DNA of 35,731 nucleotides. Origin: Halobacteriovorax sp. JY17 (GTDB lineage Bacteria > Bdellovibrionota > Bacteriovoracia > Bacteriovoracales > Bacteriovoracaceae). The translations under genes were made by a program, and so were the position numbers. The stretch is taken from the NCBI RefSeq assembly GCF_002753895.1, contig NZ_NJER01000005.1, positions 1 through 35,731 of the forward strand. Direction: 5' to 3'. This document shows positions 1 to 35,731 of this stretch, piece by piece. Below the pieces are notes generated by a model that did not search any database, was not told the origin of the DNA, and saw nothing but the letters and a program-made list of their open reading frames with translations. Position 1 is the stretch's first letter. Every line of letters begins with the position of its first letter.

Positions 1-3
1 ATT

Positions 4-324
4 GTGTCCTTTTCTCATGTCGACGTAGTCGTTGAAAATATAAATGGGATATTTAGGATCAAAAATCATGACTGGACAATAATGAAGGAGATGTTATCTG
101 ACTATCCGTGGCAGACGCCCAACTTACAATCAACTAGCCTGGGTATTCTTCACGATTTAGCGATATCTTATAAAAGAGATTCTATCTGGTGGGTAATGAG
201 CGCGAAGAAAGAAGAAACACGATTAAGAAGGCTTGGCATATTAATTACTTCATCTGAAGCAGGGGAAAAAAACCAACTTTGCGAAAGAAACAATAATTTT
301 ATATTCAATAACATTAAAATTTGA
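4..324 (+). CDS. 3' end of an unrecognised gene (partial)
   Basis: The frame is open from the first base of the window to a TGA at 322-324, so this is probably the C-terminal part of a gene that begins outside. The nominal GTG at position 4 has no visible ribosome binding site. The roughly 106 residues are mixed polar and hydrophobic, with a Trp-rich stretch (SIWWVMSAKKEE) and a Lys/Asn-rich tail. I see no recognisable domain, signal peptide or membrane segment. It could be a decayed or non-coding frame; only its length and position argue for it. Confidence 0.3.
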   Translation: MSFSHVDVVVENINGIFRIKNHDWTIMKEMLSDYPWQTPNLQSTSLGILHDLAISYKRDSIWWVMSAKKEETRLRRLGILITSSEAGEKNQLCERNNNFIFNNIKI

Positions 325-449
325 CCGAACCCTAACTGTGATGGATATCACCGGCAAATTGGTAATGATTGTTAAATATTAATGAATCAAAAATACCTAA
401 CAGAATTTGAGAGAGTTCTAGATGATGCTGTTTAGACTATGGACATATG

Positions 450-477
450 TTGAAAATCCAAAAAAGAGTAGTATAAT
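450..477 (+). promoter_or_regulatory. Sigma-70-like promoter for the GNAT gene
   Basis: TTGAAA at 450-455 and a perfect TATAAT at 472-477 are separated by 16 bases. The pair lies 36 bases before the ATG at 514, which is preceded by GAGG at about 503-506. The fit to the housekeeping consensus is close enough to propose this as the promoter of the acetyltransferase gene. Start-site mapping would confirm it. Confidence 0.6.
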
Positions 478-513
478 TTAGCTGAAATTAATATTTTCTA
501 TTGAGGTTGTCAA

Positions 514-990
514 ATGAGTGAAATTAAACTTATTCACCTTTTTGAAGTGAAAGAGCAAGAGATCGTAGATCTTATGAATAATAATATGGTGAAAAAACAT
601 ATGCCATTGCTCAACAAAGGATTTTCTGCCGAAGATTGCAAAACCTTTCTGAAATCAAAAAAAGAAATTTGGGATGAGCATGGGTATGGTCCCTGGGCCT
701 TTCTTATCGATGATAAATTTGCGGGTTGGGGAGGGCTACAACCTGAGAATGGTGAGGCTGATTTTGCACTGGTTCTTCATCCTAAATATTGGGGCTATGG
801 AAAAAAAATTTTCAACAAAATAAAAAACTGGGCGTTTAACGAAATTGATATTGAAACTATAACCGCTTTATTTCCTCCAGGCCGAACAAATTCAAAAGCT
901 ATAAAACATCTTGGTTTTATTGATGATGGAGAATTGACCATTGATGGTGAGTTGTTTCTAAGGTTTAGATTTAACAGGCTAAAAGCATAA
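514..990 (+). CDS. GNAT family N-acetyltransferase (RimJ/RimL-like)
   Basis: A 158-residue protein with the layout of the Acetyltransf_3 branch of the GNAT fold: a long N-terminal helical part, a central beta region (GPWAFLIDDKFAGWGGLQPENG), then a strand entering HPKYWGYGKKIFNKI, where the acetyl-CoA pyrophosphate loop (Q/RxxGxG/A) is expected. The C-terminal NSKAIKHLGFIDDGE matches the usual 'N..S..v.ekLGF' segment. It probably transfers acetyl from acetyl-CoA to an amine, but the substrate cannot be told. It stands alone, with its own promoter and a start supported by GAGG. The YHS gene converges on it from the other side. Confidence 0.85.
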   Translation: MSEIKLIHLFEVKEQEIVDLMNNNMVKKHMPLLNKGFSAEDCKTFLKSKKEIWDEHGYGPWAFLIDDKFAGWGGLQPENGEADFALVLHPKYWGYGKKIFNKIKNWAFNEIDIETITALFPPGRTNSKAIKHLGFIDDGELTIDGELFLRFRFNRLKA

Positions 991-1009
991 AGGCTTTCTC
1001 TCTTTTTTT
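982..1009 (+). terminator. Weak intrinsic terminator after the GNAT gene
   Basis: AAAGC (982-986) can pair with GCTTT (993-997), followed by a pyrimidine-rich run ending in seven T (1003-1009). The stem is only 5 bp and overlaps the stop codon. The T-run position is right, but stability is doubtful. Confidence 0.35.
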
Positions 1010-1122
1010 GGGGGAGGGTCCTACACTAGAAATTTTACAGCAAAATCTATTTAACCAAATAATTCAGAAAGGCCTTGTCTAAGTTGTGGTGGCTAATAAG
1101 AATACTGCTTGAAGATCGTACG

Positions 1123-1157
1123 ATAGTAAGCAAAGAGGAAACCCCTCTGCTTACTAT
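1123..1157. terminator. Strong hairpin between convergent genes
   Basis: ATAGTAAGC (1123-1131) pairs with GCTTACTAT (1149-1157), and inside it AGAGG (1134-1138) pairs with CCTCT (1144-1148), leaving a two-base AA bulge. The 14-bp stem lies between the ends of the convergent GNAT and YHS genes, where a bidirectional terminator is expected. No clear T-run follows on either strand, so it may be an mRNA 3'-end stabiliser instead. Confidence 0.5.
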
Positions 1158-1164
1158 AAGAGCC

Positions 1165-1617
1165 TTAAAGGGAGGCAGAGTCACGGTTACGAATTTTCTT
1201 CCAATTAGTATTCGCTTTACTGATATTTCCAGATATGTCTTTCATCCACATGCCCTTAATTTTATTATCAAGGTTAACATAGAGCTTTCCTTTAACGATC
1301 TCCCATACTAGTGGATCAGCGTGAAATTTTTTATTTACGCTTACTCCAAATGCACACCAACCACCGAAAGCAGGTGCATATCTTTTTGGATTACCGTCAA
1401 ATTTAGCCTTATTCTCTTTGTTGATGAAAAGATATTGTTGCCCCTTATACTCTGATACATGATTTCCATTTCCCATAACTGGGCGACCGATCGTATGGTA
1501 ACTTATGGCATCGTATCCCCTAAGGGCCGGAAGTGCATTCTCCTCTACGGCAAAAGCAAAAGTTGAAAGCATTAAAAATGCTAAAATGGTAAATAGTTTA
1601 GTTGTTTTCATATTCAT
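1165..1617 (-). CDS. Exported YHS-domain protein
   Basis: A 150-residue protein with a Sec signal peptide (MKTTKLFTILAFLMLSTFAF, then AVEE). The mature part is a single YHS domain: LRGYDAISYHTIGRPVMGN, EYKGQQYLFINKENKAKF, NPKRYAPAFGGWCAFGVS, WEIVKGKLYVNLD. YHS domains are small, often metal-associated modules found in periplasmic proteins and beside copper- or heavy-metal-handling domains. The Cys in GGWCAFG is the family-typical one. The internal ATG at residue 3 would also give a good signal peptide. The gene is single, on the minus strand, with the 1123-1157 hairpin just beyond its stop. Its molecular role is not known. Confidence 0.85.
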   Translation of the reverse strand: MNMKTTKLFTILAFLMLSTFAFAVEENALPALRGYDAISYHTIGRPVMGNGNHVSEYKGQQYLFINKENKAKFDGNPKRYAPAFGGWCAFGVSVNKKFHADPLVWEIVKGKLYVNLDNKIKGMWMKDISGNISKANTNWKKIRNRDSASL

Positions 1618-1708
1618 CTCCTTTTCGATTGATAAAAAGAGTATCGATGATTTTTAGTACAAGCTGAATGTTTAGGAGTTCTGAAAGTATGACAATCAAT
1701 TCGGAAAT

Positions 1709-2275
1709 TTATAAAAATTTACGACACTTTCTCTTTATATATGGAAGGGCATCTTTCTCAAACCAACGATTTTTAGCGAGCCAAATATTGTTTCTCGGCG
1801 ACGGGTGAGGAAGAACAATCTTGTTATCTTTAGACTTGTATTGGTTCTTAATTAAAGTAGTTAAATTTCCATATTTTCCAAATTCACGATCACAAGCGTA
1901 CTTTCCAATATAAATTTCGAGTTTAATATTAGTAAGATAGTTCCTTACAGGTTCCATCCATTCTTCAGCACACTCTTTTCGGGGAGGTAGATCACCACTT
2001 TTGCCTTTGCCAGGATAGCAAAAACCCATAGGAACTAGTGCAACAATTGAGGGGTTATAGAATTGCTTATCTGTTATTCCCAACCACTCCCTAAGTCTTT
2101 CTCCGCTCTTGTCATCCCAAGGTTTAGATGAATTGTGGGCTAAAACACCCGGTGCTTGGCCCACAATTAAAATTTTTGAACTCTTCTTGAATTGAATTAT
2201 AGGATTCGGATCATAAGGAAGAAAGTCCTTACAAATTTGACACTTTTTAATATCCCTAAGAAGAGCATTACTCAT
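1709..2275 (-). CDS. Uracil-DNA glycosylase family protein
   Basis: A 188-residue protein of the uracil-DNA glycosylase superfamily. It shows the N-terminal pocket motif (KILIVGQAPGVLAHNSSKPW, then DDKSGERLREWLGI), a proline-rich middle (ALVPMGFCYPGKG..GDLPPRKECAEEW) and the C-terminal HPSPRN loop that corresponds to the DNA-intercalating motif. It likely removes deaminated or otherwise damaged bases. The frame can be read 44 codons further upstream, but that part lies wholly inside the preceding gene. I chose ATG 2275 because it overlaps the upstream TAA by one base (TAATG on the minus strand), a typical coupling arrangement. The N-terminal CQIC is only a partial match to iron-sulphur UDG families, so the subfamily is open. 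Confidence 0.8.
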   Translation of the reverse strand: MSNALLRDIKKCQICKDFLPYDPNPIIQFKKSSKILIVGQAPGVLAHNSSKPWDDKSGERLREWLGITDKQFYNPSIVALVPMGFCYPGKGKSGDLPPRKECAEEWMEPVRNYLTNIKLEIYIGKYACDREFGKYGNLTTLIKNQYKSKDNKIVLPHPSPRNNIWLAKNRWFEKDALPYIKRKCRKFL

Positions 2276-2676
2276 TAAAGTACTCCAAATCCGATCATTA
2301 AAATTGAGAACCAACCTACAAGATAAACAGGAGTTCTCAAATATGGAACACCTAAAGTATAAACTACTGCATGGATAATTCTTGAAATGAAGAATATTTT
2401 TGCCCAACAGATTGCACTTTCTGACCCAGGTGAAACAATTGTCGCAACAAGCACCACGGCAGCAAAAGCTGGTAGTGTTTCAACAAGGTTCAAATGTGCC
2501 CTTTTTGATCTTTGTGCCCACATAGGAGGGATAGGTTCTTTTTCTGGGTATCCTTCTGGATAATTACCAATGAAAGTTCCAATTCCCCATAAAAACATTC
2601 TATTTGTAATGTAGGGAATCCAGAGCAATACACTCAGTATCGCCGTATAGACTAAGTAGGTTAATTCGATGTTCAT
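2275..2676 (-). CDS. MAPEG family membrane protein
   Basis: A 133-residue protein with four hydrophobic segments, matching the MAPEG fold (membrane-associated eicosanoid/glutathione proteins). Family signs are the conserved loop (MWAQRSKRAHLNLVETLPAF, with the usual R-A-H-x-N-x-x-E-x-x-P-x-F) and a later helix (FFISRIIHAVVYTLGVPYLRT). Bacterial members are inner-membrane proteins thought to conjugate or reduce lipophilic substrates with glutathione, though most are uncharacterised. AGGAG sits just before the ATG. The next gene starts on this gene's stop codon, so the two form one transcript, divergent from the AraC regulator at 2822, which is the obvious candidate to control them. Confidence 0.85.
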   Translation of the reverse strand: MNIELTYLVYTAILSVLLWIPYITNRMFLWGIGTFIGNYPEGYPEKEPIPPMWAQRSKRAHLNLVETLPAFAAVVLVATIVSPGSESAICWAKIFFISRIIHAVVYTLGVPYLRTPVYLVGWFSILMIGFGVL

Positions 2677-2821
2677 AAGCTCTCCTTTGATGTTATTGAA
2701 TTTACTTAACTAAATACAATTCTACTCTGTTTCTCAGGTATAAATATGGTGAAAAGTTCGTAAAACATGATATTTAGTCCACAAGTAATGACTTTAAAAA
2801 TTATCGGAGTAATATGGATTT

Positions 2822-3751
2822 ATGGATATATTAAGCGACATACTTAATCACTTAGATATGAAAACCAGCCTCTACTTTAGGACTGACCTTACTGCCCCTT
2901 GGGGAGTAAATGTTCCAGCGTATAAGAATGTGGCCAGATTTCATATTGTTTTAAGTGGTAGTTTTTGGTTTTCGACTGAGGGGCAAGAATCATTTAAGGT
3001 TTCCCCTGGCGACATTATCTTAGTACCACATGGAAAAGAACATACTCTAAGAGACAATCCAAAGTCTGATGTACACAGTTTAAATGATGTGATTGAAGGT
3101 GCTGAGTACAAAGCTGGTGAATTGTTAAAATATGGTGAGGGAACTGGTTCATGCACTCAATTAATTTGCGGACACTTTGAATTTGAGGAAGACAATGTTC
3201 ATCCTTTTTTAACATCGTTTCCGAGTGTTATTCATATTAAAAAAGATGGTAAGCATAATTTTAGCTGGCTTGGAACGGCCTTAGATTTTATTGATTATGA
3301 GAGTATTAATCGAGAGCCAGGTGCCGACTCAATTATAAATAAACTCTCAGAGGTTACTTTCATTCAAGCTCTCAGAAGTTTTATGAGAGAAAATGCTGTT
3401 AATACACTATTTTTATCAGCTCTAAATGATAAATACATAAGAAAATCTATAGAAGAAATACATACTAATCCAGGAAAAAAATGGAAACTTGAAGACCTTG
3501 CAAAGGCGGCTGGTTTATCAAGGACCGTTTATGCTGAGAGATTTCATAAACTCACAGGAACGACTCCAATGAACTATGTTACTCAGTGGCGAATGGAAAA
3601 AGCAAAAAAATACTTGAAAGATGAAACATTAAGTGTAGACCAAATTGCCCAAGAAATTGGTTACGCTGCCAGTGAATCTTTTCAAAAAAGTTTTAAGAAA
3701 ATATTTGGTGTGACTCCAAGTGCGTATCGTAAACAATACAGGCAACAATAG
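2822..3751 (+). CDS. AraC-family transcriptional regulator with cupin sensor domain
   Basis: A 309-residue regulator. Residues 1-180 form an AraC-type cupin (Cupin_6-like): VPAYKNVARFHIVLSGSFWF, then the metal-box-like SPGDIILVPHGKEHTL. Residues 200-309 carry two helix-turn-helix motifs: WKLEDLAKAAGLSRTVYAERF, and LSVDQIAQEIGYAASESFQKS ending in the family signature FKKIFGVTPSAYRKQYR. Members of this subgroup usually control divergent detoxification or oxidoreductase genes, here plausibly the MAPEG/UDG pair. GGAG lies 13-14 bases before the ATG, a long spacing. A seven-codon overlapping frame starts at 2814, nearer that ribosome site, and might act as a leader peptide. Confidence 0.85.
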   Translation: MDILSDILNHLDMKTSLYFRTDLTAPWGVNVPAYKNVARFHIVLSGSFWFSTEGQESFKVSPGDIILVPHGKEHTLRDNPKSDVHSLNDVIEGAEYKAGELLKYGEGTGSCTQLICGHFEFEEDNVHPFLTSFPSVIHIKKDGKHNFSWLGTALDFIDYESINREPGADSIINKLSEVTFIQALRSFMRENAVNTLFLSALNDKYIRKSIEEIHTNPGKKWKLEDLAKAAGLSRTVYAERFHKLTGTTPMNYVTQWRMEKAKKYLKDETLSVDQIAQEIGYAASESFQKSFKKIFGVTPSAYRKQYRQQ

Positions 3752-3763
3752 TATTTATATATA

Positions 3764-3911
3764 TCATTTCTGAGTAAGTTTCTTTGTAAAGCTCTCAAGT
3801 GACGACAGTCCCTTTTGCACCTTAATCAATGATGTCTTTTTCATTTGATGATTCAATAGCTTCATTGATCCAGAGCCTAGAGCTACAGAAAAAATTATTG
3901 CAAGAAATATG
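3764..3911 (-). pseudogene. C-terminal remnant of a small membrane protein cut by the IS
   Basis: A minus-strand frame ending in TGA at 3764-3766 encodes a strongly hydrophobic stretch (IFLAIIFSVALGSGS) followed by a basic amphipathic tail (MKLLNHQMKKTSLIKVQKG). It looks like the end of a small membrane or pilin-like protein. The frame runs a short way past 3911 into the IS terminal repeat, has no convincing start, and hits a stop at 3998-4000. I read it as what is left of a gene interrupted by the ISL3 element. The rest of the 3752-4103 stretch is the 3' flank of that element and shows nothing else. Confidence 0.3.
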
Positions 3912-3934
3912 GGGAGTACTCGGTAGACAGTGGA
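3912..3934 (+). repeat. Left terminal inverted repeat of the ISL3 element
   Basis: Begins GGGAGTACTCGG and continues to ACAGTGGA. It matches the reverse complement of 5404-5426 at 18 of 23 positions and lies about 170 bases beyond the transposase stop codon. Confidence 0.65.
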
Positions 3935-4103
3935 GAATGAACCAAACTCGCGATCTAGAAATGTCTTGAAGCATTCATAAAATCTAAAATTCTTTCGTTA
4001 GTAATCTAAGTATCGGTTTTCTTATTCATTATTTTAATTAAAAATTACACCTCACCACCAACATTGAATAATGAATCCCTGAATTACTTATGTGGCTTAG
4101 TTT

Positions 4104-5306
4104 CTATCTACAATCGTAAAGTAGTCTAAGTCTGTAATTCTCAAAGTTTCTATATCCGTAGGCTTTCCTCTGAATGAGCTTAGCCTTACGATTATACCCC
4201 TCGGTCTTCGCATTAGTTATTCCAGTCTTGAAGTAATTTAATATTTCAATTCGCCACTTAACTAAAGTTCTACGAAGGGATTGAACTGCTTTTCTTCCTG
4301 AGTGAGCCATTTCATCAGTTAGCTTTGTAAGAGCCTTCTTAGCCCGTTTAAAGCCTCTTATATTGTAAATTGAAAGCATTCTCTCTTTATATTTATATAT
4401 CTCTTTAAGCTCTGGGAAAAGGCCATTAATATGTTTAACAATTGATCTTTGAGAAAAGCTTAAGCGATCATCTCTCGTTAAATATAATCTTCTCATAGGA
4501 CTAGTTTTAGATTTTAGAAAAACAGGATGCTTCATTGTTTCAATACGAATTTTATTAAGAGCGTGATTAAACAATTTGATAACATGAAATTTATCACTAG
4601 TAATTTTAGCGTTTGGAAAATGAGACTTTACAAATTTTTTATAAGTTGAAGACATATCAATAACTACGTTCTTAACATTTTCTCGACCGCTAATCTCAGT
4701 CGCTCTTGATGACATTAAGTTATCAAATGAGCGTCCTAGAGTGACTTCACGGACTCTGTTGTTATTAAAGTCTACAAATACAGTCGCAAATTCTTTGTAA
4801 TGAGTTTTCGTATTTCTAACAAAGCTATGTTCATCAATTCCAATAGTCTTTGGCCATCCATAATTCATTTTTTTTGCTTCTAACGAGAGCTGCTCGTAAA
4901 AAGCTTTATATACTAACCATGATGAACATCTAAGTTTTTTGGTGACTCTTTTAAGGTCTGTGAAGTTTGAAGCGCACCACCTGATGTGAGATCTAAATCT
5001 TTGAGTGGAGCGAAATCCTTTTCTTATTCCAGGAACAGGCTCCCTGAATACAGCATTACAATTTTGACATCTAAATCTTCTTTTTCTAATTCTCAGGTAA
5101 ACAATTTTGTCACGAATAGGGACGTCTTTAATGTGAACGTAGACTTGATCATGAATTTTAGTGGTCTTTGTTGCACACTTTGGACAGACTTCAAATTCAG
5201 AAACTTTATAGGCATCAAATTGAATAATATGATTTGTGAGGTTTCGTTTGTTAGTAAATTTAAGTTCTGGAAGTGAAAATAGTTTGTTAATCTGTGACTC
5301 GAGCAT
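4104..5306 (-). CDS. ISL3-family transposase
   Basis: A 400-residue DDE transposase. The N-terminal zinc-binding region has CPKCATKT and CQNCNAVF. It is followed by an HTH-type segment (HIRWCASNFTDLKRVTKKL) and the catalytic core: first Asp in TIGIDEHSF, second in NVVIDMSSTYKKFV, and Glu in TNAKTEGYNRKAKLIQRKAY. All three catalytic residues and full length are present, so the enzyme may be active. The frame can be read 11 codons further upstream, but AAGGAG sits 5 bases before ATG 5306, and a downstream relic copy conserves the same ribosome site and start. It moves the 3912-5426 element; the nearby internally deleted relic at 10.9-11.2 kb is a related copy. Confidence 0.9.
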   Translation of the reverse strand: MLESQINKLFSLPELKFTNKRNLTNHIIQFDAYKVSEFEVCPKCATKTTKIHDQVYVHIKDVPIRDKIVYLRIRKRRFRCQNCNAVFREPVPGIRKGFRSTQRFRSHIRWCASNFTDLKRVTKKLRCSSWLVYKAFYEQLSLEAKKMNYGWPKTIGIDEHSFVRNTKTHYKEFATVFVDFNNNRVREVTLGRSFDNLMSSRATEISGRENVKNVVIDMSSTYKKFVKSHFPNAKITSDKFHVIKLFNHALNKIRIETMKHPVFLKSKTSPMRRLYLTRDDRLSFSQRSIVKHINGLFPELKEIYKYKERMLSIYNIRGFKRAKKALTKLTDEMAHSGRKAVQSLRRTLVKWRIEILNYFKTGITNAKTEGYNRKAKLIQRKAYGYRNFENYRLRLLYDCR

Positions 5307-5403
5307 CGAGTATTCTCCTTGTAAAAAACTTTGTTGCAAAAGAATTTTATCAGATTTGAATACTCGTGCTTATCTTGACTGTTTTAGTCTTGATTCAGTG
5401 CCA

Positions 5404-5426
5404 TCCACTGTTAACCGAGAAGACCC
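5404..5426 (-). repeat. Right terminal inverted repeat of the ISL3 element
   Basis: On the minus strand it begins GGGTCTTCTCGG and continues to ACAGTGGA, pairing with 3912-3934. It ends four bases before the first ATG of the truncated PKD gene. A related terminus occurs beside the relic at 11146-11167. Confidence 0.65.
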
Positions 5427-5429
5427 GTT

Positions 5430-8141
5430 ATGGTCGACTTTAGAAAGATCTTTGATCCAAGTGGCAGACTTCAGTGGATTGATATTGATTGGGGCGACGG
5501 AGAAGTAGAAGAGGTAAACGAGGATACAAGTGCCTTTATGAAGCATAAGTATTCAGGGATTGGCGAATTTGAAATAAAAGTGATCGTTTCTAAAGAAGTT
5601 GACGGAGAAGATAGCTTGTCAGAGTCAATTCGTACTATCAGCGTGACTAACGATGAAATAGACTCTCTTCCTCCTCTTGTTGATTACAATATTTTAAATG
5701 AAGAGTTTGCTCCCTATGTTACCTTTAATATAAATAGATCAATTTCTCCAAACGCAGAGATTGTAAGCTCTGTCTTTGACCACGGAGATGGCTCTTTCTA
5801 TTCTGGGGGAGATCAAATTCATACTCACTTCTATGAACCAGGAGTCTATGTCACAAAACTTACTGTGACAGATTCAAATGGATTGTCAGTTACTCAGTCT
5901 TCTCAAATTGTTGTTACAGACCCTTTAGAAAACTTAGTTGCAAATTTAAGCTGTGAGAAATCTTCTTATTATCTAGATGTAGAATGTGAAATCGTAGGAG
6001 TGGATAAGTTGTCAGCACTTTCTGAGATTACTGTCGACTGGGGTGATGGAGTTGTCCAAGAGATACCACTTCTACAGGGAGAATTTACTTGGGATGATTT
6101 TGAGCATTCCTACTCTGAAGTAGGAACTTATAAAGTTACTTTGTCTGTAAGTAATAACAGAGGGGAAAGTAAGAGCTCTGAAGCTACAATTGAGCTAGCA
6201 GAAAATACTCCTGAAAATCAAGCTCCTTACGCTAGCATTTACTGTAGTGCTACAGGAAATATCAAAGAAATTGAGTGTAACTTTTCTGGCTCAAATGATC
6301 CCGATGGTTATATTGAAAATTTCAATATAAAGATAAGTGATGGGAGTGAGTTTAACTTAAGCCATTCAAGTCCACTCTTTCATAACTTAGAATCAAACGG
6401 AATATTTGAAATTCTTCTTACAGTTACAGATAACAACGGGGCAAGCTCTAGCGCACAGACGACTATTGAGATAATTAATCAACTTCCTATTGTTGATGCT
6501 TTCTGTGAGAGTCATTCAGCTCTGGAGATTACCTGTACTTCATACTCATACGACCCTGACGGATATATTGTTAGTACCGAGTTTGATTGGGGTGAGGGAA
6601 GTATTAGTGGAGCAGAGAATTCTTTTACGGCTCAAGTTTCTAGTGGTGGAGCTCGAGATGTCAGAATTTCAGTTATAGACAATGAGGGGGGAGAGTCTTT
6701 TGAATATAGAACAATCTTTGTTTCTGAGAATCAGGCGCCAGTTGTGGGGTATGTTTGCGAATCTGTCGGCATTAATAATCTCTCCTGCTCAAGTTCTTCA
6801 TACGACCCTGAAGGAAGTGAATTAACTTATTTATGGCAAGTTGATGGTCAGAGTTATCATTCTAAGAATATAAATATAATTATTAGCGGAGACACAACCT
6901 ATCAAGTAACTTTAAAAGTAGTTGATGTGTTTGGAGCGGAGGCCATTAAGGTCGACTCTATTTCAGTTAAAAGTAATTCTACTCCACTTGTAATGTTTAA
7001 TTGTAGCTTCACCAACGTTAATGAAATGAATTGCTTAAATCTCTCCAGTGATGCAGACAATGACCCTCTCTCGGTTGAGTGGTATCTTAACGGGGAACTC
7101 CGAGGCTCTCAAAATAACCTAGACTATATTCTTAAAGATGAAGAGCGAGGAAATATTGAAGTAAAGCTAGTTGTTAGTGACGGCCTAGAAGAGGTAGATT
7201 TTCTTCGTAATTATTATGTAAACATACTTCCGATTGTAAAATTCTCTTGTACACAAGAGAACTCTTTTATCGTTAGATGCTCTGCCGAAGAAATTCCTGA
7301 CGATGGTATTGTTGAAGGATATTCGTGGGTAGTTAACGGAGTAGACTTTTACGATGGAATTTCTATTGAAATTCCTGTTCATAACTTTAATCTGAACAGA
7401 ATTGACTTAACTATTACTGATGATTCTAACGAAATGGCAACCGCTTCTCAGAGTGTGATGTTCTATAATCTAGATCTCCCTCCAGAGGCAAGCTTTACAT
7501 ATGTTGTAGATATAGGCGGTAAGTCTATGTTTAATGCCGGTGAAAGCTTGATTGGTGGACGTAAGGTTTCGGAGTTTACTTGGTTTGTTAATGGCCTTGA
7601 GGTTGAGAATACTTCAGAGTCAGCAATTATTTATACATTTCCTAGTTTAGGGGAATATAAGATTAAGTTAGTCGTTATTGATGACCAGGGACGGGAATCA
7701 GAAGTTGTGAAAGATATTATAGTTTATGACATGGAGGTTTCACAGCCAACCTATGAGGAGAACTCTGTAGCTCTTTCTGGTGTTGATAGTGACAGTAATG
7801 GAGTTCGTGATGATATTCAAAGAGCAGTTAACTCATATGCTAAAGGAAATAGTTCTATAAAAGAACATTTAGGGGAGTATATAAAATTAAACCTAGACTT
7901 GATTTCAAATCTAGATAACTCAGCAGTCATAAATGATAAATATTTCAAGAAAAGGAAAGCTGTAAGATGTATCGCATCCTTAGTTCCAGATGAAGAGGTG
8001 AGCACTTTGCTCCAAGAAATTGATGTCATGTCATTTAATACTCGTGATAGAATTGAGAAATGGGCTGCAATGAAGGAGATGATCACAGATGAAACGCTTG
8101 ATAGAGAAATGGAAGAAGCTGAACAAATTTGCACGTATTAG
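5430..8141 (+). CDS. Multi-PKD-domain exported protein, 5'-truncated by the IS
   Basis: A 903-residue run of about nine PKD-like beta-sandwich domains (each some 80-90 residues) and a C-terminal helical domain. PKD signatures recur: IDIDWGDG, FDHGDG, TVDWGDG, FDWGEG, DPDGYI, and strand endings such as GTYKVTLSVSNNRGES. Domains three to eight each carry two Cys about 9-12 residues apart near the first strands (LSC..VEC, IYC..IEC, AFC..ITC, YVC..LSC, FNC..MNC, FSC..VRC), suggesting a disulphide staple per domain. Residues 780-903 begin with a calcium-loop-like DSDSNGVRDDIQ and end near EQICTY. The reading begins inside the first PKD domain, without signal peptide or ribosome site, four bases after the IS end. 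The real N-terminus has been lost, so this copy is probably not exported even if translated. Confidence 0.85.
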   Translation: MVDFRKIFDPSGRLQWIDIDWGDGEVEEVNEDTSAFMKHKYSGIGEFEIKVIVSKEVDGEDSLSESIRTISVTNDEIDSLPPLVDYNILNEEFAPYVTFNINRSISPNAEIVSSVFDHGDGSFYSGGDQIHTHFYEPGVYVTKLTVTDSNGLSVTQSSQIVVTDPLENLVANLSCEKSSYYLDVECEIVGVDKLSALSEITVDWGDGVVQEIPLLQGEFTWDDFEHSYSEVGTYKVTLSVSNNRGESKSSEATIELAENTPENQAPYASIYCSATGNIKEIECNFSGSNDPDGYIENFNIKISDGSEFNLSHSSPLFHNLESNGIFEILLTVTDNNGASSSAQTTIEIINQLPIVDAFCESHSALEITCTSYSYDPDGYIVSTEFDWGEGSISGAENSFTAQVSSGGARDVRISVIDNEGGESFEYRTIFVSENQAPVVGYVCESVGINNLSCSSSSYDPEGSELTYLWQVDGQSYHSKNINIIISGDTTYQVTLKVVDVFGAEAIKVDSISVKSNSTPLVMFNCSFTNVNEMNCLNLSSDADNDPLSVEWYLNGELRGSQNNLDYILKDEERGNIEVKLVVSDGLEEVDFLRNYYVNILPIVKFSCTQENSFIVRCSAEEIPDDGIVEGYSWVVNGVDFYDGISIEIPVHNFNLNRIDLTITDDSNEMATASQSVMFYNLDLPPEASFTYVVDIGGKSMFNAGESLIGGRKVSEFTWFVNGLEVENTSESAIIYTFPSLGEYKIKLVVIDDQGRESEVVKDIIVYDMEVSQPTYEENSVALSGVDSDSNGVRDDIQRAVNSYAKGNSSIKEHLGEYIKLNLDLISNLDNSAVINDKYFKKRKAVRCIASLVPDEEVSTLLQEIDVMSFNTRDRIEKWAAMKEMITDETLDREMEEAEQICTY

Positions 8142-8847
8142 TATTTGCATAGTTCTAGGGATTACTGCGTATCGATGTGCAGACTTTTTTCCTCATACAT
8201 ATATGTGGCTGACGCATCATCCACAAATGTATAACGCAGAATTAGAGCCAGAGTTTCCGTCGTGGTTTAACGTAAATTTTGGAAGTCTTGAAGGCCCAGA
8301 TACTAATAAGAATGGAATAAGAGACGATGTCGAAATTTATATGAATAGAGAGTTTGAAGATTTGGGTGAGGGAGAGATCGCAATCCTTCATCAGTATGCA
8401 AGGATGATACAAAACCGACTTAAGTACCCCGTGGGACATGAATATAGTAAAAAGCATTGGGAAGAAAGAAAACATCTATATGCTTGCATTTTTATTCTAG
8501 CAGATATTAAAGCGACTGCCTCATCTCGTGCGAATTATAAATTTATGAATAAAGATAGGGAGTTTGTATTCAGAAAAGTAATAAACTCTCTTTCTAGAGA
8601 CTTAAGAGAAGCTAGGTTTATGAGGCAGTTTAGTGGTCACAGTACTATGAGTGATTCAAGTTTTTGGAATTTTGTGCATCTAGAAGAGCAGTGTCATTTT
8701 TCCAAGAATTATTCAGATACATTAAGGAAAGATTTTTTTATTAAAAAGAAGAAAGCATTCGGTAAATATGGAAAAAGGTTTTATGACAGTTATGAAAGAA
8801 AATATGGGAAAAGTAAGAGGTATCTATATGAAGATTATATTGATTAG
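8089..8847 (+). CDS. Membrane-anchored protein sharing the PKD protein's C-terminal domain
   Basis: A 252-residue protein starting inside the last 53 bases of the PKD gene. AAGGAG at 8073-8078 supports ATG 8089. A basic N-terminus leads into one membrane segment (ARISICIVLGITAYRCADFF), so the rest should face the periplasm. From about residue 73 it aligns by eye with the tail of the upstream PKD protein: DTNKNGIRDDVE against DSDSNGVRDDIQ, then ERKHLYACIF against KRKAVRCIA, then a Cys near the end (EEQC against EQIC). The protein then continues with a Lys/Tyr-rich tail. This domain is not one I can name. Overlap and homology suggest the two proteins work together. Confidence 0.75.
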   Translation: MKRLIEKWKKLNKFARISICIVLGITAYRCADFFPHTYMWLTHHPQMYNAELEPEFPSWFNVNFGSLEGPDTNKNGIRDDVEIYMNREFEDLGEGEIAILHQYARMIQNRLKYPVGHEYSKKHWEERKHLYACIFILADIKATASSRANYKFMNKDREFVFRKVINSLSRDLREARFMRQFSGHSTMSDSSFWNFVHLEEQCHFSKNYSDTLRKDFFIKKKKAFGKYGKRFYDSYERKYGKSKRYLYEDYID

Positions 8848-10834
8848 TTTAATTTTTATTTCATCTGCAAGTGCTTTTAACCCTGAAGTGCCTAGCTGTT
8901 TTAGACATAAAACTCATATTCATTATGTGAATGGTGTTAACACAGCGAAAGGGGATGAAGAGGTAAGTCGAAATAATATTGAAAAGAGTCTAAAAAATAA
9001 ATATAGAAATCAATTAAATGGTGAGGTTACAGATAGAATTAGGTTAATCCATCCATTGGCAAATTCTGAAGACTATATAGATTATGTTACTTTTGGTTCA
9101 ACTTATAATCAAACCCATTGGTCTAGGCTCGTTGGGGACCTATTTGAGGCAGCAGATCAGATTGAATACTTGAAAGATGTGGAGCTGAAATATAAGAATG
9201 AAGCAGTTTATAGAGCTAGTCGAGGACTAAGTCTAATGCCTTTACTTTATAAAGTTGGAAGCTATACTCCTGGCTCACCAGTTTTTCAGGCTTTAGCAAC
9301 ACTTTATGTAAAGAGTGTAGAAGATTATAGAAAAGACGATGGAAAAAAGTTAGCTGATGATATTAAGGTTCAGTTAGAGAATGGAAACAAAGTTTTGGTT
9401 GTATCACATTCACAAGGAAACCTTTTCTCAAATGAAGCTTTTGTAAGATTGTTCGACCCTGCGGAAGCGTATGAGGGAGTAGGAACTTTATCTGAAGATT
9501 ATAAGAAAAGTATTGGTGCAGTACATATCGCTAGTCCTTATCCAACTTCATTATTTTCTAATAGCGATTCAATTCTCTTAAAAGAGGACCTACTTATAAC
9601 TCCTTTGTCCGGAGTTAGTGGGAATTACTCTATTACGAGAGGGCCATCAAGTGTGAGCAGTACTTTTTTGCTTGGAGAAGTTGCTAATGTCGAAAGGCAA
9701 ACTATGTTGACTGCTATGCGTAGTTCTGGACGTTATGTACCTTTACCCACTCTTGGTCACTCTATAGATGATCTTTATTTATCTGAAAATTATTTTGCTA
9801 CTGGCACTAGGTATAATGGTGAAGAGGTTAGCATGATGGGGATAGTTGTTGATAGTATGAATACTGTTGCTCAAAATTTTGAATCTGATTGTGAAGCGCC
9901 AAAAGTTTCTAGTATGGAAGACTTTATCAGAGGAGATAAGGTGAGCCTGGAGGAGCATAATGAGTTTGGAGTAGACATTTTTTTAGACTTTTCTAAACTT
10001 GAAGTTGGCTTTCATGTGGATTCAGGGCAAGTTTATAGTCCGTATAAAGAGGGAGATATTAATAAGGTTTCTATTAGTCTAATTGGAGGTTATCAAAGTA
10101 AGCTTGAAAGATTAGAAGATGGTAGGATCATTTTAAATGAAAAAAGAGATTCAATTCAATTGCCTCCCGTTGAAATTGAAGAATTTGAAACATATAAGCT
10201 CAAGTTCTTAGGGTCTCCTACTCGAATTTCTGATGGGAGTAAATATCTTAGTGTTTATATTTCTATAGAAGATATTTTCGGTGTAGAGCTCAACGGTGAG
10301 ACTGAAGTTTTACTTTGTAGTGAAGAAGATTGTTGTAGAGAAGGTGAAAACTTCAATCCTGTATCTAGGAAGTGCGATGATTGCCCTAAAGGAAGGGTTT
10401 ATCCCGATGGTTCTTGTGATTATCTACAACCATCAGGACCTTTGATTACAAATACTGTTGTTGAGGAGAGTCGTGAGCCTCCAACTACTTGTGACGATAT
10501 TGGAACAGGCAGTTATACTATTGACTATTATAAGACGTGTACTTACACAGTCTCTTGTCCAGACAATCACTCTTCATTGTACGTTATCAATTTTAATGAA
10601 TTTGGGGTTAAAGATTATCAAAAGTATGGATCTAGCCAAGTTCTTGCCCGAAGCAGGGATTCTTACTCTTGTCAAAATAATGGAGACTCTTGGCTTGTTG
10701 TTAATATTGGAGAAGACATAGAATATGCTAAGCAAACTTACGTTTGTGTAAATGAGGGAGTTGATACTGAGAATATTTCTAGTGAAGATGAGGAGAATAG
10801 AATAAGTGGAGAGTTAGGATTAAATTGTTTTTAG
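8828..10834 (+). CDS. Secreted alpha/beta-hydrolase-like protein (SHSQG lipase motif) with Cys-rich tail
   Basis: A 668-residue exported protein. I placed the start at ATG 8828, giving a clean signal peptide (MKIILISLIFISSASAF) with AAGAGG upstream; it overlaps the preceding gene by 20 bases. Residues 25-380 resemble an alpha/beta hydrolase: an early HYVNGVNTAKGDEEVS segment, the nucleophile elbow KVLVVSHSQGNLFSNEAF, and a late GHSIDDLYL that could hold the catalytic His. The acid residue is not certain. A Cys-rich stretch follows around residues 500-545 (CSEEDCCREGENF, CDDCPKGRVY), then a region ending YVCVNEG. Likely substrates are lipids or esters outside the cell, but this is inference from the fold only. 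Confidence 0.75.
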   Translation: MKIILISLIFISSASAFNPEVPSCFRHKTHIHYVNGVNTAKGDEEVSRNNIEKSLKNKYRNQLNGEVTDRIRLIHPLANSEDYIDYVTFGSTYNQTHWSRLVGDLFEAADQIEYLKDVELKYKNEAVYRASRGLSLMPLLYKVGSYTPGSPVFQALATLYVKSVEDYRKDDGKKLADDIKVQLENGNKVLVVSHSQGNLFSNEAFVRLFDPAEAYEGVGTLSEDYKKSIGAVHIASPYPTSLFSNSDSILLKEDLLITPLSGVSGNYSITRGPSSVSSTFLLGEVANVERQTMLTAMRSSGRYVPLPTLGHSIDDLYLSENYFATGTRYNGEEVSMMGIVVDSMNTVAQNFESDCEAPKVSSMEDFIRGDKVSLEEHNEFGVDIFLDFSKLEVGFHVDSGQVYSPYKEGDINKVSISLIGGYQSKLERLEDGRIILNEKRDSIQLPPVEIEEFETYKLKFLGSPTRISDGSKYLSVYISIEDIFGVELNGETEVLLCSEEDCCREGENFNPVSRKCDDCPKGRVYPDGSCDYLQPSGPLITNTVVEESREPPTTCDDIGTGSYTIDYYKTCTYTVSCPDNHSSLYVINFNEFGVKDYQKYGSSQVLARSRDSYSCQNNGDSWLVVNIGEDIEYAKQTYVCVNEGVDTENISSEDEENRISGELGLNCF

Positions 10835-10915
10835 CGTAGATGTGTATTGATATGTTTTAATGAAAAAGAGGGAGAGGCTTCAGCTATAAGTACTATAACT
10901 TGTTTTTGAAAACCT

Positions 10916-11167
10916 GATCCTTCTCTTTCTAATTTTTAGGTAAACAATTTTATCTCTACTAAGGATATCTTTAATAGCTTGCTAATCTGTGACTCGAGCA
11001 TCGGGTATTCTCCTTGTAAAAAAAAACTTTGTTGCAAAAGAATTTTATCAGACTTGAATACTCGTACTTTTCTTGATCGTTTTGGTCTTGATAATAAAAG
11101 TCCATTAGAGTATGAATTTACAGCGTTAAGCGCTTAAACTAAGTGTCCACTATTTATGGGGAAGTCC
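10916..11167 (-). mobile_element. Internally deleted ISL3 relic
   Basis: This segment repeats the transposase start side of the 3912-5426 element in the same orientation. 10916-10974 matches about 5066-5133, then about 150 bases are missing, and 10981-11090 matches about 5284-5393, including the start region (CTCGAGCAT), the AAGGAG site and the upstream leader. After a 50-base extra stretch, 11146-11167 resembles the terminal inverted repeat (16 of 22 positions). The rest of the transposase is gone, so it cannot move itself. Most of the 10835-11287 non-coding stretch is this relic; its last 120 bases show no other feature. Confidence 0.7.
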
Positions 11168-11287
11168 AATACAAAGATGTGGATGACTTATGGGAAATAT
11201 GGAATCACCATTTTCAAATTGGCTAAGTGATGTGGTCGTTTTGGGGTTTAGAATTTTAAGATTGTATACTTACTTTAAGAGAAAATT

Positions 11288-12382
11288 ATGAAAGAAATAT
11301 CAGCCTACCTATTGCTATTTATTATTTCCTTAGCGTCATTAGCGATAAGTCCAAATGATAAAGCCTTTACTGAGAATTTTAATATTGACCCGAGAGTTTA
11401 TGCGCTAGTGTTATTCTTTGGGGAGTACGAATCTGAAGGGGGAGAGGGGAGTACGGGGGAGCAACCAGAGTTTAAACTTCCAACGATTAAGTTCTTTGAG
11501 AATAAGTCTCTCACTGGAACCCCTGTCGGAATTCTTTCTAAAGATGGGTTAGAGTCTAGAGGAAAGAAGCTTTGTTCTGTTTATAAGATTTCCAATGGAA
11601 AGTATGATGTGCTTTATGAGGATGTGCTAACAAAAGAGGCTTATGGATCTAAAGACTATAACTTTCGAGACTATTTTGGTGCTTATAAGCTTGTAGCAAA
11701 AGAGGGGGAGATACTTAAGAGATGCTCTTATTTAAAAAATAGTCAGAAAGCTGCTTGGACATATCATTCTATTCTTATTCTTGAGAACTTAGACGAAGAG
11801 AAGTCTATTGGGTCTATAATGCTTAACTCTAAGGTCGCATACTTCTCAACTAAGAACTTAAAAGTTCAAGCAATACTGAGGCCGCCGATAAAAGAGCTTG
11901 AGCATCACTCAATTTCATTAGTTGAACTTGCAAAAGAAATTGAGAAAGCGCTTGATAAGTATGAGAAAGATTATATCTCTAAAAGAACTAATAAAGTAAC
12001 AGCACTAACAAAGTACTTAGATGTTTATCAAGAGAGAGAAAATAAATTGATAAATACGAGCGCACTTGACTGGTTAGATAAGTTTGGGGAAGAAGAATTA
12101 AAGAAGAGGTTGATTGAAAAATTTGGAGGTTTAAGGTTCTTTAGATACTTTGATCTTAAGAATATGTATATCACTTCAGATGCAAACCACACTAAGATTA
12201 ATAATAAATTTATTATTAAAGAGACAAGGCTATACTTGAAGTATAAAGACGTTGGAACGTTTTACATTACGATAGATAGAAAGAGTGGACAGATAAAGTA
12301 TCATATTAATGAGGTGTGGGGAAATAGCAATCATGTTTTTAATGGGTTAGAGAGCCGCTACATTCCAAAATATCTCGATTAG
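11288..12382 (+). CDS. Exported protein of unknown function, tandem paralogue 1
   Basis: A 364-residue protein with a signal peptide (ISAYLLLFIISLASLA, then ISPNDKAF). AAGAG lies 8-12 bases before the ATG. It shares a full-length relationship with the protein at 12595: SPNDK, NIDPRVYALV, KLPTIKF, GTPVGILS, AYFSTKNLKVQAILRPP, KELEHHSISL, LDWLDKFGEEELKKRLI. The N-terminal half looks beta-rich and the middle has a charged helical stretch (LAKEIEKALDKYEKDY). I recognise no family. The conserved blocks show both copies were under selection after duplication. Neighbours are exported, so a surface or periplasmic role is likely. Confidence 0.7.
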   Translation: MKEISAYLLLFIISLASLAISPNDKAFTENFNIDPRVYALVLFFGEYESEGGEGSTGEQPEFKLPTIKFFENKSLTGTPVGILSKDGLESRGKKLCSVYKISNGKYDVLYEDVLTKEAYGSKDYNFRDYFGAYKLVAKEGEILKRCSYLKNSQKAAWTYHSILILENLDEEKSIGSIMLNSKVAYFSTKNLKVQAILRPPIKELEHHSISLVELAKEIEKALDKYEKDYISKRTNKVTALTKYLDVYQERENKLINTSALDWLDKFGEEELKKRLIEKFGGLRFFRYFDLKNMYITSDANHTKINNKFIIKETRLYLKYKDVGTFYITIDRKSGQIKYHINEVWGNSNHVFNGLESRYIPKYLD

Positions 12383-12437
12383 GGTGTAAAAAATTGGTTA
12401 AAAAGTTTTTGAGTATTTTTATAGATCGAGAGTTTGA

Positions 12438-12590
12438 TTCACTTTCCACTTCCTTCCAAGTACTTCCGATAACGCTACTTTTTCGGGAACTTGGGGTTAT
12501 GATAATTCGGTCATTGCTTTTGAAGTTATATGTATTGAAAGAAATAATGAAGTGAATACTTCATCTCCTACAACCATAACTTGTGAGTAA
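12438..12590 (+). pseudogene. C-terminal gene fragment, possibly a second hydrolase copy
   Basis: A 50-codon open stretch with no start codon, closed upstream by TGA (12435-12437) and ending TAA 12588-12590. It encodes a coding-like peptide with SGTWGYDNSVIAFEVICIER and a final TITCE. Its end loosely matches the tail of the secreted hydrolase at 8828 (FEVICIERNNEVNTSS against QTYVCVNEGVDTENISS). It sits just before paralogue 2, as the hydrolase sits before paralogue 1. I infer a decayed duplicate of the hydrolase gene. Confidence 0.4.
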
Positions 12591-12594
12591 CTTT

Positions 12595-13671
12595 ATGAAG
12601 AAAATATCAATTTGTTTGTTGCTGTTTATTATCTCCACAGGCTCATTAGCAGTGAGTCCTAATGATAAGGACTTTTCTGAAAAATTTGATATTGATCCGA
12701 GAGTCTATGCTTTAGTATTTTTCTCGGATTATTTTGAGACAGATAATGAGAGGCCTGAGCCAAAGTTTAGGCTTCCCACAATAAAATTCTACGATGACAA
12801 GTCATTAGAAGGAAGTCCTGTTGGATTACTTTCAAGTAAGGGATTATTTCTAAATGAAAAGAAGATTTGTTCAACTTTTAAAATATCTAATGGTGAATAT
12901 GATATTTTGTATGAGAAGGAAATTGATCCAGCCCCTCTGCGTGGTACTGGAGCTTTCCCTGATCATCTCTTTAGTCCTCACTATCTTGTAGGGAAAGGTA
13001 ATTATCTTAAGTATTATTCTAAGTGTTCTTTTATAAAATACTATCAAAAAGCAACTTGGGATTATCGGTCCGTATTAATCCTTGATGACCTTGATGAAAG
13101 AAGATCAATTGCAACAATTCAAATTAATTCAAAGCCTGTGTACTTTTCAACAAAGAATCTAAAACTGCAAGCAGTACTTAGACCTCCAGCTAAAGAACTT
13201 GAGCATCGATCTATTTCGTTAATTGAGTTTGCTAAAGAAATTGAAAAAGAATTAATCAAGTTTCGAAAGAAGAGTTTATCTGTAATGTTAGGAGTAGACG
13301 CAGAAAAAATAAAGAAATTTAATGAAGTCTATATTGAGAAAGAGAGAGGCTTTTTTAATGTTAGCTCTCTCGACTGGATGGATAAATACGGTGAGCAAGA
13401 ATTAAAGAAGAGGTTAATTAAGAATTTTGGTGAAACTCGATTTCTTCGTCATTTTGATTTTGAAAATATGTATTTGAGTGCTAGATTATCACACTCAAGG
13501 AAAGGGAGTTTTATCAAGCTAACATGTTACTATAAAGGTATAGGTCGAAAATCAATCGCTATTGGCAGAGAGGAAGGAAGTAAATTTAAGTACATATTTA
13601 ATTTTGGAAGCAAGCATAGTTTTGAGGAATGGGAGGAGCGTACGTCTCCAAATAATATAGAGAGTCTTTGA
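12595..13671 (+). CDS. Exported protein of unknown function, tandem paralogue 2
   Basis: A 358-residue relative of the protein at 11288, with the same layout: signal peptide (MKKISICLLLFIISTGSLA, then VSPNDKDF), FDIDPRVYALVFF, RLPTIKFYDDKSL, VYFSTKNLKLQAVLRPP, AKELEHRSISLIEFAKEIEK, SLDWMDKYGEQELKKRLI. The frame can be opened four codons earlier at a GTG, but ATG 12595 aligns with the start of paralogue 1. Its ribosome site is weak. The paralogues diverge most after residue 300 and in the loop following SNGEYDILYE. Function is unknown. Confidence 0.7.
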   Translation: MKKISICLLLFIISTGSLAVSPNDKDFSEKFDIDPRVYALVFFSDYFETDNERPEPKFRLPTIKFYDDKSLEGSPVGLLSSKGLFLNEKKICSTFKISNGEYDILYEKEIDPAPLRGTGAFPDHLFSPHYLVGKGNYLKYYSKCSFIKYYQKATWDYRSVLILDDLDERRSIATIQINSKPVYFSTKNLKLQAVLRPPAKELEHRSISLIEFAKEIEKELIKFRKKSLSVMLGVDAEKIKKFNEVYIEKERGFFNVSSLDWMDKYGEQELKKRLIKNFGETRFLRHFDFENMYLSARLSHSRKGSFIKLTCYYKGIGRKSIAIGREEGSKFKYIFNFGSKHSFEEWEERTSPNNIESL

Positions 13672-13746
13672 CCAAGTGAATATATTATAGATTGATTTCA
13701 ACTAGTTTTAAGTCTTTCAAGCTTGTAATAACTTGCGAATATTCAA

Positions 13747-14100
13747 CTACCCCCCTGATCCATCACCAAGGACTCTTTCGAGTAATATAAATGTATCAGG
13801 GCTTATTGATCCTAGGTAGTCAGTAAGGTTTACTGTACCTCTTGGTTTTTCTAATATCACACGATCTATATCGTATGAGTCTATTATAGTACCTTGTCTT
13901 AGTTCAACGTAGTCAACTTTGTTAGCACGATCTCCCGCTACTTGAATCGACTCTACATCTTGATTAACATGAATTAGCTTTCCACTATTAAGTCTTATTG
14001 CCATGATATTTGAAAGATTTAATTCAGCAGAACCCTTAGAGTAAGAGTTGCTTCCGAGAGTCAGTATAGACAAAATAAAGAGGCTTTTTAGAGTTTTCAT
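13747..14100 (-). CDS. Small exported protein coupled to the upstream regulator
   Basis: A 117-residue protein with a signal peptide (MKTLKSLFILSILTLGSNSYS). The mature part is predicted beta-rich (IMAIRLNSGKLIHVN, YVELRQGTIIDSYD) and ends in a Gly-rich GDGSGG. Its ATG overlaps the stop of the HTH regulator by one base (TAATG), so the two are co-translated. I do not recognise the family. The pairing of a TIGR02147-like regulator with a short secreted protein suggests the regulator controls, or is informed by, this product. Confidence 0.65.
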   Translation of the reverse strand: MKTLKSLFILSILTLGSNSYSKGSAELNLSNIMAIRLNSGKLIHVNQDVESIQVAGDRANKVDYVELRQGTIIDSYDIDRVILEKPRGTVNLTDYLGSISPDTFILLERVLGDGSGG

Positions 14101-14957
14101 TATTGGAGTTCTCCCTTTTCTGCATATGGCAGAAAGGTACTAGATACAGATGCAGTATAGTGTTTGATATCTCCATTGTACATTGGATTGTTATATATCT
14201 GATCCTTACGTTCGTTGAAATGTTTTTGGTTAAGCTTTTTCAAGGCCTTAAGTCCATCTGTATTTATTGACTCTGTTTGAAAGCTCATCCAATTATGAAT
14301 TGAGCCAGCTTCATCTAGTCTGTAGTACTTCATAGACATTTTTATACGCTTCTTAGTCTCAGCAAATGAAAGTTTGAAGTTATGGTTAGCACCAATGAAA
14401 CGACCACTCTTATCAGCGATTATAAGGCCTTCGGAGACAAGGAGGTTAAGTCTTTCGACACCAATTGCTCCAAGGTGATGAGATACTTCTTCTACAGTTG
14501 TTCCAGAGTTTGTAGAGGCCAAGTTTAAGATAAGAAAGTAATCTTCACTTGTGAAGTAGCTTCTACTTTTTTCCTCTACAAATTGATATTCTTGATTGTG
14601 GCTAAAGTTCATATTCATGACTTTGGCAATATCCTGATGAAACTCATTCATATATTTATACAAGAGTTCATCTTCTCCGAGAGCATTGAAGATTCTAATC
14701 ACTGTTTCAGGTTGTGGGTTTCCCTTGAGGTTATGAATCCTTCTAAGGGTTGTGTATGCAACCGTCGTCTTATCTTCAATATTTTGGAGGTTTAAATTAG
14801 GTCTTTTAGATAAATAGCTATCGATACAGTTTTTCACCTGAATACATTTTCTTTGGTTAATGTCTTCGTTTAGATTGATCGTTTCGATGCGTAATCCTTC
14901 TAAAAGTGTGTCAAAGTGTGTGGTTATGCCTATTTTTGTTATAATTCGTAGCAACAT
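14100..14957 (-). CDS. TIGR02147-like helix-turn-helix regulator
   Basis: A 285-residue protein. Residues 45-100 look like an HTH unit (KNCIDSYLSKRPNLNLQNIE, then TTVAYTTLRRIHNLKGNPQP and TVIRIFNAL). Residues 125-205 contain a winged-helix-like segment (YFLILNLASTNSGTTVEEVS, RLNLLVSEGLIIADKSGRFI). The C-terminal part (FHQDIAKVMN, ERKDQIYN) resembles the TIGR02147/DUF4423 regulators abundant in Bdellovibrionota and Fibrobacteres. The chosen ATG is the only early one, with no strong ribosome site, so the first 35 residues are uncertain. It is divergent from the conjugation operon across a 370-base gap holding direct repeats, so it may regulate that operon and itself. Confidence 0.6.
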   Translation of the reverse strand: MLLRIITKIGITTHFDTLLEGLRIETINLNEDINQRKCIQVKNCIDSYLSKRPNLNLQNIEDKTTVAYTTLRRIHNLKGNPQPETVIRIFNALGEDELLYKYMNEFHQDIAKVMNMNFSHNQEYQFVEEKSRSYFTSEDYFLILNLASTNSGTTVEEVSHHLGAIGVERLNLLVSEGLIIADKSGRFIGANHNFKLSFAETKKRIKMSMKYYRLDEAGSIHNWMSFQTESINTDGLKALKKLNQKHFNERKDQIYNNPMYNGDIKHYTASVSSTFLPYAEKGELQ

Positions 14958-14994
14958 GAAAGTTGTTTGTAAAATAAAAACAGTAGATTTTTAC

Positions 14995-15075
14995 TTTAAA
15001 TAACCACCATGGCGAAACCAATAACGAATTTTCAAAGACTTAAGTCAATACGTATTTAAAAATAATCACCATGGC
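14995..15075. repeat. Direct repeats in the divergent regulator/conjugation intergenic region
   Basis: TTTAAA followed by TAACCACCATGGC (14995-15013) recurs as TTTAAA, AA, TAATCACCATGGC (15055-15075), about 60 bases apart. They lie upstream of the minus-strand regulator and may be its operators. Each ATG begins a reading frame of under 20 codons with no ribosome site, so they are unlikely to be genes. Confidence 0.4.
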
Positions 15076-15207
15076 AGTTAAACTGAAGCCTTTTAAGAAA
15101 TCGTATTGAGAAAATAAACATCTCCTCATAGATTATTTCTCACAGAAACATTAATTTATTACCAGCAAGTAAAGCTGAGAAACGATTAGCGTGTTTAAAG
15201 AAAACAT

Positions 15208-15316
15208 CTAAGGGCGAGATAGAACTGTAGGGTGCCATGTGCAGACCTTGAAGTTTAAATCATTTTATCACCGGCCCTAGAGTCTTTTGTAAGCATGATG
15301 CTTTTTAATTTTTTAG
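15208..15316 (+). promoter_or_regulatory. Structured leader with attenuator-like hairpin before the conjugation operon
   Basis: CTA(A)GGGC (15208-15215) can pair with GCCCTAG (15274-15280), and GGTG (15231-15234) with CACC (15269-15272) inside it. Then AAGCA-TGA-TGCTT (15291-15303) forms a small hairpin followed by TTTAATTTTTT. That run is terminator-like and lies directly before the AGGAGG of the next gene. The order of closed helix, then weak terminator, then ribosome site resembles a regulated leader. It fits no riboswitch class I know. Within the 14958-15329 gap, the rest is the repeat pair and featureless AT-rich DNA. Confidence 0.35.
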
Positions 15317-15329
15317 GAGGAAATTAAAA

Positions 15330-15467
15330 ATGAAAAGTACAACAAAAGACATCAGACATTACTTTAGAGAAATTCTTGGAGCTATTTCTGTTAAGGAAAT
15401 CATGTCTAATGAAAATTTAATTCAAAAAGCTACGCATGTTGAACGATTGATTATGAATATGGTCTAG
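15330..15467 (+). CDS. Small protein of unknown function (45 aa)
   Basis: A short gene with an excellent AGGAGG seven bases before its ATG. The 45-residue product (MKSTTKDIRHYFREILGAIS and a second helix ending ERLIMNMV) is predicted all-helical and has no membrane segment. It is followed after 12 bases by another small gene, and both precede the conjugation operon in the same direction. It could be a small regulator; nothing identifies its role. Confidence 0.6.
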   Translation: MKSTTKDIRHYFREILGAISVKEIMSNENLIQKATHVERLIMNMV

Positions 15468-15479
15468 GGGAAGGGAGCC

Positions 15480-15662
15480 ATGAAATTATTAAAGCAGGAA
15501 GTATTAGCATTTATAAGCTCAATCTCCAAAAGAGAATTAAGGAAGAATCCTGATCTTAGAAGAAAGCTAAAACAACTTAATAATCATCTTAAAGATTCTT
15601 ACTCAAGTGATAATAAAGAAATTTTGAAATACTTAAATTCAAATCTTTTAATAGGAAAATAA
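15480..15662 (+). CDS. Small basic protein of unknown function (60 aa)
   Basis: A 60-residue, Lys/Arg-rich, helix-forming protein (AFISSISKRELRKNPDLRRK, LKQLNNHLKD). A clear GGGGAAGGGAG precedes the ATG. The charge pattern suggests nucleic-acid or protein contact, but there is no recognised domain. It probably shares a transcript with the 45-residue gene and, through the hairpin at 15687-15705, with the conjugation genes. Confidence 0.6.
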   Translation: MKLLKQEVLAFISSISKRELRKNPDLRRKLKQLNNHLKDSYSSDNKEILKYLNSNLLIGK

Positions 15663-15686
15663 ATCACAGGACATTAACAAATTAGG

Positions 15687-15705
15687 TCTTGGCAAATGGC
15701 CAAGA
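15687..15705 (+). promoter_or_regulatory. Hairpin between small genes and the T4SS operon
   Basis: TCTTGGC (15687-15693) pairs perfectly with GCCAAGA (15699-15705) around a five-base loop. There is no T-run, so it is unlikely to terminate fully. It may mark an RNA processing or regulatory site 30 bases before the lipoprotein gene. Confidence 0.4.
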
Positions 15706-15734
15706 GGGATTCCTATACTTATTTTGGAGAATAA

Positions 15735-17612
15735 ATGAAGTTATTTATATTTTTACTGATAACGATTAATCTAGTTTCCTGTTCAGTTAAGACTGATGGA
15801 GATGTTGAGCAGGAGAAAGTAACAGAACTAGAAGGAAGGATTGATACTATAAGTCTGAATTATGATTCAGATGGCGATTTGATGAATGATGAAGATGAAA
15901 AGAATATTGGGAGAAACCCTCTTATTGCAGATCTTCCAGGAGTTATGGTTAGATTTTTACAAAACTATAAAATTTCTGTTTCTTACAAAGATCTTACTAC
16001 TGGTAATGAAGGTTTGTTTGAAATAGACACAAAAGTGGGAGCAAACAACCCAGACTTTAAATATAGAGTTGGAAATGTCTTCTTACGGGAAAATAGCTAT
16101 AGAGCAGCAGCATCTATTGGGAAATTCTCTGACCATAGTTGGGGAGAATATAAAGAGCATGATTTATCGTGGGTCAAGTATCCAGACATTGATCAAAGAT
16201 TCTTTCAAGAAAATGTAATGAAGTATAGTAAGTACTTTAATGAAGAAGTTTTTGTCATTACAAATGTCTCAGTAGAGCTTGAAAATTCAATAAAGTTAAA
16301 TCCGAGTGGTGATTTCAAACAAGTCTCTAACCCAGAGTTAACTTTTAGATTCTATAACTATGAGTCTGAAAGTTACGAAATTATTCACTCTGAGACAGTA
16401 GAGAGAAATATTATATCTGGTGTGAATGAAGTCGTGACAATAAAGTTTGAGAATGTGAACCCAAAGCTAATTTCAGAGAATTATTTCAAAAAAGGTGAGT
16501 TTATTATCTCAGAGCTTACAAATTATGAAATTCCAAACCTTAAAATTGATTATCGGACATTAGCCGCGAGTATTGCTCATAAGACAGTTCCTGTCGTTTA
16601 TAATACACCTCTTGAAACAAGGGTTGATTATGTGGCGGTTGGTAAGGGAGTGAAGTTCAGTGAAATATTGAATACTCTTTTTGGTAAAAAGTTTGTTATT
16701 GAAAATGAGAAACTTAAAAGTATCAATCAATTTCAAGGTAATCTTCCTAAGTATGAGTATCTTAATGAGTTAAGAACATTAGATAAGAAGGGAAATTGGT
16801 TTATTTTTACCAATAGACTGAATAAGCACTATCTTGAACATGATTTTAATAATGAAGATGTAATCTCTCTTTCATATGTTTTAGGGAAGGACCTCTCATC
16901 GCAGGTAGATGAAAAGATTTTTAGTTATAGCAATGAAGTAAAGACCACTGATCACTTTCAAACTTACACTCTTGGAAATATATATCCCAATTCAGAAGTT
17001 TCTTTTTTTATTGAATCTAAAAGTCTTTTTGGTGAAAAAATTAAACATTGGACTGATGTATTTAGAAATCAAGGATGTGGAAGTCGTCATAACTGTGTGA
17101 GCTTTCCTTATAAATGCGATGTCTCATTTAATATCTTTGAAAAATTAGATACTAAGTTAAGTTTTAGTAAAGAACTAGGAGGAGAAATTTCAAGAATTTA
17201 TCTTATTGTTAATGGATCAGAATATAAGCTAGTAGATTTGATAAACGACAAGAAGGTTTCTCTCTCATGGAGCGATGTGGGCATCTCTATAAGTATGAGA
17301 AATATCAATGCTATTCATGAAATATCAAATACAGATGAAAACTTACTGGGGCTAAAAATTAATGCACTAAGAGAGAGTACTTTTAATGGCGTTAAGCTCG
17401 TTAGTATGAGTGGAAAAGCTTCTTACGAGTGTCCTGGACTGGTTAGCTTCTTGGCCGGAAGTAATAAATGGCCGTTATCAGTTGAATCTCAAAACTTTGG
17501 AGAATGGGGAGGTACTGTTAATTGGAGTACTGTTAGTAGAGGTGAGCGTAAACATCTGGTTCAAATGTTCTCGGTAGGGATTACAAGCGTGATTTCTAAC
17601 TTTCATAATTAA
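15735..17612 (+). CDS. Large TSP3-type calcium-loop lipoprotein heading the T4SS operon
   Basis: A 625-residue predicted lipoprotein: MKLFIFLLITINLVSC has a lipobox with Cys at residue 16. Residues 44-65 hold a thrombospondin type-3 calcium-binding loop (DSDGDLMNDEDEKNIGRNPL), a motif common at the start of surface and pore-forming proteins. The following 550 residues are predicted mostly beta-strand, with a few late Cys (NQGCGSRHNCVSFPYKCDV, YECPGL) and a Trp/Gly-rich end (GEWGGTVNW). I do not recognise the large domain. GGAG precedes the ATG, and the next gene (VirB2-like) starts 10 bases after the stop. It is therefore likely an outer-membrane or surface part of the transfer machine, perhaps for recipient contact or entry exclusion. 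A toxin-like role is also possible. Confidence 0.7.
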   Translation: MKLFIFLLITINLVSCSVKTDGDVEQEKVTELEGRIDTISLNYDSDGDLMNDEDEKNIGRNPLIADLPGVMVRFLQNYKISVSYKDLTTGNEGLFEIDTKVGANNPDFKYRVGNVFLRENSYRAAASIGKFSDHSWGEYKEHDLSWVKYPDIDQRFFQENVMKYSKYFNEEVFVITNVSVELENSIKLNPSGDFKQVSNPELTFRFYNYESESYEIIHSETVERNIISGVNEVVTIKFENVNPKLISENYFKKGEFIISELTNYEIPNLKIDYRTLAASIAHKTVPVVYNTPLETRVDYVAVGKGVKFSEILNTLFGKKFVIENEKLKSINQFQGNLPKYEYLNELRTLDKKGNWFIFTNRLNKHYLEHDFNNEDVISLSYVLGKDLSSQVDEKIFSYSNEVKTTDHFQTYTLGNIYPNSEVSFFIESKSLFGEKIKHWTDVFRNQGCGSRHNCVSFPYKCDVSFNIFEKLDTKLSFSKELGGEISRIYLIVNGSEYKLVDLINDKKVSLSWSDVGISISMRNINAIHEISNTDENLLGLKINALRESTFNGVKLVSMSGKASYECPGLVSFLAGSNKWPLSVESQNFGEWGGTVNWSTVSRGERKHLVQMFSVGITSVISNFHN

Positions 17613-17621
17613 GGAGAAATA

Positions 17622-17942
17622 ATGAAAACAATAAAAAAGAAAATATTAGATATATCAAAATACTTTACTACCGTGTCATTTATTCTGATGGGGAGCTTGC
17701 TGCTCCCATCAGGAAATGTCTATGCCTTTACAAAGCTTAAGAATGGATTTGAGACAATTACAAATAACTATCTTATTCCACTATCAAACGCTGTTGCTGG
17801 AGCTGCTCTGATTTTATTCGTCATACTTTCGTACTTTAAACAGGATGTTTACTTACCAAAGGTGGGAACTATATTTGCTCTCGCGATTATTTCATATGTC
17901 GGATTAGAGATAATATCAACATTAAGCCAAAGCTTTAGTTAG
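17622..17942 (+). CDS. VirB2/TrbC-like pilin
   Basis: A 106-residue protein typical of T4SS major pilins. It has a long signal peptide ending near SGNVYAF, then two hydrophobic helices (LIPLSNAVAGAALILFVILS and VGTIFALAIISYVGLEIIST) separated by a short polar loop (YFKQDVYLPK). The Ala/Gly-rich first helix is typical of TrbC/VirB2. AAGGAG precedes the ATG. It would be processed in the inner membrane and polymerise into the conjugative pilus. Its place next to VirB3- and VirB4-like genes supports the call. Confidence 0.75.
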   Translation: MKTIKKKILDISKYFTTVSFILMGSLLLPSGNVYAFTKLKNGFETITNNYLIPLSNAVAGAALILFVILSYFKQDVYLPKVGTIFALAIISYVGLEIISTLSQSFS

Positions 17943-17950
17943 GAGAAATT

Positions 17951-18214
17951 ATGAAAAACTCTTCTTATCCAGCTCTCTTAAACAAGAGAGCAAGGATTCT
18001 TGCGTCCTTAAGTCGTACTGATCTGATGGTTTTGGGCCTTAACTATCTAATTATGTCTAATCTGAAAATTTCAGGATGGAAAATTATGTGCATTAACCTT
18101 GGACTGTTAATCATAACTAAACTTATTACTACTCGATTAGAGAAAGGATTCTTTGAAGCTTTATTCACCAAGAGGATTATTAAGTGGAATTATAAAATAG
18201 GAGAATTGAAATGA
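17951..18214 (+). CDS. VirB3/TraL-like membrane protein
   Basis: An 87-residue protein with hydrophobic stretches (DLMVLGLNYLIMSNL, IMCINLGLLIITKLI) and a C-terminal polar tail (RIIKWNYKIGELK). VirB3-family proteins are short inner-membrane partners of the VirB4 ATPase and are usually encoded just before it, as here. Its stop overlaps the VirB4 start (ATGA). A good AGGAG precedes the ATG. Sequence similarity is weak, as usual for this family, so the call rests mainly on size, topology and position. Confidence 0.65.
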   Translation: MKNSSYPALLNKRARILASLSRTDLMVLGLNYLIMSNLKISGWKIMCINLGLLIITKLITTRLEKGFFEALFTKRIIKWNYKIGELK

Positions 18215-20139
18215 GTAGATACAGCTTTCCTATCGCTTCAATAGATGGAAATGAGATTATATCTACCTCCGGTGATAAATCTTATTTCTATAAGTTGAAA
18301 GGACATGATCTTGAACAAAAAGATGGTATCGAGATTTTGAATATATTTAATCATATTGAATCGAATCTAAATAATCTCTCCTCAAAGGAGAGCTATAAGT
18401 TCTACCACTTAAAGGGGGAGAATTATTTAAATGCATCTATTCTTAACCCTCAAGTCGGATTAGAGATTTATCCTTGTAATGAGCCTATGGAGGTCTTCTT
18501 TGAGGAGGCCGATATCTTCTCAGATATTGGTATATATGATGACTATATTCTTTATAACGGAAAGTACCATCGAATTATTTCTGTTAAATCATTTAATGAG
18601 GATGAAATAGATGAGTTTTTTCTCCCTCGTGGTTTTGATTACATTCTAAATATAAGACGCAAAGAAAACGAGAAAGCTCTTAAGATTCTAGATCGAGTTA
18701 GAATGTCTCATGGAGCAGGGCAGTTTAAGGCTAAAAGAGATTTTGAAAGTGAGGGGGCGTACGCGCAAGCAGAAGATTTAATTCAAGATATCACACACGG
18801 AGAAGAGTCTATTTTTGATATGGAGCTATTTTTCATAGTTGGGGAGGAGTCATTAGAAACACTAAATATCAGAACTTTTGACTTAATTTCATCTTTAAAA
18901 ATAAAGGGAATAACACCTTTTATCGAAGGTCATAGTATTCGTTCTCATAAGTCAGGTTTGTTTCAAATCTTTAGAGATCTCATCGTGGGTGTAAGACCTA
19001 GTTTTAAGTACCGCTCTATTCCAAATAAAACAGGTCATCTTAAATTTTTAATACCATTTAGTGAAAGCCTATTTATGAGTGAGGGAATTGAGCTAAATGA
19101 TATCTCTGAGAAGGAAATCTACTTTAATCCCTTCTCAAAGGAGTTTAAGAGTCGAAATATGCTAGTTACAGGCTCAACAGGTGGAGGAAAGTCTGTTTTT
19201 GTAAATAAGATAGTTCATGCCTTAATCTCAGAGCATCCTGCTGTTATTTTAGATAAGGGTGGATCTTTTAAGAAAATCTGTACTTATCACAATGGACATA
19301 ATCTAGAATCAGGCATTAATCCTCTTGATTTTAAATGTCCCTATTACTTAAGAGAGTTTGTCTTATCCGCAGTTGATAAAGAGAAATTTCAAAGATTAGA
19401 GAAGGGGTTGCTACTTAAAGAAATAAAAGCTTTCTTGATCAATTATCAAGGGAATTCATTCTTTGATCTTCTATCTCATTTAGAGTCATCATTTAAGGGG
19501 ATTGGTTTATACTTCGAGGATATAAAGGATTTCATTACAGTATCAAATTGTGAAGTTAAACGCCTTCTGTACGTTGATATTGAAAATTATCCTAGTTCAC
19601 AAATAGCTCCTCTTATCATTTATATTCTAGAGTATTTTAAAAATATTCCTGAACCAGAGAAGGTTCTAGTATTTGATGAATGTTGGAAGTTTCTAAAAGA
19701 TCATGGTGAGTATATAGATGAATGTTTTAGGACATTTAGAAAGTCGGGAGCATTTCCAATTGCTATTTCTCAAGGCCTTGCTGACTTTTCTTGTCTTGGT
19801 AAGGATCTTTATTCATCTATTACTAATAACTCCTATTTTAAGGTCTTTTTTCCTCAAGAATTTATTGAGGATAAAGAGGTAAGTGAATTTGATAATGGAA
19901 GAATTTCTTCTTTGCAGTACCGAAAAGGAGAATATTCAGAATGTTATCTTAAGACTCAAGATGGGCTCTATAAGAAAATCTTAAGAATTTTTCTATCCCC
20001 ACTCGAATTAGAGCTTTTTCATACAGAATCAGGTCAAAGCGATAACTTTTTTAAGTTCTTAAAAGACAAGAGAGATTACTTTTCTTCCAACAAGGAAACT
20101 ATTGATTCATTTGTGAGGTTACATCATGGGATGGCGTAG
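18211..20139 (+). CDS. virB4: VirB4/TraC-like T4SS ATPase
   Basis: A 642-residue conjugation ATPase. The N-terminal third resembles the VirB4 CagE/TraC domain. Walker A is GSTGGGKS at residues 321-328, Walker B is VLVFDECWKF with Asp489 and Glu490, and a downstream sensor segment reads PIAISQGLADF. VirB4 is the universal T4SS motor, powering pilus assembly and substrate transfer at the inner membrane. It is shorter than many family members (around 800), mainly in the N-terminal region. The start overlaps the VirB3-like stop, and the end overlaps the next gene by 14 bases. Confidence 0.92.
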   Translation: MSRYSFPIASIDGNEIISTSGDKSYFYKLKGHDLEQKDGIEILNIFNHIESNLNNLSSKESYKFYHLKGENYLNASILNPQVGLEIYPCNEPMEVFFEEADIFSDIGIYDDYILYNGKYHRIISVKSFNEDEIDEFFLPRGFDYILNIRRKENEKALKILDRVRMSHGAGQFKAKRDFESEGAYAQAEDLIQDITHGEESIFDMELFFIVGEESLETLNIRTFDLISSLKIKGITPFIEGHSIRSHKSGLFQIFRDLIVGVRPSFKYRSIPNKTGHLKFLIPFSESLFMSEGIELNDISEKEIYFNPFSKEFKSRNMLVTGSTGGGKSVFVNKIVHALISEHPAVILDKGGSFKKICTYHNGHNLESGINPLDFKCPYYLREFVLSAVDKEKFQRLEKGLLLKEIKAFLINYQGNSFFDLLSHLESSFKGIGLYFEDIKDFITVSNCEVKRLLYVDIENYPSSQIAPLIIYILEYFKNIPEPEKVLVFDECWKFLKDHGEYIDECFRTFRKSGAFPIAISQGLADFSCLGKDLYSSITNNSYFKVFFPQEFIEDKEVSEFDNGRISSLQYRKGEYSECYLKTQDGLYKKILRIFLSPLELELFHTESGQSDNFFKFLKDKRDYFSSNKETIDSFVRLHHGMA

Positions 20140-20815
20140 TTTCATATTGGCACTATTTCTAAACTTTCAAGTTCACGCATCAACATTTTTTATGCCTGAT
20201 AGTGATACTGCTGCTTTGATTACCTTAGTCTCAAATACAGCGAGTACAGTCACAAATACTATGAAGATTCTTGAGGTGGCCAAAAAAGCGAGTGAGAAGG
20301 TCGATAAGTATAATTTCTTGGCCATGCGGAGATACTTTATAGCAAGAAGAATAGAGCAACATTCTAGAGATATTATCGCAGTAGGGAAGATGGACCCAAG
20401 AGGATTAAAAGAAGTTAATCAAGTCATGTTTGGTTTGAAGATGAACTTGAAAGGTCTTAAATCAAATATCGACTTTATGGCGATGGATCTATTTCAAGCA
20501 GAAAACTTTTCTAATAAGTATTGGGAGAAGATCGCTAATTCTATGCAAGATGAGAATGAGGCCCATAATCAAGAGCTATTAAGTGCTAGTGAAGGAAGTA
20601 TGAGTAAGCATGTTCAAAATACTGCAATGAATACAGCGATGACTTCTAAGGTCTTAGCAAAAATAAGAAGAGATAATATCGAGTATCAGAAAGTTGATAT
20701 TGCATTAAAGAAAGGAAGTACAAAAGAAAAATTACGAAGAGAAGCATTCTATAAGAATTGGATAGGTATATCTCAATCAGAAAGTGACCTTTTAGAGACT
20801 GAGGGACAACTTTGA
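20126..20815 (+). CDS. VirB5/TrbJ-like exported T4SS protein
   Basis: A 229-residue protein with a signal peptide (MGWRSFILALFLNFQVHAS). The mature part is almost entirely helical: TAALITLVSNTASTVTNTMK, a long charged middle, and AMNTAMTSKVLAKI. Periplasmic helical proteins between VirB4 and VirB6 are usually VirB5/TrbJ-type minor pilins or assembly factors, and the helical spacing fits TrbJ. There is no direct sequence signature, so I base this on topology and gene order. It overlaps the VirB4 end and the VirB6 start. Confidence 0.55.
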   Translation: MGWRSFILALFLNFQVHASTFFMPDSDTAALITLVSNTASTVTNTMKILEVAKKASEKVDKYNFLAMRRYFIARRIEQHSRDIIAVGKMDPRGLKEVNQVMFGLKMNLKGLKSNIDFMAMDLFQAENFSNKYWEKIANSMQDENEAHNQELLSASEGSMSKHVQNTAMNTAMTSKVLAKIRRDNIEYQKVDIALKKGSTKEKLRREAFYKNWIGISQSESDLLETEGQL

Positions 20816-22155
20816 ATAGCTCAATCTATGACCTATTGATGATAACAAGTTTTGATTTAGATAAGCTTATAGAGGATTACAGAATTTTCTTTCTAGCTCT
20901 TCTTCCTGGAATGTTTATTCTAGCCTGTTTGGTGGAGTATTTTGACCGAATGAATGTGTTTGATCTGGTAAAGAGGGCCTTAGTTTCAGTATTGATTCTA
21001 ACGAGTGTGACAGGATTCTATAAATCATCTATCCGTTATTCAATAGATGCAGCTAATGAAAGATTTCAGGAGCAAAAACAAGTAAATATACTATTAATGG
21101 ATATGTTTGAGGCAGGAAATTACTTAGGAACTGTTGGAAAGCAAGATAATGGAAAATTCTTTAAGAACTCATCTATGATTGATGGTGGATTAAAGTTTCT
21201 TAAGTACCACTTCTTTAGCTCATTTATAAATGACGGCTTTACTGTAAGTGTGTATTTCATCAGTCAGCTTTGTTTCATTCTTTTAAAAGTCGTCTATTCA
21301 CTAGTTTATTATCTTGGATATGGATTAATTGGAATCCCTTGTATCGTTTATCTGTTTCTCAGTATGGGAAATGTTCTACGAGGAGGAGTTTTGAGCTTTT
21401 TATGGTGTTTGATTGTTCCTCATGTCCTTGTATTTATTTTATCTATGATTGGCAGTGAAATTAATACTGGATATCAAGCTGGGCAAGTCATAGGTGGAAG
21501 TGCGAGCGGAACGGCACTTTTATTTATAATGACACTCTTTATTGCATTCACTCCATTCATTACAATGATGCTGATTAACGGGTCTGGAATAGCCCAAGCT
21601 GGGGGAGTTATAGCTCTTCTTGGTGGGAATTTTATTAAAAGTTTACCCTCAAAGGCGTTAAATACTGGAGCAACTTTAGCAACAGGTGGCGTTCTTGGTC
21701 CAAAAATGGCCCTTGCTAAAGGAGCTATTAAGTTCGGGGCAGGTGCGACGGGTAAAGGTTTTAGCAACTTTAAAAGTTCTATGTCTTCACTTAAAGGAAG
21801 TAAGAGTACAGGCAACTCTAAAAATTCATCTAGTTCTTTTAGTACTAGTCGTGGTGACGTTAAAAAATACTCTCAATCAACAAGCTCTAAGGAAGATTCC
21901 TCAAAGACTGGAAGTAAGGGACAATCACAAGCAAATTCAACTAATAAGTCAATACAGAGAGAAAACAAACAAGAGGTTAATAATGCTAAAAAGAAATCAA
22001 GTCCACAAGGGGCCAGAGAAGTTAATCAGCATAGAACACGCAATTCAAGGAATCAAAAGACCAGTAATGCTTATCGCAGTACTAGGGATAATAGCAAACA
22101 TACTAATTCTAAGCGTACAAGTTCTCGTCCTGAACAAAAAAGAGGAAAGCGTTAA
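20812..22155 (+). CDS. VirB6/TrbL-like polytopic membrane protein with low-complexity tail
   Basis: A 447-residue protein with five or more hydrophobic segments in residues 20-270 (IFFLALLPGMFILACLVEYF, ALVSVLILTSVTG, LCFILLKVVYSLVYYLGYGL, VLVFILSMIG, ALLFIMTLFIAFTPFITMML) and a Gly/Ala-rich hairpin (GSGIAQAGGVIALLGGNF). This matches the VirB6/TrbL channel component. Residues 310-447 are a hydrophilic Ser/Lys/Asn/Thr-rich tail, likely cytoplasmic and disordered. The start is a TTG overlapping the previous TGA, with GAGGGA seven bases upstream. The last 173 bases also encode the start of the next gene. Confidence 0.7.
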   Translation: MNSSIYDLLMITSFDLDKLIEDYRIFFLALLPGMFILACLVEYFDRMNVFDLVKRALVSVLILTSVTGFYKSSIRYSIDAANERFQEQKQVNILLMDMFEAGNYLGTVGKQDNGKFFKNSSMIDGGLKFLKYHFFSSFINDGFTVSVYFISQLCFILLKVVYSLVYYLGYGLIGIPCIVYLFLSMGNVLRGGVLSFLWCLIVPHVLVFILSMIGSEINTGYQAGQVIGGSASGTALLFIMTLFIAFTPFITMMLINGSGIAQAGGVIALLGGNFIKSLPSKALNTGATLATGGVLGPKMALAKGAIKFGAGATGKGFSNFKSSMSSLKGSKSTGNSKNSSSSFSTSRGDVKKYSQSTSSKEDSSKTGSKGQSQANSTNKSIQRENKQEVNNAKKKSSPQGAREVNQHRTRNSRNQKTSNAYRSTRDNSKHTNSKRTSSRPEQKRGKR

Positions 22156-22447
22156 GTATAGTAGTTTTGAGGCATGTTATTACGGTATGCAAAGTATCGT
22201 GAATAATAGTCCTGTTAAAGATCTCATGAATAATAAATTGGTTAAGGATCTTGAAAAAGTGAGTTTCAACGTTGAAAGAATACATCTCGTTAAAATGATT
22301 GACAGCTTTTCTTGTGACGTTTTTACAACAGATTCTAAAGGAGTTCGCAGGTATCAGATTGCTCTTGAGAAAAATACTAGATTTGCTCATCTATATCGCC
22401 TTATCGATATAAAGGAGAGGAAGGTCAGTTCGAGGTATCAACTATGA
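21983..22447 (+). CDS. VirB8/TraE-like protein, start nested in the VirB6 gene
   Basis: A 154-residue protein with a cytoplasmic N-terminus, one membrane helix (VMLIAVLGIIANILILSVQV) and a small periplasmic domain (FEACYYGMQSIVNN..., DSFSCDVFTTDSKGVRRYQI). This is the topology of VirB8/TraE assembly factors, shortened. The frame is open 99 codons further upstream, but that region is the shadow of the VirB6 tail. ATG 21983 has AAGAGG nine bases upstream and gives a sensible N-terminus. It is followed in order by VirB9/TraK-, VirB10/TraB- and TraV-like genes, the E-K-B-V order of F-type systems. Confidence 0.6.
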   Translation: MLKRNQVHKGPEKLISIEHAIQGIKRPVMLIAVLGIIANILILSVQVLVLNKKEESVKYSSFEACYYGMQSIVNNSPVKDLMNNKLVKDLEKVSFNVERIHLVKMIDSFSCDVFTTDSKGVRRYQIALEKNTRFAHLYRLIDIKERKVSSRYQL

Positions 22448-22926
22448 TCTATTATATTTTTAAAGAACAAATATTTACCATCTTCCTATCAATGGCACAT
22501 CTCACAGCGATGACTTTTCCGACAAAAGTGTTTGATTATGTTGGAGGCCAAGAAGGAGATTTTAAAATCTATGAACTTAATAAAAGAAAGAGTTTAGTCA
22601 TAGAAGCAAAAAGAAAGGATATTAATAGAAACTTTATCGTTTTTGAAAAAGATGGAAAGTACCACTTCAATATTAAGTATGATGAGGCGCTATCAAATAA
22701 AGATATTGTCCTAATGGACGCTAAGAGTTGTGGGCTATATTCAATAATTAAAGAAACAAAAAAATATCAATTATTTGAGTGTCCTAAATCACTACTAATC
22801 GTAAACAAAGCTAGAAAGAAGCTAAAAGTTAATGACTTCTACATATCTAAGAAGAAGTTTATTTCAAAAGGTCCTCCTGTATGGGTGGATGAGAAGTTAG
22901 TTTATTACAAAGGTAGAGCATTATGA
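22444..22926 (+). CDS. VirB9/TraK-like secretin-complex protein (short)
   Basis: A 160-residue exported protein. After a hydrophobic leader (IFTIFLSMAHLTAMTFPTKV), the mature part resembles the N-terminal domain of VirB9/TraK: FDYVGGQEGDFKIYELNKRK, SLVIEAKRKDINRNFIVFEK, DGKYHFNIKYDE. The family's usual C-terminal domain that contacts VirB7 is missing or very short, since VirB9 is normally around 250-290 residues. It would form the outer-membrane core with the next two products. Start and stop overlap its neighbours by four bases on both sides (ATGA). Confidence 0.65.
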   Translation: MIYYIFKEQIFTIFLSMAHLTAMTFPTKVFDYVGGQEGDFKIYELNKRKSLVIEAKRKDINRNFIVFEKDGKYHFNIKYDEALSNKDIVLMDAKSCGLYSIIKETKKYQLFECPKSLLIVNKARKKLKVNDFYISKKKFISKGPPVWVDEKLVYYKGRAL

Positions 22927-23687
22927 GGTGGATATTATTGATATTGCCAATTAATTGTTTGGCCGGCTTTAGTGCTTTAAATAGTAGCTATGAGTATCAA
23001 ATTCAAGATGAGGTTAAATCTACTCACTCATCAACAAGAAAGTCTAAAAAGAAGGGAGGAGATTTAAGTAAAATATTAAAAAGTATTGAAGCAAGTGATA
23101 GGAGCATTACTGACATCTTAGTAAATAGTGAAAAGAAGGTTCTAGTAAGAAAGCAAGAAGATCACTTGTCATCATTAACTAGATTAAGAGGAGTCTTACT
23201 TAATTCAGTCTTAGCAACTAACAGACGAGGAACTACTTTAATTATTAGACTTGAAGACAATGAGTACTTTGATGAAGCCGAGGTTCGGTGTAAAGGTCTT
23301 AGTTTTGGAAAAAGAGTCATTGGTAAGTGTGATTTAATCGTGAGTGGCGAAGATGAATTTCAGGTTGTTGCAGAGCTATGGGATCTAGATGGAGCAGAAG
23401 GTATCATCGCAGATCAATTCTATGATGGTTCTGAGAAAGAGTTTTTAACCAGCAGTTTTGCTTCTTTCTTTGAAGGAGTTTTAGGAGCCACAAAAGACAG
23501 GCTTATAACTCCATATGGTGAAGTGAATCAGATAAATGGTAAGAATCAAGTTTTATCGGGACTTATGGGAATTGGCGGTAATGTTAATTCAAAAGTTAAG
23601 AACTCAAGTGAGAAGAACTTGCAAATTGCTCTGATAAATTCAGGGAAAGAAGTGTTTATCTTTTTTCAAAAGAAGGTGAAGTTATGA
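22923..23687 (+). CDS. VirB10/TraB-like scaffold protein (short)
   Basis: A 254-residue exported protein. The first 70 residues are polar and linker-like (KSTHSSTRKSKKKGG). The C-terminal 180 residues resemble the TrbI/VirB10/TraB beta-barrel: LTRLRGVLLNSVLATNRRGT, EVRCKGLSFGKRVIGKCDLI, a helical antenna region (FASFFEGVLGATKDR), GLMGIGGNVNSKVKNSSEKN and the end LINSGKEVFIFFQKKVKL. Typical VirB10 has an inner-membrane helix. Here the N-terminus looks like a cleavable signal (WILLILPINCLAG), so the bridging function may be reduced. It sits between the VirB9- and VirB7/TraV-like genes. Confidence 0.7.
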   Translation: MRWILLILPINCLAGFSALNSSYEYQIQDEVKSTHSSTRKSKKKGGDLSKILKSIEASDRSITDILVNSEKKVLVRKQEDHLSSLTRLRGVLLNSVLATNRRGTTLIIRLEDNEYFDEAEVRCKGLSFGKRVIGKCDLIVSGEDEFQVVAELWDLDGAEGIIADQFYDGSEKEFLTSSFASFFEGVLGATKDRLITPYGEVNQINGKNQVLSGLMGIGGNVNSKVKNSSEKNLQIALINSGKEVFIFFQKKVKL

Positions 23688-24211
23688 AAAGATCATTGTT
23701 AATAATAGTCGGGGCATGTTTTCTTTTATCGTCGTGTTCATCAATGAAGAAAACGATTCTTTATAGCTCTTTAAGCGGCGGGCTAGCTGGTGCAGCTTCA
23801 GGTTATGCGTTAAGTCCAGATAAAGAAAGTCGAGGTGCAAATGCAGCAATTTTTGGAGTTTTAGGAGCAGGGCTTACTGCTTTAATTGGTTACGCTCTAT
23901 TTGAGGACGATCCACGTAATCAAAAATTAAACCATATGCTTGAAGACAAGAGTTCATTGAATCCAAATTCACTAGGTTTGGATCTTGGTGATCTTAAGAT
24001 AGAAGCCAATCTTTCAAATGAAGGAGTCTATAAAACACCAACAATAGATCTACCAAAAGAGCTTAAGGGAAAAATTAAAAAACAATACGTCATTAAGTAT
24101 GAATCTAAGGAGAGATATCTACATAAGGGAAGTAAGACGTACTATATTCCTTCATTCAAAATCTTTGAACATGCATACGATGAAATCTTAGGAGATAAAG
24201 AAAGTGATTAA
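23684..24211 (+). CDS. TraV/VirB7-like lipoprotein with glycine-zipper segment
   Basis: A 175-residue lipoprotein: MKRSLLIIVGACFLLSSC has a lipobox with Cys18. Residues 30-72 are Gly/Ala-rich and hydrophobic (GGLAGAASGYALS, FGVLGAGLTALIGYALF), a glycine-zipper pattern that packs helices in a membrane. The C-terminal half is polar, with many Lys and Tyr. In T4SS operons a lipoprotein next to VirB10/TraB normally stabilises the outer-membrane core (TraV/VirB7). It overlaps both neighbours, so expression is coupled. The zipper domain is unusual for TraV, which leaves an entry-exclusion lipoprotein as an alternative. Confidence 0.55.
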   Translation: MKRSLLIIVGACFLLSSCSSMKKTILYSSLSGGLAGAASGYALSPDKESRGANAAIFGVLGAGLTALIGYALFEDDPRNQKLNHMLEDKSSLNPNSLGLDLGDLKIEANLSNEGVYKTPTIDLPKELKGKIKKQYVIKYESKERYLHKGSKTYYIPSFKIFEHAYDEILGDKESD

Positions 24212-25706
24212 GGGAAAAGAGAAGAGTGTCGGACTTGGAGACTTTATGCTTCCAGTTGTAGATCTTTTGTCCATTGTAATTACAAAAGGAATAGAGCTTT
24301 TAAGCAAAGGAGTAATATTGGTATTTGAAAAGTATATTTTAAAAAATAGAGTTCCTGATATTGAGAAGATTGAGAGAGATGATTTACTAAAAAGTAAGAC
24401 AACAAGCGATTTTGATTCTATTGGTTATTCTATTACATCGAAGAGAGAGATTAAAAGTCTTGATATTAATAAATCTAAGCACTCTGTTGTTGTTGGTGCA
24501 AGTGGTTCTGGAAAGTCAGTTCTTCTTGATGCTCTTATGAATGATGATATGAGACAAGGAAAACCTGTTATTTATCTTGATCCTAAAGGAGATAATGAGT
24601 CATTAGAAAGATTTATTGACCTTTGTAGAATGAATAAGAGGGAGTATTTAATATTCTCTGAGTATTACGATAAAGATAATAAGCTAAGTCTTAACCCAGT
24701 GTTGGATGGAAGCATTAATCATATCGCAGATCGTATTTTTAGAAGCTTTACATGGAGTGAGGAGTTCTATGCAAACAAATCTCAGCAAGCTCTAAAGATC
24801 TCAGTCAAATTTCTAAAGGACAAGAAATCCCCAGTAACGCTTAAAAGTATTTATGAAATGATCTTAGAATTATCTGAGAAGAAGGTGAATGGAAAGTTAA
24901 TTCTTAATAGAGCTGAGATAGAGGGGTTAATAACTAAGCTCGATAATATTGTCAATTCAGACTTTGGGGAGATCTTAGGAGGAGATAGCGCCTATAGTTT
25001 TAATCAATTAAGAGAAGAGGGGAAATGTGTCTACATCGGTCTTTCTGTTCTTGGCTACGCTGAAACTGCTAGGGCCATAGGAAAGATTATCTTAGGGGAT
25101 ATTAACTATAGTGTTTATAACACATATAGAAATATATCCCATGCCTCTAAGAATATCTTGAAGCCTCTAGGTCTCTATATAGATGAGCTTTCAGCAGTTA
25201 TTACAGATGAGTTCGTTGAAATTCTTAATAAGTGTAGGGGGGCCAAGATAGAAATAACTTCAGCATTTCAGACATCTAGCGATATTAATAAAGTTAACCC
25301 AGACCTTTGCCAACAGGTTTTTGAAAACTCTTTAAACTGGTATGTAATGAAGCAAAGAATGCAGGAAGCAGCGGAAGATATTTCCAATTCAATTGGAACT
25401 ATGGAGTCAACTAAGAAGACTGTAAGAATTGAAGACGGTCAAGAGTTAGACCTTGGATCACAAAGAAAAGTCGAAGAATTGATTGTTCATCCAAATATCA
25501 TCAAGAATCTAAATGTAGGACAGTGTATTCTCTTGCGTCAGCAACCAACAAGAATTGATCTTATAAATGTTAAGTATATTGATCAGGACACAATTAATAA
25601 GAATATTAAGTTCTATGAATATAATAACTGGATTAACGAAAGAATCTTTCAAGAGAAAATTAATGAACCAGTAAGTGACGAAGAAAAGGGGCCTTTGAAT
25701 GACTAG
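24204..25706 (+). CDS. virD4: VirD4/TraD-type coupling protein
   Basis: A 500-residue ATPase that brings the DNA-relaxase substrate to the secretion channel. Walker A is GASGSGKS at residues 98-105, followed by the family block DDMRQGKPVIYLDPKGDNES. Walker B lies near residue 327 (LGLYIDELSAVI), followed by KCRGAKIEITSAFQTSSDIN, the usual motif-3 region. The N-terminal 50 residues have one or two weak hydrophobic stretches (LPVVDLLSIVITKGIELLSK) instead of two clear membrane helices. The start is GTG with AGGAG nine bases upstream, overlapping the lipoprotein by eight bases. The next gene overlaps its stop, which ties the coupling protein to the candidate relaxase. Confidence 0.88.
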   Translation: MIKGKEKSVGLGDFMLPVVDLLSIVITKGIELLSKGVILVFEKYILKNRVPDIEKIERDDLLKSKTTSDFDSIGYSITSKREIKSLDINKSKHSVVVGASGSGKSVLLDALMNDDMRQGKPVIYLDPKGDNESLERFIDLCRMNKREYLIFSEYYDKDNKLSLNPVLDGSINHIADRIFRSFTWSEEFYANKSQQALKISVKFLKDKKSPVTLKSIYEMILELSEKKVNGKLILNRAEIEGLITKLDNIVNSDFGEILGGDSAYSFNQLREEGKCVYIGLSVLGYAETARAIGKIILGDINYSVYNTYRNISHASKNILKPLGLYIDELSAVITDEFVEILNKCRGAKIEITSAFQTSSDINKVNPDLCQQVFENSLNWYVMKQRMQEAAEDISNSIGTMESTKKTVRIEDGQELDLGSQRKVEELIVHPNIIKNLNVGQCILLRQQPTRIDLINVKYIDQDTINKNIKFYEYNNWINERIFQEKINEPVSDEEKGPLND

Positions 25707-26397
25707 TTTTCACCTTGTAGATGGTTATATTGATATTCTTAGTGAAGTTGGTAGATGGAAGATCATTCCCATGAGAGGGCTTTATGAACTCAATAGCTTT
25801 GGGATTCAATATGCAACATTTTGTAGAAAAATAAAGAAACTTGAATCAGAAGGACTTGTTAGAAGTATTTTAGGAAATAATAAAAGAAAATTTATAACAC
25901 TTACTAATAAAGGAACTGAGATTTGTCCTTATGGAGTGAGCTTTGACGATCTAGAAGACAGCTTGAATCATGATCTGATTGCTACAAATATTGTTACTAA
26001 GTTGATCGAGTATAAGAATTTTAAAACTGGTCAAGTACAATGTTTCGGACGCGGGTTAGATGTTGAGCCCGATGGATTAATTTTTGGTCAAAAGAATGGA
26101 AGAGAATATTCATTGGCCATAGAAGTTGAGCTACATCAGAAAAGCAAGTCGAGAGTTTCGGATAAGCTTATCAAGTATGCGAATAGTGTCTATTATTCTT
26201 ACGTTATTTATATCCTTAATAAGGAATCAACCTATAGAGCTTATAAAATGATTCTAGAAAGTATGAATGATGAAGTAAGAAGAAAGGTCATTTTACTCTT
26301 TGATATTAATCTAACACCAACAAGATTTAACTTCAAAGATGCTCAGTGTCTGTTTCAAGGTAAGAACGTGAGCTTTGAGGATATCTTCGGTGAGTAG
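25699..26397 (+). CDS. Replic_Relax-like protein (candidate relaxase)
   Basis: A 232-residue protein. Residues 1-75 form a winged helix (MRGLYELNSFGIQYATFCRK, LESEGLVRSILGNNKRKFIT). Residues 115-200 have a PD-(D/E)XK-like pattern: EPDGLIFGQKNG, then YSLAIEVELHQKSKSRVSDK, then LIKYANSVYYSYVIYIL. This matches the Replication-relaxation (Replic_Relax) family, found on plasmids and integrative elements and thought to act in DNA processing. Overlap with the coupling-protein gene and position before a palindrome-rich gap make it the best relaxase candidate in the element. No three-His HUH relaxase is visible. The alternative is an accessory factor acting with a relaxase encoded elsewhere. Confidence 0.65.
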   Translation: MTSFHLVDGYIDILSEVGRWKIIPMRGLYELNSFGIQYATFCRKIKKLESEGLVRSILGNNKRKFITLTNKGTEICPYGVSFDDLEDSLNHDLIATNIVTKLIEYKNFKTGQVQCFGRGLDVEPDGLIFGQKNGREYSLAIEVELHQKSKSRVSDKLIKYANSVYYSYVIYILNKESTYRAYKMILESMNDEVRRKVILLFDINLTPTRFNFKDAQCLFQGKNVSFEDIFGE

Positions 26398-26436
26398 GGT
26401 TATAAGAAGTAAGGTGAATTGTTACTTGAAGTTACA

Positions 26437-26586
26437 CCCACCTTCGCCCCATATACATTTTTCTAAGCTAATCAAATAGTTATCTGACGCGATTTTTGAC
26501 CACCCCCTCTCCACGAGTTACGAGGATGTGGTCAATAATAGCTAATAACAATTGATTGTTAGAAATAATAATGGGGCGAAGGTGGG
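26437..26586. other. Candidate oriT or replication origin framed by a 16-bp inverted repeat
   Basis: CCCACCTTCGCCCCAT (26437-26452) is repeated perfectly inverted at 26571-26586. Inside lie TTGACCAC (26496-26503) with GTGGTCAA (26528-26535), bracketing a CTC/GAG inner pair, and the 7-bp palindrome TAACAAT-TG-ATTGTTA (26546-26561). Nested inverted repeats between the DNA-processing gene and the next operon are what oriT regions look like. The perfect G/C-rich arms in AT-rich DNA suggest protein binding or strong folding. A transcription terminator is less likely, as no T-run follows. Confidence 0.55.
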
Positions 26587-26616
26587 AATTAAATTAAAAG
26601 TGGGAGAATAATAAAA

Positions 26617-26997
26617 ATGGTGGAAGAGAAAAAAGAGATAGAAGAGAGTCAGAAGAAGAAAAGAGGTAGAAGGCCTAAAAATGTGAAGATTGAGTATGTT
26701 TTAAATAAAGAGCAGACGAAGTTTTTTGTTGATTTAAGTAAGAATAAGAATGAACTGAAACTTGTCCAAGATATATTAATAAAGGTTAATGATAAGCATC
26801 ATGGCGGTGAGGTTCTATTTAAAGATATTGCGTTATTTTCGATTGAAAAGCTTACGATTAAAGATATTGATAAGCTTCAAGAAAACTCGTTGTCTGAAAT
26901 GGAAAAGGTTCAAAGAAGTCTTGACGAATACAATACTAAGAATAATTTAAAGTTAAGTCTTGGTGAGTATCTTTTAAAGAAGCTCAATTTAAATTAA
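26617..26997 (+). CDS. Basic AT-hook-like accessory protein
   Basis: A 126-residue, highly charged protein. The N-terminus is acidic then basic (KKKRGRRPKNVKIEYV), where RGRRP resembles an AT-hook minor-groove binder. The rest is helical (FFVDLSKNKNELKLVQDILI, LSEMEKVQRSLDEYNTKNNL). It starts 30 bases after the inverted repeat, with a good GGGAG, and leads the small SSB/xis/int operon. Position and composition suggest an oriT-binding auxiliary or partition-type protein. No family was recognised. Confidence 0.6.
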   Translation: MVEEKKEIEESQKKKRGRRPKNVKIEYVLNKEQTKFFVDLSKNKNELKLVQDILIKVNDKHHGGEVLFKDIALFSIEKLTIKDIDKLQENSLSEMEKVQRSLDEYNTKNNLKLSLGEYLLKKLNLN

Positions 26998-27012
26998 AGA
27001 GAGGTCAGATTT

Positions 27013-27318
27013 ATGAATACAAATATAATGCAATTGTTTGTTGGCCGATTAGGGAAAGAGCCTGATCTAAGATATACAAAAAATAAAAAGGCAGTCTGTC
27101 ATTTGTCGATAGCAACTACTAATGATGAGAAAAAGATCATTTGGAATAAAGTCGTTGTTTGGGGAAAGCAGGCTGAACTTTGTAGTTTATATCTTAAAAA
27201 AGGCAAAGAAGTTTTCGTTCAGGGTTATAAAGAAATTAGAGAATTTACGACTAATGATGGAGAGGTCAAAGAATATGAGGAGATTACAGCGAGCCTAATT
27301 GGTTTTCCTAATTTATAA
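27013..27318 (+). CDS. ssb: Single-stranded DNA-binding protein (short)
   Basis: A 101-residue OB-fold SSB: LFVGRLGKEPDLRYTKNKKA, VCHLSIATTNDEKKIIWNKV, VVWGKQAELCSLYLKKGKEV, FVQGYKEIREFT. It lacks the usual disordered linker and acidic tip (DDDIPF) that recruits repair proteins, as is common in mobile-element SSBs. It likely coats transferred single strands. GAGAGG precedes the ATG. The next gene's ribosome site overlaps its stop codon. Confidence 0.85.
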   Translation: MNTNIMQLFVGRLGKEPDLRYTKNKKAVCHLSIATTNDEKKIIWNKVVVWGKQAELCSLYLKKGKEVFVQGYKEIREFTTNDGEVKEYEEITASLIGFPNL

Positions 27319-27328
27319 GGAGGTCTAT

Positions 27329-27517
27329 TTGAATAGTGTCAAAGATATTAATAAGTCTTGGTTATCTACAGATGAAGCAGCGAAGTACCTTGGTAAGACT
27401 CGAAATGCCATCTGGCAATTAGTGAGTAAAGGACTTCTTATAAAGAGAAAATGGGGAAGAAGGCTATATTTTAAAAAATTAGAATTGGATCAATTGATTG
27501 AAAATTCTTTGATTTAA
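27329..27517 (+). CDS. Excisionase-family HTH protein
   Basis: A 62-residue MerR-like/HTH_17 DNA-binding protein (WLSTDEAAKYLGKTRNAIWQ, LVSKGLLIKRKWGRRLYFKK, LELDQLI). The frame can be opened earlier inside ssb, but AAGGAGG at 27317-27323 places the start at TTG 27329. Such proteins next to a tyrosine integrase normally act as recombination directionality factors, bending att DNA to favour excision. Integrase follows after 10 bases. Confidence 0.8.
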   Translation: MNSVKDINKSWLSTDEAAKYLGKTRNAIWQLVSKGLLIKRKWGRRLYFKKLELDQLIENSLI

Positions 27518-27527
27518 GGGAGTGGTA

Positions 27528-28664
27528 ATGGCAATAACTAAAGTGATGGATAAGACTGAAATTAATTATTCTGTTTATGTAAATATAAGAAGTAATGTTA
27601 TGCCACATATCCGCTTCCAAAAAAGAATCAACGGTCTACTAACAAAGGCAGAAGCAAAAAGAAAAGAGAGGAAACTTATTCAGCAGTTATCTCAAAGGGT
27701 GGCACATGCTGAAGGGCATGGATTAACCTGGAGGATGATTGTTAGTAAGTGGGCGGCTACGGTCGCCTCCTCTTCTTATCTTGAAAAATCTTATAATCCA
27801 TCAACAATTAAGGACTATGTCTCAATGTTACATCGTTGGACTAAAGTTTGGCTTGATAAGCCTGCATCAGAAATCACTAGAGGCGATGGACGTGAAGTTT
27901 TAAATCTCATTATTGATAAAGGCCGAAGTAAGGCATTTCAAAAGAGGGTTAAGAATACAATTAATATGATTTTTAACTGGGCCATAGAAGAAAAAGTAAT
28001 AAGAGGAATTCATAATAGTCCTGTCTATGGTTTAAAGATCACGATTAAGCAGGATAAAAGGCCGGAGATATTGAAAACTGATGAGATTAGGAAGCTTCTT
28101 TATGAAGCTAAAGAGCGGAAGCATGGTTGGTACTTTATTTGGGCCATGGCGCTTATGACTGGTATGAGAAATGGAGAGCTTTATTCTCTTCGCTGGGAAG
28201 ATGTCGATTTTGATGGAGGAATAATTAAAGTTGAGCGTTCTTATAATTTCAAAACAGGAGAATTTAAAGATACAAAAGCAGGGAACTGGAGAAGTGTTCC
28301 GATATCCTCTGAATTGAAGTCGCTATTTTTAGAGATCAAAAATACCTCTAAGTCCGAATTTGTTCTTTCAAGAATTCATATTTGGAAAAATGGAGAACAG
28401 GCGAAAATTCTAAAGTTCTTTTGCCGTTCAATCGGATTACCTGAAATTCGTTTTCATACTTTAAGAGCTTGTTTTGCTACTCAATTAATAGGTTCAGGCG
28501 TGGAGCCAGTAAAAGTTATGAAGATCTGTGGTTGGAAAGATCTCAAAACTTTATCTGTGTATCTCAGATTGGCCGGAATTGAGGAGAAAGGGGTTACTGA
28601 GGGACTTAACTTTCTTCCAACGGAAAAGGGTAATGTTTGTTCTATAAATTCAAAAAGAAGCTAA
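27528..28664 (+). CDS. int: Tyrosine recombinase / integrase
   Basis: A 378-residue phage/ICE-type integrase. Residues 1-60 include an arm-binding-like segment (MPHIRFQKRINGLLTKAEAK), residues 65-165 the core-binding SAM-like domain, and residues 180-378 the catalytic domain. Arg214 lies in LMTGMRNGELYSLRWEDVDF, His310-x-x-Arg313 in FHTLRACFATQLIGSGV, Trp in CGWKDLKT, and the nucleophile Tyr345 in LSVYLRLAGI. All active-site residues are present. ATG 27528 is preferred over a GTG two codons earlier because AAGGGAG has correct spacing to it. It closes the element and probably acts on the structured site just downstream. Confidence 0.92.
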   Translation: MAITKVMDKTEINYSVYVNIRSNVMPHIRFQKRINGLLTKAEAKRKERKLIQQLSQRVAHAEGHGLTWRMIVSKWAATVASSSYLEKSYNPSTIKDYVSMLHRWTKVWLDKPASEITRGDGREVLNLIIDKGRSKAFQKRVKNTINMIFNWAIEEKVIRGIHNSPVYGLKITIKQDKRPEILKTDEIRKLLYEAKERKHGWYFIWAMALMTGMRNGELYSLRWEDVDFDGGIIKVERSYNFKTGEFKDTKAGNWRSVPISSELKSLFLEIKNTSKSEFVLSRIHIWKNGEQAKILKFFCRSIGLPEIRFHTLRACFATQLIGSGVEPVKVMKICGWKDLKTLSVYLRLAGIEEKGVTEGLNFLPTEKGNVCSINSKRS

Positions 28665-28701
28665 GGCGCTGGAATTAAAGGGAGATCTTCTTTTTTTTGG
28701 G

Positions 28702-28764
28702 TAAAATCGCTTGCTCAGCAAGTTCGTCAGTGGAATTTCTCTGAAATTCCACTGACCGATTTTA
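28702..28764. other. Three-way-junction-forming inverted repeats after the integrase
   Basis: An outer stem, TAAAATCG (28702-28709) with CGATTTTA (28757-28764), encloses two hairpins: CTTGC-TCA-GCAAG (28710-28722) and a perfect 14-bp stem at 28726-28739 / 28743-28756 with a three-base loop. The long hairpin could terminate int transcription, but no T-run follows directly. The complete nested symmetry next to the integrase also fits an attachment or recombination site. I could not find a matching copy elsewhere in the window. Confidence 0.55.
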
Positions 28765-28804
28765 TCGTATATTAGTGTCTAGTCAAGATAAAGAGAGCGT
28801 ATAT

Positions 28805-28912
28805 GGTTTATCATAAGTTTCATATGTCGCCCTGGAGTCGACATTTAGCACTTGATTTAAACCTTGTTTCGGTTTATCATATGTTTAAAAAGTCGCCTCG
28901 GAGTCGACATAT
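28805..28912. repeat. Tandem operator-like repeats before the AbiE pair
   Basis: Two copies of about 43 bases, 66 bases apart, begin GGTTTATCATA (28805 and 28871) and share a GTCGC...GGAGTCGACAT core. Each core holds an inverted repeat (ATGTCG 28824-28829 with CGACAT 28839-28844; GTCG/CGAC in the second copy). They end directly before the AbiEi start. AbiEi proteins are known to repress their own promoter through upstream repeats, so these are likely its operators. Confidence 0.65.
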
Positions 28913-28913
28913 T

Positions 28914-29678
28914 ATGCTTAAAATAAACCAAGTATTATCAAATTGGAATAGTGGAGATGTTCATGGCCTTGAATGGCTCGCTGGATATGGCGTAGATCGT
29001 AAGCTTGCTTATAAGTATTGTAAGAGCGGTTACTTGGACAAAATAGTTCCTGGAGTTTTCATAAAGGCTAATGAACAGCCAAATCCTTATGCTGTAATAA
29101 GATATTTACAACAAGAACTGAATTTAATGTTACATGTGTCTGGTAGAACAGCTCTTGAATTACAGGGCCATGCTCATTACCTCTCAATGGGTAAAAAAAA
29201 TAAGATATATCTAACAAGCTACGAAAGCAGGGTGTTTCCCAAATGGCTAAAAGAGTACTGGGGACATTTTGAAGTATCATTTCGAAAATCTAGTTTTCTA
29301 GAGTCTGAAAAGTATTTAACCGAGCATGAAGCGTCCGGCGGTTACAAAGTGAATGTTTCAACGAGGGAGCTAGCAATAATGGAGCTTATCGAGAGTTTCG
29401 ATCTTTCGAATTCTCTTGAGACCGTTGAGAACTATGCTGAATCTTTGAATACTCTTCGCTCGTATGTTCTTCAGGAAATATTAGAAGAGTGTCAATCAGT
29501 TAAAGTTAAAAGAGTATTTCTCTACATATCCGAAAAAATGAATCTTCCATATTTTAAGAAATTAGATTTAGAAAAGATAGATCTAGGAAGTGGTAAAAGG
29601 GTTGTTGTTGAAGGAGGATCTCTCGATAAAAAATACAACATAACCGTTGATCGAATAATAGAGGAGAATCCATTTTGA
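28914..29678 (+). CDS. abiEi: AbiEi-family type IV antitoxin / repressor
   Basis: A 254-residue protein. Residues 1-60 form a winged helix of the AbiEi N-terminal type (EWLAGYGVDRKLAYKYCKSG, YLDKIVPGVFIKANEQP). The following domain contains VSGRTALELQGHAHYLSMGK and STRELAIMELIESFDLSNS, typical of the AbiEi C-terminal antitoxin domain. Known members neutralise AbiEii and repress the operon. The frame can be opened 37 codons earlier, but that part translates the operator repeats, so I start at ATG 28914. Its TGA overlaps the TTG start of the toxin gene. Confidence 0.82.
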   Translation: MLKINQVLSNWNSGDVHGLEWLAGYGVDRKLAYKYCKSGYLDKIVPGVFIKANEQPNPYAVIRYLQQELNLMLHVSGRTALELQGHAHYLSMGKKNKIYLTSYESRVFPKWLKEYWGHFEVSFRKSSFLESEKYLTEHEASGGYKVNVSTRELAIMELIESFDLSNSLETVENYAESLNTLRSYVLQEILEECQSVKVKRVFLYISEKMNLPYFKKLDLEKIDLGSGKRVVVEGGSLDKKYNITVDRIIEENPF

Positions 29679-30586
29679 GTACTGACTATAATAAAACAGT
29701 AGATCTTCTATTGGAGATACTTCCATTTGCATTAAAAGATGAGAGATTCGCTTTAAAGGGTGGAACTGCCATAAATTTGTTTCATAGAGATTTTGCAAGA
29801 TTATCTGTGGATATAGATCTCTGCTATCTTCCTTTAGAATCAAGGGATGATACCTTTAAAAATATTCATTCAATATTGGAGATTATTCAAAAAGACTTGA
29901 AAGAAAAACTAGGTTTAACAGTATTTCCCAATAAACCTTTAAAGGATAAGAATGAGTCAAAGTTATTTGCAAGAAAGGATAACCTGGAAGTAAAGATAGA
30001 ACCAAATTATATAATTCGAGGGTCAATTTTTCAGGCAGAAATTATTCCACTCGCAAGTAAAGCGCAATCAAAATTTAAAAAGAGTGTTGATGCGAAATGT
30101 TTAAATCTAGCAGATACTTATGGTGGTAAAATTTGTGCAGCTCTAGATCGTCAACATCCAAGAGACTTATTTGATGTTAAAAATTTACTTGATAATGAAG
30201 GAATTACAGAAGAGGTAAAAAACTCATTTCTATTTTATCTATTATCTCATGGTCGGCCATTAGATGAATTGTTGAATCCAAAGTTTAAAGAAATAAAAAA
30301 GGAGTACGAGGACCATTTTGTAGGGATGGCCGAACAAGAACCATCGGTAGAAGAATTAACAAATGCCAGAGAAAAATTAGTTAATGCAGTAGCCGAAAGT
30401 CTGTCAACATCGGACAAGGAGTTTCTTGTAACATTTGCTAAAAGAAGCCCTGATTGGAGTAAATTTAATATACCTGGAATTGAACATTATCCATCAATAA
30501 AAAGAAAGCTGTATAATCAGGATCAAATGACTGATGAAAAAGTAAAAGAATACGTTAAAAAATTAAGTAAGGTTTTAGGGTTATAA
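29675..30586 (+). CDS. abiEii: AbiEii-family nucleotidyltransferase toxin
   Basis: A 303-residue toxin of the type IV AbiE system. The nucleotidyltransferase signature is KGGTAINLFHRDFARLSVDI, followed by DLCYLP (the GG.....D.D active site); later blocks are CLNLADTYGGKICAALDRQH and PRDLFDVKNLL. Related toxins add nucleotides to tRNA acceptor ends and stop growth, giving abortive phage infection. The start is TTG 29675 with GAGGAG eight bases upstream, overlapping the antitoxin stop. All visible catalytic residues are present. Confidence 0.88.
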   Translation: MSTDYNKTVDLLLEILPFALKDERFALKGGTAINLFHRDFARLSVDIDLCYLPLESRDDTFKNIHSILEIIQKDLKEKLGLTVFPNKPLKDKNESKLFARKDNLEVKIEPNYIIRGSIFQAEIIPLASKAQSKFKKSVDAKCLNLADTYGGKICAALDRQHPRDLFDVKNLLDNEGITEEVKNSFLFYLLSHGRPLDELLNPKFKEIKKEYEDHFVGMAEQEPSVEELTNAREKLVNAVAESLSTSDKEFLVTFAKRSPDWSKFNIPGIEHYPSIKRKLYNQDQMTDEKVKEYVKKLSKVLGL

Positions 30587-30651
30587 CAGTGAGTCAAGAA
30601 AACTTAACTATAGGTATTTTATACATTTGACGATAAGAAATTAGGTTAAAC

Positions 30652-31913
30652 ATGAGTAAAACAACGAAAACAATTAATAGAGATCCAAGTGATAAAACAG
30701 CAGGGTTTCGTTTGCAAAAATTAAGAGCCATTAAGGTTATGCTGAATCATTTTTTGGAGAATCCTGAAGCGTTGTTTTGGTGCTCGATTGAAAAAAAGCG
30801 GATGTCAGTTTAGAAAACAATAATAATGATGGCGAACTCGAAAGACATCTAGAAGAGGATAAAAATTACGGTGAGGACAACAAGTTAACCTTTAATAGTA
30901 GTGCAATATTAAACACTTTGGTGATAAATATTGACTCACTTCACCAGTTTGACTTTAATCCAAATACTCTGTTTACGTTCTATACTTCCACTTCATATAC
31001 AAAGGAGGGGGAGACGAAATTTACAAAAGAGAATGAACTTTCGTTCCCAGAAGAATCAGTCTTTTCTAAGTTAAATACTACTGTTGATGGAAAAGAAGTT
31101 GAAAGTTATGGAGGTGCATTTGATGATGATGCACTAATTGAGCTTTTGTCAAAAGTATTATTAAACGAATACAAGTCACAATACTCCAAAAAGAAATACA
31201 ATGGAAATTTGGGATCTATAAAACAATGGGATCTTGAAAACTGGAAAGATTTTTTTAGGCGGATAAAGTTTTTCTTTGGTGAACCGAACCATGAGGAGAT
31301 TTATAAAGATGTAGAAACTTTAGTTAAATCATTGCCTCAATATAGTGATGATTTAATTGGTAAAGAAGGATTAATTATTTCAGCATTGCTTGAAGAAGTT
31401 GAAAAGACTCAATATTTAGAGGGATCATCAAAAGGATATGTTACTAATAAAAGTATCGAATTGGTTTATGAACAATTAAAAAATGGAAGTAGGCGTCTTG
31501 TAGATCCATCTTGGATGTCATGGGAAAAAGTCGAAAAACCAAAAGATTTAAGAAATATTGAAGAGAAAATTAGAGATGTTTTAAATGATCCCGATCAAAA
31601 CTTCATGGATCGAATAAATAGAAGAGCTGCAAATGGCTTAACTAAAACACAAGAGCATAATGAGGATAAAACTCTAAAAGCTGTTTTATATATAATTTAT
31701 GACTGCTGTGAAGAAGAGCTAAATGAATTAGTTAAAAATAAAGAGTCAATGACAGAACAGGAAATTACGGATAGTATTAGGGTACTTGTTGAAAAATCCT
31801 ATGAAGATATCAAAGAAAAGGCTTCTGATTACTCCTATATAGTAACAAATAAGAAGTCTATTCAAGAATTAGTACTATATCTTGTAGATAGCTGCTATTT
31901 AGCATTTGATTGA
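30652..31913 (+). CDS. ABC-3C-like nuclease effector requiring a -1 frameshift
   Basis: Two overlapping frames encode one protein. Frame 0 begins at ATG 30652 and ends at TAG 30811-30813 (53 residues: RDPSDKTAGFRLQKLRAIKV, then FWCSIEKK). The -1 frame runs from 30798 to 31913. Joined at the A_AAA_AAG run they give about 420 residues. The N-terminal 140 resemble DUF4297/PD-(D/E)XK effectors of ABC three-component systems: SIEKK|ADVSLEN, EEDKNYG as the D..ExK core, LTFNSSAILNTLVINID. The middle (WKDFFRRIKFFFGEPNHEEI) and helical C-terminus fit the ABC-3C coupling part. Read straight, the shift leaves either a 53-residue stub or a product lacking the first catalytic segment. It leads the operon with the middle component and ATPase. 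Confidence 0.6.
30792..30798 (+). promoter_or_regulatory. A_AAA_AAG slippery heptamer
   Basis: In frame 0 the codons are GAA AAA AAG, so the heptamer is in the exact phase needed for tandem -1 slippage, the same sequence used in E. coli dnaX. GATGTC (30801-30806) and GACATC (30844-30849) can pair downstream, although the spacing of two bases is shorter than usual and the loop is long. No Shine-Dalgarno-like stimulator lies in the usual place upstream. Confidence 0.5.
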
Positions 31914-31923
31914 ATGAGTTAAG

Positions 31924-32484
31924 ATGGAAGAAATTAGTTCAAAGATAAGAAATAAAAAGAGGCTTATGTTTATAAGCGGTGAAGACTTTTATCTTATGGC
32001 TTATTCAATTGTAATCATTTTGGATGAGCTCGGATGCTTTGAGGGAAAGAAGACATTTAAAGATCATCGTAAGTTTGCATTTCTAATTTCAGTGATGGGT
32101 GACTCTAGATTTAAATCAATTTGGGTTAAACTTGGAATTAGAAATAGTTCTGAAAAATCAATATTGTCAATTGATGAGAGAAAAATAATGCTGGATGCGT
32201 ATTATTGGGCAATCGGTAAAGATCCAACAATCGAAAGATTGCTTATAAATATGGAGAAAAACGGCATATTGGCCTTGACTTCAGATTCAAGCAAAAAAGT
32301 ATTCGATGTTTCTCTTAGAGAGCATGAAGGTGTAAAAAAAATATTGGATTGTGACTTATATGATTATGATAGAGATGTTTTTAGAGCTTTAGCTTCAGTG
32401 GTTAAAAGGATGAATGTTCTTACTTTAGAGAGCTTTGTAGAGAAAACATTTCACAAGTTTGAGATTGGAAAATGTCTAGTTTAG
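31924..32484 (+). CDS. ABC-3C-like middle component
   Basis: A 186-residue, mostly helical protein starting 10 bases after the effector stop and overlapping the ATPase start by 13. Its size, charge and position between effector and ATPase fit the middle component of ABC three-component systems, small winged-helix adaptors that link the ATPase to the effector. Segments such as FYLMAYSIVIILDELGCFEG, HRKFAFLISVMGDSRFKSIW and VFRALASVVKRMN look like core helices. I cannot assign it to a particular middle-component family by eye. Confidence 0.6.
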   Translation: MEEISSKIRNKKRLMFISGEDFYLMAYSIVIILDELGCFEGKKTFKDHRKFAFLISVMGDSRFKSIWVKLGIRNSSEKSILSIDERKIMLDAYYWAIGKDPTIERLLINMEKNGILALTSDSSKKVFDVSLREHEGVKKILDCDLYDYDRDVFRALASVVKRMNVLTLESFVEKTFHKFEIGKCLV

Positions 32485-34376
32485 TTATAAAAAGATTAAG
32501 GTACAGTGGAGATACGTACTCTTACGAATCTCCGGAAATGGGCAAAGGACTAAATGTTCTAGAGGCTCAGAATGGTCATGGGAAAACTACTTTTTCTTCT
32601 CTAATTTATTTTGGTTTAGGTGGGAACCCAAGCTTTTTTAAGTCTTCAGTTGACGAGAAGCATATTCAAGTTATCTCAGACACGAACAATTTTGTAGAGT
32701 TAGAAGTTGATATAGATGAGAAGAAGTATACTTTCAAACGATTGATTGAGAAAAATGATGTAATCGTCACTGATGTTGAAAAAAAGGAAGCACAAGTATT
32801 TCCTATTTTTAGAAATGATTCCAGTACTCAAACATTTCCTTTATGGATTGCGAGTAAGTTGAGCTTGTCGGTTGCAGAGATGAACCTCGGAATTCATACT
32901 TGGAGCGTTAATTTTTTAGATTACTTAAGATTGCTTTATCAGGACCAGATAGGATCTTCAAATTCTGTATATAAAGAAGCTGAAACTACCAATTTTATTT
33001 CAGACTCAATTTTAATGAGGAAAGCAATTTTTGAATTGATAATGGGAAAATCATTTCCCTCCTTGTATAAGATTAGAGGAGAGGTAAAAAAAGAAGAGCG
33101 TGAGCTAACCGAGTTGAAAGGTGGATTGACTGCTTTTGACAAAACATTAAAAACATTTACCGTTAAAGATAATCTCCCTAATGTAGAATCTTTAGAAAAA
33201 CAGTTAAGTGAAAAAAATGAGCAATTAAGCAAACTTGAAAAGAAGAGAAAAATACTCCAAATAATACCTATCGCCAAAGTAGAAGAAGATACTAAAATAA
33301 AGGCGATTAAGAATAAGATCAACTTACTATTAAATGAGGGTTTTAAGATTGGTGATTCTATCCAAGATTTTGAGAAGGAGTTAATAGGGTTAAGTCGTAC
33401 ACATCGTAATCTTTCTCTTGAAATTTCACAGATTAATAAAATTCTTGTTTCACATCAGCACCTTTCCTTGTTTTCGCCAGATACTTGCCCCATTTGTTTA
33501 GAGCGTGTGCAAAGAGAAAGAAACAAGTGTTTATGTGGAACTCCGGTTATGGAAGAAGAATATGAAAAATTCTTCTATAATACGACCGAATATATTGAAA
33601 TAATTAAGTCGAAGGAAAAGAATAAAGATACTTTAGAAAAGGCTTTGACGACTTGTGAGAAAGATATTTTAAACGAGAAGTTAAAGCTTCAGGTTAATAC
33701 AGAAGCTATTGAAAAAGAGAAAAACAAATTAGAGCAAGAGTTAGCAAACGTCGAATTGAAAATTGATACCACAAGGCTATCAGAGGTTGATGATAAAATC
33801 TTGAGTTTAAGGTCTGAAACATCAAACTTAGAGAATCAAATAAGAATAGAGCGAGAAAGAGATCGGATTACCAAGGCCATTAGTCGTCTTGAGATTTCAC
33901 TAAAATCAAAGAAAGCAACATTAAAAGGGCTTGAAGCGAGTGCTGAGAAAGAACTTCTTACGGTAAGGATGTCCTTCAATCAAATTTATACGGATTTAAT
34001 GAAAAGGTCGCTTGCAGATGTAAAGGTAGCTACCTTGAATGATAACTACGAGCCCGTGATTAATTATGGGGAATACAGGGAGGCAAGTTCAAAAGTATCA
34101 AAAAGACTATTATATTATTTATCCTTATATAAGCTTTCCTTAGATGATACAGAAATACCATTACCAAGGTTTCTGTTAATTGACACACCGAAGACTCATG
34201 GGATTGATTCTGAAAACTATTCTGTTGTACTTGAGAAAGTTGTAGAGGTTGCAGCAAGTAAAGGTTTTGGCCAAATTATTTTGACCACTGGAACTGAAGA
34301 TTGTCCTGAATTTTTAAAGGATTTCGCTTTTGAAACAATGGAAGGTGGAAATAAGTTGTTGAAAGAAAATAAGTAA
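32472..34376 (+). CDS. Rad50/SMC-like ATPase with zinc hook (ABC-3C ATPase)
   Basis: A 634-residue ABC-type ATPase. Walker A is QNGHGKTTF (Asn34-Thr40) in LNVLEAQNGHGKTTFSSLIY. Two coiled coils (about 185-330 and 360-505) flank a zinc-hook-like CPIC (Cys339, Cys342) and CLCG (Cys353, Cys355) at the apex. Walker B is LLIDTPKTHG with Asp571. This is the Rad50/SMC architecture, shorter than true Rad50 (about 850-1300). In ABC-3C systems such an ATPase is proposed to sense phage DNA and license the effector. It overlaps the middle component gene, so the three are co-translated. Confidence 0.8.
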   Translation: MSSLVIKRLRYSGDTYSYESPEMGKGLNVLEAQNGHGKTTFSSLIYFGLGGNPSFFKSSVDEKHIQVISDTNNFVELEVDIDEKKYTFKRLIEKNDVIVTDVEKKEAQVFPIFRNDSSTQTFPLWIASKLSLSVAEMNLGIHTWSVNFLDYLRLLYQDQIGSSNSVYKEAETTNFISDSILMRKAIFELIMGKSFPSLYKIRGEVKKEERELTELKGGLTAFDKTLKTFTVKDNLPNVESLEKQLSEKNEQLSKLEKKRKILQIIPIAKVEEDTKIKAIKNKINLLLNEGFKIGDSIQDFEKELIGLSRTHRNLSLEISQINKILVSHQHLSLFSPDTCPICLERVQRERNKCLCGTPVMEEEYEKFFYNTTEYIEIIKSKEKNKDTLEKALTTCEKDILNEKLKLQVNTEAIEKEKNKLEQELANVELKIDTTRLSEVDDKILSLRSETSNLENQIRIERERDRITKAISRLEISLKSKKATLKGLEASAEKELLTVRMSFNQIYTDLMKRSLADVKVATLNDNYEPVINYGEYREASSKVSKRLLYYLSLYKLSLDDTEIPLPRFLLIDTPKTHGIDSENYSVVLEKVVEVAASKGFGQIILTTGTEDCPEFLKDFAFETMEGGNKLLKENK

Positions 34377-34426
34377 AGGTTCTAATTGAGCTAGTGTTTT
34401 CTATCAAAAAGTTGAAAGGAAATATT

Positions 34427-35278
34427 ATGAAAACTTTTGAAGCAGATAGATTAGAATCATTGTTTCGCTTTTTTGATTATACAGGGGGAATAGAAACTCT
34501 TAAAAATAAAAGACTTCGCTTTAAAACGGCTGATCAGTTTAATGACCCTTATGAATTACTTCCTTCATCTTTTATTCCAGATATAAATTTTCAAGAGTTA
34601 AGCAACGAAGAAATCTTAGATGAGATGAAAAATGTTGATATCTATCCATTAAATTCTTTGCCTCCTGGTACTTTGGGCAAGCTTCCTTTGGAAGCGATTG
34701 AGAATGGTTTAAGACCCTTGTTGGAAAAGAATATTAAAAGCTATTCCGAAGGAGTTCGACAAGTTTTCGAAAATTACAGGAAAACCTCATTTATTAATTG
34801 TCTAACTCATAGAGTTGATATCCTGAGAATGTGGTCCGACTATGCTGACAAGGGGAAAGGCATTGCTATCGAATTTGAAGTTTCTGTAGAGCGAGATAAT
34901 TTTTTTAGATGCGCAAAAGAGGTTAAATACCATAACAGTCCACCTAAATTGTACACTTCTCTGTCAGAGCTATTCGTTAAAGGTTATGAAGCATCAAAAC
35001 CCGAGAATTGGAAATCTTTATTTGAATATTTCTCTTACTCTAAGAGTGATGATTGGAAGAACGAAGAGGAATGGAGAGTTATAATGCCAGATATGTCTAC
35101 TGACACGTATTGTGACTATACTTTTTCGCCAGAAGATATTTTAACTGTTTATTTGGGATACAATTTATTGAATAAAGAAGAAATTATAAATGAAGTTAGA
35201 AATTTGAATAAAAACATTAAAATTATTCAAGTTGAAGTAAACAATCATGAGCATGGCTTAATTATGAAAAATATTTAA
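34427..35278 (+). CDS. DUF2971 family protein
   Basis: A 283-residue protein with the DUF2971 pattern: LKNKRLRFKTADQFNDPYEL at the start, then FINCLTHRVDILRMWSDYAD, KGKGIAIEFEVS, and SDDWKNEEEWRVIMP near the end. The family is often found in defence islands, but its activity is not established. I placed the start at ATG 34427, with AAAGGA upstream, because it gives the conserved N-terminus; eleven more codons are open before it. It follows the ATPase by 50 bases in the same direction, so it may be an added part of the defence operon or an independent gene. Confidence 0.78.
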   Translation: MKTFEADRLESLFRFFDYTGGIETLKNKRLRFKTADQFNDPYELLPSSFIPDINFQELSNEEILDEMKNVDIYPLNSLPPGTLGKLPLEAIENGLRPLLEKNIKSYSEGVRQVFENYRKTSFINCLTHRVDILRMWSDYADKGKGIAIEFEVSVERDNFFRCAKEVKYHNSPPKLYTSLSELFVKGYEASKPENWKSLFEYFSYSKSDDWKNEEEWRVIMPDMSTDTYCDYTFSPEDILTVYLGYNLLNKEEIINEVRNLNKNIKIIQVEVNNHEHGLIMKNI

Positions 35279-35291
35279 GAGAGGATTCTTT

Positions 35292-35630
35292 TTGGATTTA
35301 GTTAAAGATTATATCGATATTATTGAAGGGCAAATTATTTCCCAAGAGATAAGTTTTAATCAATCTATAAAGAGTAACCCATCATTGTTTTTGGCTAGAT
35401 ATTTTGAGTATATGGATAGACAAATTATAAAAATGAAGAGAAATGTTATTCTTTCCCAGAAGTTGTTACATTCAAATGAGTACTTAGTAGAATCGAACTC
35501 ACATCAAAGTAATAAGACTGCAATAGATAATTTGAAAACGTTGATTCAGAACGGTGCTGATATTAAACCTTTTCAATCTAAAACGATTGGTCGGTTTCAA
35601 TATCGTAAGTTAGGCTTCTGCCACGTATAA
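35292..35630 (+). CDS. Small helical protein of unknown function
   Basis: A 112-residue protein starting at TTG 35292, with AGAGAGG eight bases before it and only 13 bases after the DUF2971 stop. It is helical and charged (DYIDIIEGQIISQEISFNQS, YFEYMDRQIIKMKRNVILSQ, LLHSNEYLVE) and ends GRFQYRKLGFCHV. The tight spacing suggests co-transcription with DUF2971, possibly as a partner or inhibitor. No family recognised. Confidence 0.55.
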   Translation: MDLVKDYIDIIEGQIISQEISFNQSIKSNPSLFLARYFEYMDRQIIKMKRNVILSQKLLHSNEYLVESNSHQSNKTAIDNLKTLIQNGADIKPFQSKTIGRFQYRKLGFCHV

Positions 35631-35672
35631 ATTCTTATAGCCTTTCTACGATTAGTATTCATGGAGGTTATC

Positions 35673-35731
35673 ATGAATATTGAAGTCGTTGAACTAATCG
35701 CAAAAGCAAATAAGATTCTCGCAGTTACTGG
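35673..35731 (+). CDS. Start of a sirtuin (SIR2-like) gene, cut by window end
   Basis: ATG 35673 follows a GGAGG five bases upstream. The 19 visible codons read MNIEVVELIAKANKILAVT followed by GG, matching the sirtuin N-terminal helix and the beginning of the NAD-binding TGAGIS motif. It could be a housekeeping protein deacylase or an NAD-consuming defence sirtuin; the visible part cannot tell. It starts 42 bases after the previous gene. Confidence 0.6.
   Translation, partial: MNIEVVELIAKANKILAVT

Follow-up and report, generated by a model that had tools for sequence, protein, structure and literature searches.

The DNA analyzed here (the window; 35,731 bp) is one entire contig (C5) of Halobacteriovorax sp. 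JY17, whose genome is 100% complete and comprises 3.47 Mb in 5 contigs. The features relevant to conjugation were as follows:

17622-24211, plus strand: type IV secretion system (T4SS) operon encoding VirB2-like, VirB3-like, VirB4, VirB6-like, CagX/VirB9-like, and TrbI/VirB10-like proteins and a lipoprotein
18211-20139: VirB4/TraC (E = 2.8e-27)
20812-22155: TrbL/VirB6-like protein
22444-22926: CagX/VirB9 (weak match)
22923-23687: TrbI/VirB10 (weak match)
24204-25706, plus strand: type IV coupling protein (T4CP; VirD4/TraD-TraG type), 500 amino acids (TraD, E = 9.6e-34)
25699-26397, plus strand: MOBC-type relaxase, 232 amino acids, assigned by homology, profiles, and invariant motifs; by sequence, an N-terminal winged helix (wHTH; residues about 10-85) and a C-terminal PD-(D/E)XK-like domain (H91, D125, E142, E144, K148, and R152)
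26071-26142, plus strand: codons of the putative catalytic motifs D125 ... E142-x-E144-x3-K148 (49/49 homologues; TraX alignment)
26437-26586: predicted oriT, a nested inverted repeat between the relaxase gene and the gene for a 126-amino-acid protein
26437-26452: 5' outer arm of the predicted oriT, CCCACCTTCGCCCCAT
26571-26586: 3' outer arm, the exact complement of the 5' arm (16 nt; arms 118 nt apart)
26497-26534: inner core of the predicted oriT, TGACCAC...GTGGTCA, with a conserved pyrimidine-rich loop
26500/26501, minus strand: predicted nic, 5'-GGGGGTG/GTCAAAA
26617-26997, plus strand: basic protein of 126 amino acids, right after the predicted oriT
27013-27318, plus strand: single-stranded DNA-binding protein (SSB; PF00436)
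27299-27517, plus strand: small HTH protein, probable excisionase (PF12728)
27522-28664, plus strand: tyrosine integrase (PF00589, E = 5.8e-21)

An earlier note on this DNA, made from the letters alone, had described a near-complete T4SS with a coupling protein, and this description was borne out: VirB4, a VirB6-like protein, weak VirB9 and VirB10, and T4CP were all recognized, and neither VirB11 nor VirB1 was seen. Gene order was compared among 51 homologous loci. A T4CP relative stood directly 5' of the relaxase homologue in 36 of them, as in known MOBC plasmids, where the T4CP gene is followed by mobC, and the VirB genes were in the same order upstream of the homologues in loci with long flanks. 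On the 3' side, we found the gene for the 126-amino-acid protein (33 loci), SSB (28), an excisionase-like protein (23), and tyrosine integrase (25). Some relaxase homologues (L037, L040, and L044) had no T4CP match within several kb upstream, as in mobilizable elements. The basic protein of 126 amino acids, whose gene was also found beside oriT copies without a relaxase (see below), is a probable auxiliary protein of the relaxosome.

The conjugation module at 13751-26997 (13.2 kb) was 94.9% identical to that of a UBA3083-type genome (G045:C4, L057-L059), and the only relative found among the genome contigs, 99% identical over the protein, was in the MAG 'Bacteriovoracaceae bacterium UBA3083'. 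The match of the module stopped right after the gene for the 126-amino-acid protein, while the integration module and cargo differed, suggesting that the latter two were exchanged around the conjugation module. In the window, an AbiE toxin-antitoxin pair (AbiEi and AbiEii; 28803-30586) is located just 3' of the integrase gene, followed by Lamassu-like defence genes (30918-35278) consisting of an LmuB-like ATPase gene (32472-34376), two unassigned genes upstream of it, and, on its downstream side, a DUF2971/PDC-S31 gene. An ISL3-family transposase gene (4104-5339), a similar copy of which adjoins the conjugation module of another genome (G046, L062), lies in the left part of the contig. Two adjacent genes (11288-12382 and 12583-13671) encode paralogues of about 363 amino acids whose N termini resemble signal peptides and which match no Pfam family. 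Within the order, 68 of 129 genomes had a relaxase homologue, and a profile search of the phylum found one in 187 of 369 genomes. A search by tblastn against PLSDB with the 232-amino-acid protein gave no match, and no relative was found in the viral contigs searched with this protein alone and with the family profile.

The frame at 25699-26397 was intact, and its first 8 nt coincided with the last 8 nt of the coupling-protein gene (24204-25706). H91, D125, E142, E144, K148, and Y182 were invariant in all of the 49 homologues used for residue conservation, and a profile-profile comparison aligned D125/E142/E144/K148 with D152/E170/E172/K176 of TraX; the E-x-E/K residues of AIEVELHQK, to which the earlier note had pointed, correspond to E142, E144, and K148 (aligned with TraX E170, E172, and K176). 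When the family HMM was built from Bacteriovoracaceae only, with TraX excluded, the held-out TraX proteins were recovered by hmmsearch (search space, Z=10000) with E-values of 5e-7 to 2e-10 (pTEF1, 1.1e-7; LR962597, 1.9e-10), and the matches spanned wHTH and the catalytic region. In the comparison with known relaxases proposed earlier, hhalign of the family with nine MOBC relaxases gave 98.0% with an E-value of 1.9e-13 over 175 columns; the reversed profile gave 0.2%, and 60 column-shuffled profiles scored 25 or less, against 95 for the real one. The catalytic half alone also matched the MOBC relaxases (E = 1.3e-9), as did the N-terminal half that of the MOBC proteins (E = 1.3e-6). Since mobC appeared frame-shifted in the CloDF13 record (NC_002119), a close intact relative was substituted.

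Judged from this homology and the invariant motifs, the product of 25699-26397 is a divergent member of MOBC, a known but less common non-HUH class. According to the literature, this class is related to restriction endonucleases of the PD-(D/E)XK type, and TraX has a winged helix at its N terminus (PMC12857230, PMC5714925); a PD-(D/E)XK fold would be expected in the C-terminal domain of the JY17 protein. A covalent DNA intermediate has never been observed for this class (PMC12857230), and no MOBC structure was known at the time of a 2019 paper (PMC6499999). The proposal that this winged-helix/PD-(D/E)XK-like protein may be the relaxase, with a chemistry other than that of HUH enzymes, is supported by its homology with MOBC, its invariant D125/E142/E144/K148, and the MOBC-like predicted oriT downstream, which also agree with the weight given to AIEVELHQK and the adjacent inverted repeat, and the hint of novelty attached to it falls away because the class is an established one (PMC12857230, PMC5714925). 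The whole 3.47-Mb genome contained no match at E<=1 to PF03432, PF08751, or PF03389 (Relaxase, TrwC, and MobA_MobL domains), in line with the claim that no HUH relaxase is recognizable in the module, and with these three families a canonical relaxase was not found elsewhere in the genome either.

Family libraries were searched with 26 family members. NCBIfam MobC (NF041423, MobC_subf) matched 15 of them (best E = 2.1e-5), PHROG 9381 ('replication initiation by nicking') matched 12, and PF13814 (Replic_Relax) matched six (best E = 1.5e-6). The name Replic_Relax, which had been given to the 232-amino-acid protein, was thus appropriate at the family level; the protein itself did not match PF13814 (gathering score of 25.3), and neither did an annotated Vibrio MobC. 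The match of the 232-amino-acid protein to NF041423 was weak (E = 0.0019; 17.5 bits) and below the 200-bit cut-off, and since the prototype TraX was likewise below it (23.6 bits), we took this shortfall as a limit of the subfamily, not of MOBC. Weak matches to MarR/Crp wHTH regulators were also detected. A single-sequence AlphaFold model was uninformative (pLDDT of 41), and PDB sequence matches, which covered wHTH only, were dismissed as chance.

The inverted repeat adjacent to the relaxase gene, which the earlier note had proposed as a nicking substrate, was real and highly significant: as single-stranded DNA, it folded with -40.3 kcal/mol (z = -7.5). A nested repeat of the same plan, in other letters, followed nearly every relaxase homologue. 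A 7-bp core with full Watson-Crick pairing and TGAC/GTCA-type core ends was found in 47/47 loci examined, and the outer arms matched exactly over 9 nt or more in 83% of the loci, compared with 1.2% of shuffles. In the 11-pair core stem of 46 sequences, 98.2% of 506 cells were paired (52% or less when the stem was slid), and double changes numbered 131 versus 46 in shuffles. Matches to a covariance model restricted to the inner core were found in 81 of 129 genomes. Among the 146 strongest sites listed, 97 followed a relaxase hit at a distance of 72-285 bp and invariably shared its strand, and such a site accompanied 84 of the 100 top-scoring relaxase hits. The nested inverted repeat at 26437-26586 is very probably the oriT of the mobile element, and resembles the sites of MOBC systems.

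If this repeat were instead a structured RNA, a terminator, or an operator of the 126-amino-acid protein, it would be well placed between two genes of the same orientation, as hairpins can end transcription, and in front of the gene for the 126-amino-acid protein, which it often precedes (33/51 loci). We nevertheless consider this improbable. Only one of the 506 cells was a G-U pair, so that covariation was almost purely of the Watson-Crick type; the core constraint consequently looks like DNA symmetry rather than RNA, and the hairpin was set aside as an RNA on these grounds. Against Rfam, no family reached its gathering score with the predicted oriT, and two miRNA models far under theirs were rejected as chance hairpin matches. 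Furthermore, the site was found beside integrases without a relaxase or a recognizable gene for the 126-amino-acid protein (L076, L078, L079, L081, and L086), and a related site precedes traX in Enterococcus plasmids.

Copies of the predicted oriT without a relaxase were a recurrent finding. No relaxase hit was present near 49 of the 146 strongest sites listed, a number that is an upper bound for true orphans because some of the loci checked had a divergent relaxase, a contig end, or a remnant. Among 20 of these loci read in detail, 13 lacked a relaxase; the others were rejected as orphans because a divergent relaxase was encoded upstream (L080, L083, L084, and L085), a contig end cut them (L075 and L082), or a relaxase remnant was present (L073). 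A tyrosine integrase was found within about 2.5 kb in nine of the 13. In the series L071-L090 (e.g. L076, L078, L079, L081, L086, L087, and L090), oriT copies occurred without a relaxase or T4CP and mostly with an adjacent integrase. On three contigs (G127:C34 (L072), G066:C84, and G075:C242), two predicted copies were about 0.4-1.1 kb apart. Four relaxase-less sites in one genome (G127) had a 38-nt core identical to that of the relaxase-linked site of a congeneric genome (G126, L018). Integrative mobilizable elements without a relaxase have been described as iOriT (PMC11389934), and the copies beside tyrosine integrases in sister genomes resemble them; the literature searched contained no report of an MOBC-type iOriT from Bdellovibrionota. 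Islands hitchhiking with oriT only probably exist in Bacteriovoracaceae as candidate iOriT elements, and their appearance provides independent support for a site acting in trans.

The best explanation overall, in which we have high confidence, is that the element is transferred by an MOBC relaxase acting on an oriT at 26437-26586, together with T4CP and a VirB-type T4SS, and is excised and integrated by its integrase. What the analysis showed is the homology, the invariant motifs, the gene order, and a DNA site that is conserved and has covarying arms. According to the predicted mechanism, the N-terminal winged helix of the relaxase would bind oriT, and its C-terminal metal-dependent nuclease domain of the PD-(D/E)XK type (D125, E142, E144, and K148) would nick one strand, probably at the TGAC/GTCA core (minus strand, GGGTG/GTCA). 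The 126-amino-acid protein and SSB would probably assist in relaxosome assembly, the coupling protein would pass the strand to the VirB-type T4SS, and the tyrosine integrase (27522-28664) would excise and integrate the element.

The Pfam name Replic_Relax, the matches of 12 of the 26 members to PHROG 9381, and the weak similarity to wHTH regulators may also be read as signs that the 232-amino-acid protein serves the element as an MOBC-like initiator of replication or as a regulator, with transfer depending on another nickase. This reading is quite unlikely: the order T4CP-relaxase-oriT is the rule, the three HUH families are absent from the genome, and enterococcal plasmids carry the DNA site too, linked to traX. 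Least credible of all is that the tyrosine integrase, located 1.1 kb downstream of the 232-amino-acid gene, is itself a relaxase of the TcpM/MobK type with the wHTH protein as an accessory, because the integration module varies on its own (the related copy is 95% identical over 13751-26997 and then diverges), and relaxase-less islands also carry integrases, as expected for integration, even though tyrosine recombinases acting as relaxases are known (TcpM, PMC6499999).

With the relaxase thus assigned to MOBC, which is among the least studied classes of relaxase, about 100 relaxase-oriT pairs with a strongly covarying site make recognition, the nic position, and helper-hitcher specificity testable. 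The oriT model is also a tool for finding mobilizable islands in a phylum in which conjugation is hardly described, and the present host, a relative of predatory bacteria, has a mobile element with an MOBC relaxase and a predicted oriT. We lean, by a little, toward a broader view in which MOBC relaxases are the prevailing initiators of conjugation in Bdellovibrionota, oriT is a DNA site under symmetric Watson-Crick constraint and homologous between Bacteriovoracaceae and Enterococcus, and, in these bacteria, some of them predators, many islands that lack a relaxase have oriT alone and ride resident MOBC elements.

Among known systems, HUH relaxases (MOBF, MOBP, MOBQ, and MOBV) share the role in transfer with the 232-amino-acid MOBC relaxase, but differ from it in motifs, fold, and chemistry. 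TraX of the pAD1 type (pTEF1 copy) has wHTH and a catalytic domain in common with the JY17 protein, despite only about 20% identity and a Gram-positive host. In the T4CP-traX gap of pTEF1, nested repeats of the same plan were found, with a TGACCA...TGGTCA core and the T4CP gene nearby. When the covariance model was run over known MOBC plasmids, it matched this gap in three enterococcal pAD1-type loci (E = 7e-6, 0.004, and 0.004), and the loop letters CTCAACGT were common to the matched gaps and the Bacteriovoracaceae site; the site, however, precedes traX in the enterococcal plasmids, whereas it follows the relaxase gene here. Francia and Clewell (2002) reportedly located the oriT2 of pAD1 next to traX.

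The MobC proteins of CloDF13 and of enterobacterial and vibrio plasmids are comparable in length (241-251 amino acids), have a T4CP gene directly or closely upstream, and match the profile of the 232-amino-acid relaxase family (E = 2.9e-10); the JY17 relaxase, however, is under the MobC_subf cut-off. The covariance model did not find the CloDF13 oriT region in the run over MOBC plasmids, and the likeness is in plan and core letters only. The sequence GGGTG/GTCGGG, which we take to be the nic of CloDF13, occurs once in this plasmid (9752-9762; chance expectation of 0.01), within an inverted repeat with a GACCACCC/GGGTGGTC core and outer arms of 14 nt that are 106 nt apart. The inner repeat spacing of 47 nt differs from that of about 24 here, and the CloDF13 site is upstream of the T4CP gene, unlike the site after the relaxase gene in JY17. 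In ICEKp1, assigned to MOB type C, nic is GGTTG|GTCGCG (PMC7755788). By analogy with these two nic sequences, the nick in the JY17 element is placed probably at GGGGGTG/GTCAAAA of the minus strand (26500/26501), with the other arm or strand also possible.
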